Shown: positions 1 through 64,000 of the stretch, in pieces
How the letters are laid out: each line of letters opens with the position of its first letter
Position numbering within the stretch: the first letter of the stretch is position 1
DNA from: Halorubrum aquaticum
GTDB lineage: Archaea > Halobacteriota > Halobacteria > Halobacteriales > Haloferacaceae
NCBI RefSeq assembly: GCF_900113615.1
Contig: NZ_FOPZ01000006.1
Coordinates: 1-64,000 of the forward strand
Reading direction: 5' to 3'
Length of the DNA: 64,000 nt
Translations under genes and position numbers: made by a program
Notes under the pieces: generated by a model
Seen by the model: only the letters and a program-made list of their open reading frames with translations
What the model was told of the DNA's origin: nothing
The model's database searches: none

Positions 1-10
1 TTCAACACCT

Positions 11-24
11 ATGAAAGCCTGCTA
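11..24 (+). repeat. Left subterminal inverted repeat of IS110 element
   Basis: ATGAAAGCCTGCTA is a perfect inverted match to 1419-1432. It sits a few bases inside the expected element end, as in IS1111-type elements. Confidence 0.8.
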
Positions 25-191
25 GCGCAACAAACCACGTCTGCGATACTATATTTTTCGCCGAGATCGATCCGAGCTTAGTCACGAGAGAGAAACCACA
101 CGCAGGCACGGAGATGGCTCAGGAACCAGCCGGCAGGCGGTCAGAACGTGAACGCGTTAGCTGTGGCTCACACCCGCTGCGACCGGCCGAT

Positions 192-216
192 GAGGGCCGC
201 CGAGCCGGCGGCCCTC
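192..216 (-). terminator. Hairpin overlapping transposase stop codon
   Basis: Perfect 10-base arms (GAGGGCCGCC and GGCGGCCCTC) surround a 5-base loop. The stop codon of the minus-strand transposase (complement of 215-217) lies in one arm. This may end transcription, or it may be part of a structured noncoding RNA of the element. Confidence 0.55.
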
Positions 217-1222
217 AGGCACTCACCTCTGGTGGATCGTACACCTCCGTGCGATCAAGCATATGGAAGATCGACACGAGCAGTTTTCGCGCCGTTGCGA
301 CAATCGCTATCTGGTGGTTCTTCCGCTGTTTCAATCGAGCGTAGAACCGTTCAAGATACGGATCGTTACACCGGTGAACCGCTGTTTGAACACACTGAAC
401 GAGGATCCAGCGTAAGTCTCCACTTCCGCGCTTCGAGATCGATCCTTCCGTCCGCGAGTCGCCTGACTCGCGGACGACCGGATCCAATCCCGCGTAACTC
501 ACCACCTGCTTTGCCTCGTCGAACCGGTCGATCTCACCGATCTCCGAGGTGATTAGCAGCGATGAGTAGAAACTCACGCCCGGAATCGTCATCAACAGCT
601 GCGTCTCCTCGAGAGACGCAGCGGTTTCCTCGATCAACGATTCGAGTTCTTCTATTTGAGCGGTTAACTCGTCGATGATCGAGAGGAACGACTCCATCAA
701 CTGATCGCCGACCACACCGAGCGAGACATCCTCGCCGGCGAGGATGTCTCGCCCGTTCACACTGAACGGATCCCAATCGTAGGTGATCCCGTGTTTGTCG
801 AGCAGGGCGTGGACTTCGTTTTTGAAGTCCGTGCGCTTTTCGACGAGTCTCTTCCGGCCGCGCACAAGTGCGCGGCGCTCTCGGAGCTCTTCGGACGGGA
901 CGTAACTCTCAGCGATCATGCCGGCTCGGCGAAGTTGCGCAAGCAACTTCGCGTCGAGCCGGTCGTTTTTCACCTCAGCATAGCCGATCGCCTTGGTTTG
1001 GGTAGGATCTGCGACAACCACGTCGAGGTGTTCGTCGAGGGTGTCGTAGACCGTGTAGTAGTTGCTGGTTGCTTCGAGCGCCGCTTTGGCTCCAGCGTAT
1101 TCTTCGGCAACGTCGTCGAGATTCGCGTTTTTGACGCGAATCTCTTCGACGACCTCGGCATCGTCGTCCAAAACAGCGACGTGCGACTCATCTTTATGAA
1201 GGTCGATTCCGAGGTAGTACAT
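215..1222 (-). CDS. IS110-family DEDD transposase
   Basis: This protein of about 335 residues catalyses excision and integration of the element. The N-terminal RuvC-like DEDD domain is visible: GIDLHKD near residue 5, EATSNYY near 50, and KNDRLDAKLLA near 80 give the acidic residues. A coiled middle section leads to the C-terminal Transposase_20 domain, with IPGVSFYSSLLITSEIG and SYAGLDPVVRESGDS and the serine-rich region of the second active site. I chose the ATG at 1222 because MYYLGIDLHKD is where family members start; an upstream in-frame ATG at 1261 would add 13 unlikely residues. The reading frame is uninterrupted, so the element may be active. Confidence 0.93.
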   Translation of the reverse strand: MYYLGIDLHKDESHVAVLDDDAEVVEEIRVKNANLDDVAEEYAGAKAALEATSNYYTVYDTLDEHLDVVVADPTQTKAIGYAEVKNDRLDAKLLAQLRRAGMIAESYVPSEELRERRALVRGRKRLVEKRTDFKNEVHALLDKHGITYDWDPFSVNGRDILAGEDVSLGVVGDQLMESFLSIIDELTAQIEELESLIEETAASLEETQLLMTIPGVSFYSSLLITSEIGEIDRFDEAKQVVSYAGLDPVVRESGDSRTEGSISKRGSGDLRWILVQCVQTAVHRCNDPYLERFYARLKQRKNHQIAIVATARKLLVSIFHMLDRTEVYDPPEVSA

Positions 1223-1273
1223 GGTTCCTGTGAGGCGGTTTGTGCGTGAAGGGAGCCACACCTATTCGGGTTC

Positions 1274-1304
1274 GCCGCCCGGATGCTGACGGCATCCGGG
1301 CGGC
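1274..1304. ncRNA. Strong hairpin in the transposase 5' flank, possible bridge-RNA segment
   Basis: Arms GCCGCCCGGATGC (1274-1286) and GCATCCGGGCGGC (1292-1304) are perfect complements around TGACG. It lies between the transposase start and the element end. Established knowledge: IS110 elements make a structured guide RNA from a noncoding flank. That this hairpin belongs to such an RNA is inference. Confidence 0.35.
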
Positions 1305-1418
1305 CTCCCATGATAGTGCGTCCTTGGCAGGTAGGCCAATCAGAGCCACGCGTTCTATGACGCTGTTGAATCATCGGCCTTTGACCGCCCCAGTGCCTCT
1401 TCACGCACGCTGGGGACT

Positions 1419-1432
1419 TAGCAGGCTTTCAT
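1419..1432 (-). repeat. Right subterminal inverted repeat of IS110 element
   Basis: This is the complement of 11-24, a 14-base perfect match that marks the right end of the element to within a few bases. Confidence 0.8.
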
Positions 1433-1440
1433 CCCATCAG

Positions 1441-1543
1441 AGCCGATAACTCCGAAGAGATGGTTCGGAAACAGTACTCACATATTGAAGCTGGAGAGCT
1501 CGGTGATCCCGCTGTTGAGGCGATCGAAGAAATCGACAGATAA
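1441..1543 (+). pseudogene. 3' fragment of a gene cut by the IS110 element
   Basis: From the element boundary an open frame runs to TAA at 1541-1543. It encodes about 30 residues, with MVRKQYSHIEAGELGDPAVE following the only ATG (1460). Composition is haloarchaeal. The R-x-Y-S-H pattern vaguely resembles the C-terminus of tyrosine recombinases, but it is too short to assign. The rest of the gene would lie left of the window. Confidence 0.4.
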
Positions 1544-1576
1544 CCGGCGTTCGATTATTGTTAAGTACTGCCCGTA

Positions 1577-1600
1577 TTTTATATAAAGTTTATATAGTAG
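1577..1600 (+). promoter_or_regulatory. TATA-type promoter of the MNT-HEPN operon
   Basis: The A/T tract TTTTATATAAAG begins about 40 bases before the ATG at 1619. This is consistent with an archaeal TATA box and a short or absent leader. Confidence 0.6.
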
Positions 1601-1618
1601 TGAGCCGTAGCATGGCAC

Positions 1619-2314
1619 ATGAGCCGTGAGACGGAATCGAACGCCACCCAGGGTGTGTCCATATCCGTTCCAATACCCGCCGCAGACGCGGATTTGTTCA
1701 AAAGCAAGGCAACGAACGACATCTTACTGTTTTTAACGAACCACCGATTCAAACAGTTCTCACAGCGCGAAGTAGCTGATCAGATTGGCCATTCCCAACA
1801 GACGGTTCGGAGAGCGATCAATACCCTCGTCGAGAACGGATTAGTGGTTGAATCGCCCGAGAACAATCAACGGCTCGTTCAGATCAACCGAGAGCGACTC
1901 GCTATTCCGGACGACCCTCTCCTCCGAATACCGCAACCAGAGTTCCAGAAGCCGGTGAAGGCCGCGGTCGACGAACTCACTGAGCGTCTCGACGGCGTCA
2001 TCGGGATCGTTCTTTACGGAAGTGTGGCGCGCGGCGAAGCCGATCGGCGCAGCGACATTGACCTCTGGGTGCTCACGACGAACGATCGAGCTCCAAACCA
2101 ACGAGAGGCGAACGCTGTTGGTCGCGACCTCGAAGACGCCGAGTTCGACGGGAACAGGTATGCTTACGACATTGACGTTGAGGCGGTCCAAGCGATTCCC
2201 ACGTATACAGAAGACGTCCGGGAAATTGTCGTTTCAGGAATCCCAATCTACAGCACTACCAAGTTTGAGACGGTCGAAAAGCTCCTCCTCGAGGAAGGTG
2301 ATAGCGATGAGTAA
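1619..2314 (+). CDS. HTH-MNT nucleotidyltransferase antitoxin
   Basis: This 231-residue protein has two parts. A winged-helix region (about 30-85, FSQREVADQIGHSQQTVRRA) resembles MarR/ArsR-type DNA-binding folds. A minimal nucleotidyltransferase domain (about 115-205) has the motif GS-x10-D-x-D seen as GSVARGEADRRSDID. In MNT-HEPN toxin-antitoxin systems the MNT protein inactivates the HEPN ribonuclease, in studied cases by adding AMP to it. The fused HTH could autoregulate the operon from the promoter just upstream. The gene overlaps the HEPN gene by eight bases (ATG inside GATGAGTAA), so the two are translationally coupled. No frame damage is visible. Confidence 0.88.
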   Translation: MSRETESNATQGVSISVPIPAADADLFKSKATNDILLFLTNHRFKQFSQREVADQIGHSQQTVRRAINTLVENGLVVESPENNQRLVQINRERLAIPDDPLLRIPQPEFQKPVKAAVDELTERLDGVIGIVLYGSVARGEADRRSDIDLWVLTTNDRAPNQREANAVGRDLEDAEFDGNRYAYDIDVEAVQAIPTYTEDVREIVVSGIPIYSTTKFETVEKLLLEEGDSDE

Positions 2315-2816
2315 CAGGTCTGATCCAACTGACATCCTCGAGTCCTTGGAGCGGGCACAAGACGCCTTCAAGATGGCAGGCCGTGGTCGAGCAGAGTTCG
2401 AGGAAGGGATTAGTGCTGACGACGACTGGAAGACCCAACTGACGAAAGCGTGCCGGCTCATAGAGGTGACTGACACGCTTCAGGCGCAGGGAGACTACTA
2501 CACAGCGGTCATCGAGGTGAGTTTTGGAACCATAGAGAGATCCATCGAAGCGTACGCCCTCGCGATGTCGAACGATGAGCTTCAGGACTTCAAAGATCAC
2601 GAGTTCAGCTACAAACGCGCACACCAGATCGGTCTGTTCACCAAAGAAACAGCAGAAGACATGAAGGATCTGTATAGTGAGAACCGGACAGAGAGCTACT
2701 ACGGGGGCGGGAGACCGACAGAAGAGCAGGCAGACGCAATGGCCAATCTTTCCCTCGCCGTCCACCAGTTCAGCGTGAACCAGATTCGGGAAGGAGGGGT
2801 CTGTCTCTGCGACTGA
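2307..2816 (+). CDS. HEPN-domain toxin partner
   Basis: This is a 169-residue, mostly helical acidic protein starting at the ATG that overlaps the end of the MNT gene. The pairing and size match HEPN ribonuclease toxins. Active HEPN RNases use an R-x4-6-H motif near the C-terminal helix. Here the equivalent position reads NRTESYYGGG (about residue 130), an R-x4-Y with no histidine in register. The protein may use a variant site, be a form of HEPN in which Tyr is the modified residue, or be inactive. Function is assigned from gene neighbourhood and fold pattern. Confidence 0.75.
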   Translation: MSNRSDPTDILESLERAQDAFKMAGRGRAEFEEGISADDDWKTQLTKACRLIEVTDTLQAQGDYYTAVIEVSFGTIERSIEAYALAMSNDELQDFKDHEFSYKRAHQIGLFTKETAEDMKDLYSENRTESYYGGGRPTEEQADAMANLSLAVHQFSVNQIREGGVCLCD

Positions 2817-3162
2817 CGGGCGATACGTCTTTGCCGTATATGGTATATCATTATATCGGTTCTGTTGAAATCCTTAGAAAGTGATATATTCTGTCTAGGG
2901 TGTGGTCAGTACAGGGTACATATTTTGTACCCTGGTAAGTAGTGTATTGAAACAGGGTTCATTACAATTACAGCAGTTTCAGACGGGATTTGTTGTAGTG
3001 AAGCAGGAGATAGTACACTTGGATGATGGCCAGCCGCTAGGTCCTGTTATTAAGGCCTATTTCTGAATTCGCAGCCTGCCACGAACATCTATTTCGGAGG
3101 AGATATATCTGGAGAAGGGATCTTGTACAAAGCCACGAGATACCTACTCCACGGCCTCTGAG
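2817..3162. other. Gene-free stretch with a perfect palindrome and an IS-end scar
   Basis: No convincing gene is seen. CAGGGTACA and TGTACCCTG (2912-2920, 2926-2934) form a 9-base inverted repeat around TATTT, a possible operator or terminator. GGTTCTGTTGAAATCC at 2858-2873 matches 15 of 16 bases of the inverted repeats at 23506 and 25394, suggesting an isolated transposon end. Confidence 0.5.
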
Positions 3163-4191
3163 TCACTGTATCGGCGATGTAGCTGCTGAATCAACGAGTG
3201 AGTACTCGCGATCTCGACTCGTGCCTTCTGCTTCGAGGAGGTTGTACTGGGCCATCTTCGAAAGGTAGGTCCGGACGGTGCGCTTCGTCCGCGGATCGTC
3301 GACCGCCTCAGTATAGCGGTCGTGGATCTCGCTGGGTCCAAGCGGGCCGTGGTCGCGAACAATATCGTAGACGACCCGCTGGTGTGGTGTGAGCGAGTCG
3401 AGACTCTTCTGTTTGATTTGTGCCCGAGCATCTTCAGCAGCGTTTATGAGAATATCGTTGGTGATCTCCTCGTGATTTTCGCGATCAGCCGTGCTGGCTG
3501 CGCTGCGAAGCATCCCGATCGCGAGACGGGCGTCGCCAGCGGCGGCATCAGCGATCTGATAGAGTTGCTTGTCGGTGATAACGTCCTCTTCAAGGCCCCA
3601 CTTCGTTCGAGCACTCAGAATATCGTAGAGTTGCTCGTTGTGGTACTTGTCCATCCGGACATGCTCGCTGGAGCGCAATCGACTCACAAGGCGGTCGTCG
3701 ACGCGGCTGAACAGCTCTTCTTCTTTGTTCGCGATACAGATCACCGCGAACTGCTCCATGCTGTGGAGGTCGTAGATGAGGCTCGGGTCTTCGAGTTGGT
3801 CGACCTCGTCGAGGATGACGACGGTTCGAGGGCCGTCGTACTGTTGGAGCCGATCAATGAGCTCGTCGTGGGGTGTCGACTGGCGATGGATGTCTATCGT
3901 CGCGCCAATGTCGTCGAGGATCTGGTATAGTGTCCGGAAGCGGCTGTAGTTTCGCCAGCAGTTGACGTAGGTGGCCTCGACGTCGAGAACTTCCTCGCGG
4001 AGCCGTTCGGTAACGAACTTCGAGACACAGGTTTTGCCGACGCCGCTCGGGCCGGTGACTATGGCTGTGTCAGCCGGCTCGCCGTTCGTGATCGGTTCGA
4101 GAACGCTCGAGAGATGGTTGACTTCGGCGTCGCGATGCTCGACTTCTCGAGGGACGAACCCAGCGCGGAGGACGCGAGCATCACGGATCAT
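3163..4191 (-). CDS. orc1/cdc6: Orc1/Cdc6-type replication initiator (orc A)
   Basis: This 342-residue AAA+ protein should bind origin repeats and start replication. Walker A is GPSGVGKT (about 47-54) and Walker B is VVILDEVDQL (about 124-133). The arginine-finger and sensor region is followed by a C-terminal winged helix (about 265-340, LTPHQRVVYDIVRDHGPLGPSEI). The start at 4191 gives MIRDARVLRAGFVPREVEHR, the usual N-terminus of the family; an upstream ATG at 4338 would add 49 residues unlike any Orc protein. It is transcribed away from orc B, with the origin between. A decayed copy of its Walker A region lies at 4871-4980. Confidence 0.93.
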   Translation of the reverse strand: MIRDARVLRAGFVPREVEHRDAEVNHLSSVLEPITNGEPADTAIVTGPSGVGKTCVSKFVTERLREEVLDVEATYVNCWRNYSRFRTLYQILDDIGATIDIHRQSTPHDELIDRLQQYDGPRTVVILDEVDQLEDPSLIYDLHSMEQFAVICIANKEEELFSRVDDRLVSRLRSSEHVRMDKYHNEQLYDILSARTKWGLEEDVITDKQLYQIADAAAGDARLAIGMLRSAASTADRENHEEITNDILINAAEDARAQIKQKSLDSLTPHQRVVYDIVRDHGPLGPSEIHDRYTEAVDDPRTKRTVRTYLSKMAQYNLLEAEGTSRDREYSLVDSAATSPIQ

Positions 4192-4232
4192 CTGTGAGTA
4201 GGTAGCTATTCTCTGGGTAAGTGGTAAAAGTG

Positions 4233-4353
4233 TGACTGGGTAGATTCCGGAAAAGCTCTGATCGCAGTCGTATATCCTCCTCGATTGCTCCGACGTCTCT
4301 CGATTCTGATTGTGGAAACACACTGTTTCCGGAAACATTCAGAAACCCAGTCA
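4233..4353. repeat. Inverted TTCCGGAA elements upstream of orc A
   Basis: GTTTCCGGAAAC (4325-4336) is a perfect palindrome and TTCCGGAAA recurs at 4245. GGAAACA and TGTTTCC (4314-4330) form an overlapping inverted repeat. The pair is bounded by TGACTGGGT (4233-4241) and its complement ACCCAGTCA (4345-4353). Being just upstream of orc A, it could be an Orc-binding or autoregulatory site. Its sequence differs from the iterons near orc B. Confidence 0.55.
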
Positions 4354-4469
4354 ACAGTGTGGTGCTCGCTCTATACTAATCACGATAGCCCGAGCCGGAT
4401 GGACCTCATGGAGGGTACTGTCTGACGTGCTCATCGAGATCGCTAGGTCGTAGATACAGACAGACAACT

Positions 4470-4763
4470 CTAGCTCTGGTTGCCTGCGTCAAATACGGCG
4501 GCAAAGTCCTCGAGAAGCTCCTGTGGTGACCTCTCATCATCGCGAGATGGAAGTGGTACTTCCCAGCATTCGATTTGGAGTGTGTGCGCATTCGATACCG
4601 GCTCCGGATCGGTTACTACATTGAAGATACCGGTGTGATAGATAGCAAGTAGTCGCTGGTCATGAACACCGACATAATCGATACCAGCCCGATCCAGGAC
4701 TGCTGGAATGTCTGTGGGCGCAGATAGCGAGACAGAGGCGCTTGGAGACGCCGAGTCGCTCAT
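4470..4763 (-). CDS. Haloarchaeal hypothetical protein, duplicated in this window
   Basis: This is a protein of about 97 residues with no recognised domain. It is nearly the same as the product of 34280-34573: both start MSDSASPSASVSLS and share GIDYVGVHDQRLLAIY-type and RSPQELLEDFAAVF-type blocks. Two copies 30 kb apart, both intact, argue that it is a real gene. The start at 4763 is chosen from that alignment. It sits between orc A and the origin iterons; no function can be assigned. Confidence 0.7.
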   Translation of the reverse strand: MSDSASPSASVSLSAPTDIPAVLDRAGIDYVGVHDQRLLAIYHTGIFNVVTDPEPVSNAHTLQIECWEVPLPSRDDERSPQELLEDFAAVFDAGNQS

Positions 4764-4870
4764 ACCTTGGCTTGGTCCATCACACGGATAAAGACCCATC
4801 TCGGGAAAGGTCCTACTCTCGATGATTAATCAACAGAAAGCAACAGTAGCAGGATCTTGTTGGTTAAGTT

Positions 4871-4980
4871 ATCCGCGCCGCTAGGCCCAGTGACGATGGC
4901 GGTGTTGGCGGGTTCTCCGTTCGTGATAGACTCGAGGACGCTGGAGGGATGGTTGATTTCGGCGTTGCGGTGCTCGAGGC
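4871..4980 (-). pseudogene. Fragment of an orc1/cdc6 gene (Walker A region)
   Basis: Minus-strand translation reads LEHRNAEINHPSSVLESITN, then GEPANTAIVTGPSG. This closely matches residues 18-50 of orc A (EHRDAEVNHLSSVLEPITN), but it stops exactly at the P-loop and has no further Orc sequence on either side. It is a relic of a former orc gene copy or of a recombination at the origin. Confidence 0.85.
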
Positions 4981-5003
4981 ATCAGGGATTATCTGTCGAA
5001 CAC

Positions 5004-5022
5004 CCCTCGTTGCCGCTGTAAA
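5004..5022 (+). repeat. 19-base direct repeat, copy 1
   Basis: CCCTCGTTGCCGCTGTAAA occurs here and again at 5065-5083, 61 bases apart. It lies at the left side of the origin region, beside the orc fragment. Two copies only, so it is not treated as CRISPR. Confidence 0.7.
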
Positions 5023-5064
5023 CATCTCACGGAGAGATGGTATGGTGGATCGAAAGAGATGGAT

Positions 5065-5083
5065 CCCTCGTTGCCGCTGTAAA
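5065..5083 (+). repeat. 19-base direct repeat, copy 2
   Basis: Identical to 5004-5022. A/T-rich DNA of the origin region starts immediately after it. Confidence 0.7.
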
Positions 5084-5084
5084 A

Positions 5085-5758
5085 CCACAGTAGAGCGGTT
5101 TATACAGTGAATTAATTCTGTGAAAAGAGTTTGTGAAGAGAATGTATAATGTGAAAACAAACGGGGTATCTACTGTGAGCGGACAACGGGAGATCATATC
5201 GGTAGCTCTCACACCCCATATTCGATATGAAATCGGAGATTGACGTAGAAGTAAGATGACTCTCATACACCGTCTTCGATATGAAATTGGTTCTTCCACA
5301 GAAGAAATTGCTCCAAATCCAATTTGTACGGTCTAATACGGCAGTATTCGTGTTTTGTTCGAGCATTTCATCTCGAAGAACCTGCTGCCATTCCTCACAA
5401 TGAAATCTCATGGACGGGCTCGCACACAGTGTTTTCGTATTTCATTTCGATGACGGGGTGTGTGGATGGGACTGATTTCCGGGCTAGATGGCTTCATATC
5501 GACTGAGGGGTGCTCACTTCGAAGAAGATCTACCGCGGCCAGGACTCTGAGGTGGGATTTCATTTCGAAGAAGGGGTGTCTGTCTTGCTGTCTGAGATTT
5601 CATATCGATGGAGGGGTCTTCACTTCGAAGTTGGTGTGTGATGATATGAAAGGGGCAGGAAATTCATTTCGACGGAGGGGTGTTCATATCGACATCGCCC
5701 ATTTCATTTCGACTCCACCCCCTTCATTTCGACAAAGGCTATTAAGGGTTAGATCACA
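5085..5758. other. Probable replication origin with Orc-binding iterons
   Basis: A degenerate unit, roughly TTTCATWTCGANGNNGGGGTGT, occurs many times. Two copies point left (5210-5234 and 5264-5288). At least eight point right, at about 5364, 5439, 5490, 5556, 5596, 5618, 5661 and 5701, with shorter ones at 5682 and 5721. The two orientations face each other across A/T-rich DNA (about 5289-5435), and a second A/T-rich stretch lies at 5085-5160. Inverted origin-recognition boxes around an unwinding element beside an orc gene is the standard layout of haloarchaeal origins. The cluster ends 20 bases before the orc B start. Confidence 0.85.
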
Positions 5759-7117
5759 ATGACCACTATGGAAGGCGACGAAACCGACTCGGGGCAGCCA
5801 GATACCGAGTCTGGTGGGTCACAAGAGTCCGGATCATCTGTCGTGGATAGCATCCTCGATGGCGACGTACAGACTGTTTTTGAAAACAAGGACCTGGTTG
5901 ACTCGAGTACGATTGTCGATCAGGATCGGATCTACGGCCGGGACGAGCAACTCGCTGCCGAAGCTCGGGCGTTTCGGGACACTCTCGATGGTGAGCGACC
6001 GCCGGATCTGCTTTTGTACGGTCCCAGTGGTACAGGCAAGACCCTGACGGTGAAAGCCGTCGCGAACAAAGTCAAAGAACGAGCTCAGGAGAGCGGTATT
6101 GAGTTCGACTTTGTGGCAGTCAATTTCAAAACGATGGAGTCCCACACGCTCGACCGCGCTGTGTGGAAGCTAGGCCACCAGACGGCACGGAAAGCGGGCG
6201 TGGTTTGGGATGTACCTCGGTCGGGTGTCTCGACCGATATGAAATACACTCGGCTCTACGAGATTGTCGACGATCACTTCGACTCACTCGTGTTCATCCT
6301 CGACGAGATCGACGCGCTGACCGGCAGTACGGGAGCAGACGAACCGGCGTACTCTCGACTGCTCTATAGTTTGAGCCGAGTCATGTCGGAACAGCATGTT
6401 GATACGCAGCTGTCAACGGTGGTTGTCACTAACTACCCGAAGTTCCGCGAGAACCTTGACAGCCGGACTGACAGCTCGTACAATCCGAACGGGATTCATT
6501 TCTCGGATTACGACGCCAACGAGCTCATCGAAATTCTCGAACGACGTCGAGATGCGTTTAAACAAGACGCCCTCGAAGACGGAGTAATCGAGATCGTGGC
6601 TGCGTACGGTGCTCAAAACGAAGGTGACGCGCGTCGCGCGATCGATCTGCTCCGGGATGCTGGAGAGATCGCGAACCGGGCGGGCGACCCGGTGGTGACG
6701 CAGGACCACGTCAGATCGGCAAACGACTCTGTGGTGAAGAATCGGGTCCTTGAGATCGTTGGTGGGATGTCTGTCCAAAAGAAGCTGTCTCTGTACGCTG
6801 CCGCACTTGTCGCGAAAGAGAATAAGGGAGCGGCTCCGAGCCCTGTGGTGTACGACATCTACAAAATTCTCTGTGAGGGAAGCGACATGGAGATATACAC
6901 ACAAGAAACAGTCAACAGCCACATCAATAAGGCCGGAACGTACGGCGTTCTGGAAAGCGAACGGGTCAGTGGTGGATTCAAATCGGGTGTCCACTTGGTT
7001 TTCAAGTTTACCGAGCCTGTTGGCGCTGTTCTAGATACATTGAGCGAAGACGAGCGACTCCAAGAGATTCCTGCGAAAGAACTTGGGGAGGTCGTGAAGA
7101 GACGGTTGCGGGATTAG
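5759..7117 (+). CDS. orc1/cdc6: Orc1/Cdc6-type replication initiator (orc B)
   Basis: This 452-residue AAA+ initiator is the probable ligand of the iteron cluster directly upstream. An acidic, low-complexity N-terminus (1-45) precedes the ATPase. Walker A is GPSGTGKT (88-95) and Walker B is LVFILDEIDAL (about 177-187). The sensor-2 stretch GDARRAIDLLRDAGEIA (about 290-306) is typical. The C-terminal winged helix is about 330-452. The low identity to orc A suggests a different specificity, fitting two different repeat types. The iterons reach to within about 20 bases of the ATG, so Orc binding should also regulate this gene. Confidence 0.95.
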   Translation: MTTMEGDETDSGQPDTESGGSQESGSSVVDSILDGDVQTVFENKDLVDSSTIVDQDRIYGRDEQLAAEARAFRDTLDGERPPDLLLYGPSGTGKTLTVKAVANKVKERAQESGIEFDFVAVNFKTMESHTLDRAVWKLGHQTARKAGVVWDVPRSGVSTDMKYTRLYEIVDDHFDSLVFILDEIDALTGSTGADEPAYSRLLYSLSRVMSEQHVDTQLSTVVVTNYPKFRENLDSRTDSSYNPNGIHFSDYDANELIEILERRRDAFKQDALEDGVIEIVAAYGAQNEGDARRAIDLLRDAGEIANRAGDPVVTQDHVRSANDSVVKNRVLEIVGGMSVQKKLSLYAAALVAKENKGAAPSPVVYDIYKILCEGSDMEIYTQETVNSHINKAGTYGVLESERVSGGFKSGVHLVFKFTEPVGAVLDTLSEDERLQEIPAKELGEVVKRRLRD

Positions 7118-7149
7118 TAGTCCGGTCCGCAGCCAGTTCGTACTCTTTC

Positions 7150-7305
7150 TCAACCGGCTGTTTCAGATGTAGTGTGAAATAGTTCGAGGTCCTCGTCATT
7201 AAGATATGACTCAATATCCTCAATTGGGTGCCCATCTCGGATGAACTGTTTGTAGTCCTAAAACGCGTCGTCGCGACCAGCGGGGAGGATCACGATTCCG
7301 GTCAT
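7150..7305 (-). pseudogene. Small gene with an in-frame amber codon
   Basis: An ATG at 7305 opens a 52-codon frame ending TGA at 7150-7152. It reads MTGIVILPAGRDDAF, then TAG at 7258-7260, then DYKQFIRDGHPIEDIESYLN and a further acidic tail. Composition on both sides of the TAG is haloarchaeal, which suggests a recently killed small gene. No family was recognised. Confidence 0.45.
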
Positions 7306-7384
7306 GGTTGAGTGGAAATCATCGGGAGGCAAATTATTGGCTACAACCGGGTCTATTGAAACCCTCCGGAAATGGTGTATTCCT

Positions 7385-7425
7385 CTCTGTTGAATCCGCA
7401 GAAGGCGGCGGGATAGCGTCGTTGT
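7385..7425 (+). mobile_element. Single MITE end
   Basis: CTCTGTTGAATCCGCAGAAG and the following GGCGGCGGGAT match the inward sequence of the right end of the complete MITE at 42723-42934 with few changes. No partner end was found nearby, so this is a remnant in the intergenic region. Confidence 0.65.
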
Positions 7426-7464
7426 AAAGGCAGTAGCGAAGCGGAAGAGTCGACCGTGACCAAT

Positions 7465-8424
7465 CTACTCATCCGGAAAGCGAAGAGACTTCGTAGATCC
7501 TGAATCAGGGTATAGGAGACTCATTCCAGGTATGATCTCGTCTTCCGTAGCCCCGATATTGGTGGTTGAGCCGGCGTTAATCACCCGAACGTTCTGTCCA
7601 TCCACGGAGATTTGCTCATCGATGATCTCGTGCATGTGTCCGACGATCACAACCTCCGGAACGCCGTCAATTGCAGTACTGACTCTGGGAAGCATTGTTC
7701 GGAGGTCGAATTCAGCTGTCGACGATTTCCGGAAGGGTTCGATCGATTGGTGGAGACAGAGAACCCGAAGGGGAGCCGAGCTCGGTTCAAGCGTGGGTGC
7801 CGACTCCCACCACTGTTCGGAGTGGTGGTCGATTCCATAGATCGCTGTGTTGCCCAGCACATATGGCGTCGTAGAAAGGCTCTGTGCAAGGCCGGCGGAT
7901 TCAAATTCGTTCCAAACCTGTCGGCCCTCTGAGCGAGCATGGTTACCGCAAATATAGAGGACTGGCAGCACATCCGTGGGTAAATCCTCAAAAATCGCTC
8001 GTACTGCTGCGACGTCATCGTTGCCTATCCCGCCGCGATTATTCTGGAATAGGTCTCCCGTATAGAGGATCTGCTCAAAGAGCAATTGGCCTTCTTTTGT
8101 GTCTACTTTGTGTAAGCTATCCACGAATCCAAGGACGGTCTCTAAGTCTTCAAGCGGATCAATTTTCCAAGTAGAGGCACCGTAGCCACCCGATTGTTTG
8201 CCAACGTGACTATCAGTAAGGATTGGGAATACTGGGGTCGGTTCCTCAGTTGATTGAGTTTGAGATTGTTCTCTTTTGTAGTGACGCGCACCGTCATATC
8301 CAAGCCGTTGCCAGTCGTGTCGCTCATCCCGTTTTCCACTCACATGTCCTGCGACAGATGCGGGTTGCCCCCTATAAGAACAGCCGGTGACTGGACAGGA
8401 GACTTCCTCCCGGCTTTGAGTCAT
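7465..8424 (-). CDS. Calcineurin-like metallophosphoesterase with N-terminal zinc finger
   Basis: This 319-residue protein has a C2H2-like finger at about 10-37 (CPVTGCSYRG, then H-x11-H). The phosphoesterase motifs follow in order: ILTDSHVG (about 69), YTGDLF (about 120), CGNHAR (about 161), LCLHQS (about 222) and VGHMHE (about 262). These bind two metal ions in enzymes such as Mre11 and other phosphodiesterases. The nucleic-acid-binding-type finger suggests a DNA or RNA substrate, but none can be named. It stands alone on the minus strand between the origin and the defence island. Confidence 0.85.
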   Translation of the reverse strand: MTQSREEVSCPVTGCSYRGQPASVAGHVSGKRDERHDWQRLGYDGARHYKREQSQTQSTEEPTPVFPILTDSHVGKQSGGYGASTWKIDPLEDLETVLGFVDSLHKVDTKEGQLLFEQILYTGDLFQNNRGGIGNDDVAAVRAIFEDLPTDVLPVLYICGNHARSEGRQVWNEFESAGLAQSLSTTPYVLGNTAIYGIDHHSEQWWESAPTLEPSSAPLRVLCLHQSIEPFRKSSTAEFDLRTMLPRVSTAIDGVPEVVIVGHMHEIIDEQISVDGQNVRVINAGSTTNIGATEDEIIPGMSLLYPDSGSTKSLRFPDE

Positions 8425-8550
8425 CTATTAGATAGTTCAACTGTCCACATATAAATATCAGTTACACTGTTAGAGGCTCCCATCGCTGGCTGGTTTCTTC
8501 CAGAAATCTAATCCCCTCGATATATACTGAACAGGTCGGATCGTATCCGG

Positions 8551-8773
8551 GACGTGCCGATCTCCTAACAAAGGCAGGAGTGATCGACAAGGATACACGG
8601 GAAGGAATCCGGCATATACGAAGATTCGACTTGCCTTAGTGGACGACGTTGAGGAACGATTTACCTTGTCCGTTCTGGACGATCTCAACAAGATTGACGA
8701 ACTCCTCGGCCTTCTTAATGAATTGTACGAAAAGGTGTACGACATACCGGCCTACCGGTATATCGACGAATAA
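8551..8773 (+). pseudogene. Frameshifted 3' end of a helical hypothetical gene
   Basis: One frame reads LLTKAGVIDKDTREGIRHIR and then hits TAG. A second frame picks up at that point with KIRLALVDDVEERFTLSVLD and ends IPAYRYIDE at TAA 8771-8773. Joined by a one-base shift near 8625 they make one continuous acidic protein tail resembling haloarchaeal DUF4145/HEPN-like hypotheticals. No intact 5' part is visible. Confidence 0.6.
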
Positions 8774-8788
8774 TCCGATTTCGACGGC

Positions 8789-9907
8789 CTACAACGCTCC
8801 GAAATTGCCGAGATCCGTTTCCGGATCAAATTCATTTTGGGTCTTATCATAAGCCAACTGTCCAACTTGGACCTTGGCCGCATTATCTGAATACTTTGAT
8901 TTTACAGCATTCTCCGCATGATCTGGACCACGAGTCCCTGAATACATAATCCTGTAATCTTGATCTTCTGACCGTAAGTCATCATCCTCATCCGAGAAAA
9001 CACCGGTCTTCAACGCCATATCCAGCAATCTATCCACTTCTGACGACACCACACGCTCCCGTCGTTTACCACTACACTGGATCTGAAGGCCCTTTTCGAA
9101 TAACTCGTAGAACGTCTCGTGAGCAAACTCGGATTTGTGTTCGTCGTCGAACTCAAACTTCTCTTTGACAACCTGATATACGATATCCTGTAGGGGGAAC
9201 ACTGGATGGGTGCCGACTGTGTACTTCAATGGGTCTTCACGACGCATGTAGTCCAATTTCTCTGAGAAAGCGGAGCGAAGGTCGGTATGGACGAATGAAC
9301 CGTCTTCGTACATCATCCACTTGTCCTCTACATCCGTGGACCAGACGGCATAGGTGTCAGCGTCACAGTTCCGATCAAGCACTGAGAAATCCATCTCAAC
9401 GGTGTCATCCGTCCGAGTCAACGTCACATACTGGAACGAGAGATCATCATTCTCGATTCCCAGCTGCTCAGTCAGGACACTCCGATTCTGCTGTGACTCG
9501 AACACGTGGCGTGCCTCGTTCACATTGTTCACCCAGTCCTTCCTGCTCTCACCACCGATCTCGCAGCAAACCACGCAGAAGTAGGCTCCGTTGTACTCCG
9601 GCTTTACCAGTAGGATATCTGCGGGGTTCTCGTCTACAGCTTGTAGGGGGTCCACACCAACATAACGAAACCCGCTTTCAGAACGTCCTGCGCCTTCCCG
9701 AGGATGGAAACAGGCAGCTGCGGCCTTAACCAGTTTCAAATGTTCTTCTGCTTGGTTGAACCGGGTCTGTAACCGTCGTTCCACCGTATCCTCGCTAAAC
9801 TCATCCAAGTTGTCATCGAACTCTTCTTCAAAACGCTCCTGGTTACGCGAACTAAGATCCTCAAGATATCCGTCATCGAACGTCCAAGGGTCCTCGGGAT
9901 CCTTCAT
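8789..9907 (-). CDS. Unrecognised 372-residue protein, second gene of an operon
   Basis: No family was recognised. The N-terminal third is acidic and helical (EEEFDDNLDEFSEDTVERR). Around 90-125 the stretch ADILLVKPEYNGAYFCVVCC is followed by EIGG and a Lys, loosely like the beta-strand core of a PD-(D/E)XK fold, but the spacing is not convincing. The stop side abuts a decayed gene. It overlaps the upstream gene by four bases (ATGA), so the two are co-translated. Position in a block of rare genes beside a methyltransferase/helicase locus suggests a defence role; that is inference. Confidence 0.7.
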   Translation of the reverse strand: MKDPEDPWTFDDGYLEDLSSRNQERFEEEFDDNLDEFSEDTVERRLQTRFNQAEEHLKLVKAAAACFHPREGAGRSESGFRYVGVDPLQAVDENPADILLVKPEYNGAYFCVVCCEIGGESRKDWVNNVNEARHVFESQQNRSVLTEQLGIENDDLSFQYVTLTRTDDTVEMDFSVLDRNCDADTYAVWSTDVEDKWMMYEDGSFVHTDLRSAFSEKLDYMRREDPLKYTVGTHPVFPLQDIVYQVVKEKFEFDDEHKSEFAHETFYELFEKGLQIQCSGKRRERVVSSEVDRLLDMALKTGVFSDEDDDLRSEDQDYRIMYSGTRGPDHAENAVKSKYSDNAAKVQVGQLAYDKTQNEFDPETDLGNFGAL

Positions 9908-10989
9908 ACAACTTCGATTGCCTCAGGATCTGCCTCGATGTGATCGTCAACGAAATTGTAGATACGGAACGACTGATCGATCCCTGTCTCTTCTCTTGGA
10001 TAGATCCTTATCGCATCCTCTTTTGTCCGGATAGCGGTTTTCCCGTAGTTGTTCCTATCCATCAGCTCGGCGTCGAATCCGCGTGAGTCGAGGTAAGAGT
10101 CGAAATGGACGACGCTGAACTCGAGATTGCTTGCTTCAACGTTCCCCTCGAAGTGACGGATGTCATCCTTTGCAGGCCTGTCATCCAGTTGTATCGCCCA
10201 CGGCTTGCTGTACGGCAGGGAGACATCTTCGAGGAAGCCGGACCCGTTCTCATCGTAGTCCGAAGTATTGATGATCTTCTTGACGAGCCGAAGCCGCTTC
10301 GTGGACTGGTCGATCAGGGATGCGATGTTGTCAACGCCGCCGTCGATAGCGGTGAACACTCCGTCCTGAGTGATCTGGAATTTGAAGTTACCGGGAACCT
10401 CGAACTGGATGTTCGTAGGCAGGACACCGTATCGGCTTTTCATGTGCCGGTAGGTCTCCAAGCCGTCGTCCGCCCAGTACCGCATCGTCCGGTTGTATTC
10501 CGGCCTCTTTTTGGCTGGAATATCAGTGTGTTTGGAGCGTTTGGCGGTGAACTGTGGGATAATCAGGTCCCGGTGCTGATCCACCATTTGCTGGCGGAGA
10601 CGCTCCATTTCCCGTTTTCCGACCCACATCCGGCTCATTGCGTGATCTTTCTTCAGGTATTCGACGAGTGTGTCTGGGATTTCGTCGGTCTTGTTCGCTG
10701 CAGTGAAGAAGATCGGGAACTCGTTGTCCTCCAAGTGGACGTAGTACGGGACTCGTTCGTCGGAGGCCCACAGTAGAAGCAAGTCGTCGTTCTGGTTGAC
10801 GAGTTTGAAGTGGTTGCTAAGCCGGTCTATGAAGGTTTCTCGGTTGTGGTCGGAGACTGAGCCGATCAAACTGAGTTTGTTGTCCAGTTTGTTCAGGTTT
10901 ACCTCAGATTGGATGTAGGAGATAAAATCAGCTCTGGAGGAGAAGCTGCGATCGATCGCGTTGAGGAAATCCGCTTCTGTACTGGACAT
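9904..10989 (-). CDS. Unrecognised 361-residue protein, first gene of an operon
   Basis: No recognised family. The protein is soluble, of mixed alpha/beta character, with many charged residues. Notable stretches are KREMERLRQQMVDQHRDLII (about 127-146) and a segment around 195-230 rich in beta-type residues (FKFQITQDGVFTAIDGGVD). Its start at 10989 is preceded by about 100 bases that separate it from the membrane-protein gene on the same strand. It overlaps the following gene by ATGA, so both products probably act together. Confidence 0.7.
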   Translation of the reverse strand: MSSTEADFLNAIDRSFSSRADFISYIQSEVNLNKLDNKLSLIGSVSDHNRETFIDRLSNHFKLVNQNDDLLLLWASDERVPYYVHLEDNEFPIFFTAANKTDEIPDTLVEYLKKDHAMSRMWVGKREMERLRQQMVDQHRDLIIPQFTAKRSKHTDIPAKKRPEYNRTMRYWADDGLETYRHMKSRYGVLPTNIQFEVPGNFKFQITQDGVFTAIDGGVDNIASLIDQSTKRLRLVKKIINTSDYDENGSGFLEDVSLPYSKPWAIQLDDRPAKDDIRHFEGNVEASNLEFSVVHFDSYLDSRGFDAELMDRNNYGKTAIRTKEDAIRIYPREETGIDQSFRIYNFVDDHIEADPEAIEVV

Positions 10990-11089
10990 TTAGAACTCTT
11001 GGTTGGCCGTGTACTATGGAAATTATATCCAAGGAGCAAAAAGCATTTGTTTCAGGTGTTTGACTGGTTTCACCGGCTATTCCTTGTCG

Positions 11090-11620
11090 TTAGCGGATTG
11101 ACTTAGCGTTCTCTAGTGTATCGACGAGTGAGGAGCGTTCGTCTTCTAGGTCTGTGATCTTATCTCGGAGTTCTTTCTGGTCGGCGGCCATCGATCCGTT
11201 GTCTGAGCGGATTGAATTGATGATTGCTTTCTGGGTGAGGAGGCCTGAGTAGTAGGAGACGATGTCGTCGACTTCGTCCTGTGATAAGATGCCAAGGCTG
11301 CCGGCGTTGGATGTGTAGATCTGGGTGGGGAGGGTGCCGGCAGGAGGCAGTTCTGATGGATCAAGTTCCGGGCTTTCACCGTTGTCGTCTGGTGGCACAG
11401 CGGATTCTGAGGAGTTGACGGCTTTGATGACCCGATCGAGGTCTTGTTCTTCGAGTTCGGAGATCAGGGAGCGCCGGAGCTTGGTTTTCTGTTGACTGCG
11501 TCGGAGTAGGTAGACACCGACACTGGTGATGAGTGTGACGACGAAGCCGAGCCAGGTACCGAGGCTTACGTCGGTGAGGAGGGACCAGACATCGACTTGA
11601 AGCGGTAGCACGGTTATCAC
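11090..11620 (-). CDS. Single-pass membrane protein with coiled-coil tail
   Basis: This 176-residue protein has one membrane segment at about 21-41 (TWLGFVVTLITSVGVYLL) followed by a basic stop-transfer stretch (RRSQQKTKLRR). The rest is acidic and ends in a heptad-like helix (about 145-172, ELRDKITDLEDERSSLVDTL). It lies upstream of, and on the same strand as, the two-gene operon 10989-8789, and may be its membrane component. No known family. Confidence 0.7.
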   Translation of the reverse strand: MITVLPLQVDVWSLLTDVSLGTWLGFVVTLITSVGVYLLRRSQQKTKLRRSLISELEEQDLDRVIKAVNSSESAVPPDDNGESPELDPSELPPAGTLPTQIYTSNAGSLGILSQDEVDDIVSYYSGLLTQKAIINSIRSDNGSMAADQKELRDKITDLEDERSSLVDTLENAKSIR

Positions 11621-11966
11621 CCTTGTTTTCAGTCCTTATGTATACCAGTTTTCTACCAGGGTTGCCTCTCCGAATTCTCTTGATAACGACACTGAATCGA
11701 TTGTATAGTGACAGATCCCGACGCCTTCTGTGGGTTCAATAGAGTAGTGTATGCCGAATAATGATATCGTCATTTGATTACCTTGTGTAACATCTTATGC
11801 TCTATTCTTACCAGGTTGTTACATAAGACTCCAAGCCTCAATATCACGGGAACAAGATTGAAAACGCTCATTCCGAGTCGACTAGACTATTGAGTGGCTG
11901 GGACTAGCGCAATAATCACGACCAGAAGCGGGTTACTGTGCGTTGTCTCTCCCTACCCACCACGAA

Positions 11967-11974
11967 TTTAAATA
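11967..11974 (+). promoter_or_regulatory. TATA box of the 12088-14075 operon
   Basis: TTTAAATA sits in a C-rich context. Transcription would begin near 11995-12000, leaving a leader of about 90 bases that contains a short open frame (12015-12050). Confidence 0.5.
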
Positions 11975-12014
11975 GCCCTTCCACAAACCAACAAAAGAAC
12001 ACCCACGCGCCGTA

Positions 12015-12050
12015 ATGGATCCACTTTCACCGTGGATTGCCAATTACTAA
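12015..12050 (+). CDS. Possible 11-codon leader peptide
   Basis: ATG at 12015 begins MDPLSPWIANY and ends TAA at 12048-12050. It is the first ATG after the predicted transcription start. It could be a chance frame or a translated leader that controls the next gene. Confidence 0.2.
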   Translation: MDPLSPWIANY

Positions 12051-12087
12051 CACACCTAGTGAACTAGGATCAAATACGAGAAAGCTG

Positions 12088-13182
12088 ATGTCCACTTCGT
12101 CTATCCAGAGCAGACGAGACCTCTTCGACGTCTTCCAGCACACCATCGAGGGTACGTACGACGAGTTGGTGGAAGAACAAGAATTGCAACCCGGGCAGAC
12201 AATGCTCAAGACCTTCCTCATTGAGTCCAATGTCACTCCGGAGGAACTCCACGAGAGAGTGGACATAACAGAGGCTCGCGAGGTTGACTTCGACTTACAA
12301 GAACTCATCATCCAACGCAACGCTACCAAGTACACCTTCTTCCTCGATCACGAGGACTCTCGATTCTGGACGCTCTACACCCTCGAAGAATCCGAGGACG
12401 CAAAGAAAGTCGTCCAAGACATGGTGAGCGGCATCCGCAACGGACTCGACTACACGTGGATGCCGATCGAGCAACAGCGTGAGGTAATGGACATGGGCGA
12501 GTTCCGCGATGTGGGCGTCAGTTACGACGCTGACGACGTGTTCTCCGAGGACTACATCGACGAGAGGCTGGACTTCGGCGATCTCTCGGTGCGCAGTAGC
12601 GGTCGTGGAACCGGAACTCTGTTCGACATTCTCGACAGTCATGACGAACTATCCAGCTTCCTCTCCCTCTCCAGCGTCGGCATCAAACGGAACGTGAACG
12701 GCTCGTTCATTTTAGAGCGAGTAACCCACAACGGACGGTTCACCACTAGTGGAGGGGACTCTATCCAACTCCATCTTGACACCGTTGCTGAGATTAAGGG
12801 GCGATACGCAACGCTTCTGCGGAAGATCGAGGAGAACCACCGGCTCTCCTACGAATCTCAGGAACACGGGACGGGGATGGACGGTACCCCACTCGTGATC
12901 GAACTGGACAACGAGATCGAAGACGTCCGGCAGTTCATCGAGAATATCATTACGGCGAAGAACCCGCTTCGACTCTGGGGTGCGAAGACCAAACTCGATG
13001 ACCAGTACTGGAAAATAAAAGGCGTGGATCTCCACAATAACGACAAATACACCATTGAGATTTGCCCCAAGTGGCTACGACTCTACCTCGGCGACGAGGC
13101 ATGTGGGAACACCGCTCTCCGCATCTACTCGAATCTTCAACGGCACTATGACTCGAACGCTACGATGGAGGTGGAAGAATGA
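12088..13182 (+). CDS. Unrecognised protein paired with a PD-(D/E)XK-like nuclease
   Basis: This 364-residue acidic protein belongs to no family I recognise. A TTG at 12037 could extend it by 17 residues, but the ATG at 12088 (MSTSSIQSRRDLFDVFQ) gives a more protein-like start. The C-terminal third (about 275-350) has IVIELDNEIEDVRQFIENII followed by a basic, aromatic stretch ending KWLRLYLGDE. It overlaps the next gene by four bases (ATGA at 13179), so the two are co-translated and probably form one functional unit. Confidence 0.72.
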   Translation: MSTSSIQSRRDLFDVFQHTIEGTYDELVEEQELQPGQTMLKTFLIESNVTPEELHERVDITEAREVDFDLQELIIQRNATKYTFFLDHEDSRFWTLYTLEESEDAKKVVQDMVSGIRNGLDYTWMPIEQQREVMDMGEFRDVGVSYDADDVFSEDYIDERLDFGDLSVRSSGRGTGTLFDILDSHDELSSFLSLSSVGIKRNVNGSFILERVTHNGRFTTSGGDSIQLHLDTVAEIKGRYATLLRKIEENHRLSYESQEHGTGMDGTPLVIELDNEIEDVRQFIENIITAKNPLRLWGAKTKLDDQYWKIKGVDLHNNDKYTIEICPKWLRLYLGDEACGNTALRIYSNLQRHYDSNATMEVEE

Positions 13183-14075
13183 GTGTGATGGAGAACCTCT
13201 CCGATCACACCCTCCAGATTAATGCGTGGATTGGGCTGTGCCAGCTCGACAGGACGTTCCCCGACGCTCTGCGGAACCTAGGCTACACCGTCGACATCAT
13301 TGATCCGAGCTTTGTCCATGAGGGCGACTCGGTGAATCCAGATTTGATTCTCACCAGCCGCGCCCATAACCATTCTATCATCATCGACTGTAAGTCGTAC
13401 TTCATTAAGGAGGAACAGAACCAGAAGTATGAGTCAATACATCACTCACCCGAAGTCCTGCTGACTCGCGGTATCGTCTCTGCCGCCGATGCCACAGAGG
13501 ACTTCGACGCTGAATTCTCGTACTCATCCTTCGAAGACCTCAACGAAAACCCACACCTACCTGAGAACGATTTTGCGGTCGTTCACTTCGATGAGGACGC
13601 GAACCAGTACATCATTCGGACGCTAGACAACTACGAATTCAATCTCGTTGATCTCCAAGACGAATTTCCCATCTTCACGAACACACGCCGGCTGCCAACA
13701 GACTACTTCCCATTTGACGTGGGGACTGGTGATGATGACTACCGCCAGTTCACCATCAGCATCCTCCAATCCACTGTTCACGTTGCACTCAAACAGAACA
13801 CGTTTGACGCCGACGATCTGCTTGAGAACGCGCACCCGCTGTGGATTGACCTCGATAACAACCTAAAAAACGAGCTACGAGCACACACGGAGACCATCCT
13901 CACGGAGTACCAGCTGCAGGGACTGGATGAACACATCGAGAAAGTTCAGGCAGGGAGAAAAGACGAATGGAGGGTGGTCTCGAAGTCCTTACAGGCGCTC
14001 CAACGGAAGGTGGACGGATTCGTAGATGACGTTCAGGAGAAGTTGGAGCAAACGTCGCTTGACGACTTCGAGTGA
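13179..14075 (+). CDS. PD-(D/E)XK-like nuclease
   Basis: In this 298-residue protein, VNPDLILTSRAHNHSIIIDC is followed by KS (about 50-71). That gives the pattern D-x(n)-D-C-K of a PD-(D/E)XK restriction-type core, with the hydrophobic strand in between. The C-terminal third is helical and heptad-like (about 235-298). The nuclease call is from this motif alone. Tight coupling to the upstream gene and location next to a helicase/methyltransferase locus suggest anti-phage or anti-plasmid activity; DNA is the likely substrate, inferred. Confidence 0.62.
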   Translation: MSVMENLSDHTLQINAWIGLCQLDRTFPDALRNLGYTVDIIDPSFVHEGDSVNPDLILTSRAHNHSIIIDCKSYFIKEEQNQKYESIHHSPEVLLTRGIVSAADATEDFDAEFSYSSFEDLNENPHLPENDFAVVHFDEDANQYIIRTLDNYEFNLVDLQDEFPIFTNTRRLPTDYFPFDVGTGDDDYRQFTISILQSTVHVALKQNTFDADDLLENAHPLWIDLDNNLKNELRAHTETILTEYQLQGLDEHIEKVQAGRKDEWRVVSKSLQALQRKVDGFVDDVQEKLEQTSLDDFE

Positions 14076-14258
14076 CTATCAAGCAGCGCTAACGTCTCGG
14101 TTTCCACGGCATTGAAGAACGACTTGACCGAAGGATCATCTTGTAGGGTCGCTGAGCTCATCCACCTCAGCATTCACCCTGCTCTTTGGTGTGCTAATCG
14201 TTCTATGACACCCTCTCTACTAAACACTAAGTTGCCTCCCCGTGATCCTCTTTCCTAA

Positions 14259-17200
14259 ATGATCTCTCTCCCTCCAATCGTCGACAATGCTGATAGGACG
14301 GTCGAAGACGTCTACAAAAAGATAATCCCACAGACCGAAGAAGCACGTATCGCTACTGGCTATTTCTATCTTTCCGGTTTCAATCTGTACCGCGAGGATC
14401 TCGAACAACTTGCTGACCCTGATGAACTCGGTCATGCTCCCATTCGTATCTTGATGGGCCGGCAGACGAATCGGAGTACAGCAGATGAGATTGGGGACGG
14501 ACAAAATCTACGCAGTAATCTCAAAGATGAGGTTGAAGAGAGTATTGAGGAGCTGAATAACGCCCAATTGGGGCGGTTGGATCGGCTACGAGATTTCATA
14601 GCAGAAGATCAGGTTAGCGTCCGCGTGCGAAATCCAGAAAACGGATACTTCCACGCCAAAGGGGCCTCGTTCAGAGCCCCACGCGACGATGATGACTGGG
14701 CGACTGAAGACGATACAGACACACGTCCATGTGCGACTGTCGTCGGGTCGTCGAACTTCACGGCTAGCGGACACCGGAACAACATTGAACTGAATCTCAC
14801 GAGCCAGGATAGGCGCGAGGCGGAGGCGTTCGAAAGTTGGTACGACAACCAGTGGGCGAATGCCGAGGACTTCAGCGAAGAGATCATCCGGGTCATCGAG
14901 AACAGCACGAAGTATCAGGACTGGCAGGAGCAACAAGAAGACGATTCTGATGACGACGAGACACCCGATGACCTAGGGACGTACATCGAACCGTTCGAGC
15001 TGTACAAGCTCCTCGCGTACGACGAATTAAGTGGGAACGTCAACATCCGCGACAGTCCGCTGTACTACTTCCAGACGCTCGGGTACGAAAGCGCGAAAGA
15101 GAAGCTCTCCCAGTTCAACGGCTGTATCATCTCCGACTCGGTCGGTCTCGGGAAGTCCTTCATCGGCGGCGAGCTCCTCCACGACTACCGCCAGCGTGGA
15201 GACCGTTGTTTACTGATCGTGCCAGCGAACCTCACCGAGCAGTGGGAAGACCTCCTCCAAGACGACACGGACGAAGACGGCAATCCGTACTTCGGTCTCG
15301 AAGTTGATGGAACGCACCTCGACGTAATGAGCATCAGTAAGTTCCAGAATCTCGCGTACGACGAGGTTCAAGACCTCAAAGAAGCGTTTGACGTTGTACT
15401 CGTCGACGAGGCCCACCGGTTCCGGAATCACGGGAAGTGGCGACCGACCCCGGATCACGACGACGACTACAAGGGAACGCGTCGCCACGCCAACCTCCGT
15501 CAGCTCCGTGGCAAGACGATGATAATGCTGACGGCGACGCCGATTAACAACTCTGCGACCGACTTAGAGAACTTGATCAGCCTGTTCACTAGCCCCGAAG
15601 AACTGCGAAATAAGGCGTCGTTAGACTTCGGTGCCTTCGAAGAGTACATCGAACTCTCTGAGACTCGGAAGAAGATCGCCGCCGGGAAAGAGGAAGCTAG
15701 TGACCAAAAGCTACAGAGTATCACCGAGCAACTCCAGCGCCATTCAGAGGAGATCTCGAAGATTCTGAACGAGGTGATGGTACTGCGGACGCGGAAGCAC
15801 GTCAAAGACCAGATCCAAGACGAGGAGGACTTCGAGATGAGCTTCAAGCCGCCGACGCTCAGCAAGGAGCAGTATTCGCTTCCTCCGGCGTACCAGCCGG
15901 TGTATCGGATGCTGCCGGACGTGATGGACGCACTCCATCTCCCGCACATTACGGTGAAGAACCCGAAGGCAGGCGGGACGCTGAAGGCGCTGTACAAGCT
16001 GAACCTGCTCAAGCGGCTGGAGTCGTCGACCTACGCGTTCGTTCAGTCGATCCAGACGCTACACCAGAGCGAGCGGCGGCTTCTCGGGCTTCTCGATGGA
16101 CTCCCCGAAGAGAAGGAGATCGACCTGTTGCGGGCGGCCCAAGACGAGGAGCAGGCGGAGACGCTCGACGACTTCGTGGAAGGAGACGACGCCGCCGAAG
16201 ATCTCGAACAGACGCTCGAAGAGTTCGGGTTCGACACGACCGCGGTTCGTGCGGACGAAGACACGGAGACCGACGCGCCGGACGAATTGGCGGACGCGAC
16301 AATCGGTGAGGTGAAGACGTACATCCGAGAGGACCTGACGCTGATCGCGTACTTCCTCTCGCAGTTCATCGGCGATATCGCACAGGACTCCGGCGACGTG
16401 AGCGACCAGGCCGTTTCAACGAGGCAGTGGCTTCACGAGCACAACGCCGGTGTTCTTCCCGACGTTCCAGAGGAGGAGCTGAATCCGATCCTCTACCCGC
16501 GGAGCGATCTGAGTGACGTCGACGGTGCGACTCGCGAGTTCTACGAGGCGGTGTTCTCGCTCCGGGAGTTCCGCGATCCGAAGGTCGAGCGGCTCACGGA
16601 CGTTCTCAACGGCTACGACGACGAGAAAGTCCTCGTCTTCACGCAGTACCGCGCTACCGCGGACTACGTCCACCGGACGCTGCTCAACGATCCCGACTCA
16701 CCGCTCACGGAGGCGAACAGCGCGGTCGTCAAAGGCGGCGACGACAACAAACAGGACGTCATTCAGCGGTTCGCCCCGGAGGCGTCGGGGTATCAGCAGA
16801 CGCTCGCCGAGTCCGGCGAGGACGAACTCCAGTACGTCATCGCGACCGACACCCTCTCAGAGGGGGTTAATCTCCAGGACGTATCGGTCCAGATCTCCTT
16901 CGACCTGCCGTGGAACCCGATGCGGATTGTTCAGCGCGTGGGGCGTATCGACCGGATCGGGAGTACCGACGAGAAGTACGTCCACAACTTCTACCCTGAC
17001 GGTGACATCGAGGCGGCGATTAAGCTGCTGAAACGGCTTCAGGCGAAGATCAACGACATCGCGCTCATCGTTGGCAAGGAGAACAACATCCTCGATCCGA
17101 ACGAGGACCAGATCTTGGAACAGACCGGCGTGGAGACGGAGAAGACGATCGGCGAGCTCCAGGTGGACGAGATCGAGGACTCGCTACAGAAGTCGCGGGA

Positions 17201-18071
17201 GGTTGAGGACATCAACGAGCTCGACGACACGAGCAAGAACCCTCTCCTCCGCAACGCTGGGAGCAACGAACACGCTGCCTACGAGCGGTTCCTGCTCAAG
17301 AAGGAGCTGAACGAGGAGTTCGGGCTCACCGAGGACGATTTCGAGTACGCCGCGGACTACTTCGAGGAGTCGCCCGCGGAGCGTGAGCGCCTGTACACGA
17401 ACGTCACGGACCACGACTCCGGGCCGCGTCCGGGCGTGTTCGGGCTCGCGCACCTCTGGTTCGACGACGACGATCACGAGTCTCCCTTGGGTCGCGTTCG
17501 GCGGGCCTTCTACTACAAGCCGTTCGGGGACGAGGTGAAGGAGCGTCCCGTCGGCACGCTCAAAATCGACCCCGAGGTGAGGGGCGAGCCGATCTCGGGT
17601 GACGCCGAGAGCGTCCTGTCCAACCGAGATGCGATTCAGGAAGTCCTCGACGAGCGGCTGGAGGCGATTCGGGAAGGCCAGGTAGAAGGCGCGTTCAAAC
17701 AGGGCGACTCGTTCTCGAAGGAGCAGGAGACGATTCTGGATTTCATCGCGTACCATCTACAACCGAACTACGGGGAGAAGTCGGTCCCTGCGGAGGAGTA
17801 CGACACGCTCGATGAGTGGGCTGAGAGCCTCAGCGAACGCCTCCAAGACGTGAAGTTAGCCAACACCGACGAGGATCGGATCCTTCGAGAGACATTCCGA
17901 GACACGACGGAGTACGACTCGTTCCCAGATTGGCCGCCAATGGAGTTCTTAGATGAGTTAGAAGCGTTCTTAAAAGAGAACGTAGAGGAGTCGACGGAGT
18001 ATCAGGATACGCTCGTGGGTGAAAGTGAGGTTCAGGCTCGACTGATGTGTTGGGGAGTGGTCAGTTCATAA
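14259..18071 (+). CDS. PLD-domain SNF2-type helicase
   Basis: This 1270-residue protein starts with a phospholipase-D-like nuclease domain: FHAKG at 131-135 and VVGSSNFTASG at 161-171 form an HxK...GSxN signature. It continues as a superfamily-2 SNF2/RapA-type ATPase. The Walker A region is SDSVGLGKS (292-300), the DEAH box LVDEAHR (381-387), motif III LTATPINN, and motifs V/VI run around 860-910 (ATDTLSEGVNLQD, then QRVGRIDRIGS). A long acidic insertion lies near 610-690. Related PLD-helicases are found with DNA methyltransferases in DISARM-like and BREX-like defence loci. It ends only 10 bases from the stop of the convergent methyltransferase. It should move along DNA and may cut it. Confidence 0.92.
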   Translation: MISLPPIVDNADRTVEDVYKKIIPQTEEARIATGYFYLSGFNLYREDLEQLADPDELGHAPIRILMGRQTNRSTADEIGDGQNLRSNLKDEVEESIEELNNAQLGRLDRLRDFIAEDQVSVRVRNPENGYFHAKGASFRAPRDDDDWATEDDTDTRPCATVVGSSNFTASGHRNNIELNLTSQDRREAEAFESWYDNQWANAEDFSEEIIRVIENSTKYQDWQEQQEDDSDDDETPDDLGTYIEPFELYKLLAYDELSGNVNIRDSPLYYFQTLGYESAKEKLSQFNGCIISDSVGLGKSFIGGELLHDYRQRGDRCLLIVPANLTEQWEDLLQDDTDEDGNPYFGLEVDGTHLDVMSISKFQNLAYDEVQDLKEAFDVVLVDEAHRFRNHGKWRPTPDHDDDYKGTRRHANLRQLRGKTMIMLTATPINNSATDLENLISLFTSPEELRNKASLDFGAFEEYIELSETRKKIAAGKEEASDQKLQSITEQLQRHSEEISKILNEVMVLRTRKHVKDQIQDEEDFEMSFKPPTLSKEQYSLPPAYQPVYRMLPDVMDALHLPHITVKNPKAGGTLKALYKLNLLKRLESSTYAFVQSIQTLHQSERRLLGLLDGLPEEKEIDLLRAAQDEEQAETLDDFVEGDDAAEDLEQTLEEFGFDTTAVRADEDTETDAPDELADATIGEVKTYIREDLTLIAYFLSQFIGDIAQDSGDVSDQAVSTRQWLHEHNAGVLPDVPEEELNPILYPRSDLSDVDGATREFYEAVFSLREFRDPKVERLTDVLNGYDDEKVLVFTQYRATADYVHRTLLNDPDSPLTEANSAVVKGGDDNKQDVIQRFAPEASGYQQTLAESGEDELQYVIATDTLSEGVNLQDVSVQISFDLPWNPMRIVQRVGRIDRIGSTDEKYVHNFYPDGDIEAAIKLLKRLQAKINDIALIVGKENNILDPNEDQILEQTGVETEKTIGELQVDEIEDSLQKSREVEDINELDDTSKNPLLRNAGSNEHAAYERFLLKKELNEEFGLTEDDFEYAADYFEESPAERERLYTNVTDHDSGPRPGVFGLAHLWFDDDDHESPLGRVRRAFYYKPFGDEVKERPVGTLKIDPEVRGEPISGDAESVLSNRDAIQEVLDERLEAIREGQVEGAFKQGDSFSKEQETILDFIAYHLQPNYGEKSVPAEEYDTLDEWAESLSERLQDVKLANTDEDRILRETFRDTTEYDSFPDWPPMEFLDELEAFLKENVEESTEYQDTLVGESEVQARLMCWGVVSS

Positions 18072-18081
18072 TAGACCCATT

Positions 18082-21000
18082 CTACAAGTGTTCTTCTGAT
18101 AACTCAGTGTATTTTGAATTCACAAGATCAAAGTAGTCATCATCCATCATACGCGGATTCTCTACTTGGTGGAAGTCATTTAGAACGAACTCTACTTCGG
18201 ACTGGTCTAAGCCATACGCATGGAAGGCGGCAGCATCAATTTCGGATTGGATTTCACGACGCTCTTGGTTATCTGTCGCTGGTTCTATCCCTCCTAACCG
18301 CTCACGCATTCCTTCAAATTTATCTCCATAGCAGTTCAAGCGAGCAGCTCGTTTGCTAATGTATTCGAACCACTCATCGCCTGCGGCGAGACGAGGCATC
18401 TGAGATTCTTCAAATCGGAATGCTAGCAAGTTTTGAGCATCTTTTGTTCTCATCAGGAAATCAAACGGAATGCTATTACAGAGCCCTAAGGCAGCGAATA
18501 GTTCCTTATCAGTAAATATCCGATCATATGCCGAATGTAAGTTACCTTCTACAGTATCTTCTTTTTGAACATTCAGTTCAAATGGACGAAGAGTATAAAC
18601 AGAATCTACGGTCACGCTACCGGTCGGGAGTACAGCAGAAATGACGGTTCTTTCGTTAGTGGGGTTTGATATTTTTCGAAATACAAGCCGGTACTCAGAT
18701 CCGTCCAGCTTGACGTCAGCATTCTCTAGTCCCCTTCCTCTATTTTTCTGAAGTAAGTCATTTACAAATTGCTTCTGCGATCCCGAGCCATCAAACGCAT
18801 CATAAACGGCTCTTTTCAGTTTTCTAATATTTCGCTCTCTGATTCGCTCCTTCGCGCTTTTCACGCCATCCACCTCTTTTTCAACGCCCCACAGTTTCTG
18901 CTCTTCAATATCATCAAAGAACTCGTTATCATATGAATACTGATATATGTTCTTCCCCTCAAAAATGGGGTAATCTCCGACTTCAGCATCTTCGGTGTAG
19001 CGATCATTATCATATCCCTTCCTCAGTTCATAATAGACATCAGCATACCAGTCGTCTCCGTGCTCTTCTCCGATAGGAGGCCATTGAACAATCTTCTCAA
19101 TGACGTCTAGCTCGTCTTTGGACCGGATATTCGGGAAACTGCGTGCTTCGGGAGAATATTTAACCAATATCTCTTTGGAGATCTCTATGGCATGTTCTGA
19201 AATATTGCGAAGAATGTTAACATTATTCTGTAAGCCAATACCGCTAACACTCTGTGTCTCTCCTCCAGATTTGAAGACCGCAATATTGAATTTGTACCGA
19301 TCATCAACATGAGAAAATATTCCTTTATTTTCGAATCCGACAATCGATTGTACTGTATTCTTGTTTAGAAGCTCCATTCGGAGATCTTTGCCCATTGCGC
19401 CACTAAAGACGACATTTGGGAGTATTAACGAGATAAGTGATCCGTCTTGTGTGAGATTGAAAATCCGCTCAAAAAAGAGAGCAGACAAGTCATTAGGAAT
19501 CGGTTGTTTTGTGCCACCGACTACAGGCTGTTGAAGATTGTACTCTCCACTCTTCTTGTAGTATTGTGCTTTCTTTTGGGTTCTTTCTTTGTACTTTTCC
19601 CAATTTTCACTTACTAATGGATCGTCCAGCAAATCATTCTGCTTTGTCTCTTTTTGTTTACTAGGTAGTGAAGAGAAGGTCGGTTCATATTCAACAAAGA
19701 ATTCATCTGGATTTGCCTGAATTTGATCCCAAGGGGGATTGCCGATAATAACGTCAAATCCACCGTCCTCGTAGACTGTAGCGAATTCCAATACCCAGTG
19801 GAATGGATGGTATTCTTGAATATGTTCAAGAGTCAGATCGTCAACATCCGCATCTTCGAATTGTTCCAGTATCTTCTTATCTAACTCTTCACTGTGATTC
19901 TCAATTTTTTCTTCTGCGGCGTTACGCCATTTTGCTGCTTCTTTCCCGGAGTTAGCGTGTTGGTGTTTTTTAACAGCCTCAATAACGCCGTCATATAGCG
20001 AGTGTACGCTCTCACCTACACCGCCACCATAATTGGATAACTGCGCATCTCCGTCGTTTGCTGTTTCTACAAGTTCAGTAAACCCGATAAGCGAGTTCCC
20101 CTGCCGGATGTTGAAATCGATGTTCGGGAGCGGTTCGACCTCGCTGGGCTCATCCTCGATGTCCGCGACCATCGAGAGCCAGAGGCGGAGTTTACAGATT
20201 TCGACGGCGCCCTCGTCGATGTCGACCCCGTACAAATTGTTCAGGATGACCGTCCGCTTCGCGTACAGCGACGCTCCGCCCTGCCCCTCGTTGATCGTCT
20301 CTAACTCGTCACGGGTACGAGACTCCAACTCCCAGCCTTTCCCCTCCGCTTCGAGCTGCTGGAAGTACTCGATACACTGAATGTAGATGTCCACCAGTAC
20401 GTCCTGCGCGGCGAGCAGGAACGCGCCGCTCCCGACCGCCGGGTCGAGGACGTGCGCCTCCTTCAGGATGTCGTGGTACAGCGTCTCGACGTGCTTCGTC
20501 TCCACGTTCTCGGTGGCGGCCTGCTGCGTCATCGTCCCGCCGTCCGCGACTGCCGTCTCGCCCTCGGCGGCTTCGAATTCGGGAAAACCGAACACGTCGT
20601 CGATCTCGTCGTACTCGGCGTCGACAGCGTCGTTGAGTTGATCGAGAAGGTACGGATGGATCGTCCGGCGAGACATGAAGCCGGTGATCTCTTCGGGCGT
20701 GTAGTACGCGCCCATCTCCTTCTGGTTGACCGTCTGCTCGAAGATGTGACCGAGTATCGCCGGTGAGAGGTTCTTCGGGTCGACGATATCGAGCCGCTCG
20801 TCCACGTTCCAGTTCCACCCCGACAGGAACTCCAAGACATCATCGAAGAGATCGTTCGTCTCCTCGGCGGACGCGCCGAGCTTCGCGTCTGGGAACTCCT
20901 CCTCGACGGGATTCTTCGCGAACAGCCCGCCGTTCAGGTACGGCAGGCTCCCGAACTCTGGGTTCTGCTTGTCCTCCGCGAGATAGTCGAAGAACAGCGG

Positions 21001-21687
21001 CCGGTAGAAGTTCTCGTACCGATCCTCACCGTCATCGACGACGTCGCCGGGCTGTTCGTGGAGGTAGTTCGGATTCCGGTCCAGCAGGCGCTTTTCCTGG
21101 ATGAAATACAGGAAGATCATCCGGTCGAGGATGACCTGGACGTACCGCTGCTTCGCGTCGCCGCGATCGTCGGGGATCCCGGACACCTCCTGAACGAGGT
21201 TCGTCCGAAGTTCCTCGAACTCCTCGTAGAACTCCTTTACGACCTGCTGGGTATCGTACAGCGTGTCGTAGATCGCGGCGGAGGAGCCGTACTCGATGGA
21301 GTTGAGCTTCTTCAGAACGGTGTTCTTTTCGCCGCTGTCGCTCGTGAACTGCTCCTTGGTAAACGAGATCTTCTGGTGCTTGATGCGCCCGTGCTGTTGC
21401 CCTTCCCAGCTACGCATCCGGGTGAGGAAGGTGAACTCTTCAAAGTCGTTCGTGGCGACGAGGTTCGTGTGTCGAGATCGGTTGTCCGGCTTGAAATCCG
21501 TCGCCGTCTCACCAGGACCCGCGTTGACGAGTACGACGAACTCGTCATCGGCGAGCTGAAGGACAAGTTCGTTGTCCTCTCCGAGGTTTTGACGCGGTTT
21601 CAGTCCGCGCTTCTCGAAGGAGTCGGCGATATCTTGGAGGGAATCCCAGCCTGCGATATCTTTCGCAGTAATCTGCTGGACTGACAT
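18082..21687 (-). CDS. Large adenine-type DNA methyltransferase (Eco57I/PglX-like)
   Basis: This 1201-residue N6-adenine-type methylase shows the usual order. A helical N-terminal domain comes first, then KEMGAYYTPEEITGFM (about 325-340), SAM-binding motif I VLDPAVGSGAFLLAA (about 410-425), YGVDIDEGAVEICKLRLWLS, and catalytic motif IV VIIGNPPWDQ (about 647-656). A long C-terminal target-recognition region runs to the end. Such proteins act in BREX (PglX), DISARM and type IIG/ISP systems. The start at 21687 (MSVQQITAKD) is chosen because an upstream extension to 21756 is unlike the family. Base composition changes sharply near 20095: the 5' part is GC-rich and the 3' part AT-rich, so the specificity half has probably been replaced by recombination. 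Confidence 0.93.
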   Translation of the reverse strand: MSVQQITAKDIAGWDSLQDIADSFEKRGLKPRQNLGEDNELVLQLADDEFVVLVNAGPGETATDFKPDNRSRHTNLVATNDFEEFTFLTRMRSWEGQQHGRIKHQKISFTKEQFTSDSGEKNTVLKKLNSIEYGSSAAIYDTLYDTQQVVKEFYEEFEELRTNLVQEVSGIPDDRGDAKQRYVQVILDRMIFLYFIQEKRLLDRNPNYLHEQPGDVVDDGEDRYENFYRPLFFDYLAEDKQNPEFGSLPYLNGGLFAKNPVEEEFPDAKLGASAEETNDLFDDVLEFLSGWNWNVDERLDIVDPKNLSPAILGHIFEQTVNQKEMGAYYTPEEITGFMSRRTIHPYLLDQLNDAVDAEYDEIDDVFGFPEFEAAEGETAVADGGTMTQQAATENVETKHVETLYHDILKEAHVLDPAVGSGAFLLAAQDVLVDIYIQCIEYFQQLEAEGKGWELESRTRDELETINEGQGGASLYAKRTVILNNLYGVDIDEGAVEICKLRLWLSMVADIEDEPSEVEPLPNIDFNIRQGNSLIGFTELVETANDGDAQLSNYGGGVGESVHSLYDGVIEAVKKHQHANSGKEAAKWRNAAEEKIENHSEELDKKILEQFEDADVDDLTLEHIQEYHPFHWVLEFATVYEDGGFDVIIGNPPWDQIQANPDEFFVEYEPTFSSLPSKQKETKQNDLLDDPLVSENWEKYKERTQKKAQYYKKSGEYNLQQPVVGGTKQPIPNDLSALFFERIFNLTQDGSLISLILPNVVFSGAMGKDLRMELLNKNTVQSIVGFENKGIFSHVDDRYKFNIAVFKSGGETQSVSGIGLQNNVNILRNISEHAIEISKEILVKYSPEARSFPNIRSKDELDVIEKIVQWPPIGEEHGDDWYADVYYELRKGYDNDRYTEDAEVGDYPIFEGKNIYQYSYDNEFFDDIEEQKLWGVEKEVDGVKSAKERIRERNIRKLKRAVYDAFDGSGSQKQFVNDLLQKNRGRGLENADVKLDGSEYRLVFRKISNPTNERTVISAVLPTGSVTVDSVYTLRPFELNVQKEDTVEGNLHSAYDRIFTDKELFAALGLCNSIPFDFLMRTKDAQNLLAFRFEESQMPRLAAGDEWFEYISKRAARLNCYGDKFEGMRERLGGIEPATDNQERREIQSEIDAAAFHAYGLDQSEVEFVLNDFHQVENPRMMDDDYFDLVNSKYTELSEEHL

Positions 21688-21827
21688 ACATATTGGGACA
21701 CCCGTTACTTGTATGAAAGTATGGGAATCCTCTGCTAATGTCCCAATCTTAAGCATTTCAACGGAGCCAGATTTATCCTAATTGAACAACCCGAACTATC
21801 AATTAGCCCGCTAGATACCACTCAGAG

Positions 21828-22643
21828 ATGATGGACGAAACGACCGCTCGTAAGCTCCTCTCGGAGATCGACAAGCCGACAGAGCCAACGCTTCAAGAGC
21901 TACAGGAGATGGCGATCGGAAGCGTCGAGACGGTCCTTTCGGACGCTGGGTTCCCTACCCGAGAGGAGGTCAACCGGCGACTCTCATACACGTTCTACTA
22001 CGACTGGGAGACTGACGATCCGGACATCGTCCTCCTCGTTCAGGACCCCGGAAACCTCCATGAACGTCACCTGTCGGAACTGCGTCCGCAGAACCCACTC
22101 ACCGGCGAATGTTCGGCTCGCGACCAGATCGGCGTCTACCGCGAGTTTGCCAAGAGCTGGCTGACCGGGCGAAACGCCGACTTCGCGGAGCGTTTTTTCG
22201 AGACGCTCGCCCGTCACGATCTCATTTCGCTCCCGAACGGCTGGCACCAGTACGTCGAATCCGGGCAGTTCTATCGAGACTTCTACCTCGGCGACGTCGT
22301 GAAGTACCGCGTCGACGGTTTCGGAGTTGCCGCCGAGCGCGCCTCGTATCAACACCTCCTCAAGCAAGAACTCCGGGCGTTGGATCCAGAGCTTGTGATC
22401 ACCTTCGGCGGAAACGCGTGGCCGGCACTCCGACGCTCGACTGCACCCGAACCCGTCGTGGATACCGACGCCGACCCCGAGAGCATTATGTCCATCCATG
22501 GGACACTCCACCGAATCTCCGATCCGGTCGATACCCACGTACTCCCGCTGGCTCACATGAGTGGGCAGGTCTGGTGGCGGTTCCCACCTGACGAGTACAT
22601 CTCGCGACTCAGCAAGGCGCTTGAACTTCTCGAACGTCAGTAG
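21828..22643 (+). CDS. Uracil-DNA-glycosylase-like protein
   Basis: This 271-residue protein has the layout of the UDG superfamily fold: a first-strand motif DIVLLVQDPGNLHERH (about 66-81) where family-4/5 enzymes have GEAPG, a central ELVITFGGNAWPALR (about 190-204), and a late VLPLAHMSGQVWWRF (about 239-253) where UDGs have HPS. The catalytic residues are therefore unusual, and the base removed, if any, cannot be stated. It is divergent from the methyltransferase (140 bases apart) and probably belongs to the same defence locus, where a glycosylase could attack modified phage DNA. That role is inference. Confidence 0.65.
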   Translation: MMDETTARKLLSEIDKPTEPTLQELQEMAIGSVETVLSDAGFPTREEVNRRLSYTFYYDWETDDPDIVLLVQDPGNLHERHLSELRPQNPLTGECSARDQIGVYREFAKSWLTGRNADFAERFFETLARHDLISLPNGWHQYVESGQFYRDFYLGDVVKYRVDGFGVAAERASYQHLLKQELRALDPELVITFGGNAWPALRRSTAPEPVVDTDADPESIMSIHGTLHRISDPVDTHVLPLAHMSGQVWWRFPPDEYISRLSKALELLERQ

Positions 22644-22861
22644 CGAAAACGACGGAGCCTGACACGCATCGTCTCGATATGAGATAGCGACTCAACTGAT
22701 TGTGGGCAGTCACGTGTTTGGGCGGACTACATGGCGAGATAGGGGCCGTAACCCCGAAACGTAGTACTACGGTTGAGTGCCAGACAGTCTATGAGATACT
22801 CATGTTGATCAGTACGTTATGTTAGAAGTTGCTGTGGAGGGCGCTGTCTGGTTAACCACGG

Positions 22862-23500
22862 CTTCTTGATGTTTGTCTGTTGAGTGGTTGAGACGGTCTC
22901 TGGTGATTGTAATAATGCATGAACTGTTCAAGCAATTTGGGTGCGCTGTCCCGACTGTCGACCCACGAGTTGTGGAAACGGTCGATTCGTATTCTGACTA
23001 TATGAACCGCTTTTCGATGAGATTTCGGTCTGTGTCGTTGACCCTACCGCGGGGTCCTAAGCGAGAGACTGTAGCCCGATAGCTGAACTGATCAACAAGA
23101 CACACGCCATCGGAGAGATTGTATTTCTCACGGAGCCATGTAGCACTTCAGCCGTTGGATCAGCCCCGTGCTGTCCGAACAGCCCCACATCAAGAGACAG
23201 TTTTGTGCCAACATCTATTGTAGAATACAGTCAAGACCACTCGCGGGTAATCTTGATAGCGCTCTCGTCAACTGCGATCCGTGACTGCTGGGACGTCGGT
23301 GGGTTTCCAACGCGATCTACAACCGATGAATCTACTGGCAGATCGCTTGAACTGAGTATTCTAGTCAAACAATCGGAGCATTTCTTTCGTTTCTCGAAGC
23401 GTACGGTCGGTCGCGTGGAGCCGGACGGGTGTCGGAGTCTGCTTGTGCTTCCTGTATCAAATATTCGCCGTGTTCAACGTCTCTTTGAGCAGCTTTGGAT
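22862..23500 (-). pseudogene. Decayed DDE transposase (IS6-like)
   Basis: Pieces of one transposase can be read in several minus-strand frames: PLDPKLLKETLNT, then TPTPVRLHATDRTLRETKEM, then SRIAVDESAIKITREWS with the first catalytic Asp, then LFGQHGADPTAEVLHG, and LLEQFMHYYNHQRPSQPLN near the C-terminus. Stops and shifts separate them, so it is dead. Family call rests on the VDESAIKI...HYYNHQRP pattern. The left end of the element is not visible. The right side ends where the element starting at 23506 begins. Confidence 0.8.
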
Positions 23501-23505
23501 CAAGC

Positions 23506-25394
23506 GGCTCTGTTGAAATCCTATTCTTCAGACATATTCTTGCCTGAAACAGCCGGTTACTGAAGAGTGCGCGTCTATCACGCGCTATCAAGACATCGTC
23601 ACCTTACAGATTCATAAAGTATTACCCTGGCCCCCGGGACGGTCCAATATGGCTGTCTCGACGACATCTCCTCTCTTTCTGCTCTATGTTGGTCTCTTCG
23701 TCGTGGCTGCATTGGCCTGTTTTATAAGTCTCACACGCCTTCAACGTATCACAAATGCTGATACGCGACGGGGATTGTGGGCACTCCTCCTGACGAGCGG
23801 CGGGTGGGCGACCGCTCACGTCGGATTTCTTGTCTCTCCAACGATATCACTCAAACTCGCGTGGTATACGTTCGGGCTCGTGCTGGGACTCGCAGCTGTC
23901 GGCGCATGGCTCTACTTCTGTTCAGCGTATACTGGTCGGACCTACCATCGAAATCCGACATACCGTCGCCTTGCTATCGCCGTCTACATCGTACTTGTCG
24001 CGGTGAAGGTCACCAATCCTCTCCACCAAGGATACTTCACGACGACAGCCGTCGCCACCCCGTTCCCCCATCTGTCCGTATACACAGGGCCGCTACATTG
24101 GACTGCAATGGGGCTCTCGTATGCACTCGCCTTTGTCGGCTATTTCATGCTGTTGGAACTGTTCACCGAGATCGATCTCGACACACGAGCGCTCCTCGCT
24201 CTCGTTGGAATCACCGGCCTGCCCGTCGTGTTCGATATTATCGGGTACACCACGCCCTACCTCATCGATATTACCTACGAGCCGCTCGGGGTCGCCGTCT
24301 TCGCCGTTGGTGTCGCGTTCGTCTATATCGACCAGTTCGATGCCATCCAATTGGCCGGCGAACGGGACGAGCCAATTATTGCGCTTGACGCGAGCAACCA
24401 CATTCGAGACACGAATCGCGCTGCGCAGACCCTCTTCCCTGACCTTGACGGTGCCGAGGGCACCCCTCTGAAGACGACACTTCCACGAGTAGCTGACTGT
24501 CTTGACAGCGACGACGCTATTTTGAAACTCCAACAAGAGGGCCGCCCCCGGTATTACCATGTTACAGAGACACCGTATGGGACAGCAAAAGCTGGGCTCG
24601 GTCGAACCATCCTTCTGACCGACGTGACTGACCGTGAGCGGTACCGAGAGGAATTAGTGCGACAGAACGAACGTCTCGAACAGTTTGCCAGTTTAGTGAG
24701 TCACGACCTCCGTAATCCTCTCAACGTGGCCACAGGGCGGTTCGAATTACTCCGCGGGGATGTCGAGGAGGTTGCAGAGAATGAACACGCAGCAGCCATC
24801 GAACGGGCGCTAACTCGGATGGAGGACCTAATTAGGCAAATTCTCTCGCTCGCCCGTGATGGCCGACCAGTCGAGCAGTGGGATGCAGTGTTGCTCTCGT
24901 CGGTCGCACAGAACAGTTGGGAGATGGTTGAGACAAACGCTGCCGAGTTACGCGTCGAGGACGACCTGACGTTCAAAGCGGACCCGACACGGCTCCAACG
25001 ACTGTTCGAGAACCTGTTTCGGAATTCAATCGATCACGGCGGCCCGGACGTGACGGTCTCCGTCGGAGTGCTTCCTGACCGGCCGGGATTTTACGTGGCT
25101 GATGATGGGCCCGGTATCCCTGAGAGTGACCGTGAGTCCGTGTTCGACCCGGGGTATACGACCCGCGAGGAAGGGACCGGGTTTGGACTCGCTATCGTCG
25201 CCGAGACAGTTGCTGCACATGGGTGGAAGATACAGGTGACTGAGAGTGAGACCGGTGGCGCTCGCTTCGAGATCCTCGGCGTTGAAATCGTAGCGTGATT
25301 CTGTACTGACAGGCTCTGACTGTTCTGCAAAATGTGTCCGCTGTACTGAGCGATTGGGGTAAAACTGTCAGCTGCTGAGGATTTCAACAGAGCC
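23506..25394 (+). mobile_element. 1.9-kb segment with perfect 16-base inverted ends carrying a histidine kinase
   Basis: GGCTCTGTTGAAATCC at 23506-23521 and its exact complement at 25379-25394 point inward around a single gene, a histidine kinase. Such ends are typical of haloarchaeal IS elements. No transposase lies inside and no target duplication is seen. The first 58 bases match about 51 positions of the sequence ending at 47198, which also precedes a PAS sensor gene. It may be a non-autonomous element with a kinase as cargo, or two leftover IS ends that flank the gene by chance. Confidence 0.6.
23649..25298 (+). CDS. 7TM histidine kinase (HisKA_7TM-PAS-HisKA-HATPase)
   Basis: In this 549-residue membrane sensor kinase, seven hydrophobic segments fill about 1-225 and match the archaeal 7TM sensory module. 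A PAS-like domain follows (about 230-335), then the phospho-acceptor H-box FASLVSHDLRNPLNVATG (His about 352). The HATPase domain is about 440-549, with N-box NLFRNSIDHGG, G1 DDGPGIP and G2 GTGFGLAIV. It would sense a membrane or redox cue and transfer phosphate to an unlinked receiver, as none is encoded nearby. It lies inside the inverted-repeat-bounded segment. Frame is intact. Confidence 0.93.
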   Translation: MAVSTTSPLFLLYVGLFVVAALACFISLTRLQRITNADTRRGLWALLLTSGGWATAHVGFLVSPTISLKLAWYTFGLVLGLAAVGAWLYFCSAYTGRTYHRNPTYRRLAIAVYIVLVAVKVTNPLHQGYFTTTAVATPFPHLSVYTGPLHWTAMGLSYALAFVGYFMLLELFTEIDLDTRALLALVGITGLPVVFDIIGYTTPYLIDITYEPLGVAVFAVGVAFVYIDQFDAIQLAGERDEPIIALDASNHIRDTNRAAQTLFPDLDGAEGTPLKTTLPRVADCLDSDDAILKLQQEGRPRYYHVTETPYGTAKAGLGRTILLTDVTDRERYREELVRQNERLEQFASLVSHDLRNPLNVATGRFELLRGDVEEVAENEHAAAIERALTRMEDLIRQILSLARDGRPVEQWDAVLLSSVAQNSWEMVETNAAELRVEDDLTFKADPTRLQRLFENLFRNSIDHGGPDVTVSVGVLPDRPGFYVADDGPGIPESDRESVFDPGYTTREEGTGFGLAIVAETVAAHGWKIQVTESETGGARFEILGVEIVA

Positions 25395-25461
25395 AGAATT
25401 TTCAATTACTACAATCTTCGATATTCGGAACAGCCTCAGCCGAGGAAGAGTGTTTGTTTCG

Positions 25462-25917
25462 CTATCCTTTGTTGTGAACCGGTAGGTCGTCAAGGGCCTC
25501 CATGTCACAGTCGAATGGACTCGGGAGTTCGTCAACCAAGGCCCGCACGAATCCCGTGTCTCCCGGCTTGATCATCACCTCACCGTCGGCCTGAACCGTC
25601 TCACCATCCTCGTTCTCGTAGGTCGTGGGGACGAGTACGGGTACACCCGCTTCGAGATACTCCTGCGAAACCTCGCGTAATACGTCGCTCTCCGTATCGA
25701 GGTTCCCGTCCGTGTCTATCGTCCCGACGACCTCACCCCGCTCGTGATTGAGTATCTCAACCTCGACGACCTCCTGCTCGTCGTCGGGTTCGTCCTCGTC
25801 ATCTACGCTTGCAGCCCCTTCGGCAAGCGCCCACCCGAAGTCTTCCTCCATCCACCGAGCTATCTCGGCGGCATCAGCGTCGGAGCCGGGACGTTCGGGC
25901 CGTTCGGGGTTATCCAT
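25462..25917 (-). CDS. Acidic hypothetical protein
   Basis: This is a 151-residue, very acidic protein with no recognised family. Residues 1-50 are low-complexity acid. The middle (about 50-125, VEVEILNHERGEVVGTIDTD and onward) looks like beta strands. It lies 45 bases downstream of 25963-26487 on the same strand and is probably co-transcribed. Halophile-type amino acid use supports a real gene. Confidence 0.65.
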   Translation of the reverse strand: MDNPERPERPGSDADAAEIARWMEEDFGWALAEGAASVDDEDEPDDEQEVVEVEILNHERGEVVGTIDTDGNLDTESDVLREVSQEYLEAGVPVLVPTTYENEDGETVQADGEVMIKPGDTGFVRALVDELPSPFDCDMEALDDLPVHNKG

Positions 25918-25962
25918 GCGTTGTAGTATTTGTCCTGACAGGGTTTAATCGCCGGCGGTGCT

Positions 25963-26487
25963 TTACTCGTCGCCTCCGAGCGCCCACAGCGCCATATCGA
26001 GCGTGCGGAGACTCACGTCGTACTCGTTCGCTATCGCCCAACATACACCCAGATACAGTAAGTAGTCCTCGACGGATGGGTCATCAGGCATCTCATCGGG
26101 CAAGTACCCATTCTCGTGTAGTACGTCCCATGCCCGCCAATCAAGGACGGTAAAGCGGTCGGGATTCACGAACAACAGAATTGCCGAGGCCATTCGGACC
26201 TGTACGCCGTCGAGTCGAGTGAGGATATTGACCTTCTCGCTCACGCTGTTCGCACTGAGGGCGTCGTCGACGAGGTGTTTCACCTCTTCGGGGCCGTTCC
26301 GCTCGAAGTACCCGATACTGCGACTGCTCTTCCAGCGAACAATCCACTCCACGTCCTCAACCGACCATGACCCATCCTCGAAGGCGAGAGGTAGTGTTTC
26401 GAGGCGGTCAATCTCCTCGGTGTATTGACCTTCCTCTGCCTCGTATGCGATTTCTTGCTCTTCGAGTAACTGCTGGGAAAGAGTCAT
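25963..26487 (-). CDS. Helical protein with helix-hairpin-helix glycosylase-like segment
   Basis: In this 174-residue protein the stretch ILTRLDGVQVRMASAILLFV (about 88-107), followed by NPDRFTVLDWRAWDVL, resembles the helix-hairpin-helix plus catalytic-Asp region (LxGVGxxxA...hD) of HhH-GPD DNA glycosylases. It is shorter than those enzymes and lacks an iron-sulphur cluster. It may bind DNA. It is the first gene of a probable pair with 25462-25917. Confidence 0.55.
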   Translation of the reverse strand: MTLSQQLLEEQEIAYEAEEGQYTEEIDRLETLPLAFEDGSWSVEDVEWIVRWKSSRSIGYFERNGPEEVKHLVDDALSANSVSEKVNILTRLDGVQVRMASAILLFVNPDRFTVLDWRAWDVLHENGYLPDEMPDDPSVEDYLLYLGVCWAIANEYDVSLRTLDMALWALGGDE

Positions 26488-26571
26488 ATGAGAGAGCTCT
26501 TACACAACCCTCCGAGCAGTAAGAAGTTATAGCTTACCCAAGTCGGAATAGACTACTTTAGATGTTATTTC

Positions 26572-27500
26572 TGCTGTGTTGAATAGCGATCTAATCGGCT
26601 TATATCACGGAGTAGAAGGACGAAGCCGAGGAAATCGATTCTGTCCATGGAAGTCGATCTCCTCGACTTCGTTGAGCAGTGTCGGCACCTAGTCAAACAA
26701 GCGTTGGGGAAGCACGCGGGCGAGCCCGCCAGCGGCGGGTTCGCCCGCTGGAAACACGTCGTTCTACACTGTTTTCGGCTCGAAGAAGACCACAGCTACC
26801 GCGAAACGCCGAATCGGCTGGATTACATGGCCGAGATTCGTGACGTACTCGACTTAGATCGGGACGATCTGCCTGACTATAGCACGCTCTACAAGTCGTT
26901 TGATCGGCTGAAAATGTGGGCGTGGCGGGCGCTGCTGCGCGTTTCCGCGCAGCACCACCCGCAGTCCGGCCACGCCGCTCTCGACAGCACGTTCTTCGAC
27001 CGCCGACGTGCGTCGTCGTACTTCCGCCAGCGGGCAGGACGAACGATACAGACGCTAAAAGTGACGACATTGACTGATGTGGAATCGCTTGCTGTTCTTG
27101 ATGTTCACATCGCAGCTCGGTGGAAGCATGATACGAAGATCGGACCGCAGGTCGTCCGCCGAAACGCGGACGACCTGCAGTCCGTCGCCGCCGACAACGG
27201 CTTCCAAGACTGGCATACCGAGTACGAAATCGCCGCATATGATGTTGAGTACCTTGTTCATTACCGCGGATCGTCAGCGAAAGCAGCCGCGAACAACGCG
27301 CTCAACCGAGCAAACGGCTACTCTCAGCGGTGGATGGCCGAAATATCGTATTCGACAACGAAGCGCTCGCTCGGCGATGCCGTGCGAGCGCTGGGCTGGT
27401 ATCGGCAGTTCCGTGAAATCGTCTTGATGTTCACCATCACTAACATAGAACCACTGTGTGAGCCGCTGTAACTGTGACTCATCATCTATTCAACACAGCA
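26572..27500 (+). mobile_element. Intact IS5-family element (about 929 bases)
   Basis: The terminal inverted repeat TGCTGTGTTGAATAG at 26572-26586 is matched exactly by its complement at 27486-27500. One complete transposase gene fills the interior. No clear target duplication was found next to the ends. A decayed relative lies at 42598-43220. Confidence 0.85.
26647..27471 (+). CDS. IS5-family DDE transposase
   Basis: This 274-residue transposase has the N-terminal helical region with YRETPNRLDYMAEIRDVLDL, then ALDSTFFDRRRASSYF with the first Asp (about 115), AADNGFQDW with the second (about 179), and the C-terminal YSQRWMAEISYSTTKRSLGD holding the Glu. The final WYRQFREIVLMF is typical of ISH5-type enzymes. 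The frame is complete with good inverted repeats, so activity is possible. It inserted between the hypothetical pair at 25.4-26.5 kb and the polyglutamate operon. Confidence 0.92.
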   Translation: MEVDLLDFVEQCRHLVKQALGKHAGEPASGGFARWKHVVLHCFRLEEDHSYRETPNRLDYMAEIRDVLDLDRDDLPDYSTLYKSFDRLKMWAWRALLRVSAQHHPQSGHAALDSTFFDRRRASSYFRQRAGRTIQTLKVTTLTDVESLAVLDVHIAARWKHDTKIGPQVVRRNADDLQSVAADNGFQDWHTEYEIAAYDVEYLVHYRGSSAKAAANNALNRANGYSQRWMAEISYSTTKRSLGDAVRALGWYRQFREIVLMFTITNIEPLCEPL

Positions 27501-27616
27501 AACCATTCTTCTGTGGAACAACCACTCCGTCATTTGACTGGGGAACGGTAGGGGCGGGAAGAAATACCGCGAGGCGTTGAGCAACAATAGGCGGCTATGA
27601 AAAAATTGCGTGAGAA

Positions 27617-29203
27617 CTACGAAATTGGTACTTCATCTGGCCTATCAACCAACGATCTACCCTGTGCTCGCGAGTCGATTTCTGAATCGATCTCTCGCAT
27701 AAACTCGTCAACAGTATTTCCCATAAGTATCACGGGTCGACCGTGATCGAGCAGCCGGTCTAACACGGCTTCTGGATCGGCGTCAGCGTCTATCTCCGTG
27801 ACCTCGCACTTCGTTTCTTTCGCGAATACGGAACTGTCACTACCCATCACGTATCCAGCATCGATGATCCCCTGGTCAGCAAGGTGATCGAAGTACGAAA
27901 CGAAGGAGGCAGTTCGACCGCGTCGGTCTGGCCGCAAGAATACAAATGGTGTGATACGATCAGAGTTTTCAAGAGCTTGTCTAACCGCTTCAGTACTCTC
28001 GACGTCGTTCACCTCTGCTGCATTAAAAACGAGTCCATTCGGGACAGTAGTCCATGCCGGCTGAATCTGCTCGAGATACGCTCGGATCTCATCCGAAGGA
28101 ACAGGGGATTCACCGACAGCTGTAAGAGTGTGGTTCACCGCATGAGCTGTCTCCGCTCCAAGTAGCCCCTCGTGCTCTTCTGGGATTGCTACTTGTTCGA
28201 TCGTTGCCTCCGTGGCCGTGATCTCACGTTCCAGATACTCATAGATGACCGGATGCTGTTCACCGCACACGATGTGGGCTTTAGGCGGAACTGATTTGGC
28301 AAACGACCGTGCGATCTCGGCTCGGGTTTCGCCAAGCGTGTCCTGATGATCACGCCGGATATTAGTCAGAACAATAACATGAGGATCTAGGAATGATTCG
28401 TTAATCAAACGTGTCGTGTACTCCGTAATACCTTGATTTTCAAAAATTGCGACATCTTCAGGGGAATATTTCGCGAGCTTGGGGACATACTCTCGAAAAA
28501 CGTCGATATTCTCATATAGGGTCGTTCTGGGTCCTTCGCGGTTCAACGGGACTACACCACCGTTGTGGATCAGGTGGGGTTGATTCCCAGTGATTTTTGT
28601 TAATGTGTCATATCCCCGCCGCCTAAACACGTCGTCAAGTCGGCGAGTGGTCGAAGATTTTCCACGAATGCCAGAGACAACTATCCGCGTGTCTATCTTC
28701 TGGATCGTCCGACGGTGTTTGAATCCCCGAATTGGGAGCGTAGCTAGGGAACGAAGCGCCGCCAGTACGGAGGTTGAGCCGACATCAAATGCTGATGATT
28801 GTTGGTTCTGGTTCCGAAGGAGGAACGCGGTTTCTGTAACGCTGGCAGCCGCACAGAATGACGTGGCTGCCGTCACAGCATTGGATTTGGCCTCGTATGT
28901 CGCCGTCGATCGCGCAAGTACATTGTCGCCATCAACAAGCACCCACTCGTACTGGCCGCCATTATTGACGGTCATACACTGTACGTCAGTAACCTGGGTA
29001 CTCGCCTGAGAACCATTGAATTGTTGCTCCGGCAGATCTTCGACGACAGATGCCGCTGCCCGGACGTGATTGACTGCCGATCGAGCCTGTTCGGGTGAAG
29101 AAAACGTCTCTGTAGACTGGCTTAAGACGAGACTGTTGGTTCGCAATCGCCATCGCCACCCCGCAGAGGTATCATACACCTCGAACCGGCTATCACGGGT
29201 CAT
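27617..29203 (-). CDS. pgsB: Poly-gamma-glutamate synthase PgsB/CapB-like with N-terminal DUF1508-type repeats
   Basis: In this 528-residue protein the C-terminal part is a Mur-ligase-like amide ligase: the P-loop VSGIRGKSSTTRRL is at about 176-189, and FENQGITEYTTRLINESFL and VIVLTNIRRDHQDTLG (about 275-292) are as in PgsB/CapB. These enzymes join glutamate through the gamma-carboxyl with ATP at the inner membrane face. The first 135 residues hold two repeats with RFEVYDTSAGWRWRLRTNS-type sequence, resembling the YegP/DUF1508 domain; this addition is not part of bacterial PgsB. It is the last gene of the operon and overlaps pgsC by ATGA. Confidence 0.9.
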   Translation of the reverse strand: MTRDSRFEVYDTSAGWRWRLRTNSLVLSQSTETFSSPEQARSAVNHVRAAASVVEDLPEQQFNGSQASTQVTDVQCMTVNNGGQYEWVLVDGDNVLARSTATYEAKSNAVTAATSFCAAASVTETAFLLRNQNQQSSAFDVGSTSVLAALRSLATLPIRGFKHRRTIQKIDTRIVVSGIRGKSSTTRRLDDVFRRRGYDTLTKITGNQPHLIHNGGVVPLNREGPRTTLYENIDVFREYVPKLAKYSPEDVAIFENQGITEYTTRLINESFLDPHVIVLTNIRRDHQDTLGETRAEIARSFAKSVPPKAHIVCGEQHPVIYEYLEREITATEATIEQVAIPEEHEGLLGAETAHAVNHTLTAVGESPVPSDEIRAYLEQIQPAWTTVPNGLVFNAAEVNDVESTEAVRQALENSDRITPFVFLRPDRRGRTASFVSYFDHLADQGIIDAGYVMGSDSSVFAKETKCEVTEIDADADPEAVLDRLLDHGRPVILMGNTVDEFMREIDSEIDSRAQGRSLVDRPDEVPIS

Positions 29204-30417
29204 GTATCTATCTCTCGCGACGTTTCATTGTCGAGTGCGGCAGCATCTTGGGTATTGTCAGGCTGATTAAAAATAGATCGATCAGAAATTGCTTCTTCGT
29301 CGGGTTTTCGGATCGTTCGCCACTCAGCATATCCGAAGCATACAGCGACGATGCTCAGGCCGATTATTATCTCAGTGAGACCAAATTGGCGGGGGAATCC
29401 CCTCGGGAGGACCGCTCCGGTGAGTCTGGTCAAGCACAGCAAGAAGACGAACGATCCAAACTGAAGGGGGACGAACAGGCGTCGAATAGCCGGCTGTGCG
29501 ACGTGAACGTTGTACGCGTTTACCCCCGCTAAGATACCGACAAAGAACGCTGAAAGACCACGTGTAATCCCCAGTTCAATCGACAAGGGTATGGCTGTGA
29601 CGATTCCAACCGCTGCGCCAATACCAACGAGCACACGCCCATATAACAACGAGGAACGGTGGACCACTTGTACGGCGATATATGAAATGACGATTAGACA
29701 GATGTATAGATAGATGAGCCGACGGTCAGCGAGCGAAAAGATCGCGAGCAAGGCTACCGAAATCACACCAATCCGAATGTCGTACCGCTCGCGGACACGC
29801 TCTGACAGGAGCATTCCAACCGCGAACAACAACACGGTTACAAGTCGAGGGAGGATGACCGGCGATAGGGGCTCAGTGACGGCGACACCTTTCCAGGTTG
29901 CCACATCTGCTGTACGCGAGTAGAGCGTAACGGGGGCGGCAGTCGCAAGTGTGGGTGCGAACTCCGCTGAGACAAGAAACCATCCAAGCCCGAACAAACA
30001 TACGAACACTACCGCTGCGGTCAATAGATCCCAATAACGGGTCTCGTCATCAAGCTGGTGATAGTTGTATGCGGCAAGGCCAGGCAGAATACTCCCGATA
30101 AACACAACAGTCTGGAAGAGATCTTGGATGAGAAAGCCGAATGTCAGGAAGATTGTGACTGGTATCAGGCTACCAATCAAGATCGCGTAGATCAGTTCAG
30201 CCCGGCCGTAAATCAACGTCTTGTCCTTCAACAGCCCGAGTCCAAGATACGCGACGGCACTGCTAAGAACGTAGATTGGGAGCATTACAAAGCTTTTGAG
30301 CGTGTACACGGCGAGAATCGGTATCGCAATCGTACCGCCAAGTCGGTACCCATACACCTGTGTCAATCCCGCCACTGCGAGGAGCCCGAACGCGGTGACG
30401 ATGACAGCGACGATCAT
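29200..30417 (-). CDS. pgsC: Poly-gamma-glutamate export protein PgsC/CapC-like
   Basis: This 405-residue multi-pass membrane protein has about ten or more hydrophobic segments. The opening AFGLLAVAGLTQVYGYRLGG and the later ITRGLSAFFVGILAGVNAYN match the CapC pattern. PgsC works with PgsB in synthesis and with PgsA in export of the polymer. It is larger than bacterial PgsC (about 150), as in other archaeal versions with a duplicated membrane domain. It overlaps genes on both sides (ATGA), so the operon is tightly coupled. Confidence 0.88.
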   Translation of the reverse strand: MIVAVIVTAFGLLAVAGLTQVYGYRLGGTIAIPILAVYTLKSFVMLPIYVLSSAVAYLGLGLLKDKTLIYGRAELIYAILIGSLIPVTIFLTFGFLIQDLFQTVVFIGSILPGLAAYNYHQLDDETRYWDLLTAAVVFVCLFGLGWFLVSAEFAPTLATAAPVTLYSRTADVATWKGVAVTEPLSPVILPRLVTVLLFAVGMLLSERVRERYDIRIGVISVALLAIFSLADRRLIYLYICLIVISYIAVQVVHRSSLLYGRVLVGIGAAVGIVTAIPLSIELGITRGLSAFFVGILAGVNAYNVHVAQPAIRRLFVPLQFGSFVFLLCLTRLTGAVLPRGFPRQFGLTEIIIGLSIVAVCFGYAEWRTIRKPDEEAISDRSIFNQPDNTQDAAALDNETSREIDT

Positions 30418-32471
30418 TGCCAGCGCACCTCGCCGTCAACCGGGATTGTGCGAATAGTTGCCCCCGATGGACCTCGAATGGTATCGAACTGCCTGCCGCC
30501 TTTGACATCAGCCGGTTCCCACTCAACGAGACTTAACGAGTCAAACGCCGCCCGCAGGACATTGACACCGTCAGGCGGACTCAAGAACAGGAAAACATCG
30601 ATATGTGTGGCATCGACAGGACGCTCTAATTCAACTGAGAAGTTAGCCCATTCACGCTCTGTCGGCGCCAGCGACGTTTCCTGTGATTGGAACGAACTCC
30701 CAGATGTATCGTCGTACCACGAGACTAGTAGGCGAAGCTCTCCATCCGCGTTCGTTCGGTATGTTCCTGACAGTGTGAACTCCTCATTGGAAACTGGCAG
30801 ACGGTTCCATGGCGACAGTAATGCTCGATTCTCGTTTGCTCGAACACGGACAAGTTCGATCCCGCCAGAATCGTTCTGGCCAATCGGTTGGTCACTATTA
30901 CGTGATTCACGACCGTAGCGCCACAGGGTTCCCTCGTACGCGTCGCTGTCAACATCGTGATCATCGAACGATCCGGTAATGAATCGTTCACGACCGACCT
31001 GTACTGAGTCATCAGAGTCAGTAATCCACCCACGCACTCTGCGTTGGATTCCACCATCGAGCGTTAATTGTTCTTGTGGGGGCCGTTCGACACTAGGCTG
31101 GTAGGTTAGTGTATCATCAGCGATCGTGAACGAACTGTCTGAGAGTCCGGCGAGTTCCCATGTCAGCCGGTTTCGGAGTGGTCCGGTCACGCCCCGTGGA
31201 GCGTACCCTTCAATGAGGATCGGTTCCGCTCGTGCGGACTGTATTCCGTTCGGAGTAACAGTCACCTGTAGGACGAACGATCGATACGTAGTCCACAGGT
31301 TTTGGTCGAAAAAGAGATTACCCATCGACCACGCGATCAGCGCGCCGTCACGGGTCTCAAGTCCTCCCGACACGTGTGGGTGATGGTTTACTACTAAGTC
31401 TGAGCCAGCAGCGATCGCGGTATCAGCCAGATCTTGAAGTTCCTGTGTAGGCGTCCGTTGGTACTCCTCGCCGCCGTGAATCTGTGTCACGACTACATCC
31501 GCACGTTCGGTCGCAGCCTGTACGCCGGCACGGATCGTCTCGGGCGTCGCTTCAGCAACCCCCGCACGATCCTGGACTGTGAGAGTTTCGCCGTCACGAT
31601 CGACTGTGTACGTCGCAGTCGTCTCATCAGCCGCCCAGTCGCGGTCATACTGTCTGCCTGCCGTCGTCGTTGCCGAAACGAAGCCAACGGTTACCCCATC
31701 ACGTTCGAGAACGGCTGGGGAGATAGCGGTGGAAGGCTCCAAACCGGCGCCGGAGTGAGCAACCTCGGCTTCATCGAGAGCTGTAACTGTCTCTTCGAGC
31801 CCCGGTGTGAGAGCATCGAAGGCATGTGTGTTCGCAAGTGCCGCGTAATCGATGCCGGCATTAGCCATCGCCGCTGCAGCGACGGGATGGCTGGTGAAAA
31901 CAAACGTCTTCGACGGGTGTCGCCATTCTGATGTCGTTAGCGGCGTCTCAAGGTTTATCGATGTAATGTCTGCGTCCCCAAGGAGCGGCGAGACCGAATT
32001 GAGCAATCGGTCATGAGAATCACGGCGGTCACTTGGTTGTAACCGGTAGTAATATCGAAGCGGGTCGTCTCTTGGTTCGTAGTACCGCCGTCCAAACATC
32101 GCGTCTCCACCAAACGCTAAGCTGACTGCCCCCTCTCCCGACTCTAGTGTGATGTTCCTCGTCGATCCTGGTGAGAGTGCCCTCGTAACTGAATTGTACT
32201 CTTGGTGGTCGAAGCGAACCCAAGCTGGGAAGCTACCGAGAGAAATGTCATATGACCCATCAACATCGGTGGTAGTTTGTGCGATTTCGCTGCCGTTTCG
32301 ATAAGCGGTCACCGACGCGTTTGATAGCGGATCATTCTCTGTGGTGACGGTCCCAGTAGCTGCCGTCTTGTCGCCATCGCTATCTGAGACTATTTTCCGA
32401 AGTCGCTTAGAACATCCAGCAAGAGAGGCCATTCCAGCGGCTGAAAGCCCCAAGTACCCTCTTCTATTCAA
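30414..32471 (-). CDS. pgsA: Poly-gamma-glutamate protein PgsA/CapA-like lipoprotein
   Basis: The 685-residue product begins with a lipoprotein signal: RR near the start, a hydrophobic stretch and LAGC at about 16-19, giving a lipid-anchored extracellular protein. A carboxypeptidase-regulatory-like beta domain follows (about 38-110). The CapA metallophosphatase-like domain is about 113-420: SLAFGGDAMFGRRYY, TSINLETPLTT, VVNHHPHVSGGLE and AWSMGNLFFDQ. The C-terminus (about 480-685) looks like a beta-sandwich carbohydrate-binding fold. It is the first gene of the operon. The start codon is TTG at 32471, supported by an A/T box about 25 bases upstream. PgsA is needed for polymer transport or attachment. 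Confidence 0.9.
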   Translation of the reverse strand: MNRRGYLGLSAAGMASLAGCSKRLRKIVSDSDGDKTAATGTVTTENDPLSNASVTAYRNGSEIAQTTTDVDGSYDISLGSFPAWVRFDHQEYNSVTRALSPGSTRNITLESGEGAVSLAFGGDAMFGRRYYEPRDDPLRYYYRLQPSDRRDSHDRLLNSVSPLLGDADITSINLETPLTTSEWRHPSKTFVFTSHPVAAAAMANAGIDYAALANTHAFDALTPGLEETVTALDEAEVAHSGAGLEPSTAISPAVLERDGVTVGFVSATTTAGRQYDRDWAADETTATYTVDRDGETLTVQDRAGVAEATPETIRAGVQAATERADVVVTQIHGGEEYQRTPTQELQDLADTAIAAGSDLVVNHHPHVSGGLETRDGALIAWSMGNLFFDQNLWTTYRSFVLQVTVTPNGIQSARAEPILIEGYAPRGVTGPLRNRLTWELAGLSDSSFTIADDTLTYQPSVERPPQEQLTLDGGIQRRVRGWITDSDDSVQVGRERFITGSFDDHDVDSDAYEGTLWRYGRESRNSDQPIGQNDSGGIELVRVRANENRALLSPWNRLPVSNEEFTLSGTYRTNADGELRLLVSWYDDTSGSSFQSQETSLAPTEREWANFSVELERPVDATHIDVFLFLSPPDGVNVLRAAFDSLSLVEWEPADVKGGRQFDTIRGPSGATIRTIPVDGEVRWQ

Positions 32472-32492
32472 CTTAGTTTACTTATCTTCTCT

Positions 32493-32500
32493 ACATATTT
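32493..32500 (-). promoter_or_regulatory. Promoter of the polyglutamate operon
   Basis: AAATATGT on the minus strand sits about 25 bases before the TTG start of pgsA, giving a nearly leaderless transcript for the three-gene operon. Confidence 0.5.
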
Positions 32501-32863
32501 GAGATCAACGATGTGTCGGAGACGTTCTTTGCTCAACTGTGCCGAGAAGGAAGTGGTATACACTAAACCGCGAAAAACCCGTTCGTTTATACAGTAAACC
32601 ACCAGCACGAGAACGACGTGTAGGAGAATACCTTATTGCTCAGTGTAAGGAACTCACGTAGCGCTCAATCCCCAGAGTTAGTTGCGCCCTATCAGGAACG
32701 TCGTGCGAGATACAGAGAATTCAGTCAGCATGAGAACTGCGTTATTTTCTTCGTCTAAATTCTGAACCAACCGATAGAATGAGTCTGCGAACTGACCGAA
32801 ATAGAAACTCGAGTCGTTCTCGGTGAGCGGCATCTATTTCACTCGAAACGGACTGGTGCGATT
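32501..32863. other. Intergenic stretch without a visible gene
   Basis: Both strands contain only short frames. No inverted repeat or element end was recognised. It separates the polyglutamate operon from plus-strand genes. Confidence 0.5.
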
Positions 32864-33070
32864 ATGGAAATCCGTGAATTGGTCTCTACTCATCTCCCTA
32901 TGGCAGTAGTAGCCTCAATCGTGATCACCCTTTTCAACATCTATACTGGCGAAATAACTACTCTGACACCACTTGTTTCTGATTTTCTCCTACACACTTT
33001 CGCAATCTTCGTAAGCTTCGTCGTCTTCGATGCGGTTTGGTATAGATTGTTTGATAAAAGTGGTGTATGA
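32864..33070 (+). CDS. Small two-helix membrane protein
   Basis: This is a 68-residue protein with two hydrophobic segments, about 12-30 (MAVVASIVITLFNIY) and 38-58 (LVSDFLLHTFAIFVSFVVF). Charged residues are at both ends only. No family recognised. It ends 106 bases before the next plus-strand gene. Confidence 0.55.
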   Translation: MEIRELVSTHLPMAVVASIVITLFNIYTGEITTLTPLVSDFLLHTFAIFVSFVVFDAVWYRLFDKSGV

Positions 33071-33176
33071 GTCCCCTCTCATTAGCAATTGGACAGCTCC
33101 GCGGTTCCACATACGAGTGGGGTTATTGCCTCACGTGCGCCCGTATGCTTTTGTTCCGCAGTCCTGAATCGCCAGT

Positions 33177-34160
33177 ATGTCGTTTCGAGTGACGTGGGAC
33201 AATCTCCTCGACAACGTGGAGGAACTTCCAGCAGACGCCACACTCCTCACTCCGCTCTCTCGGAAGCCGTTTCACATTACCGACGTCCAGCAACACCGAG
33301 TCCTCATCGAGTATCAGGCTGACAGTGAGACCGTCCCGCTCCAGCGAGACCAGTTTGAGACGCTGTTTGAGCGCGTTGACCATGCGACTGGGTCGTTCGA
33401 TCTCGATCGCCTCCCCCCCGGCGCTGAGCCGTATGCAACCGTGATGAGTCTGCATCCGCGATTCACGATCGATGATCGAGACGGCACCCTTGCCGAAAGC
33501 GAGACGCCAACACCTTCCCCACTCGTCGATGCACACACGGTCGAACACGACGATGCCCCGCGAGAAGAGCCCGATATCTCGGTCTATGCAGACGCCCTCC
33601 TGTTGATCGACGCGCTCGAGCAGCATGATGTGACGTCACTCACCGAACTAGACGTGCCGACGCTTGTGAACCTCTACACGCTGCTGTCAGATGTCCAGCG
33701 CAACGCCAACGATCTTCGGCAAGAGGTCCGTGGAGTCCTGCTTGACCGTCTCCATCACGATCAACCAGTAAGTGGGCAATACGGGTCGGTTCAACGGGCG
33801 GTTCGTCGAAATCGAACACTCAAAGATGACGAAACGGTCCTTGAGCGACTGGAAGCGGAAGGGATCGATCCCGAGCGCGTGATGAGCGTCGACACGAGCA
33901 AACTCGACGACGCGTTGGAGGTAACGTCACTCTCTGAATCCGATGTCTACGAGATTGAAGAGAGCGAGTATGTACGGAAGGCAGACGTCGACGAAGAGAT
34001 GAAAGAAACCCGTCTCCAAGGGCTCAAAGACCAGTTGGCTGGAGCCGACGAAGACACAACCGAGCTCCAAGCTGAAATCGAAGAACTGGAGCAGCGTATT
34101 ACCGAGCTCACCAGCTTTGACTCCGGGACATCCTTCCATACTCGTTCAACTGGTGGGTAG
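33177..34160 (+). CDS. Haloarchaeal hypothetical protein with coiled-coil C-terminus
   Basis: In this 327-residue acidic protein, residues 1-90 look beta-rich and residues 135-200 helical. A conserved-looking central motif is YGSVQRAVRRNRTLKDDETV (about 202-221). The last 50 residues form a heptad coiled coil (LKDQLAGADEDTTELQAEIE and onward). The RTLKDDETVLERLEAEGIDP stretch resembles hypotheticals found on haloarchaeal plasmids and viruses. No enzyme motif. Confidence 0.7.
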   Translation: MSFRVTWDNLLDNVEELPADATLLTPLSRKPFHITDVQQHRVLIEYQADSETVPLQRDQFETLFERVDHATGSFDLDRLPPGAEPYATVMSLHPRFTIDDRDGTLAESETPTPSPLVDAHTVEHDDAPREEPDISVYADALLLIDALEQHDVTSLTELDVPTLVNLYTLLSDVQRNANDLRQEVRGVLLDRLHHDQPVSGQYGSVQRAVRRNRTLKDDETVLERLEAEGIDPERVMSVDTSKLDDALEVTSLSESDVYEIEESEYVRKADVDEEMKETRLQGLKDQLAGADEDTTELQAEIEELEQRITELTSFDSGTSFHTRSTGG

Positions 34161-34279
34161 CCGGTACCCACATCCGTACCCGTTGGGAGACGACAGACCG
34201 GCCACGGGAATTGGCTAGATACTGTATCCGGACCTTCCTCGAGGCTGGTCTTTATCGGTGTGATGGACGAAGCCACCGT

Positions 34280-34573
34280 ATGAGCGACTCGGCGTCACCA
34301 AGCGCCTCAGTCTCGCTATCTGGGCCGACTGACGTTCCAGCAGTCCTGAATCGGGCTGGAATCGATTACGTCAGTGTTCACGATCAGCGACTACTGGCTA
34401 TCTATCGCACCGGCATCTTCAATGTGGTAACTGAGCCGGAGTCAGTGTCGAATGCGCGCACACTCGAGATCGAATGCTGGGAAGCACCCCTCCCGTCTCG
34501 TGGTGATGAGCGATCTCCACAGGAGCTTCTTGACGACTTTGCTGCTGTGTTTGAGCGTGGCGATAAGCCCTGA
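34280..34573 (+). CDS. Haloarchaeal hypothetical protein, copy of 4470-4763
   Basis: This 97-residue protein is about 85 percent identical by eye to the minus-strand product at 4470-4763. The ATG at 34280 gives MSDSASPSASVSLSGPTD as the shared N-terminus. The copies also share about 25 bases upstream (GACGAAGCCACC-type versus GGACCAAGCCA-type), so a segment larger than the gene was duplicated. Function unknown. Confidence 0.7.
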   Translation: MSDSASPSASVSLSGPTDVPAVLNRAGIDYVSVHDQRLLAIYRTGIFNVVTEPESVSNARTLEIECWEAPLPSRGDERSPQELLDDFAAVFERGDKP

Positions 34574-34674
34574 ATCGCCTCTCGGGTCTCTCGCTCGGAA
34601 TGACGGTGATCAATTGAGAGCAACAGAAACGCTAGAAACAAGTTCTCTAGCACGAGTCGAGAGATACGCAATCT

Positions 34675-35112
34675 ATGGATATCTCTGAGACACTCCAGAC
34701 ACTGTATACTGCGACTGTTGAGCAGGATGATGGGAGCTACCAGATCACCGTGCCGGAACGCGAGATAGCCACCGGGACAATCGCTGAAGATGAGACATAC
34801 CGTGTTGCGCTTATTTCGACGTCAGCGTCGGATGCTGACGATACAGAGACGACTGACTCCACCCAACGTGCTAACCACGAAGATCAGCAGCAGGACTTTG
34901 AGGGCCCGCCTGTTGAGGAAGGTGAGCAGCGAGATGTTAAAATCGAGAACCTCGGTGACCAAGGTGACGGGATCGCGAAAGTTGAGCGCGGCTACGTCGT
35001 GATCGTTCCCGAAACGAGCGTCGGAGACCGCGTCACCGTCGAGATGCGACAGGTGCGCGAAAACGTTGCGTTCGCAGATGTCGTCGATCGCAACCCTCGC
35101 CAAGAAGTCTAG
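34675..35112 (+). CDS. TRAM-domain protein
   Basis: This 145-residue protein has an acidic N-terminal part (1-80). The C-terminal 60 residues form a TRAM domain: DVKIENLGDQGDGIAKVERG, then YVVIVPETSVGDRVTVEM and VRENVAFADVV. TRAM is a small beta-barrel that binds RNA, in archaea often as a stand-alone RNA chaperone. It is a single gene with its own upstream region. The N-terminal half is not recognised and contains a Ser/Thr/Asp-rich linker. Confidence 0.85.
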   Translation: MDISETLQTLYTATVEQDDGSYQITVPEREIATGTIAEDETYRVALISTSASDADDTETTDSTQRANHEDQQQDFEGPPVEEGEQRDVKIENLGDQGDGIAKVERGYVVIVPETSVGDRVTVEMRQVRENVAFADVVDRNPRQEV

Positions 35113-35361
35113 GACTCGCTGACTCGCACTGGCAAGTGCGGTATCGAGCACTTCTCACACCCCAGTGGAAATCAGTTAGTGGGGGAGTGGAAGGAGCGTG
35201 TGACACTATCCTTCCAAATGAACGTTAACAGGCCTTGAACGTAAGATTTTGGCAGCTTTCTGGGTCGAGTACACCGGGTTCTGGAGGATACAGACTATCA
35301 GTTGGAATTCTGAGTAGGTAACACATGTTGATCCGATTACGGTCAATACTGCTGAGCTCTG

Positions 35362-35535
35362 TCACGAGCGTCGATTAAGTGATACACCCCACAGCAGGAG
35401 AACAACACCTGCGATGAAGTAAACGATAGCAGGAGGAGTGTACGTGAAAACATTCGTCCATTGGGCTACACCATATATGAGCAAGAGAAGACCAAGGCCC
35501 GTCAGTAGTGCTGTCTCTGGTCTATTGTTTGTCAT
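35362..35535 (-). CDS. Small two-helix membrane protein
   Basis: The 57-residue product from the ATG at 35535 has two membrane segments (about 9-24, LLTGLGLLLLIYGVA, and 33-52, PAIVYFIAGVVLLLWGV). The upstream ATG at 35586 would add a charged segment and is less likely. No family assigned. Surrounding stretches 35113-35361 and 35587-35792 show no gene. Confidence 0.6.
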   Translation of the reverse strand: MTNNRPETALLTGLGLLLLIYGVAQWTNVFTYTPPAIVYFIAGVVLLLWGVSLNRRS

Positions 35536-35792
35536 ACTATAACCCTCTACGTTAGTCCGTATAAGGGCATACGTACGCAAGCGCATTCTATCGGCTGATT
35601 CAAAACAGAGCCACGGTATTCTAAAAGAACAAGGATTGAGACGGTAATCCCAGAGCTAGGGCTTTCCCCCGCTCACTGCATGCGATTTGATCCCGAAAAA
35701 GTCAGATGGTTCTCCCGGTTTTGAGACTAACTCGCTGAAATATACAGCAGTAGCTGGTCGAGTTGCGTGTCAAAGGAGAATGAGGTGGACCT

Positions 35793-36137
35793 CTACAGCT
35801 CGACGTCGTCGTCGAGCTCGAAGAGGCGATGGAGTGTGAGGCCCTGTAGCTTGTAGAGTGTGTTTGCCAGCTCGTCGTCGTTATTTAGCGTGTATCTCGT
35901 GGTGCCTCCGACCTCGACCTCTTCGACGATTCCCAACTCGGTGAGGCGTTCGAGTTGTTCGTAGACGGTGGTGCGTGACGTGTCGCTGAGGCGAGCGATA
36001 TCACTCACGTTCAGTTCCCGGTTGCGGTTCGTGACGAAGGCCTCTATGATCGTGGCGCGCGCCTCGGATTTGAACAGCGTTGGTAGTGCCCCTTCGCCGG
36101 CGAGTGTCTCCCGTTGCGTCGTTCCTGTTGTTCCCAT
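35793..36137 (-). CDS. Winged-helix transcriptional regulator
   Basis: This 114-residue protein starts at ATG 36137 (MGTTGTTQRETL). The winged helix is about 25-90: ARATIIEAFVTNRNRELNVS, then DIARLSDTSRTTVYEQLERL as helix-turn-helix and VEVGGTTRYTLNND as wing. The ending LHRLFELDDDVEL could be a short dimerisation helix. The pattern is that of small haloarchaeal ArsR/MarR-like regulators. It is divergent from 36247-36570, 109 bases away, and may control it. Confidence 0.8.
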   Translation of the reverse strand: MGTTGTTQRETLAGEGALPTLFKSEARATIIEAFVTNRNRELNVSDIARLSDTSRTTVYEQLERLTELGIVEEVEVGGTTRYTLNNDDELANTLYKLQGLTLHRLFELDDDVEL

Positions 36138-36246
36138 ACCTGTATCCAATATGTCTGGAGCAATAAAACTGTCCAATAGGATGAACAGTAATATCACAAA
36201 ACAACACAAGTTTTAACTGCGAGTAAATGTAAGTTATAGATACATA

Positions 36247-36570
36247 ATGACTGATCAGGACCTCAAAAACAAGGTGGTGAATACCTTACTAAACAAGCGA
36301 GTAACAGGCTCTAACAAGACATCTATCGATACCCTACTCAACTACTCTGTTCGTGACAGCGAACAGGGGAAAGCCCGTGACCTATTAAAGGATGAAATGT
36401 TACCGAACGCAGAGGCATCGATCCAACAGGTGGGAGGAGGGGCACGTGAGAACGTGCAACTTGCCGATGTCAAGGAAGCAGTTCGGTATCTCTATGAACA
36501 CGGCGGCGACGTTCCGTGGGGATTCAGAGAGTATATCGAAGATGATTGGGAACCACCCGAAGACGAGTAG
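36247..36570 (+). CDS. Small hypothetical protein divergent from a winged-helix regulator
   Basis: In this 107-residue protein, residues 1-50 are basic and helical (KVVNTLLNKRVTGSNKTSID), and the C-terminus is acidic (EYIEDDWEPPEDE). The SIDTLLNYSVRDSEQGKARD stretch could be a helix-turn-helix, but this is weak. No family assigned. The A/T-rich region just upstream (36195-36240) likely carries its promoter. Confidence 0.6.
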   Translation: MTDQDLKNKVVNTLLNKRVTGSNKTSIDTLLNYSVRDSEQGKARDLLKDEMLPNAEASIQQVGGGARENVQLADVKEAVRYLYEHGGDVPWGFREYIEDDWEPPEDE

Positions 36571-36658
36571 GTTGATGTCCTCTGAGAGAGTCCATCTTCC
36601 ACGCTCACAGGGAATAATAGTACACAGTTGATGCTGTCCCAGCAGATTGTATAGGAAC

Positions 36659-37327
36659 TCAGATCGTACGGAAATGGTCGTACTTTCGGAGCGTCGTCTG
36701 GAGACTGGCGTGGCGGAGTCGGTTCCGGACGAAGTAGATATCGAATTGGCCGTCATCGCGGTCGCGATCGTGGAGAAGTCGATAGGCGAGGCTGTGTCGG
36801 AAGACGTGAGGGTGGATGTCGTCTGGGTCTCCCCGACCGAACTCGCCGCTTTCATCGTACCTGAACGGCTGTATATCGGCCTCGTGCGCAAGCTGCTTGA
36901 CGACGTTCCGGACGGATCGAGTCGTCATCTGGTCGGACTGTCGTGAGGGGAAGAGGTAGGGACTGTCCTTCCACCGGCTGTCGAGATAGGTATTGAGCGA
37001 CCGCTGGGTGCCGATCGTGCCGTCGACGTCCAGCTCGAGGTGGTGTGAGCGGGGCCAGTCATCGCGACCATTCCCAGACTGTTTCTGGATATTTGTTGGG
37101 AGGTACAGCTCGCCGGCGTCGCGGAGGTACATCTCGGTGGTGAGTTGAGTCAGCTCCTCGTTGCGGAGGCCGGTATCGGCGAGGAGTGCGATGATGGTCT
37201 CGTTCCGAGCCCGGAGGTACTTGGCGCCGGTGTCGGTGGCGGCGTCTCGAATCGCGTCGACCTGCTCGGGCGTAAGCCAGACTCTGGCCTGCTCGCTCTG
37301 AGTTTCCGAATTCGTTGACTCGCTCAT
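36659..37327 (-). CDS. Tyrosine recombinase (XerC/D or phage integrase type)
   Basis: This 222-residue protein starts at ATG 37327 (MSESTNSETQSEQ). The catalytic residues are in order: Arg in LLADTGLRNEELTQL (about 57), His-x-x-Arg in HVFRHSLAYRLL (about 180), His in RLRHASLQTTLR (about 205) and Tyr in RKYDHF (about 216). It lacks the separate N-terminal core-binding domain of full-length integrases, so it is short. It may resolve plasmid multimers or belong to an integrated element. No attachment repeat was found in the flanks. Confidence 0.85.
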   Translation of the reverse strand: MSESTNSETQSEQARVWLTPEQVDAIRDAATDTGAKYLRARNETIIALLADTGLRNEELTQLTTEMYLRDAGELYLPTNIQKQSGNGRDDWPRSHHLELDVDGTIGTQRSLNTYLDSRWKDSPYLFPSRQSDQMTTRSVRNVVKQLAHEADIQPFRYDESGEFGRGDPDDIHPHVFRHSLAYRLLHDRDRDDGQFDIYFVRNRLRHASLQTTLRKYDHFRTI

Positions 37328-37624
37328 CTCTTTAAATAACTCGTGGCGCTGATTGGGCCGCTTGGTCCTTTGAGTTTCTGATTTTCTTAACAAAGTCGGA
37401 AACTCAGTGAGCACAGGCAGATCTATCTTCTCCCTCAAAAGAAGAGAGTGCGAACTGTTCGGTGATAAAACTGCTAGCTAAGAATAATATCTGTACTGGT
37501 ATACAAGATACAGCGCGCGTATCGCACATCGACACTCAGTGATTGTGAACGCGTACTCGCGCTAGAACAAACGGATACGTTCTCCACAAAAAAGATACTT
37601 GTAGACTAAGAATAAAACCAGATT

Positions 37625-39103
37625 ATGTCAGTTGAACGGATATCAACGGGCGTTAGTGGTTTGGATGAGGTTCTGGACGGTGGTCTCATTCGGGGCCGAA
37701 ATGTTCTCGTCCGTGGGTCGCCGGGTTCGGGGAAGACAATCTTCGGATTACACTTCCTTTCGGCTGGGATAGATGACGAAGAGACCGCTCTGTACATTAA
37801 TATGGGTGAGCCGCAGGCGTACGTCGAAGAAACAGCCGACGCGTTCGGTCTCAATACTGAGCAGATACAATTTCATAACCTCTCGCCGACCCAAGAGCAG
37901 TTCTCAGAGCGCAACTCCTACAGCGTCTTCGAATCAGCTGAAGTCGAACAGCCGGAGTTTATTGAAGATCTACGCGACGAAGTCGACAAAATCAAACCAG
38001 ATCGTGTGTTGCTTGACCCGATCACAGAGTTTCGATATCTTACCAGCGATGAACGGCAATTCCGCTCCGGTGTTCTTGGCCTCCTCGACTATCTCAAAGA
38101 GGTTGGCGCGACGGTGATGCTCACTTCGCAGGCTGGCGGTTCAATCACGGACGACGATATTCAGTTCCTCGTCGACGCTGTCATCTCACTTGATGTGACT
38201 CCCGAAAGCAGGGCAGTCAACGTCTCCAAGTTCCGAGGGTCGTCGTTCCGACGTGGAAATCACTCCTACGATATTACTGACGAGGGACTGACGGTCTGGC
38301 CGACACTCGTTCCCGGCGAACAGGAGCGAGAGGTCGAATCGGGGACGCTCTCTTCGGGTGTGGCGGAACTTGACGATTTGCTCCACGGTGGCTTAGATCA
38401 GGGAACCGTAACAATACTCAGCGGTCCGACTGGCGTCGGCAAGACCACGACCGGTCTCCAGTTTCTCATTCAGGCGGCTCTTGAGGGCAAACAGAGCATT
38501 CTATTCCAATTTGAAGAGGCAGAGCGGACCATCCGCAAACGAGCCGACGCGATCGGCCTCCCGCTACAGGATGCGCTGGACAGCGGACAGCTCTCCATCG
38601 TCGAAATCGATCCGGAAGAGTATACGGTCGGCGAATTTGAGGATCTCGTCCGCGAGGCGGTCACCGACGGTACCGAAGTGGTGATGATCGATGGCTCACA
38701 GGGCTTTCAGGAGAATCTCCGTGGGCTTGACAACACGACGGGTGCGTTGTTGCGGATCGGCCGATTCTTGCGGGCCGCTGGCGTCTCCACGATCCTCGTC
38801 AATGAGGTTCACAATATCACTGGAGACTTCCATGCGACCGAAGAGCGGACGAGCAATCTCGCGGACAACATCATGTTCTTGCGTCATGTTGAGTATCGCG
38901 GGAAGGTGCGGAAGGTCATCGGGACGCTGAAGATGCGGACGAGCGACTTCGAACGTAGCCTCCGGGAACTCGAAATTACGGCGGACGGGATCCGTGTCGG
39001 AGAGCCTCTTCCGCAGCTTCGGGGTATTCTCACCGGGACGCCGGAGTGGAACGATACGGATACTGCCAGCAAACACGACGTTGACAACGACGAACAGACG
39101 TAA
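37625..39103 (+). CDS. KaiC-like two-domain RecA-fold ATPase
   Basis: This 492-residue protein has two RecA/KaiC domains in tandem. Walker A sites are GSPGSGKT (31-38) and GPTGVGKT (about 267-274); the Walker B strands are VLLDPITEF (about 128) and VVMIDGS (about 352). Archaeal KaiC-like proteins are signal-relay ATPases rather than proven clocks. It is followed 50 bases later by a histidine kinase and then by a second overlapping one, a pairing that suggests the KaiC protein and the kinases form one signalling pathway. The N-terminus MSVERISTGVSGLDEVLDGG is the family start. Confidence 0.93.
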   Translation: MSVERISTGVSGLDEVLDGGLIRGRNVLVRGSPGSGKTIFGLHFLSAGIDDEETALYINMGEPQAYVEETADAFGLNTEQIQFHNLSPTQEQFSERNSYSVFESAEVEQPEFIEDLRDEVDKIKPDRVLLDPITEFRYLTSDERQFRSGVLGLLDYLKEVGATVMLTSQAGGSITDDDIQFLVDAVISLDVTPESRAVNVSKFRGSSFRRGNHSYDITDEGLTVWPTLVPGEQEREVESGTLSSGVAELDDLLHGGLDQGTVTILSGPTGVGKTTTGLQFLIQAALEGKQSILFQFEEAERTIRKRADAIGLPLQDALDSGQLSIVEIDPEEYTVGEFEDLVREAVTDGTEVVMIDGSQGFQENLRGLDNTTGALLRIGRFLRAAGVSTILVNEVHNITGDFHATEERTSNLADNIMFLRHVEYRGKVRKVIGTLKMRTSDFERSLRELEITADGIRVGEPLPQLRGILTGTPEWNDTDTASKHDVDNDEQT

Positions 39104-39153
39104 CTGTCGCACGAAATGAGAGAACAGTCATAGGAGTCGCCGATCCGAACATC

Positions 39154-40695
39154 ATGCCCACGAACGAACAGCATACGAATCGAGAAGCAGTCGACGAATC
39201 CAAGCGCGTGCTCACTTTGGTCACTGACCCGGGAAATCAGCGTGTCCTCGAAGAGTGGCTAACCGCACACGATCAGTTCACGCTCGTCGAAACCTCGGAT
39301 ATCGCCGAGGCTGCATTCGACTGTTGTCTGCTCGACAGAAAGCAGTTGGACAAACACCGGTCGAAACTCCTGAACCGAAAAGAAAGCGAGCAGATTATTC
39401 TCCCGTATCTCTTGTTGGTTCCGGAGTCAAGACATCGAGAGATCCGTAATCGTCTCCGGGATGAACATCCGGAACTGTGGGATGCGATTGACGGGTTGAT
39501 CGACATGCCACTCGCAGAAAGTCAACTCAGTGAACAGCTAGAGACATTTCTACGCCTTCGGGATCAGTCGATCGCCGCATACAATCAGCGAGCACAACTC
39601 CGGCAGATCCGGAATCAACACGCCGGTCACGGGGTGTTAGTCACCGACACAGACGGAACAATCGAGTACGTGAACGAAGGATTTGAATCTCAGTCAGGCT
39701 ATACGAGCGAGGAAGTTGTCGGTAACACCCCGCGCATTCTCAAATCAGGTGAACACGATGAGGCGTTCTATGAGGAGTTGTGGAACACCATCACATCGGG
39801 TGACGTCTGGGACGGTACAGTCATCAACAGTCGAAAAGATGGGGATCGGTATGTTATCGAACAGACGATCGCTCCGGTAGAAGGCCCTGATGGAGATATT
39901 ACGCAGTTCATCGCCGTCAACCACGAAATTACTGAGCTGAGAGAGCTAGAAGAGAGTCTCCGCCAGCAACGCGAGCAACTCGACGTGTTGAACCGAGTTC
40001 TCCGACACGACATCCGGAACGATATGAACGTTGTTGTCGCGTGGGGCGAAATGCTTGAAGATGAGGTAACGCCAACTGGACAGGAGAAACTCGACAGGAT
40101 TCTCCGGGCGGGGCGACACGTCGTCGAACTCACGAATGTCGCCCGAGATCTCTCAGAAATCATTCATGGTGACGGGACGCCGGACCTCAAGCCGATCTCA
40201 CTTCGACAGCTCCTTAGTGAGGAACTCGAAAAGCGCCGGGAAACGTTCGCAAATGCCGAGATCACGATGGCAGATCCTCCCGATCAGAGGACACACGTGC
40301 TGGCGAACGAGTTGCTCTCGTCGGTGTTTCGGAACCTCGTCAACAACGCCGTCCAGCACAACCATACAGCTCAACCAAAGGTGATGATTTCTGTTGAGGA
40401 ATCTGACGAGTCAGTCCGCATCAGAGTGGCCGATAACGGGCCAGGAATCTCAGACGATGTGAAAGAAAGCCTGTTCCGAGAGGGTAAGAAAGGGCTTGAA
40501 AGCGGGGGAACCGGAATGGGCCTGTTTCTCGTCGACAGTCTTGTTGAGAGTTACGGCGGAAATGTCTGGATCGAGGACAGAGTGGAGAGCGAATTGTTCG
40601 ATACTCCTGACGAAGCGGATCCAGCCGGCACGGTTTTTATCGTCGAGTTACGGACGACGGCGAAACAGGACAAAATCGATCGAGGACGTGAATGA
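39154..40695 (+). CDS. PAS histidine kinase, partner of the KaiC-like gene
   Basis: This 513-residue soluble kinase has a receiver-like N-terminal region (1-125, VLTLVTDPGNQRVLEEWL) that lacks the usual phospho-Asp. A PAS domain follows (about 150-275, GVLVTDTDGTIEYVNEGFES), then the H-box NRVLRHDIRNDMNVVVAWGE (His about 285). The HATPase is about 375-500: NLVNNAVQHNH, VADNGPGISDD and GTGMGLFLVDSL. It overlaps the next kinase gene by ATGA. The pseudo-receiver may bind KaiC or sense the cell state. Both kinases share this architecture and probably arose by tandem duplication. Confidence 0.93.
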   Translation: MPTNEQHTNREAVDESKRVLTLVTDPGNQRVLEEWLTAHDQFTLVETSDIAEAAFDCCLLDRKQLDKHRSKLLNRKESEQIILPYLLLVPESRHREIRNRLRDEHPELWDAIDGLIDMPLAESQLSEQLETFLRLRDQSIAAYNQRAQLRQIRNQHAGHGVLVTDTDGTIEYVNEGFESQSGYTSEEVVGNTPRILKSGEHDEAFYEELWNTITSGDVWDGTVINSRKDGDRYVIEQTIAPVEGPDGDITQFIAVNHEITELRELEESLRQQREQLDVLNRVLRHDIRNDMNVVVAWGEMLEDEVTPTGQEKLDRILRAGRHVVELTNVARDLSEIIHGDGTPDLKPISLRQLLSEELEKRRETFANAEITMADPPDQRTHVLANELLSSVFRNLVNNAVQHNHTAQPKVMISVEESDESVRIRVADNGPGISDDVKESLFREGKKGLESGGTGMGLFLVDSLVESYGGNVWIEDRVESELFDTPDEADPAGTVFIVELRTTAKQDKIDRGRE

Positions 40696-42521
40696 ACGAC
40701 GCGTACCCTACGGACGATTCACCCGATGATGGCGCTGGGCAGGCAGCCTTGTTCCCATTACTCTCTGGAGAGGGGAATCAACGGTTGGTGGTTGAGTGGA
40801 TCCAAGCCCATGACCGCTATACGCTGGTCGATCCGGACCAGCCGGTCGAAACAGCGACGTTCGACTGCTGTATCCTCGATGGGGAGATGCTACAGACACA
40901 CGCTGAGACGCTTCGAGCCCGAAAACGCAAGGCGAAGCCGGCTCTGTTGCCGTGTCTTCTCCTCATACCGGAGGCGGACCTTTCACTCATTGAAACTGAC
41001 AGTGGGGAGATTGCCGACAGCGTCGTGTTCGAAACCGCCGACGAGGTGGTCTCGATGCCGATTAAAAAGGCTGAACTAGAGTGGCGGACACAGGCGCTCG
41101 TCAGGCTGCGAACCCAGTCGCAGCGCCTCAAAGAACGGACAGAGACGCTGGAACTGTTCAAGCAGGCCGTCGAAGCCTCCGGTCACGCCATCTGGATATC
41201 CGATACGGACGGAACGATCAACTACGTCAATCCGGCGTTCGAATCGATCACGGGCTACAGCCGAGACGAGGCTGTCGGCGAGTCACCGAATCTTCTCAAC
41301 TCCGGAGAGATGGACGACGACTTCTACAGCGACCTCTGGGAGACGATTACCGCTGGTGACACGTGGCACGAGGAGATTACCAACCAACGCAGCGACGGCT
41401 CGCAATACGTCGCCGATCAGACGATCGCACCCATCGTCGAAGACGGGGAGCCGAGAGCGTTCGTCGCCGTCCAGACCGATATTACCGAACGGAAAGAACT
41501 CGAAGGTCGGCTCTCGTTGTACCGCGATATCATCGAACGGCTTGAGGATCCGATCATGATCCAGACCTGTGAGGGGGAGTTTCGGCTGGTTAATGACGCG
41601 CTGTGTTCGTTCGCCGGGCTATCGAGAGATGAACTGCTCGGCGACGGCGAATACACGTTTATGGATGAAGAAACTGCCACGACGATCGCCCGACAGAAAC
41701 AGCGCGTGATCGAAACGGAACAGCCGGTCGAATACAGCGTTGAGCCGACGTTCAAGCACAGCGACAGAGAGGCGATCTTCTATACGAGTCGGTACCCCTA
41801 CTACGAGGACGGAGAGCTCGCGGGGACGCTGGCGATCTGCCGGAACGTGACTGATCTCGAAGAACGGACCCGACAGCTCCACGTACTCGATAATATCCTG
41901 CGGCACAATATCCGCAACGAGCTGAACGTGATCCATGGTCGGGGTGAGCAGCTCCGAGGCGATCTAGAGGGCGAACTCGAAGCCGCTGCCGGCACCATCG
42001 TCGACCGGGCCGAAACACTGTTGACGACGAGCGAGAAGTCGCGGAAGATTACGACTGTTCTCAGTGACCCACGCGAGCCGATCTCAGCAGATATCGGGCA
42101 GGTGGTTCGGGTTCTCGCCGAAGAGATAGCCGGCGACTGGCCCAACGCAGAGATTGACGTTACAGGCCCGACAGAGCTCGTCGTCTCCGCAAACGAATCG
42201 ATTAGTGCCGCACTCGAAGAACTGTTTACCAACGCTGTAATCCACAACGACAGCGAAGAACCCCATGTGTGTGTCGACCTCACTGTCGACGGATCGTGCG
42301 GCGTTCTCCGCGTGCGGGACAACGGTCCGGGCATTCCGGAGTTCGACACAGATGTCCTCGAAGCGGGAGAGGCTATTGAGACACTCTCACACGGTAGTGG
42401 ACTGGGACTGTGGCTGGTCTACTGGATAATTAACCATTCCGGAGGTGAGATTCACGTTGACGAGCGCGAGCCACGCGGCACCGAAATTACAATCTGGCTT
42501 CCGCTGGAAACCGATGTATAG
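40692..42521 (+). CDS. Two-PAS histidine kinase, second partner
   Basis: This 609-residue kinase has a receiver-like N-terminus (1-125) similar to the preceding gene (VVEWIQAHDRYTLVDPDQPV beside VLEEWLTAHDQFTLVETSDI). Two PAS domains follow (about 155-265 and 275-390), the first with AIWISDTDGTINYVNPAFES. The H-box is VLDNILRHNIRNELNVIHG (about 395-413). The HATPase has TNAVIHNDSEEP, VRDNGPGIPEFD and GSGLGLWLVYWI. It is translationally coupled to the upstream kinase. After its stop comes decayed IS DNA, so it ends the operon. Confidence 0.93.
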   Translation: MNDAYPTDDSPDDGAGQAALFPLLSGEGNQRLVVEWIQAHDRYTLVDPDQPVETATFDCCILDGEMLQTHAETLRARKRKAKPALLPCLLLIPEADLSLIETDSGEIADSVVFETADEVVSMPIKKAELEWRTQALVRLRTQSQRLKERTETLELFKQAVEASGHAIWISDTDGTINYVNPAFESITGYSRDEAVGESPNLLNSGEMDDDFYSDLWETITAGDTWHEEITNQRSDGSQYVADQTIAPIVEDGEPRAFVAVQTDITERKELEGRLSLYRDIIERLEDPIMIQTCEGEFRLVNDALCSFAGLSRDELLGDGEYTFMDEETATTIARQKQRVIETEQPVEYSVEPTFKHSDREAIFYTSRYPYYEDGELAGTLAICRNVTDLEERTRQLHVLDNILRHNIRNELNVIHGRGEQLRGDLEGELEAAAGTIVDRAETLLTTSEKSRKITTVLSDPREPISADIGQVVRVLAEEIAGDWPNAEIDVTGPTELVVSANESISAALEELFTNAVIHNDSEEPHVCVDLTVDGSCGVLRVRDNGPGIPEFDTDVLEAGEAIETLSHGSGLGLWLVYWIINHSGGEIHVDEREPRGTEITIWLPLETDV

Positions 42522-42597
42522 TGTTCTATTGAAAATGGAAGACAGAAGCGGGATCACGGCGTAATGAGTTTAGGAAAACGAGGTCGAGAAGACGATA

Positions 42598-43220
42598 ATG
42601 GGCGTCGCCTTGCTCAACCTCGTTGAGACAGCACTACGTGTAGCCAAACAAGTGCTGGGGTAACGAGCGAGCAAGCCCGACTCAGGTGGGCTTGCCCGCG
42701 AAGCACACATCGTCGTACACTGTGCTCTGTTGAATCCGATGACGGCACAGGGATTACGATCTCTGAAGGCGCGGTTATCTCGCTCTTCGTCGTCGATGAA
42801 TTGGATCGATCCATCCAGTGATCTTGATCCTCTCGCTCTTTGCCAAGATTCCATCTCTGAATTCTCTCGGTAACGGTCCAGAACCGAGTACAGAATGACT
42901 CGATCCCGACGCCTTCAGCGGATTCAACAGAGCAGTACACTGTATTCGGAAAAGAAGGCCATAGTTACGCTGGGCTCGTCGATCGGCTCAGTCTCATGCC
43001 GGAAGTGTGTGGCCGACTTGAGATCAGCTCGGACACTTCACCTGATCCAACCACGTTCTACCATTCGTTCGCTCGATACGAGATCAGCGAATAACGCGCT
43101 CATCTGAGCAAAGGGTACACAGCGGTGGATGTCGGAAACGTCCTACTCAACGGTCAGGCGAACGCGGGACGGAGTCCTGCGTTCGCAGTTCTGGTACCGA
43201 TAGTTCCGTGAGAGCACCCG
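42598..43220 (+). pseudogene. Decayed IS5-family transposase split by a MITE
   Basis: The translation MGVALLNLVETALRVAKQVL matches MEVDLLDFVEQCRHLVKQAL, the start of the intact transposase at 26647. After a stop and shifts, YAGLVDRLSLMPEVCGRLEI aligns with YRETPNRLDYMAEIRDVLDL. The middle with the catalytic Asp residues is deleted, and RWMSETSYSTVRRTRDGVLR continues to WYR, TAG, FRE at about 43122-43215, where the stop replaces Gln. A 212-base MITE at 42723-42934 interrupts it. Confidence 0.85.
42723..42934. mobile_element. Complete 212-base MITE with target duplication
   Basis: The 16-base terminal repeat TGCTCTGTTGAATCCG at 42723-42738 is matched by its exact complement at 42919-42934. It is flanked by the direct repeat GTACACTG at 42715-42722 and 42935-42942, an 8-base target duplication. 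It has no coding capacity. Removing the element and one GTACACTG restores the IS5-transposase sequence on either side (TACACTG then TATTCGG, like TACACTGTTTTCGG at 26765). Relatives are at 7385-7425 and 11671-11745. Confidence 0.92.
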
Positions 43221-43440
43221 ACGAGGTCTTCGCGAGAAAATCGTTCTTGATCGACTTGTATTCGTTCTCTATTCAGCTGTCTGGACCATCTGGTGACCAA
43301 CGCAGCCCTTCGAGACGAACGTCTTGATTGGGAACATCGTTCGTCGGGTGACGCGACCGCGTCATCCTTGCCCGCTGTGACTTCCAGTTACTGCTGAGAA
43401 CTGGTCAACAATCTGCTACCGAAGAACGGTCAAGGAAACT

Positions 43441-43779
43441 CTAGTAAGAGTTTTCCGACGTGTAGGAAGCGACGATCCATCGTGAGGGCTTTTGGTCGGG
43501 GCAAGGTGGGAGAATTGTTCGTTTGATTGGCTCATCGAGGATACTCTCTCGGTAGAGTGGTACTCGCTGATCAGCGGTATTCGAGAGCCAATCCGACATG
43601 TTGACGAGAATATTGTACTTGCTCCCGTCATCCAGCGATTCCAAGCGCCCGCCGAACTGGCCATCATCAACTAAGACGAATTGAATGGTTACCCACTCGG
43701 GATCTTGGATGTGGTACTGAAGCTGAGCAGAACCTCCTTCTGCGGCACATATATGATGGAGAACGTTAGGCATTGACAT
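43441..43779 (-). CDS. Hypothetical protein downstream of peroxiredoxin
   Basis: A 112-residue frame with an HHICAAEGG motif near the N-terminus and a mixed composition. It starts 18 bases after the peroxiredoxin stop on the same strand. No family recognised. It is less acidic than its neighbours and could be a decayed gene, so confidence is moderate. Confidence 0.4.
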   Translation of the reverse strand: MSMPNVLHHICAAEGGSAQLQYHIQDPEWVTIQFVLVDDGQFGGRLESLDDGSKYNILVNMSDWLSNTADQRVPLYRESILDEPIKRTILPPCPDQKPSRWIVASYTSENSY

Positions 43780-43797
43780 TTCTCGGAGCAGAGGAAA

Positions 43798-44289
43798 TCA
43801 TTGAGGCTGTTTGTCTACTAAGGAGAGCACACTCTGTTCAAGTTCATCCATATTGGGACTGTTATACGCGTCTTCCGTTTGCCACTTGTAGCAGATGTCG
43901 TGCGACTCGTTGAGTGTCACAAGCGCTCGTTTCGGAACTCCTGTGTGATGCTCCCACTCATCGTACATGAGATCGAATTCCTTGATGACCTCGCCTTCCG
44001 TGTCGCTCAATAGGGGAAACGAGAGATCGTACTTCTGAATGAATCGTTTGTGGGCGTAACACGAGTCACGGGAGATCCCGAAGACCTCGACATCATCGGT
44101 GAATGTGAGCCACTCGGCATCCCGAAATCCACAGAGTTCCTCGGTACAGATAGGGCTGAAATCGAACGGGTAGAACACGAGCACTACTGCCCCACCGTTC
44201 GTGTGGTTGCTCAATCGGTATTTGCTGATTTCATCGCCTTCCGTGCCCGGTAACGAGAAATCAAAGGCTAATGAATCAGCGTCTATCAT
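43798..44289 (-). CDS. Peroxiredoxin (AhpC/TSA family)
   Basis: This 163-residue thioredoxin-fold peroxidase reduces peroxides through a reactive cysteine. The active site is YPFDFSPICTEELCGFRD (about 40-57); the peroxidatic Cys is in the P-x-x-x-C position (PIC). Later VFGISRDSCYAHKRFIQKYD and FPLLSD are as in BCP/AhpE-type enzymes. Whether Cys in TEELC or RDSC serves as resolving Cys is not clear. It has its own upstream promoter. The N-terminus MIDADSLAFDFSLPGTEGDE is the normal start. Confidence 0.9.
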   Translation of the reverse strand: MIDADSLAFDFSLPGTEGDEISKYRLSNHTNGGAVVLVFYPFDFSPICTEELCGFRDAEWLTFTDDVEVFGISRDSCYAHKRFIQKYDLSFPLLSDTEGEVIKEFDLMYDEWEHHTGVPKRALVTLNESHDICYKWQTEDAYNSPNMDELEQSVLSLVDKQPQ

Positions 44290-44337
44290 GGATTATACTT
44301 CTTTCAACAACAAGTACCCCTTAGGGATGGTCAGCAA

Positions 44338-44352
44338 TGCTATTTATATAAT
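44338..44352 (-). promoter_or_regulatory. Promoter of the peroxiredoxin gene
   Basis: The minus-strand A/T run GAATTATATAAATAGC ends about 50 bases before the ATG at 44289, the expected place for a TATA box with a short leader. Confidence 0.5.
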
Positions 44353-44446
44353 TCAAAAATTCGCACACAGTACGTCTAGATGTGCCCGAAATCGGAGCGA
44401 ATCAGCCGTGTTACCGTGGGCTTGTCGCACGGTACTCACTTAGTGA

Positions 44447-45849
44447 ACCATCCGTCTTCAGTTAAGCAAGAAACCGCGTGATAGCGGAGGCTTATCGAGA
44501 CATCTTTCGGAAGGAATGAGGAAGCCGAGTTTGTGCCCAACGGCTCCTCATCTCGGATTATGCGTCGGCTCACTACACTGTTTCCCTCTGAGTTTCTCGA
44601 AGAGCACGCCGAGGAACTCGGCGTGGTCGAACGTGACCGCAAGCTTCAGATCCCTGCCTTTGTCTGGACATTTGTGTTCGGTTTCGCCGCAGGCGAAAGC
44701 CGAACACTCGCCGGGTTCAGACGATCTTACAACTCAACTGCCGATGAGACAATCTCGCCCAGCGGGTTCTATCAGCGGTTGACGCCGACGCTTGCGGAGT
44801 ACCTCCGCGACCTCGTCGAGCGCGGTCTCGACGAGGTCGCTGTTCCTGATGCTGTTGACGCTGATATCGACCGATTTAGAGACGTGATGATCGCCGATGG
44901 AACGGTGTTGCGGTTACATGAGTTTCTTTCAGATCAGTTCGAAGCCCGCCATGAGGAGCAGGCTGGAGCGAAGCTCCACCTGCTCCACAATGCCACAGAG
45001 CAGACGATCGAACGGATCGATACTGCTGACGAGAAAACACACGACAGCACCTTGTTCAACACAGGGCCGTGGCTTGAGAATCGCCTCATGCTGTTCGATC
45101 TCGCCTACTTCAAGTACCGCCGGTTTGCGCTGATCGACGAGAACGACGGCTACTTCGTGAGTCGGCTGAAGCAGAACGCGAACCCGGTGATTACGGCAGA
45201 ATTACGGGAATGGCGCGGCCGCGCCATTCCCTTAGAGGGCAAGCAGCTCCGAGCTGTTCTCAACGATCTCGATCGGAAGTACATCGATGTAGAAGTCGAA
45301 GTAGAGTTCAAACGAGGGCCGTATAATGGGACGCAGTCGCTAGATACGAAGCGATTTCGCGTCGTCGGCGTCCGCGACGAGGACGCCGACGACTACCACC
45401 TGTACATGACGAATTTAGCGAGGAAAGAGTTCTTTCCGGCGGATTTAGCGGAGATCTACCGCTGTCGGTGGGAAGTTGAGTTGCTGTTCCGGGAGCTGAA
45501 GACACAGTACGAACTAGACGAGTTCGACACGAGTGACGAACACGTGGTGAGGATCTTATTGTACGCAGCGCTGCTGTCGCTGCTTGTAAGCCGCGATCTG
45601 TTGGATCTAGTCACTGAGCAGGCGGATGATGAGCTTGTGTTTCCGACAGAGCGCTGGGCGGCGACCTTTCGGTCGCACGCCCAGCTTTTGCTCCACGAAC
45701 TCGGTGAGTTCCTCGGCTACTCACCACCGCCGCTGCTCGACCGGCTGATCGAAGACGCTCAAAAGGTCCACAAGCAACGACCAATCTTACAAGAGACACT
45801 CGCTACCGCTACACAACCGAGGTGTGAGTCTTAACTGAAGACGGATGGT
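44447..45849 (+). mobile_element. ISH8-like IS4-family element
   Basis: The terminal inverted repeat ACCATCCGTCTTCAGTTAAG (44447-44466) is matched by its exact complement at 45830-45849. The length of about 1.4 kb and a single transposase gene fit ISH8-type elements. The flanking 10 bases are different (CACTTAGTGA and GCTTGTTCTC), so there is no target duplication; the element has been part of a rearrangement, deleting the 3' half of the sensor gene at 45831. Confidence 0.88.
44533..45834 (+). CDS. IS4-family transposase (ISH8 type)
   Basis: This is a DDE transposase of 433 residues from a GTG start at 44533, or 424 from the ATG at 44560 (MRRLTTLFPSEF). The first catalytic Asp is in RFRDVMIADGTVLRLHEF (about 120). 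The second is in LFDLAYFKYRRFALIDENDG (about 195). The Y-(2)-R-(3)-E-(6)-K signature is seen as IYRCRWEVELLFRELKTQYE (about 308-327). The frame is intact, so the element may still move. Confidence 0.93.
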   Translation: MPNGSSSRIMRRLTTLFPSEFLEEHAEELGVVERDRKLQIPAFVWTFVFGFAAGESRTLAGFRRSYNSTADETISPSGFYQRLTPTLAEYLRDLVERGLDEVAVPDAVDADIDRFRDVMIADGTVLRLHEFLSDQFEARHEEQAGAKLHLLHNATEQTIERIDTADEKTHDSTLFNTGPWLENRLMLFDLAYFKYRRFALIDENDGYFVSRLKQNANPVITAELREWRGRAIPLEGKQLRAVLNDLDRKYIDVEVEVEFKRGPYNGTQSLDTKRFRVVGVRDEDADDYHLYMTNLARKEFFPADLAEIYRCRWEVELLFRELKTQYELDEFDTSDEHVVRILLYAALLSLLVSRDLLDLVTEQADDELVFPTERWAATFRSHAQLLLHELGEFLGYSPPPLLDRLIEDAQKVHKQRPILQETLATATQPRCES

Positions 45850-47003
45850 GCTTGTTCTCGGTCGGCAATTTCTTCTTCACGGTGTTTCCGCTCGGTGATG
45901 TCCTGGGCTATTGTCATGCCCGAGAGCACGTTCCCCGACTCATCCGTGATCGGGACTGCATGAATCACCCAGTACCAACCACTATATTCCACTTCCACGG
46001 ACCGCTCTTGCCCGTCAAGGACGGCCTCAAACGCCGGTTCTAATACGTCTCTACCGACATCCCCCCAGACTTCTCTCGGGGTAGATCCTTCCACGTCCGC
46101 TGCGGCGACGGGGAGGTACTCGAAGGCGCGTCCAGAAGCCAGCGTGTATCGCAACTCCTCGTCAAACAGCGTGACGATTCCGTTGGGGAACGACTGGGCG
46201 AGCGTCCGGTAGCGCTGTTCCGATTCACGGAGTTGACGCTCACGCTCTTTGCGGTCCGTGATATCTCGAAAGTACACCGATAGCCCCGTCTCGGAGGGGT
46301 AGGCCCGCACCTCGAACCAGGCATTCAACGGTTCGGGGTAATACTCTTCGAAGGAGACGGTTTCCTGTTCGTACATCGCCTGTTCGAACTTCGGCTTGAA
46401 CTTCCGCTCTGTCGCTGCCGGGAACTCGTCCCAGACGTTCTTTCCTTCGAGTTCACGTCCATCTGGATTGATCACGTCGTGGGCCTGCTCGTTGAGATGG
46501 GTGAACTCCCAGTTCTCGTCGAGTGCGTAAAACGCGTCCGAGATTCGCCCGTAGATTTCCTCCAGTTCACGTTCGTGCTCTTTGCGTTCGGTGATGTCAT
46601 GCGTGACACAGCGGGTGTTAACGAATTCGCCATCCTCCCTGTTCACGCAGGAATCGATCAAGACGTGTCGAATAGAGCCGTCCTTCCGCTCCATCCGCGC
46701 CTCGTAGTCGTTCAATTCCTCATCCGAACGCAGTCGGTCGAGAATATCGTCGATAACGTCCTGATCCGCATGGAAGTCGGCGATGTGACTCCCGACGTAC
46801 TCCTCACGGGAGTATCCGAGAGCGTCCAATTCGGCCTGATTGGCATGGATGACGGTTCCGTCGGGTCCAACCCAATGCATGGGCACCGGCGAGTTCTCGA
46901 AGAAATCGACGAACTGCTCGTACTCGTGGCCTGACCGGTGGTCCGGGTCTTCCACTCCCTGTTTCCGAGAGGTTTCTTCGGAATCCGACGATTCCCTGCT
47001 CAT
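45831..47003 (-). pseudogene. PAS sensor gene truncated by the ISH8-like element
   Basis: Three PAS domains can be read: about 25-140 (PMHWVGPDGTVIHANQAELD), 145-260 (AFYALDENWEFTHLNEQAHD) and 265-385 (RYRTLAQSFPNGIVTLFDEE). After KHREEEIADREQA the frame enters the insertion-sequence end and stops within six codons. The dimerisation and ATPase domains that normally follow are gone, so this is the 5' remnant of a multi-PAS histidine kinase. Upstream, about 145 bases before its start, lies an IS-type end (47141-47198) like that at 23506. Confidence 0.85.
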
Positions 47004-47140
47004 AGTATGTTATGTTTCCCCACAGGGAAGTAGCAGGGGGTTCTCTACTCCGCACAAGCGTGCAATACGAGCCCTGGATGGTCTATCAGCCTGGAGTCTC
47101 ACTGATTGTGATCAATAGTGTGCTGCTCAATACGCAGCTC

Positions 47141-47198
47141 TCATTGACCGGCTAATTCAGGCGAGAATATGTCTGAAGAAGAGGATTTCAACAGGGCC
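47141..47198 (-). repeat. IS-type end shared with the element at 23506
   Basis: Read on the minus strand it begins GGCCCTGTTGAAATCC and continues through TTCTTCAGACATATTC. Over 58 bases about 51 match the left end at 23506. It points toward the PAS sensor gene, as the end at 23506 points toward the 7TM kinase. The opposite end is not found, probably lost with the ISH8 rearrangement. Confidence 0.75.
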
Positions 47199-47216
47199 AA
47201 TGACCTAATGCCGAGA

Positions 47217-48272
47217 TCAGCCGAGGAAGTCGATTCCGGTCACTTCGAACCTCGCCCCACCGGATCGCGCGTCGGTGGCGATGATATCCCACCCATGTGC
47301 GTTGACGATCGTCCGAACTACTGAAAGCCCGTAGCCGTGGCCGTCGTCGCTTGTGGTGAACCCATGATTGAAGACATCCCCTTTGTGCTCGTCGGAGATT
47401 CCTGGACCATCATCCTCGATGAAGAAACCTGTGTCGAGCGGGCCGACACGGACCGTTACGTCACCCCCACCATGGTCCACGGCGTTCTGGAACAGGTTCT
47501 CGAACAGCTCACAGAGTCGGTCGGGTTCGCTGCTCACCGACGGAATCGTCTCGTATCGGAGGGTTACACCGGCGTCGGCGTTCAAGCTCTGCCAGGCCGT
47601 CTCAATGACGTCACCGATATCAGTTGGTTCTGGGTCGGTGATGACGTTGCCCTGTCGCGCCACGCGGAGCAGATCCTCGACGAGCCGTCCCATCCTCTTG
47701 ATCGTCTCGTTGATCGTTTTGAGATGCTTCTCGTCACCGGTGTCCTCGTACAGGGTCATATTCCCTTCAATAATGTTTAGTGGGTTCCTGAGATCATGCG
47801 CGAGGATATCGGTGAACTCTTTGAGACGGTCGTTTTGGCGCTCCAACATCCGTTCGTACTCCTTCGTCGTTGTTGTGTCTTGACTAACCGCTGCGTACCC
47901 GTGAAACGTTTCGTTCCACAGAGGAGACAGCGTCAGCGTTCCCCAGAAGACGGATTCGTCGGCCCGCCGATGCCAGTGTTCGAACTCAACCACGTCAGTT
48001 TTCGGTTCCTCAAAGAACTCTTCAGGGAGGGGATTGGGCTCTGACCCGTCTTCGTCGTCGGCGAACAACAGCCTCACGGTCCGATCGATCACCGCTTCTG
48101 CGTCGTGTCCGTAGAGTGCTACCGCTGGTGCGGGCCACGAGATTATGTTTCCGTCGGCGTCGAGCATGAAGATCGCGTGACTGGAGATACCTTCGAGAAG
48201 ACGATGGGCGACAGCCTCTCCCGATTCGGACTGTTCATCCGGATGACTAGGTGAATCGAGAGCATCCATCAT
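47217..48272 (-). CDS. PAS histidine kinase
   Basis: This 351-residue soluble kinase has a PAS domain at about 25-135 (AIFMLDADGNIISWPAPAVA). The H-box is EFTDILAHDLRNPLNIIEG (His about 158). The HATPase domain is about 235-351, with LFENLFQNAVDHGG, EDDGPGIS and GHGYGLSVVRTIV. It ends just beside the IS end at 47198. The final GGARFEVTGIDFLG matches the C-termini of the kinases ending at 25298 and 53770, so the three share a recent common ancestor. Confidence 0.92.
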   Translation of the reverse strand: MMDALDSPSHPDEQSESGEAVAHRLLEGISSHAIFMLDADGNIISWPAPAVALYGHDAEAVIDRTVRLLFADDEDGSEPNPLPEEFFEEPKTDVVEFEHWHRRADESVFWGTLTLSPLWNETFHGYAAVSQDTTTTKEYERMLERQNDRLKEFTDILAHDLRNPLNIIEGNMTLYEDTGDEKHLKTINETIKRMGRLVEDLLRVARQGNVITDPEPTDIGDVIETAWQSLNADAGVTLRYETIPSVSSEPDRLCELFENLFQNAVDHGGGDVTVRVGPLDTGFFIEDDGPGISDEHKGDVFNHGFTTSDDGHGYGLSVVRTIVNAHGWDIIATDARSGGARFEVTGIDFLG

Positions 48273-48361
48273 ACAAGAATATCAGTCCCTGTATGTGAAC
48301 CCTCTCGGGATGGTCGACCATGGAACTTAACATAGCACCCACCGGCGTGGGTAGCCGAGCG

Positions 48362-48538
48362 TTAGTCCGCCAGCTCGACGACCATGACCTCCATGTCCGA
48401 GCCTTTGTCGGCGCGGTATTCCCACGTTCCGAGCGGATCTATATCGTTCTCAAGCGCGGCGAGGATCACCCGACCGAGGGCGGCCTCGAACTCCTCTGTA
48501 CTCGACAGCTCGTCGTCGGGTGTGAACTCAGTTGTCAT
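48362..48538 (-). CDS. Small acidic haloarchaeal protein
   Basis: The 58-residue product from the ATG at 48538 reads MTTEFTPDDELSSTEEFEAA and ends in a hydrophobic-acidic strand (SDMEVMVVELAD). Haloarchaea have many such small proteins; this one may be a partner of the neighbouring signalling genes. It lies between a kinase (minus) and a Bat-like regulator (plus). Confidence 0.65.
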   Translation of the reverse strand: MTTEFTPDDELSSTEEFEAALGRVILAALENDIDPLGTWEYRADKGSDMEVMVVELAD

Positions 48539-48753
48539 AGTGTGGGACACATGCGACTGGGCTCTGGTTGGAGCCGTGTGGGAATTGCCGCTGTACAAAT
48601 AACGGGACCGTAGTCGCGTGTCTCTTACATTATTACTCACATCCTCACACGTCATAACACTACCGAAAAGCATGGTACACCATGGACACATTCGTCAGAA
48701 GAAGACCTCTACCGAGGCTTTAACGCAGTTGCGTCAGAACGGACACGTATTGA

Positions 48754-49410
48754 ATGAGTGTTATTGTCGAGCTAACTATTCCATCCGGGGCGTTCGAGTT
48801 GGGACGGATCCTCCGGGTCGAAGGGGCAACTCAGATCACGCTCGAAACAATGGTGCCGTTAGGTGGGAGACCTACACCTTTCATTCGGATCCGGAACGAC
48901 GAACGGGAGATGTTCGAACGCTCCGTCCGCGAGCACCCGTCAGTCAACGCGATCCAACTCGTCAACACACACGGGGACGAAACGCTATACTCGCTGGACT
49001 GGGAACCATCTGACTCCTCGCTGCTGCGGCGGATTCTCGATCTGGACGCGGTACTACTGGATGCAACCGGAACCGCCGACACGTGGAAACTCGAACTTAG
49101 ATTTCCGAGTCATGAGGCGCTCTCGAAATTCCAGGAATTCTATATTACGGAGGAGATCAAGGTGTCGATCAAACGAATCTACAATCCAACGAAACCCGAT
49201 GCAGGGCCTTGGTACGGATTAACACCGCCGCAACGCGAAACGCTTACGCACGCTGTAGAGGCTGGATACTACTCGCTGCCGCGGCAGATATCGACACAAG
49301 AGCTCGCAGACACGTTTGACATCTCTGATCAGGCCGTCACTGAACGTCTTCGGCGGGGAATATCCACGATAGTGATGAACACGCTGTTGGTCGATAAACA
49401 GGAAGACTAA
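48754..49410 (+). CDS. Bacterio-opsin-activator-like HTH_10 regulator
   Basis: In this 218-residue protein the N-terminal 150 residues match the Bat-type sensing region (VIVELTIPSGAFELGRIL and LLRRILDLDAVLLDATGT). The C-terminal HTH_10 domain (about 155-210) begins GLTPPQRETLTHAVEAGYYS, then LPRQISTQELADTFDISDQA and VTERLRRGISTIV. Such regulators respond to light, oxygen or kinase input in haloarchaea. It is a stand-alone gene; the divergent small gene and nearby kinases suggest a role in their pathway, inferred. Confidence 0.93.
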   Translation: MSVIVELTIPSGAFELGRILRVEGATQITLETMVPLGGRPTPFIRIRNDEREMFERSVREHPSVNAIQLVNTHGDETLYSLDWEPSDSSLLRRILDLDAVLLDATGTADTWKLELRFPSHEALSKFQEFYITEEIKVSIKRIYNPTKPDAGPWYGLTPPQRETLTHAVEAGYYSLPRQISTQELADTFDISDQAVTERLRRGISTIVMNTLLVDKQED

Positions 49411-49579
49411 AACCTGGATCCTTACAGTAGTTGCCGAATCAGTTTGTATCGGCCAACAGTCTTCAGTTATTGTTCAATAATGGGATGTATAAATAGAATG
49501 CGCCGAATTTGGCGATCAGCATCCTCGATATGCGGCGCGTTGAGAGGCTCGGCAGCTACTGTTCAGGGCGGGGAGGATT

Positions 49580-49813
49580 TCAAGCAGCATTGACTGTGAG
49601 ATATTCTCCATTGTATACCTTAACAATGGAGTTACTGTACGCAAATGAGACACAGGCATTTGTTCTATCTACAAATATTGTATCTAATGCATCGGGGTCT
49701 ATCGCCGTGATTAGTTCCGGAAGATCAGAGATCGCGATATTCTCCAATTTACTTACGGCAATCGTAACTCCGTGACTTACTGACTCCTCAGTATCAATCT
49801 CATATTTCATCAA
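49580..49813 (-). CDS. HalOD1-type output-domain protein
   Basis: This 77-residue protein has the HalOD1 pattern: SVSHGVTIAVSKLENIAISD, then LPELITAIDPDALDTIF and a short beta hairpin ending VKVYNGEYLTV. HalOD1 is a haloarchaeal output domain found alone or fused to kinases and receivers. Two related genes (53810-54046 and 54893-55132) lie within 6 kb. The direct target is unknown. Confidence 0.8.
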   Translation of the reverse strand: MMKYEIDTEESVSHGVTIAVSKLENIAISDLPELITAIDPDALDTIFVDRTNACVSFAYSNSIVKVYNGEYLTVNAA

Positions 49814-50087
49814 ATGGGTAATGACGTTCTAATGTAATAATCCCTCCCTAATGTAATCTTAACTGATCGTCTGAGTCAAATCTTATAAATTCCATTGTAG
49901 ACCAACCCCAAAGACAAACATTGAAGTCTAATTAGTTGCCCGACCCCGGAAGAGGGGCGTTGATCGTTCAGTCGCTCGTTTTTGCTACTATTCCCCGTCA
50001 AATTTTGATTTCAGAGTAATATCTACATATAAATTGGATTGTTGACCAAGCCCTCAATCTAACTGTTGATATGATTAGACATAATAT

Positions 50088-50447
50088 ATGAAAGAGACTT
50101 CTGAGCCTGAAAAGAGTAAACCGGCTGACGACGAATCAATAGGGGGCTCGGAGCGGGTTAGAGAACAACTGACTGACGTAACACATCTGAATTACATCTC
50201 TAAAGACAAAATCAAGCAGGTCCTGGAGTTCGGTAGAGAATTTCTATCAGTAAACGATAAATATCCAATAAGTATCGAGGAACCCAATCACTGGGAAGTA
50301 AGTTCTAGTACCAGTTCACAAGCGGTACAGCTTCTCCTGGCCCTCAGTTCCACTCTTGAGAACACTCACTGTCGACGAATAGGCAGATCACGATCACAGA
50401 GGTGTCTCAGAGTTGGTCGGATCCGATGTCGTGATAGTAAAATATGA
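50088..50447 (+). pseudogene. Decayed copy of the GAF-type N-terminus of the next kinase
   Basis: RVREQLTDVTHLNYISKDKI and QVLEFGREFLSVNDKYPISI match the start of the kinase at 50444 (QARQQLYEVMRSDRSFDQKA and IALELGRRYLSVDNAHLTRI). Later ENTHCRRIGRSRSQ shows the TTYCRRTIRADDQ region but in a shifted frame, after which ITITEVSQSWSDPM reads in another. It is a truncated, frameshifted duplicate ending just before the intact gene (overlap of four bases). Confidence 0.75.
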
Positions 50448-53400
50448 GTGACAGTATCGAAACAGAAATTGATTTTGATCTCTCTGAATTAAGTGACAAC
50501 CAAGACAAGACGCCTTCGCCAAGTCAGGCGAGACAGCAACTCTACGAGGTGATGCGCAGTGATCGTTCATTCGACCAGAAAGCTCGGATTGCGCTCGAAC
50601 TCGGGAGACGGTATCTAAGTGTGGACAACGCGCACCTCACACGGATCGACGAGAAGACCGATCACTGGGAAGCCATCATGAGTACAGATTCGGCCGACGG
50701 AGACTTCCCGCCCGGGCTGGAACTCGATCTCGAGACAACGTACTGTAGACGAACGATCAGAGCCGACGACCAGATCGCACTCTACGACGCCCCAAACCAA
50801 GGGTGGGCCGATGACCCTGCATTCGAGGCGCACGGACTCCACTGCTATCACGGCACGACGCTCGTCCTCGATGGCGAACCGTACGGTACGCTCTGTTTCG
50901 TTTCAGAGAATCCCCGTGCTGATCCGTACAATGAGGGCGAGACGATGTTTACGGAACTGATCGCCCGCATGCTCGAACGCGAACTCGAGAACGAGCGCCA
51001 CGAGTCATTACTCACTCGACAGACCAATCTCGCTGTGGTGCTCAACCGCGTTCTCCGGCACAACCTGCGGAACAACATGTCCGTTATCCGCGGATATACC
51101 CAGATTATGGCCGATAAGCTGGACAACAAAACCATTGGGGAGATCTCGCTTCGCAACATCGATCGCCTCATAGACCTTGGCGAAAAGGCGGGCGAACTGG
51201 ATCGTATCATCGCCAGTACAGAGGAGAGCGTCCAGACCGATGTCCAAGCGCTCGTTCAAGAACTTGCCGACGAAATCCAGCAAGAACACCCGCAAGCTTC
51301 GATCTCAGTACTTTCGGACGAACAAATCACCGCCGACCTCCTGCCGAGTTTCGAGCGAGCAATCACAGAATTGATCAAGAACGCGGTCAAGCACAGCGGT
51401 ACCACTCCCACGGTCACGATCACCGTTACCCGCGTGCCGAACGCGGTCGAGATCACTGTCTCGGACGACGGGCCGGGGTTAGCCCAACACGAAATAGACG
51501 TATTCGAGGCAGGTTCCGAGACTCCACTCACTCACGGGTCAGGGCTGGGACTGTGGCTCGTCTACTGGATCGTGACCAACCACGACGGCTCGATCGACGC
51601 CACATCCAGTGACGACGGGACCACGGTGACCGTGTCCGTGCCGGGACAGCAGGTTTCGACTACTGAAGACCAAGTTGCTTCGCTTTCCCGGGCGCGCGAT
51701 CGGTACAAATCCGCCTTCGAAGAGGCCGGCGACGGGATGACGATCACCGATCAAGAGGGACACATTCTGGACGTGAACACCGAAGCAGCCCAGACATATG
51801 GGCTGGATAAACAGCAATTGCTCGGCCGTTCGATCGGAGAGTTTCTCCCTGATAACGTCGGCTACGACACGATCTGGGAGAACGCCGACAGTGATTCGAG
51901 ACACTGTGAGATGTCGGTACAGAGCACAGACGGGACGCGTCGTCTGATCGAATGTACGGCGAAAGCAGATTTTGTGCCCGGCCAGTCGCTCATCATCAGC
52001 CGTGATATCACCGACCGAAAAGAACGCGAACGGATCCTCGACTCCCGGACTCGACAGCTCCGAACCGTAATGAACAACGTGGACGCGGCGATGTGGATCC
52101 GAGACGCCGACGACGGATACGTCCTGATAAATCAACATTTCCGAGAGCTGTTCGGCATCGAAACTGACGCTCCGGTCAACGGAGAGACGGCCGACGATCT
52201 GTTCTCGGAAGACATTGCATCGCAATTCCAGGCAAACGATCAGCGCGTCTGGGAAACGGGCGAGCCGGTCGAGATCGAAGAAACGGTCGAAACGAGCGAC
52301 AGTACCCGAACGTTTCTAACGCGGATCTGTCCGATTTTTGACGACGGAATCGTGTCGGCCACGTGCGGTATTGCAACGGATATCACCGCTCAGAAAGGCC
52401 GAGAACGCGAACTCGCCGAAGCCACTCAGCGGCTCGAATCGGTCGTTGAGATCTCGCCGGACCCGATCTTCGTTTTGGACGTCGACGGGCGGATCGAACT
52501 GTGGAACGACGCGGCGGAAGACGTGTTCGGCTACTCCAGAGATGAGGTGATCGGGACACAGTTAAAGTCACTGGGCCTGTTGGACGCCGTCCAGAGCGGA
52601 TCGTTTGAAGATCGGTTCGCCCGTTTGCTATCGGGTGAAACAATTCGTGATCTGAGAGTCACGAGGAGAGCGAAGAATGGCGACGTCTTACAGCTAGAAC
52701 TTTCGGCAGCACCGCTCAGAGATGCCGCTGGAACGGTCACGGGAGTGGTCGCGGCGGCCCAAGACGTTACAGAGCGAACGAACCGTATCCAGAAGCTAGA
52801 GCAGTACGAGGCGGCGTTTAAAAAGGCGGGCGATGGCATCACCATCACTGACGACGAAGGGAGTATCTTAGAAGTTAACGCGGAAGCGGCACAGATCTAC
52901 GGCGAGGAACGAAGCGAGCTTCTGGGCCGCTCGATGCAAGAGTTTCTACCGACAGAGTTCGACTTCGAGGCGGAGTGGGGGGCAGCCCAGGCCGCGGAGA
53001 TGAAACGCGACGAAGTAGACGTGTTGAGTGCTGACGGGGGTCCACAGACGATTGAGTACACGGCTGTGCCCTACTTTTTGCCGAACCAGCATCTCATCGT
53101 CAGCCGTGACGTTACTGACCGGAAATCTCATCAACGGGAGCTCGAAGCAAAACTCGAACGGTTGAACAAGTTCGCAGGGACGGTGTCACACGACCTCCGA
53201 AATCCACTAAGTGTCGCACAAGGGAGACTAGACCTCGCATCCGACGAACTCGACAGCGAGCATTTCGAACCGATCGAGCGCGCTCACAGGCGGATGGAAT
53301 CGCTGATCGACGACGTACTCACGCTGGCACGGTCCCCTTCGACAGTCGCAGACACCGAACAGATCAACCTCTCCACGATTATCACTAGGTGCTGGGCGAA

Positions 53401-53770
53401 TGTTGAAACGGGCACTGCGACGCTTTCCGTCGAGAGTATGCAGCCGATTCAAGCGGATGAGGGACGGCTAAAACAACTCTTCGAGAATCTATTCCGAAAC
53501 AGCATCGAACACGGGGGCGAAAACGTGACGGTAACGGTTGGTGAATTAGACGATGGATTCTACGTCGAAGACGACGGTATCGGTATTGATACCGCCGAAC
53601 GTGAGTACGTGTTCGAGGACGGGTATTCGACAAGAGAGGAAGGAACAGGCTTCGGGCTGACGATCGTCAAGCAGACCGTCGAGGCTCACGGCTGGAATAT
53701 CCGTGTAACAGACGGACCTGACGGGGGCGCACGGTTCGAGGTCACCGGGATAAAGTTCACCGCAGAGTGA
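50444..53770 (+). CDS. Giant sensor protein with two histidine-kinase cores
   Basis: This 1108-residue protein has a GAF-like N-terminus (about 30-180), then a first kinase core: H-box NRVLRHNLRNNMSVIRGYTQ (His about 206) and HATPase about 290-405 (SDDGPGLAQHEI, GSGLGLWLVYWI). Four PAS domains follow (about 420-535, 540-650, 655-775 and 780-895). A second core comes last: H-box FAGTVSHDLRNPLSVAQGRL (His about 916) and HATPase about 1000-1108 (EDDGIGID, GTGFGLTIVKQT). The two cores belong to different subtypes, so this looks like a fusion of two kinase genes rather than a duplication. No receiver domain or membrane segment is present. Confidence 0.93.
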   Translation: MSDSIETEIDFDLSELSDNQDKTPSPSQARQQLYEVMRSDRSFDQKARIALELGRRYLSVDNAHLTRIDEKTDHWEAIMSTDSADGDFPPGLELDLETTYCRRTIRADDQIALYDAPNQGWADDPAFEAHGLHCYHGTTLVLDGEPYGTLCFVSENPRADPYNEGETMFTELIARMLERELENERHESLLTRQTNLAVVLNRVLRHNLRNNMSVIRGYTQIMADKLDNKTIGEISLRNIDRLIDLGEKAGELDRIIASTEESVQTDVQALVQELADEIQQEHPQASISVLSDEQITADLLPSFERAITELIKNAVKHSGTTPTVTITVTRVPNAVEITVSDDGPGLAQHEIDVFEAGSETPLTHGSGLGLWLVYWIVTNHDGSIDATSSDDGTTVTVSVPGQQVSTTEDQVASLSRARDRYKSAFEEAGDGMTITDQEGHILDVNTEAAQTYGLDKQQLLGRSIGEFLPDNVGYDTIWENADSDSRHCEMSVQSTDGTRRLIECTAKADFVPGQSLIISRDITDRKERERILDSRTRQLRTVMNNVDAAMWIRDADDGYVLINQHFRELFGIETDAPVNGETADDLFSEDIASQFQANDQRVWETGEPVEIEETVETSDSTRTFLTRICPIFDDGIVSATCGIATDITAQKGRERELAEATQRLESVVEISPDPIFVLDVDGRIELWNDAAEDVFGYSRDEVIGTQLKSLGLLDAVQSGSFEDRFARLLSGETIRDLRVTRRAKNGDVLQLELSAAPLRDAAGTVTGVVAAAQDVTERTNRIQKLEQYEAAFKKAGDGITITDDEGSILEVNAEAAQIYGEERSELLGRSMQEFLPTEFDFEAEWGAAQAAEMKRDEVDVLSADGGPQTIEYTAVPYFLPNQHLIVSRDVTDRKSHQRELEAKLERLNKFAGTVSHDLRNPLSVAQGRLDLASDELDSEHFEPIERAHRRMESLIDDVLTLARSPSTVADTEQINLSTIITRCWANVETGTATLSVESMQPIQADEGRLKQLFENLFRNSIEHGGENVTVTVGELDDGFYVEDDGIGIDTAEREYVFEDGYSTREEGTGFGLTIVKQTVEAHGWNIRVTDGPDGGARFEVTGIKFTAE

Positions 53771-53809
53771 AATCTCGCCTCAGATTATTTCAAAAACACA
53801 ACGTAATTC

Positions 53810-54046
53810 TCAATCTACCTTTTCCATTTGTACTCCGTCGATGAGTATCTCACCGTTTCCTGTGACTTCTACGACGTGGTTTGGAATTTCAAACTGGAGT
53901 CGCCATGAATTACTCTCATGATTATTCAAGTTAGTAATTGCGTCAGTTGAGACGTAGTAATAGATTTGCGAATCAAGGTCGCTGGGTTCAACGCCCTCTA
54001 CCTCCGCAATGCTCTCGATGATCGACTCAAGGAGAATTTCGTTCAT
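53810..54046 (-). CDS. HalOD1-type output-domain protein
   Basis: In this 78-residue protein, ESIIESIAEVEGVEPSDLDS and QIYYYVSTDAITNLNNH follow the HalOD1 order of a first helix, a linker with ASP-rich turn, and a C-terminal beta hairpin (HVVEVTGNGEILIDG). It ends 39 bases after the giant kinase on the opposite strand. An A/T-rich region upstream (54050-54110) carries its likely promoter. Confidence 0.8.
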   Translation of the reverse strand: MNEILLESIIESIAEVEGVEPSDLDSQIYYYVSTDAITNLNNHESNSWRLQFEIPNHVVEVTGNGEILIDGVQMEKVD

Positions 54047-54210
54047 ATTGAAATGGCTTAATTGTAATCAAATATAACAAAATTTATATTAAATTTTGCG
54101 GCTCAATTGTAAAACATTGATTTGCTCGTTAACTCGCTGTGATACGTGCGGTGATTGATCTATGTTATAACACAGTTCTAAGCTTTCGAAGCCCGCCACT
54201 AGTTGGTACA

Positions 54211-54471
54211 TCAGATCTCATATTCTTCGTCTTGTTTACGAGTGTTCAACTCCTCTACTGCTGTTGCACGCCACGCATTACCGCGCCGCCCCACTCGTTT
54301 TACCTCTACATCGAGATCTGTGCCAATTTTGACTCTCTCGAGTTTAGTCTCCACGTCGGCGTCTACGCACTCAACAATGTATATCGTCCCATTAGGAGGC
54401 TTTCCTTGTAGCATCATCGTGCCATGCTTGTTTAGATCTGTTATAGCGGTGTATCTGCTTGATTGTATCAT
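54211..54471 (-). CDS. Small basic hypothetical protein
   Basis: In this 86-residue protein the centre reads IYIVECVDADVETKLERVKI and the C-terminal part GTDLDVEVKRVGRRGNAWRA, a conserved-looking beta-strand pattern seen in small haloarchaeal proteins of unknown role. It lies between HalOD1-type genes, so it may belong to the same signalling group. Confidence 0.65.
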   Translation of the reverse strand: MIQSSRYTAITDLNKHGTMMLQGKPPNGTIYIVECVDADVETKLERVKIGTDLDVEVKRVGRRGNAWRATAVEELNTRKQDEEYEI

Positions 54472-54601
54472 ATTATGAAGTTATTAATCGAAGATAATGT
54501 GTATATCCCATGGTAAGCAAAGTATATTTTATACTGTGGGTCTTCTACTTCCTACAATCAGTGGTTTTGGAAGGACTCCAGTAATCAGAGCTTACTGCCG
54601 A

Positions 54602-54751
54602 TCAATCCGTCCAACACGGCTCGTCGATTGGATCAATCCTGATGTCTTTGATACCCTCCAATGGTCCTCGAATCGCCCGCTCTATCTCAGCACCCAGATC
54701 TGGGACCATCGGGTCGTTATTACTGCAAAAGAAATCAGGATCTACAATTAA
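54602..54751 (-). pseudogene. Small gene fragment without a start
   Basis: The minus-strand frame LIVDPDFFCSNNDPMVPDLG, then AEIERAIRGPLEGIKDIRID and PIDEPCWTD followed by TGA, looks like a haloarchaeal protein tail. Upstream of it is a TGA stop with no ATG, GTG or TTG in frame before the middle. Either the gene is broken or only the last 35 codons from the internal ATG are expressed. The rest of 54472-54892 shows no gene. Confidence 0.35.
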
Positions 54752-54892
54752 TCACGTCATCGGTAAGCGAGTAGGGTGGGGTCGTTCACTAAGGTATCTC
54801 CGACTGGCTGAAAATTGCTTCCTGTAGTGATATCCTCGAGCCAGGGTGAGTAGCTCTTGGCACTTCCCGACCCACTTACCAATGAAACTGGG

Positions 54893-55132
54893 CTACTCTT
54901 CCACAAGAATATCCACGCCCTCCGCTGACACACTCAGTCGAATCCCCTCGACAGTAAATTTAACAGTCACATTGCCGTCTGGTGAGGCTATCAACTTATC
55001 GAGTGCTTCAACATCGACGTACTCATGCAGTTGATAAGCGTCGTACTCTAGTCCGCAGGCCTCCAGTGTTTCGACGATCTCGACCACGAGATCATCTGGT
55101 CCGTTGGAACTGTTCGATGGCGAGGTATACAT
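54893..55132 (-). CDS. HalOD1-type output-domain protein
   Basis: In this 79-residue protein, DLVVEIVETLEACGLEYDAY and EYVDVEALDKLIASPDGNVT, followed by VKFTVEGIRLSVSAEGV, fit the HalOD1 layout. It is the third of the type in this region. No other domain. Confidence 0.8.
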   Translation of the reverse strand: MYTSPSNSSNGPDDLVVEIVETLEACGLEYDAYQLHEYVDVEALDKLIASPDGNVTVKFTVEGIRLSVSAEGVDILVEE

Positions 55133-55253
55133 TTGAACACTTGAAGCACTAGTTAGAAGGCGTTTAAACAGTTCGGAGTCAATTACAGAAGCTTAGAGAT
55201 TTGTTACTTGACTTAGCGCGTTTGGGATAGCGTCGGCGCAACCAGAAGCGATT

Positions 55254-55514
55254 ATGCGCTTTGATGCTGAATGGATGTCTCGCGCCGATGACCGGATTCT
55301 TGAGCATCTCTCTGAGGATGGGCCTGACACTCCGAAGGAAATGGCAGACAGCGATCGGGTTCGATTCTCTCGGCAACACATCAATGCTCGCTGTAAGACT
55401 TTGATCACCTACGGTCTTCTCGTCCACCTTGGCAACGGAGTCTACGATATAACCCGACTGGGAGAACAGTATCTCGCTGGAGACCTCGATGTTCGTGACC
55501 TCAAGCCTGAATAG
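55254..55514 (+). CDS. PhiH1-repressor-like winged-helix protein
   Basis: This 86-residue protein resembles the repressor of halovirus PhiH1 and its many chromosomal relatives: MSRADDRILEHLSEDGPDTP, then KEMADSDRVRFSRQHINARC as recognition helix and YGLLVHLGNGVYDITRLGEQ as wing. It would bind a small operator as a dimer. It is a single gene, next to no visible prophage genes. Confidence 0.85.
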   Translation: MRFDAEWMSRADDRILEHLSEDGPDTPKEMADSDRVRFSRQHINARCKTLITYGLLVHLGNGVYDITRLGEQYLAGDLDVRDLKPE

Positions 55515-56087
55515 TGTTAGCTGCTAGGGACGAGAAAGCTGAGGATAGTATGCTCGTCAGTATCTGGAAGCGCTGGAAACGGTGTGTCGTTACTAGATTC
55601 TCCCATAATTAGTTGAGTTTCACACTAGAGGTTCGCCAATCTTCGACTACTGCTTCGTAGAGTGGATAGCCACCAAGTCCTCCCGTTTGATTATTGAGTA
55701 GCATATCTCGATCGGTTACAGTTTTTAGGGGAATGAGGGGAAGCGTGTAACACTGCTCGGAGCTGGACCGTCCTCAGCGAAGCCTGCTTTGCCCCCCCCT
55801 GTAGCGATATAACTATCCATCCACCTTATATTTCAGGTAGACAAAATGAAAGCAGAGCAATCCGCACTAAGCGTGTTGGGTTCATTGTGGGCACTATCTG
55901 AGCCACACAGACACAGTAGCATTCGGGTGCCGATACCGACAATATCGCCCGTGATCACTCCGACCGCGCCGGCTGTGCTTGTTCTCCCGATGAACAACAC
56001 AGTAGACTGGCTATCAACGGCTCGATGTCTGAAAGCCGATTTGCGTTCAGGACAGATCGGGACGTCTCTCTGTTGACTACAGCCCCT
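55515..56087. other. Intergenic stretch without a convincing gene
   Basis: Frames around 55846-56076 are open on both strands. Neither has a recognisable domain or a good start, and the minus-strand reading (STVLFIGRTSTAGAVGVITG) could be a hydrophobic remnant. The right end borders an IS5-family element. Confidence 0.4.
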
Positions 56088-57056
56088 GGGCCTTGTTTAG
56101 ACGCCAGCGTTCAGCGGTGTGCCCCCTCGATCGCGCGTTCAATGTTTCGCACCGCTGATTTCATGACAAGTTCGCGGAATTGACCGAATCACATTCTCGA
56201 CCACAGCGTCTCACTGTATCGCTGCCGTAAGCCGAAAAACACCGATTCAGCGTTCGAACGCTGATTATACGCCCGGTCGTGGATAAGCAAGTTTCTCGCC
56301 CATCCTCGGAAACCGGGGCCGCGTTGCGGAATCAGCGGTGTGATACTTTCAGCACGCACCCTCGTCCGAAGTGCTTCCCAGTCGTATCCTTTATCAGCCG
56401 CTACAGCCGTCAGATCGTCGAGATTCCGCACCAAAACCTGTAAACCGACCTGTGTATCGTGCGGTTGTTTCATCGAACAGTGTATGTCTAGAATTGCACT
56501 CGTTTCACAATCGATGAGCAGCGTGGTTTTGACCGCCTCGAACGTGTAATCCGTCCGCTTCGCGTAATGCTGGCTCGCTTGAACGCGATCCACGCGGGTT
56601 GCGTCGATTGCCTGAACATCTCCGAGTTCGTATAATTCAACCGATCCGTCAAGGATCGCTCGCCACCGCTTCATCGGAATCACTTGCTTCCGCGCACAAA
56701 CTGTTGAGAAGTGAGGAAGCGTCTCAACCGTCAAACCAATCGATTCAACGACTCTCGGCATTTCTCGCAGAACATCCATCAGCTTCCGGTAATCGTGGTC
56801 AAGATACTCTTTGAAGCCTTGTACAGCAAGAATCACCCAGTCGGCATACCCTTCTTTTCCGGGTCGGTATGCCGGAGCTGGCTCGCCAGCGACGGCTTTT
56901 TTGGAGAGCGATACAACCATCTCTGCGAAGCGGGAGATCTTGGTTTGCACACACAATCTGTCCCGCTTCACTTCTTAGTAAATTTGGTACTTTGTCGGAG
57001 CTACTAGCAAGACGACACTAGTTACACTGAGCGACTTTCTCGTCTAAACAAGGCCC
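56088..57056 (-). mobile_element. IS5-family element (969 bases) with an inactivated transposase
   Basis: The terminal inverted repeat GGGCCTTGTTTAGACG at 56088-56103 is matched exactly by its complement at 57041-57056. One transposase gene with a nonsense codon lies inside. No target duplication is obvious. The sequence differs from the intact IS5-family element at 26572. Confidence 0.85.
56111..56971 (-). pseudogene. IS5-family transposase with a TGA in place of Trp
   Basis: The 287-codon frame is intact except at 56189-56191. DDE motifs are visible: VQAIDATRVDRVQASQHYAK (about 118), AVAADKGYDWEALR (about 190) and NQRSNAESVFFGLRQRYSET (about 238). After LWSRM comes TGA, and then in the same frame FGQFRELVMKSAVRNIERAI. 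The family has RMW-FGQFRELV there, so TGG has become TGA. A protein of 260 residues would lack the final helix, so this copy is probably inactive. Confidence 0.9.
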
Positions 57057-57157
57057 GCGCTCTGTATCTCGCAAGCAGATCCTTTCGGCTCTTAAACATT
57101 TCAACAGAGAATCAGAGACAAAGAATCAAATAGTCAATCAGAGTATAATTTATTGTC

Positions 57158-57565
57158 ATGCTTCCAGACGATCTCCCAGTTGATCGCCAGAAATTGCTGA
57201 CGTGGGAAACAGAATGCTGGCAGTGTGGCGAGCAAACGCCTGTGGTCTGGCCACGAGGAGACCATCTTGATACGCCCCTCGGAGATATATTAGCGAATTA
57301 CGAAACCCCTGTTGAACGGGTCTACAGCAATACCCTCGGCAAGAAAGTCTGGGGGAACGTCTGTCAGCACTGTGATTCTTACCAAGGAAATCATTTCATC
57401 CAGCAAGAGGCACTGGAGATTGACCCGCCACTGGTAGACTGTCCACATTGTGGGGATGAACACGAATGGAGCCCGGACCAAGGGATGGGTGGGGCATTCG
57501 GACAGGGATGGGTCTCATGTCCAGAATATGGTGAAATACCGGTTGGTGACCCACGAGGAGAGTGA
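57158..57565 (+). CDS. Zinc-ribbon hypothetical protein
   Basis: This 135-residue protein has Cys pairs CWQC (about 20-23) and CQHC (about 69-72), then CPHC (about 95-98) and a last single CPEY (about 118) where a partner Cys would be expected. The first four Cys can bind one zinc; the second ribbon looks incomplete. No enzyme motif. It stands between an IS element and a PadR-type regulator. Confidence 0.7.
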   Translation: MLPDDLPVDRQKLLTWETECWQCGEQTPVVWPRGDHLDTPLGDILANYETPVERVYSNTLGKKVWGNVCQHCDSYQGNHFIQQEALEIDPPLVDCPHCGDEHEWSPDQGMGGAFGQGWVSCPEYGEIPVGDPRGE

Positions 57566-57632
57566 TGAATCCCTTCGCTCTATACAGGGCTAGATCAGTA
57601 GTATTTCAAAACTCGAATGAGTAAATTGCGAC

Positions 57633-57914
57633 ATGTACGATCTCACTGGCTTTCAGCGCGATCTGCTGTACGTAGTTGCCGGACTTGATGACCCCCACGG
57701 ACTCGCGATCAAAGACGAGCTCGAAGACTACTACGAAAAAGAGATCCACCACGGTCGGCTCTATCCCAACCTCGACACGCTCGTTGAGAAGGGACTCATC
57801 GAAAAAAGTCAGCGGGATCGACGGACCAACGAGTACAGCACTACTCGCCGGGGCACTAGAGAAATCGAAGCTCGGACTGAATGGGAAGCCGGGTATATTG
57901 ACCACGACGGGTGA
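57633..57914 (+). CDS. PadR-family transcriptional regulator
   Basis: In this 93-residue winged-helix protein, GFQRDLLYVVAGLDDPHGLA, then IKDELEDYYEKEIHHGRLYP and NLDTLVEKGLIEKSQRDRRT with a wing at EYSTTRRGTREI follow the PadR fold, including the conserved G-x-L-Y-x-x-L. It lacks the C-terminal dimer helices of longer PadR proteins, as usual in haloarchaea. Confidence 0.88.
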   Translation: MYDLTGFQRDLLYVVAGLDDPHGLAIKDELEDYYEKEIHHGRLYPNLDTLVEKGLIEKSQRDRRTNEYSTTRRGTREIEARTEWEAGYIDHDG

Positions 57915-58025
57915 TCGAACCGCTGTGTTCGAGGACTGTTTGACTCTAGTATTTCGTGCTCTTCTCGAGTGAGATCCACTTAGCATCACTAGACATCGTA
58001 GAAAGAGTTTTAGATTAATATTATG

Positions 58026-58046
58026 CTTAAGATTAAGATTAACTCG
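58026..58046 (+). repeat. TTAAGATTAAGATTAA repeat, left copy
   Basis: CTTAAGATTAAGATTAACTC recurs with one change at 59799-59820 in the same orientation. The two copies flank the block 58281-59723. Confidence 0.7.
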
Positions 58047-58227
58047 CATCGTTCCAATTGCCGAGCTATACTTGGAATCTGTTCGAGAAGGGCATCAGCC
58101 GGGCAGTAGCTCAGACAGGCAACGGACAGTTTTCTAGGTCTCGTCGATGACGACTCCGACGACGAGTAGTACCGCATTAGCCACGCTCGATGTTGCCGTC
58201 ATGGATGCTATCTGTTTCTTTGCCTTT

Positions 58228-58245
58228 GTTAGGTTTTACCCTAAC
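58228..58245 (+). promoter_or_regulatory. Inverted repeat before the TumE-like gene
   Basis: GTTAGG and CCTAAC arms around TTTTAC lie 35 bases before the start at 58281. The A/T core could be the promoter, and the palindrome the operator for the partner regulator. Confidence 0.6.
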
Positions 58246-58280
58246 ACATATCGGAACAGGGTGCGTCGACACGTGTGTGG

Positions 58281-58576
58281 ATGAGCGATGATGTCACCGT
58301 ACTCGAAGACGAGATTGAAGCCTACGCCGACGTCACCGTTGCGCGGGTACGCGTGCTTTCGGTCCCGACCTCAGACCGGTTCGAAGACGGGATCAAGTAC
58401 GCCTACCACTACAGCGAAGCCGGCGCAGACGATCCGATCACCGATTCGACAACCACCACGGCGTCCACGAACTCCACCTCGGCGGTGAGATCTTCGAGAT
58501 CGACTACCCCGGCCTTGAGAAGATCCTCCGCGCCTGGCGGGCGGCGCTCCCAGAAGAGAAGCGCGACGACTGGTAG
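58281..58576 (+). pseudogene. TumE-type toxin gene with a frameshift
   Basis: The frame from ATG 58281 reads VTVLEDEIEAYADVTVARVR and KYAYHYSEAGADDP (about residues 38-51). At this point the reading must shift by one base to continue RFDNHHGVHELHLGGEIFEI and then PGLEKILRAWRAALPEEKRD to TAG at 58574-58576. The NHHG and HELH motifs are those of TumE-family toxins. In the given sequence the product is broken; a sequencing error in the C-rich stretch near 58440 cannot be excluded. Confidence 0.75.
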
Positions 58577-58644
58577 CCCGTTCAAATATGGTGACTGACG
58601 TACAGACCCGCGACCAATTCCGATCCACAACCCCACACCCACCC

Positions 58645-59040
58645 ATGACCCAGACACTCCACGTTCAGATCAAGTCCGCCGACCGCAGCGACCTCGAAGA
58701 TCGCCTCAAAGCGATTGACGCCGGCGAAGACGTCGACCCCAGCGAGCCGACGCTGTCGATCGAGAACCTCGAAACGTTCGGCCGCGTCTTCCGCTCAACC
58801 AACCTTGAGCTCTTGGAGGCGATCGTCGAACACGAACCGGAGAGCATCCGCGAGCTCGCTCGCCTCGTTGATCGGAACCCACCAGAGGTCCTCGAGAACG
58901 TGAACGAACTGGCTGACTACGGCCTCGTCGAACTCGAGGAGAATGGCCGGGCAAAGCGGCCTGTCGTGTGGTACGACGAGATCGACGCGGACCTCCCGCT
59001 CACGACTAAGTCCGGACAGGGCCCGAAGGCGAACGCCTGA
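58645..59040 (+). CDS. HVO_A0114-family DNA-binding protein, TumE partner
   Basis: The 131-residue product from the ATG at 58645 (MTQTLHVQIKSADRSDLEDR) has a winged helix at about 55-105: LELLEAIVEHEPESIRELAR, then LVDRNPPEVLENVNELADYG. This protein type usually sits beside a TumE-like toxin and serves as its antitoxin or repressor. It starts about 70 bases after the toxin stop. Its frame is intact while the toxin is broken. Confidence 0.85.
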   Translation: MTQTLHVQIKSADRSDLEDRLKAIDAGEDVDPSEPTLSIENLETFGRVFRSTNLELLEAIVEHEPESIRELARLVDRNPPEVLENVNELADYGLVELEENGRAKRPVVWYDEIDADLPLTTKSGQGPKANA

Positions 59041-59057
59041 CCCAACGAGGACACACG

Positions 59058-59477
59058 ATGGGCGACGACGTCGATCCCGAGGATCCGCGCCCCGATGGTC
59101 ACTACCATGTCGACCGCAACGCAAAGTGGTACTACGTCGACGACGACCTCGCAGGGACGGTTGCCCTCGGGCCAGCGACCGACGGTGAGCCAGGTGACGA
59201 CTGGGTGCTTACGCTTTCAGCTGCGACGCCAGATGGCGATCCCGAGCCGGCTAAGCGTGTCGCCGTTCGCCTCACGCCATGGGCGCTCCACGAGCTCTAC
59301 ATCGAGGCACGGAATCTCTCACCAGACGCTCGCCAGGCAGGCCACACCGCCGAGTGTGGGCTCTGTGGTGAGCAGGTTGCGCTCGACCGGGCGTGGCCGG
59401 ACAACCGCAAACGACCGTGTCACCCGGACTGCTACACCGACGCGTTCGGTGCGCCGCCTTGGTACGATGGACAGTAG
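59058..59477 (+). CDS. Zinc-finger hypothetical protein
   Basis: In this 139-residue protein the C-terminal part has CGLCGEQ (about 101-107) and CHPDC (about 122-126), a likely zinc site of C-x2-C...C-x3-C or C-x2-C...H-x2-C type. The N-terminus includes HYHVDRNAKWYYVDDDLAGT and looks beta-rich. It begins 18 bases after the regulator gene, probably in the same transcript. Confidence 0.65.
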   Translation: MGDDVDPEDPRPDGHYHVDRNAKWYYVDDDLAGTVALGPATDGEPGDDWVLTLSAATPDGDPEPAKRVAVRLTPWALHELYIEARNLSPDARQAGHTAECGLCGEQVALDRAWPDNRKRPCHPDCYTDAFGAPPWYDGQ

Positions 59478-59501
59478 CTTGGTGTCGCTAGAGCGTCACA
59501 G

Positions 59502-59723
59502 ATGAGCGGGAACAAGCTTCTCATCGCTGCTAGTGCGACTGTGATCTGGGTCATCTCGGGGGTACTCTTGTTTGAGGTGGCGAGTTTGGCGTCGGCCTTC
59601 GAACTCGCAGTTTCTGGCCCGATCTTGGACCTCACATCGTTGCTTGATGCGTGGCTACTAGCTGGAGTTATCCTCGGTGTCGTTGACGTCGCCCTCCTCT
59701 GGGACATGGCCACTGGGTGGTGA
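59502..59723 (+). CDS. Small two-helix membrane protein
   Basis: This 73-residue protein has two hydrophobic segments, about 5-25 (KLLIAASATVIWVISGVLLF) and 47-67 (DAWLLAGVILGVVDVALLWD). It follows the zinc-finger gene by 25 bases. Family unknown. Confidence 0.6.
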   Translation: MSGNKLLIAASATVIWVISGVLLFEVASLASAFELAVSGPILDLTSLLDAWLLAGVILGVVDVALLWDMATGW

Positions 59724-59798
59724 CCACGAAACACCGACACCGCCCTAGTACCCGGCTAGCAGCCGTTTGTCCGGAAAAAGCTGTCAGACCAACCTTAA

Positions 59799-59820
59799 GG
59801 TTAAGATTAAGATTAATTCG
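59799..59820 (+). repeat. TTAAGATTAAGATTAA repeat, right copy
   Basis: GGTTAAGATTAAGATTAATT matches the copy at 58026-58046, in front of the winged-helix/PIN pair. It may be a shared regulatory site or a recombination junction. Confidence 0.7.
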
Positions 59821-59965
59821 TTTAAGTGAAATACTCTCTTAAGACGTGAATACGAATGCCAGTATCTACAAATCAGTTATCTAAGAACAATTTCTAGGAG
59901 CCTCCATACAGTCCGAAACAACTGCCACAAGATATTAGTTCTCGGTTCACGTATCATGAATTACG

Positions 59966-60592
59966 ATGGTGGTAACAAACGCCCCGGCTGCGGACGAGAA
60001 CGGCTCGAAAGAGGGCACCGCACGCTCCTTTATCGCAGCCTCAGAGATACTGGTGAATCCCGACATCGCCAGAGTCTATACTGACATCCTGCTGAATCAG
60101 CCTACTACGAACAGCAGTATCGAGCGTAGACTCGACCTTGCCGGAAGTACAACCTCAATGCGGGTTGGAAAGCTCAAAAACTTAGACATTGTCGAGGATG
60201 TCAGTAGCGGGAAAGAGAGCCAGCTCCAGACTGATTCACTATTTCTCCCCGTTGGGGAGGGAGAGACGCGGATACTGTTTGACCCGCTTACGATCGCCGC
60301 TTACGGTGCAAGCGGCGAGGTCAGTGAGATCGAACTCTTCCTTGATCGGCACGGCAAGGCGAAGCTGCTGATGGCGGTTGAGCAGACACGGGCATATCTC
60401 AGTGGCGAGGTGACACGTCGTGGAGCAGCAGACCGCCTCAATGTTGATGAGATCGAGGCTATCAGCATCACGCAGGCGCTGGAGCCGATCATCGCCCTGT
60501 TTGTCAAAGCAGGGCTCATCGATGATTCCTTCGAACACGACGTACATGATCGGAAGATTCGAGATACTCCGTACGTGTTTGAGCAGGAATGA
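59966..60592 (+). CDS. Winged-helix protein, antitoxin-like
   Basis: In this 208-residue protein a winged helix is at about 25-95: NPDIARVYTDILLNQPTTNS, then SIERRLDLAGSTTSMRVGKL. The C-terminal half is helical and ends in VFEQE. It overlaps the PIN-like gene by four bases (ATGA), the usual arrangement of antitoxin before toxin. The A/T-rich repeat 150 bases upstream may be its operator. Confidence 0.72.
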   Translation: MVVTNAPAADENGSKEGTARSFIAASEILVNPDIARVYTDILLNQPTTNSSIERRLDLAGSTTSMRVGKLKNLDIVEDVSSGKESQLQTDSLFLPVGEGETRILFDPLTIAAYGASGEVSEIELFLDRHGKAKLLMAVEQTRAYLSGEVTRRGAADRLNVDEIEAISITQALEPIIALFVKAGLIDDSFEHDVHDRKIRDTPYVFEQE

Positions 60593-61149
60593 GCGATCGG
60601 CCGAAATTAGTTGACTCTTCACCTCTCTACCCACTCCCGGATGCGCTCCTCGTTGACTCGAGCGTCTTGGGTGGAATCGGGCGATCTACTCCAGAACGGC
60701 GACAGCTAATCAACTACATTCAGTCGACTGATAGGCAGTTGTACGTCTCCACTGGAGTAGTCGAGGAGTTGGACAAGGAATGGGCTGGTCCCTACGGTGT
60801 CAATGATTGGCTTGATCCAATACGTAACGAGGACTGGATTGTTGCCCTTCCAGAGCCGGATTACGGTGCGCGAATCCGTGACGGCCCTACCGTGAGCGAG
60901 ATGGTTGACGAAGCACACAGAGAATTAGCCAAGCTCGAACAGGAGCGAGAAGATGAACTCCCGAAAACGGACGCCAAATTCGCCGGTAATCTTGTTCAAA
61001 TCCGGGTGTCTGAGGGTCACGATTCCGTGGGGCTGATCATCGACGACAGGAACGCAGAGCGCGCACTATCCCAGGTAGTCAGTGAGACGGAGTACGAGCA
61101 GTTCTTCCGGATACTGAGGGGGCCAGAGGTGTTAGAAGAGATACAATAA
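60589..61149 (+). CDS. PIN-domain-like protein, toxin candidate
   Basis: In this 186-residue protein the first acidic position is PDALLVDSSVLGGIGR (Asp about 23), where PIN ribonucleases have D-x-(S/N). A mid-chain TGVVEELDKEW gives a Glu (about 59), and LPKTDAKFAGNL (about 128) and VGLIIDDRNAERAL (about 148-161) supply later acids. This arrangement fits a divergent PIN nuclease that cuts RNA. Its coupling to a winged-helix gene supports a toxin-antitoxin role. Confidence 0.68.
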   Translation: MSDRPKLVDSSPLYPLPDALLVDSSVLGGIGRSTPERRQLINYIQSTDRQLYVSTGVVEELDKEWAGPYGVNDWLDPIRNEDWIVALPEPDYGARIRDGPTVSEMVDEAHRELAKLEQEREDELPKTDAKFAGNLVQIRVSEGHDSVGLIIDDRNAERALSQVVSETEYEQFFRILRGPEVLEEIQ

Positions 61150-61494
61150 CGTTCCCCTCTTCATTGGGGCCACCCTCCTCGCGCGGCGTGTGAGATGAGT
61201 ATCCGGTAAGTCAACGACCTCACCATACCGCTCGCGCCCACAACCTCGGAGGATGGATTTGATGTGTGCCTTCTATTCGCCATTCATATGTACAAAATAA
61301 TATGCGTATTTTAGTCACATACTGCCTGTTAATTTCTATTTTCATTGTTGCCCCTAGCTACACTCCAGGTACTCGAGAACGCCTCACCCCAGTACGCCCC
61401 TTCGTTGCTCTACAGTAACACGTCCTCAGTACTGCCCAGTTTCGTTCGAGAGATACACCAGACGACACAAATCCATACGAAGCCAAGAACGACT
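61150..61494. other. Intergenic stretch before the membrane-protein gene
   Basis: No gene is seen. An A/T-rich segment near 61288-61335 (ATATGTACAAAATAATATGCG) may hold the promoter of the gene at 61495. Confidence 0.45.
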
Positions 61495-62295
61495 ATGATC
61501 GAGTCGCTCCTCCGGATTGACGTCGTACTCTTCGTTCTCATCGGCGTGCTGGGCGGCGCACACTGTATCGGGATGTGTGGGCCGTTAGTGACGATGTACT
61601 CGAAGCAGATGACGCCGCAACCTGACGGCGGGGCGGTGACGGCCAACGACGGGCGTTCCGGTCATCTCACGACCTACGAGGTTCGCCAACACTTCCTGTT
61701 CAACGTCGGCCGGGCGACGACGTACGCGATTCACGGGGCCGTCTTCGGCGCGCTCGGAAGCGTCGTGTTCGTCACCGCTGACCAGTTGACACCGATCGCT
61801 GACCTCCTGCGAGGTGTTGTCGGTCTTGCGGTCGGAGGGTTCATTGTAGCGACCGGCGTTCGATATGTCATTGGAGGAAGCGGAGGTGATATTCGAATAC
61901 CCGGCGTCCAGCGCGTTACGTCGTGGCTCGCGGCGAGAGTTCACCGACACGTGAACAGCCCGAGTATTGTCGGTCTCGGCGCCGTCCACGCGTTTCTTCC
62001 CTGCCCGATGCTGTATCCCGCCTATCTGTTCGCCTTCGCGAGCGGCTCCCCCACCACTGGAGGAATCGCTCTCGGTGCCCTCGGTATTGGAACGATTCCG
62101 GCTGTCTTTCTCTATGGAACCATTATCCAGTCGATCGATGTCGCCCACCGCCGTCGCGTCCATCGGTTGCTTGGCGTGGTGTTCGTTGTGCTGGGATACG
62201 TGTTGTTCGCACACGGATTGATGGCACTCGGTGTTCACCTTCCACACCCGATGTTCCCGCATTATCAGCCTCTTGGGGGCGCAATGAGGCACTGA
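61495..62295 (+). CDS. TauE/SafE-like (DsbD_2-type) membrane protein
   Basis: This 266-residue protein has about six membrane segments. The N-terminal GGAHCIGMCGPLVTMYS (about 15-31) has the conserved C-x3-C of the SafE/DsbD_2 family, and the second half has AVHAFLPCPMLYPAYLFAFA with a single Cys. Relatives act in copper delivery or thiol transfer for respiratory oxidase assembly. The ATG at 61495 (MIESLLRIDVVLF) starts directly at the first membrane segment. The convergent neighbour encodes a SCO1-like copper protein, which supports a role in metal supply. Confidence 0.85.
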   Translation: MIESLLRIDVVLFVLIGVLGGAHCIGMCGPLVTMYSKQMTPQPDGGAVTANDGRSGHLTTYEVRQHFLFNVGRATTYAIHGAVFGALGSVVFVTADQLTPIADLLRGVVGLAVGGFIVATGVRYVIGGSGGDIRIPGVQRVTSWLAARVHRHVNSPSIVGLGAVHAFLPCPMLYPAYLFAFASGSPTTGGIALGALGIGTIPAVFLYGTIIQSIDVAHRRRVHRLLGVVFVVLGYVLFAHGLMALGVHLPHPMFPHYQPLGGAMRH

Positions 62296-62400
62296 CAGAG
62301 CACTAGACACTTTTCGCTGGCTCGATATCGGCGACGGGCTCCAGTCAACAACTACGATGCGGAAAACGACAGTAGCTGGCCTCCCGGAACCCACAACCCG

Positions 62401-63087
62401 TCACGCGGTGGCCACTCGTTCAAGCTCGTCGACGAGACGTTCGATGTCGGTTTGCGGGCCCCGTGGGTACGCCCGCTCGATAATCCCTTGCTTATTGGCG
62501 AGGATGATGAGCCCATAGTGCGGGAAGCGATACTCTAGGTTCTCGATATCATCTGCCGGTTGCTTCTCAATCTTCAGACCGAAGTGCTCATCGTGTATCT
62601 CTTGGGCCCGCTCGTAGGTCTCTGGGCGGAGGTAGTGCCAGTTACCCGCATCGAGGTTGACCCCCTGCTGGCCAGCGTACTCACGAAGCGTCTCGGCGGT
62701 GTCGCGCTCTGGATCGAACGTGATGGGGAGAAACGTGACCTGGTCGCTATACCCTTCCTCGGCAGCGGCTTCCTGTCCGCGACGGAGCCGGAGAATAAGT
62801 GCGGGACACACCCCGTCCGGACAGTTGGTGTAAAATGACGTCCACAGCACCGCGCGCTCGCCCTCGAACTGGCCTGTCGATATCTCCTCGCCGTGAATCG
62901 GGTCGGGGACGGTGAACTCAGGCATGTCGTCACCGTAGCTCGGAAACGATGCCTCGCTGAGGTCTCGCTCCGGCGGTCCGAGAACAGTTCCTTCGGCGCC
63001 ACTACTGCCAAGAACACCAAGACAGCCGGCAGTGCTGGCGGTGACTCCCGCGACGCCGGCCCTTTTACAGAAACTCCGTCGGTCCAT
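62401..63087 (-). CDS. SCO1/SenC-like copper chaperone, lipoprotein
   Basis: This 228-residue thioredoxin-fold protein starts at ATG 63087 (MDRRSFCKRAGVAG). The N-terminus has twin arginines and a lipobox ending in AGC (about 21), so it is probably exported by Tat and lipid-anchored outside. The metal motif is TNCPDGVCPAL (about 93-103). Its two Cys are separated by four residues (CPDGVC), whereas SCO1 proteins normally have C-x3-C. The later histidine is in YRFPHYGLIIL (about 188). SCO1 proteins load copper into terminal oxidases. Confidence 0.85.
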   Translation of the reverse strand: MDRRSFCKRAGVAGVTASTAGCLGVLGSSGAEGTVLGPPERDLSEASFPSYGDDMPEFTVPDPIHGEEISTGQFEGERAVLWTSFYTNCPDGVCPALILRLRRGQEAAAEEGYSDQVTFLPITFDPERDTAETLREYAGQQGVNLDAGNWHYLRPETYERAQEIHDEHFGLKIEKQPADDIENLEYRFPHYGLIILANKQGIIERAYPRGPQTDIERLVDELERVATA

Positions 63088-63353
63088 ACGTTCGCGTATC
63101 GGTCCCGCGGTCTTGAGGTATCTGGTGTGACCTTCGAATGCGCCACTCCCGTCCAATCCGGGCGGGTCTAGCCAGTCAGTTCTTTATATACACCAGGGTG
63201 TTGGCAACCGATTAAGGTGCCTGGTGATGCTCAACAAAGTGTACAGCTACTGAAAAAGTCCCAACATCAAGGATATAAAAAGTGTTCTGAGCTCCGATCC
63301 TCGGCACTGCCGGTGACCATCTCGGATTGACTACAGAAGCTACGGCTCTGCGG

Positions 63354-63360
63354 ATATAAA
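63354..63360 (+). promoter_or_regulatory. Possible promoter for the cytochrome bd gene
   Basis: ATATAAA lies about 70 bases before the ATG at 63431; a second A/T box, GATATAAAAAG, is at 63272-63282. Either could serve the gene. Confidence 0.35.
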
Positions 63361-63430
63361 CCATCGTAGTACAGTTCTCGAAAGGGGGAATAACACAGCT
63401 TCTCTTTTAGTTCCGTGAGCAAATAGAGGT

Positions 63431-64000
63431 ATGTTCCTGACGGCGCTTCCCGACGTCTTGATTCAGGGATGGGCGCTACAGCTCTCGCCGGAGCTTGCGA
63501 GCCGTGCGCAGTTCGGCTGGACGATCAGCGTTCACATAATTTTCGCCTCGCTCTCGGTCGGGCTGGCGCCGTTCATCGTCTACTTCACTTGGAAGGACGT
63601 TCGGACCGACGAAGAGCGGTTCACACGGCTGCGATCATTCTGGGTAAAGGTGTTCGCCGCCGGATTCGTCATGGGAACGGTCACTGGCATCCCGATGAGC
63701 TTCCAATTCGGGACGAACTTCCCGCAGTTCGCCGAGGTGGCTGGAGAGCTGATCGGTGGGCCGCTCGCATTCGAAGCGAAGATGGCGTTCTTCCTTGAGG
63801 CTGTTTTCCTCGGGGTATTGCTGTTCGGTCAGGAACGCGTCAGCGATCGGACCTACATTCTCTCGTCGGTACTGGTGGGAGTCGGGGCTTGGCTGTCGGC
63901 CTTCTGGATCCTGATCGTCAACGCTTGGATGCAGACTCCACAGGGCTTCGAGATGATCACGCGTAACGGTATGGAGGTCGCAAAGCTAACCGACCCGCTG
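63431..64000 (+). CDS. cydA: Cytochrome bd oxidase subunit I (5' part)
   Basis: 190 codons are present and the gene runs off the window edge; full proteins have about 450 residues. ASRAQFGWTISVHIIFASLS (about 24-43) contains the conserved His of the haem site, and LAFEAKMAFFLEAVFLGVLLF (about 117-137) the conserved Glu. GFVMGTVTGIPMSFQFGTNF is also typical. CydA binds haem b and d and the quinol, and passes electrons to oxygen without proton pumping. The partner subunit gene would follow outside the window. Confidence 0.95.
   Translation, partial: MFLTALPDVLIQGWALQLSPELASRAQFGWTISVHIIFASLSVGLAPFIVYFTWKDVRTDEERFTRLRSFWVKVFAAGFVMGTVTGIPMSFQFGTNFPQFAEVAGELIGGPLAFEAKMAFFLEAVFLGVLLFGQERVSDRTYILSSVLVGVGAWLSAFWILIVNAWMQTPQGFEMITRNGMEVAKLTDPL

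What the first reader, a model, noticed from the sequence alone, without database searches (positions are those of the whole stretch)
18082..21687. Methyltransferase gene is a compositional mosaic with a break near 20095
The 5' part encoding the SAM-binding domain is GC-rich like the replicon; from about 20095 to the 3' end it is clearly AT-richer. The break falls near the conserved IRQGNSLIGF motif. This suggests that the specificity half was replaced by homologous recombination at a conserved motif, a way to change the recognition site.
Basis: partly seen in the sequence, partly recalled or inferred. Interest (0 to 1): 0.62.

Follow-up and report, generated by a model that had tools for sequence, protein, structure and literature searches.

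The report
Swapped specificity half in archaeal methyltransferase
This salt-loving archaeon's DNA-marking gene is a natural chimera whose recognition half was replaced by recombination, and close relatives on plasmids carry a built-in genetic switch that flips the same gene between two alternative recognition halves.

Summary
In the methyltransferase gene (18082-21687, minus strand) third-position GC drops from 0.84 to 0.39 at codon 535 (support 530-536, window 20080-20098), far beyond permutation, inside IRQGNSLIGF. Composition alone would be weak evidence, because 34 of 35 relatives have an AT-richer C-half. Comparison settles it. Against Halorubrum saccharovorum the locus is collinear (90-99% on both sides) except for one block, about 18059-20074, where the C-half drops to roughly 50%. 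N-half and C-half trees reject each other. Halorubrum sp. PV6 is a clear mosaic: N-half and helicase are window-like, its C-half 92% like a plasmid-borne form.

The unexpected part lies in relatives. About 15 haloarchaeal loci, many on plasmids, hold two C-halves head-to-head around one N-half, plus a dedicated tyrosine recombinase. Two copies on one Halorussus vallis plasmid are identical except for a 1467-bp segment inverted between perfect 54-bp repeats at codons 436-453. So the family has a programmed specificity switch. The window locus is a fixed, single-C form whose C-half was exchanged by ordinary two-sided recombination, not by the switch. A change of recognition site is inferred, not shown. 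Closest precedent: invertible PglX of Lactobacillus BREX. Not BREX or DISARM by the tests run.

The parts
18082..21687 (-). gamma-class (Eco57I/PglX-like) N6-adenine DNA methyltransferase gene, 1201 aa, chimeric
   Evidence: Pfam Eco57I 2.7e-28, N6_Mtase, MmeI_Mtase; fold matches CamA, M.BseCI, BrxX/PglX, MmeI, M.TaqI (model of moderate confidence)
20099..21687 (-). resident N-half, codons 1-530, GC3 about 0.84, mostly 81-94% nt identity to Halorubrum relatives
   Evidence: protein up to 93% across genera
18082..20082 (-). replaced C-half, codons from about 536 to the stop, GC3 about 0.39; holds catalytic NPPW and the presumed target-recognition domain; nearest relative found 53% aa
18059..20074 (-). 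extent of the replaced segment relative to H. saccharovorum (L065): from the last codons of the convergent helicase to codon 538
   Evidence: blastn: 11882-18058 at 95% and 20075-22770 at 90.6%, only one 112-bp hit between; 3' end alignment
20080..20109 (-). breakpoint region: codons 527-536, IRQGNSLIGF
   Evidence: change-point codon 530-536; invariant columns
20416..20445 (-). SAM-binding motif I DPAVGSGAFL, codons 415-424 (in the N-half)
   Evidence: invariant in 20 homologues
19729..19740 (-). catalytic motif IV NPPW, codons 650-653 (in the C-half)
   Evidence: invariant in 20 homologues
20329..20382 (-). codons 436-453, the position that is a perfect 54-bp inverted repeat and crossover core I in invertible relatives (no second copy here)
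   Evidence: no inverted partner listed in the window
20191..20229 (-). codons 487-499, the position of crossover core II in a second group of invertible relatives (no second copy here)
14259..18071 (+). partner gene: HKD (phospholipase-D nuclease) + SNF2 helicase, 1270 aa, convergent with the methyltransferase in most relatives
   Evidence: Pfam PLDc_2, SNF2, Helicase_C; PADLOC HKD+Snf2 6e-78
13179..14075 (+). 298-aa protein with a possible PD-(D/E)XK motif (PDLIL...IIIDCKSYF), 98.7% identical in L065; membership in the system uncertain
   Evidence: sequence; no Pfam hit
12037..13182 (+). 381-aa protein of unknown function, 99% identical in L065; membership uncertain
21828..22643 (+). uracil-DNA-glycosylase-like gene in the place where invertible relatives have the silent C-half; 94% identical in L065, so the single-C layout is older than the C-half exchange

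Best explanation
The window gene encodes a gamma-class adenine methyltransferase that works with an HKD-SNF2 helicase as a probable restriction-modification or defence pair (inferred). Its C-half, with catalytic motif IV and the presumed target-recognition domain, was replaced as one cassette of about 2.0 kb by two-sided homologous recombination. One junction lies in the near-invariant block at codons 487-536 (here 530-536); the other lies at the end of the convergent helicase gene. Shown: the mosaic, its limits, and that such replacements recur in sister lineages. In relatives, many on plasmids, the same N/C joint is served by a programmed switch: a dedicated tyrosine recombinase inverts the 1.47-kb N-half between two C-halves at perfect inverted repeats (both states and the inverted segment shown; catalysis by this recombinase inferred from 18/18 linkage). 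At least one switch-type C-half, or a near relative of it, sits in a fixed locus (Halorubrum sp. PV6; direction of transfer inferred). The effect, a new recognition sequence and so a renewed barrier to viruses and plasmids, is inferred.
For: GC3 change-point at codon 535, lnLR 126 vs 8. Homology to L065/L069/L070 stops at 20075/20095/20095 and resumes at about 18058. Flank proteins are 94-99% identical to L065 while the whole methyltransferase is only 70%. Trees reject each other. PV6 triple mosaic: N 83-93% to window vs 68-81% to L047; C 47-63% vs 85-95%; helicase mostly 81-97% vs 67-87%. C-half identities nearly all about 45-53% over 89 genomes and the plasmid hits, against N-half up to 93%. 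For the switch: L107 vs L072 on one plasmid differ by an inverted 1467-bp segment between 54-bp perfect repeats; L047 vs L049 have flanks 98-99.6% identical with opposite orientation; recombinase next to 18/18 loci with a silent or second C-half and 0/17 single-C loci, Fisher 2e-10.
Against: No donor of the window's C-half was found (best 53% aa), so the event itself is seen only from the recipient side. The C-half is AT-richer in 34 of 35 relatives, so composition is not independent proof. Recognition sequences and methylation were not measured. The structure model is of middling quality (pLDDT 69, under 50 around the joint), so the domain boundary is uncertain. The two H. vallis copies could be an assembly of one mixed locus (which would still mean two orientations coexist).
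Confidence: 0.85

Rival explanations
1. The window gene is a frozen product of the inversion switch: the recombinase joined N-half and the present C-half, then recombinase and silent cassette were lost.
For: The switch exists in the family and uses the same N/C joint region. Group II switch loci are close to the window's N-half clade.
Against: In switch loci the crossover is at codons 436-453 or from codon 487, and codons after it travel with the C-half; in the window N-type composition and N-lineage identity run to codon 530. Window and L065 share the single-C gene order with UDG at 94-99% identity and no recombinase, yet differ in C-half, so that exchange happened in a single-C locus.
Confidence: 0.08
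2. No replacement: the recognition half simply evolves very fast under diversifying selection and drifted to AT-rich codons.
For: C-halves are AT-richer in 34 of 35 relatives, and target-recognition domains are known to diversify.
Against: The boundary is sharp; N and C trees reject each other; a C-half in PV6 is 85-95% identical to that of a distant N-lineage; flanks and N-half are mostly 92-99% identical to L065 at the same time.
Confidence: 0.03
3. Assembly chimera in the window genome.
For: The genome is a 40-contig draft.
Against: Intact 1201-codon frame across the joint; the joint falls in the conserved block; L069, L070 and others show the same kind of joint independently.
Confidence: 0.02

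Closest known systems
[quoted passage not shown]
   Same: A related methyltransferase with a full and a partial copy and a site-specific recombinase; specificity half exchanged at run time (compare the switch-type relatives).
   Different: Not in a BREX locus: no PglZ near it; partner is an HKD-SNF2 helicase; archaeal; the recombinase lies outside the distal C-half, and the N-half is the moving part with exact 54-bp cores in codons 436-453. The window gene itself has no switch.
Target-recognition-domain movement between methyltransferase genes (Helicobacter pylori, PMC3983042; Domain Movement, PMC3077401)
   Same: Recognition-domain sequence replaced by recombination while the rest of the gene stays.
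   Different: Described for Type I S and Type III M genes; here the exchanged unit is the whole C-half, including catalytic motif IV, in a single-polypeptide enzyme of haloarchaea.
BREX-related (BR) Type-2 systems: HKD-endoDNase + Swi2/Snf2 helicase with N6-methyltransferase, DUF499 and DUF3780 (PMC12839542)
   Same: Same helicase architecture (N-terminal HKD nuclease + SNF2) paired with an N6-methyltransferase.
   Different: No DUF499 in the window genome; the paper's main text holds no occurrence of recombinase, inversion or phase variation.
hsdS inversion systems of Type I restriction enzymes, e.g. Streptococcus pneumoniae with PsrA (PMC4948785, PMC7096588)
   Same: Recombinase-driven DNA inversion that changes methylation specificity.
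   Different: Separate specificity subunit, bacterial, different recombinase and repeats.
phiCh1 halovirus phase-variation system for protein variants (Klein et al. 2012, cited in PMC8371274)
   Same: A haloarchaeal phase-variation system producing protein variants.
   Different: Viral adhesion protein, not a methyltransferase.

Membership tests
gamma-class N6-adenine DNA methyltransferase (Eco57I/PglX/MmeI-like) | motif I (DPAxGSGxF) before motif IV (NPPY/W) | tested here: met
   DPAVGSGAFL 415-424, NPPW 650-653, invariant in 20 homologues; Pfam Eco57I 2.7e-28
gamma-class N6-adenine DNA methyltransferase (Eco57I/PglX/MmeI-like) | methyltransferase fold followed by a target-recognition domain | tested here: inconclusive
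   Fold search hits CamA, M.BseCI, BrxX/PglX, MmeI, M.TaqI, but model pLDDT 69, pTM 0.47
BREX (type 1 PglX) | NCBI curated cut-off for BREX-1 PglX (500 bits) | tested here: not met
   73.5 bits
BREX | pglZ in the locus | tested here: not met
   Only a weak PglZ match in G000, on another contig (C13); none beside switch loci, none at all in G147, G197, G087, G293, G338, G025, G296
DISARM | DrmD above curated cut-off and DrmB (DUF1998/MZB) in the locus | tested here: not met
   Helicase 140 bits vs cut-off 610; MZB matches of G000 on C1 and C15, not C6
BREX-related Type-2 (BR-2) | HKD + Swi2/Snf2 helicase with N6-methyltransferase | tested here: met
   PLDc_2 + SNF2 + Helicase_C in 14259-18071, methyltransferase next to it
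BREX-related Type-2 (BR-2) | DUF499 ATPase in the locus | tested here: not met
   No DUF499 match in G000, G071, G012, G147 and others; elsewhere on other contigs or far away
BREX-related Type-2 (BR-2) | DUF3780 protein | not tested
   No dedicated search made
invertible (phase-variable) methyltransferase locus | second C-half, inverted repeats and recombinase at the locus | tested here: not met
   Window: none. Relatives: met
recognition-half exchange by recombination (domain movement) | incongruent trees of the two halves and a sharp breakpoint | tested here: met
recognition-half exchange by recombination (domain movement) | changed methylation motif | not testable with these tools
   Needs methylome data

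The most novel reading that the evidence does not exclude
Haloarchaea carry a mobile, plasmid-spread, recombinase-driven specificity switch outside BREX that flips one N-half between two catalytic-plus-recognition C-halves, and these switch loci act as a reservoir whose C-halves are exported by homologous recombination into fixed defence loci such as the window's, so programmed switching and population-level allele swapping feed one shared pool of specificities.
Probability: 0.5. Interest if true: 0.75.

Novelty: new variant of a known kind. Interest (0 to 1): 0.6.

Why it matters
It joins two ways of changing restriction specificity in one enzyme family: slow replacement of the recognition half between strains, and fast inversion within a cell line. 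Both act near the same conserved joint of the protein. An archaeal specificity switch with exact, short crossover sites and natural strains in both states can be tested directly with long reads and methylome sequencing. My literature searches found no description of it in archaea, but most subscription papers were not searchable.

Tried and rejected
No long inverted repeat or silent partner was found in the window. No viral contig was confirmed to carry the C-half. No close donor for the window's C-half was found in 391 genomes or 72,556 plasmids. The idea that contig ends at the 54-bp repeats prove mixed populations was dropped as inconclusive, since short assembly k-mers would also break there. 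A shared short motif between crossover cores I and II was noticed, but codon constraint explains it as well, so no recombinase site is claimed. Another integrase near L069 belongs to a different family.

Full report
WHAT WAS CLAIMED.

THE OBSERVATION. The gene is on the minus strand and encodes 1201 aa from the start at 21687; homologues begin with the same MSVQQITAKD/MTLQQITASD. GC is 0.60 at 20001-21000 and 0.41-0.44 at 18001-20000. A change-point fit on third codon positions puts the break at codon 535 (interval 530-536, window 20080-20098), GC3 0.84 to 0.39, lnLR 126 against at most 8.2 in permutations. The invariant block IRQGNSLIGF is codons 527-536. One caution: the C-half is AT-richer in 34 of 35 full-length homologues (mean GC3 0.68 vs 0.52), so the break alone does not prove import.

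THE GENE. Pfam gives Eco57I methylase, N6_Mtase and MmeI_Mtase. SAM motif I (DPAVGSGAFL, 415-424) is before the break and catalytic NPPW (650-653) after it. A model of moderate quality (pLDDT 69) matches CamA, M.BseCI, BrxX/PglX, MmeI and M.TaqI; in Salmonella PglX the C-terminal domain recognises the motif (PMC11341690). The exchanged part is therefore catalytic motif IV plus the presumed recognition domain, not recognition alone. The convergent neighbour is an HKD-nuclease/SNF2 helicase.

EVIDENCE FOR REPLACEMENT. Relatives were searched in 391 genomes of the class. Against H. saccharovorum (L065) the helicase is 95%, two further genes 99% and the UDG-like gene 94% identical in protein, while the methyltransferase is 70% overall. 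At DNA level 11882-18058 and 20075-22770 align at 95% and 90.6%, with almost nothing between. Against L069 and L070 homology stops at exactly 20095. So about 2.0 kb, from the helicase end to the conserved motif, was exchanged. N-half identity to these Halorubrum relatives is 81-94% by bin up to about codon 520, then mostly about 45-69%. Trees of residues 1-430 and 540-1201 reject each other (AU 3e-46 and 2.8e-7). Halorubrum sp. PV6 (L070) is the clearest case: N-half and helicase follow the window lineage while its C-half is 85-95% identical to that of the plasmid lineage L047 (92% overall). The window's own C-half has no relative above 53% aa over its length, while its N-half reaches 93% in other genera. 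GC3 change-points at codons 532-535 recur in L012, L022, L026, L028, L029 and L033, and fall at codon 510 in L011. Breakpoints thus vary within the conserved block 487-536, as homologous recombination predicts.

THE SWITCH IN RELATIVES. Many relatives carry, head-to-head with the full gene, a second partial copy that begins at about codon 433-487 and runs to the C-terminus. Alignment of the arms shows a perfect inverted repeat at the N-side edge: 54 bp, codons 436-453, in group I; 27-63 bp starting at codon 487 in group II. The DNA beyond it is only about 77-89% alike and largely unrelated after codon 531. The repeats are generally identical within a locus but vary between loci. L047 and L049 (same genus) have 98-99.6% identical flanks and the N-half in opposite orientation, so the C-half that is active in one is silent in the other. 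On one Halorussus vallis plasmid (NZ_CP100003.1; records named) two copies of the locus match over 9778 bp without a difference on one side and 99.99% over 7540 bp on the other, and differ by inversion of 1467 bp that is itself 1467/1467 identical; the overlap is exactly the 54-bp repeat. A tyrosine recombinase (PF00589, 222-258 aa) lies directly beyond the distal C-half in 18 of 18 such loci and in none of 17 single-C loci (Fisher 2e-10). More distant copies of it sit beside other PglX-like genes. Group I DNA occurs on nine plasmids of five genera.

HOW THE WINDOW LOCUS RELATES. It has no silent C-half, no inverted repeat of this kind and no such recombinase. The break at 530-536 is downstream of both switch cores, and the single-C gene order with UDG is shared with L065 although their C-halves differ. 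The window's exchange was therefore most likely ordinary two-sided recombination rather than a frozen flip. PV6 shows that C-halves of the switch type, or close relatives of them, also occur in fixed loci; the direction of transfer is inferred.

MEMBERSHIP. Not BREX by curated score and absence of pglZ; not DISARM by score and absence of an MZB protein on the same contig. The helicase/methyltransferase pair has the architecture described for BREX-related Type-2 systems (PMC12839542), but DUF499 is missing, so membership is not claimed. As a process it matches recognition-domain movement (PMC3983042), and the switch works like invertible PglX (PMC7513527) and hsdS systems (PMC4948785).

LIMITS. 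No reads, methylomes or recognition sequences were available. Genomes are one per species. Biochemical roles are inferred from families. The literature library lacks most subscription papers, so absence of earlier reports is not established.

Noticed in passing
L072 and L107 (G383 contig C4, Halorussus vallis plasmid NZ_CP100003.1): Two copies of the whole locus on one plasmid, essentially identical in the flanks compared but with the N-half in opposite orientation; a recent duplication or an assembly that wrote out both states of one locus.
   Followed up: partly
L042:9313-10857 (G302): N-half whose reading frame runs out just past the 27-bp crossover core into unrelated DNA, with an intact distal C-half and recombinase: looks like an OFF state; further C-half fragments lie about 10 kb away.
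   Followed up: no
L059 (G375, Natrinema sp. DC36 plasmid NZ_CP084475.1): A palindrome of about 3 kb with two partial N-half copies back to back between two C-halves, one C-half interrupted (IS6 transposase annotated there).
   Followed up: no
G334, G028, G253 and other matches: The window's C-half is as similar (50-52%) to C-halves of a paralogous 1220-1320 aa family with much less similar N-halves as to those of its own family; C-halves may cross between non-orthologous enzymes.
   Followed up: no
L098, L099, L100, L106: The same recombinase family sits convergent to longer PglX-like genes, apparently with a single C-half; other copies (L101-L105) stand beside other genes.
   Followed up: partly
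window 13179-14075: 298-aa protein with PDLIL...IIIDCKSYF, a possible PD-(D/E)XK nuclease, 98.7% identical in L065 but not found near other copies of the locus.
   Followed up: no
window 27617-32471, minus strand: Operon whose 528-aa protein (GIRGKSSTTRRL...) resembles Mur-ligase-like/CapB-type polyglutamate synthesis by eye; not tested.
   Followed up: no
window 3163-7117 and 36674-37279: Two Orc1/Cdc6 genes, an IS110 transposase (215-1261) and a tyrosine integrase of another family suggest a plasmid-like or integrated replicon region.
   Followed up: no
L065 vs window, codons about 334-460: Within the N-half, identity to H. saccharovorum drops from 92-93% to 78-84% after about codon 334, and L065 has its own GC3 change-point at codon 346: probably a second, older exchange.
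   Followed up: partly

Follow-up and report, generated by a model that had tools for sequence, protein, structure and literature searches.

A recurrent haloarchaeal histidine kinase with two conserved kinase cores and no receiver domain

The gene at positions 50444..53770 (+) of a 64,000-nucleotide stretch of Halorubrum aquaticum DNA, hereafter the window, codes for a genuine fusion of two complete sensor-kinase modules and belongs to a recurrent set of receiver-less two-core histidine kinases in which both cores are conserved. In a census from 2010, a receiver accompanied the cores in 96.2% of the proteins with two transmitters (PMC3018481), and it is for this reason that the relay is almost invariably the interpretation given to such proteins. 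The same census counted two transmitters in 2 of 15,704 non-hybrid kinases (PMC3018481), which agrees with the initial annotation of the window, where tandem kinases of this kind had been called rare. The window protein fits this nearly empty class. The two census proteins, matched to ours by class, likewise combine two transmitters without a receiver, whereas the haloarchaeal set comprises 12 proteins and has a fixed order, with an RHN-type core first. Our literature search found no paper titled on receiver-less two-core kinases in archaea, and the main-text passages of PMC5847659 that it covered make no mention of them.

Results

Domain architecture of the window protein

The reading frame from 50444 to 53770 (+) is open throughout, with no break, and specifies a protein of 1108 amino acids with the domain order GAF-HK1-PAS-PAS-PAS-PAS-HK2. 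Pfam recognised one GAF domain (residues 47-180), two HisKA domains, two HATPase_c domains and four PAS stretches, with E-values that rule out chance (3.1e-41 for HATPase_c and 1.4e-18 for HisKA), whereas neither Response_reg nor Hpt was found at E-values up to 1. Profile searches placed the GAF domain, the presumed input of core 1, at residues 32-187 (50537..51004, +; PF01590, E 2.6e-8) and core 1, which is of the RHNLRN type, at residues 198-400 (51035..51643, +). The H-box region of core 1 is RVLRHNLRNNMS with His206 (codon 51059-51061), and its HATPase_c domain covers residues 303-401. The four PAS domains were placed at residues 420-530 (PAS1, 51701..52033, +), 538-655 (PAS2, 52055..52408, +), 663-783 (PAS3, 52430..52792, +) and 787-898 (PAS4, 52802..53137, +). 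PAS1 is of the type that follows core 1 throughout the family, PAS3 is 45-49% identical to the second PAS domain of other two-core proteins, and PAS4 is up to 68% identical to their first PAS domain. Core 2, of the SHDLRNP type, lies at residues 896-1097 (53129..53734, +), with HisKA at 907-964 followed by HATPase_c, and carries His916 (codon 53189-53191) in the motif VSHDLRNPLS.

Each core thus has what defines a histidine kinase, a DHp histidine and a HATPase_c domain with N, G1 and G2 boxes, and the protein as a whole is a non-hybrid kinase with two transmitters, without a receiver and without Hpt. The initial annotation had described two cores of different subtype, with their H-box motifs, separated by four PAS domains and without a receiver, and Pfam and the profiles bear out this description in motifs, domain order and domain count. 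The protein is probably soluble. An AlphaFold2 model built from a three-row alignment had a mean pLDDT of 44 and was too poor for use.

Fused homologues in other haloarchaeal genomes

According to the initial annotation, the fusion would have to be read as an assembly error at the junction near 51650 if homologues were always two separate genes. Fused homologues are, however, present in nine other genomes. Halorientalis persicus codes for a complete fusion of 978 aa (L021; 49% identity to the window protein) and Halolamina pelagica for one listed with 1128 aa (L022; 51% identity), and in these two independent assemblies the sequence is conserved across the junction. Invariant positions run from the end of core 1 (W375-P400) over Q410, LSRARD (414-419) and YK (421-422) to FEEAGDGMTITD (425-436). 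An assembly error or a chance joining of two genes might be suspected from the transposase genes nearby, one 2.4 kb downstream of the window gene and another at 44.5-45.8 kb, from a decayed GAF remnant directly upstream and from the existence of split relatives. Against this stand the nine genomes with the same kind of fusion, in continuous frames and with conserved junction residues, and we regard this explanation as extremely improbable; as the two-core layout recurs in related archaea, it is no sequencing mistake.

The GAF remnant (50088..50447, +) is a 119-aa open reading frame that overlaps, with its stop, the start codon of the two-core kinase gene. It is of the same GAF type, being matched by 42 of 61 GAF queries in tblastn (best E 1.3e-13 at a database size of 100,000), and corresponds to the first half of the domain; homology seems to continue past the conserved CRR in another frame until stop codons intervene, so that we see a degraded, frameshifted piece and no intact gene. 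It probably marks a second copy of a GAF-kinase gene that was lost.

A survey of haloarchaeal genomes for the same fusion, as the initial annotation had proposed, covered the family and the order and identified GAF-headed two-core genes also in genomes G039, G050, G069, G088, G119, G143, G151 and G180, the gene in G050 being the Halolamina gene L022. Two further two-core proteins in G180, with stop-to-stop frames of 1583 and 1696 aa, start with PAS rather than GAF, bringing the total to 12 proteins in 10 genomes, the window included. Within the window's own genome, the 84 matches listed comprise 27 other places of the core-2 type and 20 other places of the core-1 type, and no other frame with both. 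Relatives of the GAF-core-1 module were detected at E <= 1e-85 in 29 genomes of the family, out of 170, and in 40 of the 392 genomes sampled from the order. At E <= 1e-70, 13 of the 392 genomes sampled from the phylum had them, all 13 within the same order, and none was found outside it in this sample. No PLSDB plasmid record covered 80% of the window protein, and 51 records match it partially.

Core types were assigned by H-box motif for 66 genes, 61 of which are rows in the core-1 tree; those left out are L022 (the same gene as L061), L098 and L121 (GAF before an SHDLR-type core), and L064_1758 and L068_1338 (PAS precedes the core). The 61 GAF-core-1 genes divide into 10 two-core genes, 36 with one core followed by one to six PAS domains and 15 with a bare GAF-core-1. 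In the group of 36 (e.g. L062, L106 and L107) the core lies near the N-terminus and the C-terminus consists of the PAS domains, with nothing beyond. As core-1-type kinases occur alone with GAF (15/61) or with GAF and PAS (36/61), and single core-2-type kinases occur in the window genome, each module can exist by itself. The pairing of different subtypes, which the initial annotation had stressed, is found in the window protein, but is no rule, the second core of L058 (G119) being of the RHDIRND type.

Conservation of both cores

The phosphoacceptor His, the N-box Asn and the G1 box are kept in 10/10 GAF-headed two-core proteins in each of the two cores, and the G2 box is kept in 10/10 for core 2 and in 9/10 for core 1, the exception being L080 with an altered core 1 G2 (HSMGLG). 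Both cores are therefore conserved, although the conservation of motifs is no proof of activity. For H. persicus and Halolamina, the closest pair, Nei-Gojobori dN/dS values were 0.15 for GAF, 0.21 for core 1, 0.19 for PAS and 0.25 for core 2, and both cores are under purifying selection in this pair; dN/dS values against more distant relatives are only rough because synonymous sites are near or at saturation. One of the two cores might be no kinase in practice and serve as a dimerisation scaffold, or as a phosphatase acting on the other core's receiver. Such roles are common for HisKA cores in general, and the degenerate G2 box of L080 would be in keeping with them; the complete retention of His, Asn and G1 in both cores and their similar dN/dS values speak against it, and we consider a non-kinase core rather unlikely.

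Evolution of the two-core layout

The window protein belongs to a haloarchaeal GAF-core1-PAS family, which we define here by a GAF domain, an RHN-type core immediately behind it and then a conserved PAS type. When the two-core layout was mapped on the core-1 tree of 61 genes, seven changes were needed, of which at least four are forced by well-supported branches, and a tree holding the ten two-core genes together in a single clade was rejected (AU p = 9.4e-5), which indicates more than one gain or loss of the second core. In a quick core-2 tree, made without L058 with its other core type, five of the nine two-core proteins group together (the window protein, L060, L056, L021 and L061; SH-aLRT 85), and the others are scattered with weak support among single-core kinases.

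The first PAS domain after core 1 has its best match in PAS1 (11) or PAS4 (34) of the window protein in all 45 other genes that have such a domain, and in none of them in PAS2 or PAS3. PAS1 and PAS4 are 50% identical to each other with a score of 277, and the remaining PAS pairs score 31-61. The conserved post-core-1 type is thus present twice in the window protein, at both ends of the PAS array, and this arrangement suggests that fusions may arise by recombination between PAS repeats.

Split relatives and receivers

Pfam found no Response_reg domain in the window protein, in the nine other GAF-headed two-core proteins or in the two PAS-headed giants. Like TodS, the window protein has two transmitter modules in one chain, but neither it nor the 9 + 2 relatives has a receiver between them. 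Three genomes encode the same core types in the same order as an adjacent pair, GAF-core1-PASn and REC-PASn-core2, which differs from the fusions in consisting of two genes, the second of which opens with a receiver. In the near-identical loci of G146 and G090, nine bases separate the TGA of the GAF-core1-PAS-PAS gene from the start (ATG) of the next gene, which the profiles resolve as REC-PAS-PAS-PAS-core2; G038 has the same gene order with a second gene of the form REC-PAS4-core2 (Response_reg, PAS, HisKA and HATPase_c in Pfam). Since a receiver lies between the cores in these unfused relatives, as in TodS, a receiver that was once present may be missing from some of the fusions.

These neighbouring genes would suit a TodS-like relay in trans, in which phosphate would pass from core 1 to a separate receiver protein, from there to His916 of core 2 and on to a second receiver. 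In TodS, where a receiver sits between the two cores, phosphate follows a His-Asp-His-Asp relay (PMC4321377). However, a receiver is present in 0/12 fused proteins, and the fused core 2s and their split neighbours do not form one group in the quick core-2 tree, where support is mostly weak. We therefore view such a relay as unlikely.

Neighbourhood of the window gene

Among the neighbours of the window gene we recognised no gene for a receiver. A regulator gene with Pfam BAT and HTH_10 domains and without a receiver (48754..49410, +), a possible output partner, lies 1034 bp upstream. Four other two-core genes (L021, L056, L063 and L101) likewise have a BAT-HTH_10 gene as a neighbour, at 137-450 bp, so that one is found within about 1 kb of 5/10 GAF-headed two-core genes versus 1/51 other GAF-core-1 genes, L095 being the sole single-core case (Fisher p 2.4e-4, a test that ignores relatedness). 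Weaker or more distant HTH_10 matches were not counted (L022/L061 at 1.8 kb, L122 at 2.9 kb, and a PAS-HTH_10 fusion 242 bp from L116). In the window, the BAT-HTH_10 gene stands divergently to a PAS-kinase gene of the LAHDLRNP type (47217-48272, -), and of 40 loci that surround the closest BAT-HTH_10 relatives, 16 have the same divergent pair.

MsmS and RdmS of Methanosarcina acetivorans have one core each. They too are archaeal multi-PAS/GAF kinases that act with regulators without receivers, but are described as lacking a phosphorylatable His, whereas the haloarchaeal two-core proteins keep both (review PMC6944256). By analogy with these systems, the output of the two-core kinase could be the adjoining BAT-HTH_10 regulator rather than a two-component receiver. 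Against this, an independent-pairs test gave p = 1, albeit with 4 pairs only, and the window regulator has a better supported partner in the divergent PAS-kinase; the cores of such divergent kinases are not sister to the two-core cores in the quick core-2 tree, with L080 as a weak exception. Because of this divergent partner, and because the Fisher test ignores relatedness, the link between BAT-HTH_10 and the two-core kinase is only suggestive, and we judge it quite improbable that this regulator is the output.

Around the window gene lie three stand-alone HalOD1 genes (49580-49813, 53810-54046 and 54893-55132, all -; Pfam). As HalOD1 genes are near only 2/10 two-core genes and 3/51 others, they were dropped as partners. 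Elsewhere in the window, a KaiC-family ATPase gene is closely followed by two PAS-kinase genes of the RHDIRN/RHNIRN type (37625-42521, +).

Stressosome-like operons upstream of core-1-type kinases

In G180 (twice; L165 and L166) and G304 (L168/L169), genes for PAS-STAS, STAS, HATPase_c_2 and SpoIIE/PP2C-like proteins, a set resembling RsbR-S-T-X (RSTX), directly precede a giant core-1 kinase. Two of these kinases are giant two-core kinases. The G304 contig corresponds to plasmid pHSR-CO of Halanaeroarchaeum sp. HSR-CO, and on it core 2 has a 203-aa frame of its own that starts 12 bases further along. On a Halobaculum halophilum plasmid (L170), a module of the same kind precedes a single core-1-type (RHNLRN) kinase, which is followed by a REC-HalX gene, a candidate receiver in trans for this kinase. 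RsbRSTX modules are reported from some archaea and bacterial ones precede two-component genes (PMC9237108), and the core-1-type kinases behind RSTX operons are candidate outputs of archaeal stressosomes; the parts of PMC9237108 covered by our search contain no description of a two-core kinase in this role.

Discussion

The window protein is a histidine kinase and not a TodS-type hybrid, as a receiver was searched for and is absent. TodS and TmoS from Pseudomonas are likewise single soluble proteins with two complete transmitters, each of which is served by a separate sensory domain (PMC4321377). TodS differs in its receiver, which is placed between the modules, and in its His-Asp-His-Asp relay, whereas in the haloarchaeal two-core proteins, which lack the receiver, the first input is a GAF domain and two to seven PAS domains lie between the cores, with an extra GAF domain in two proteins.

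Phosphotransfer from His to His normally proceeds via an Asp intermediate. Mutual phosphorylation of the two cores, which the initial annotation had raised as one option, found nothing in its support, and the window protein has no receiver. The other option raised there, that the protein may integrate two signals, is plausible. We propose that each module would have its own input, with the GAF domain driving core 1 and the PAS array driving core 2. Each core would dimerise with itself, autophosphorylate its own His and pass the phosphate on in trans, to receivers on other proteins. The fusion would tie both inputs to one dimer, such that the state of one module could bias the other mechanically, and would ensure that both modules are made in equal number. 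We give this proposal, with its two inputs and two outputs and a coupling of the modules within the dimer, an even chance of being right.

One might speculate more generally that haloarchaea repeatedly fuse GAF-driven and PAS-driven kinases of different subtype, in some lines without an intervening receiver, and that the modules then communicate through the shared dimer instead of a phosphorelay, their targets being regulators that are distant or have no receiver; we put this forward as a doubtful generalisation. The outputs of archaeal kinases are largely unexplored (PMC6944256), and a set of proteins that recurs without a receiver and keeps both cores intact provides a natural test of whether two kinases can be coupled in one chain without a phosphorelay.
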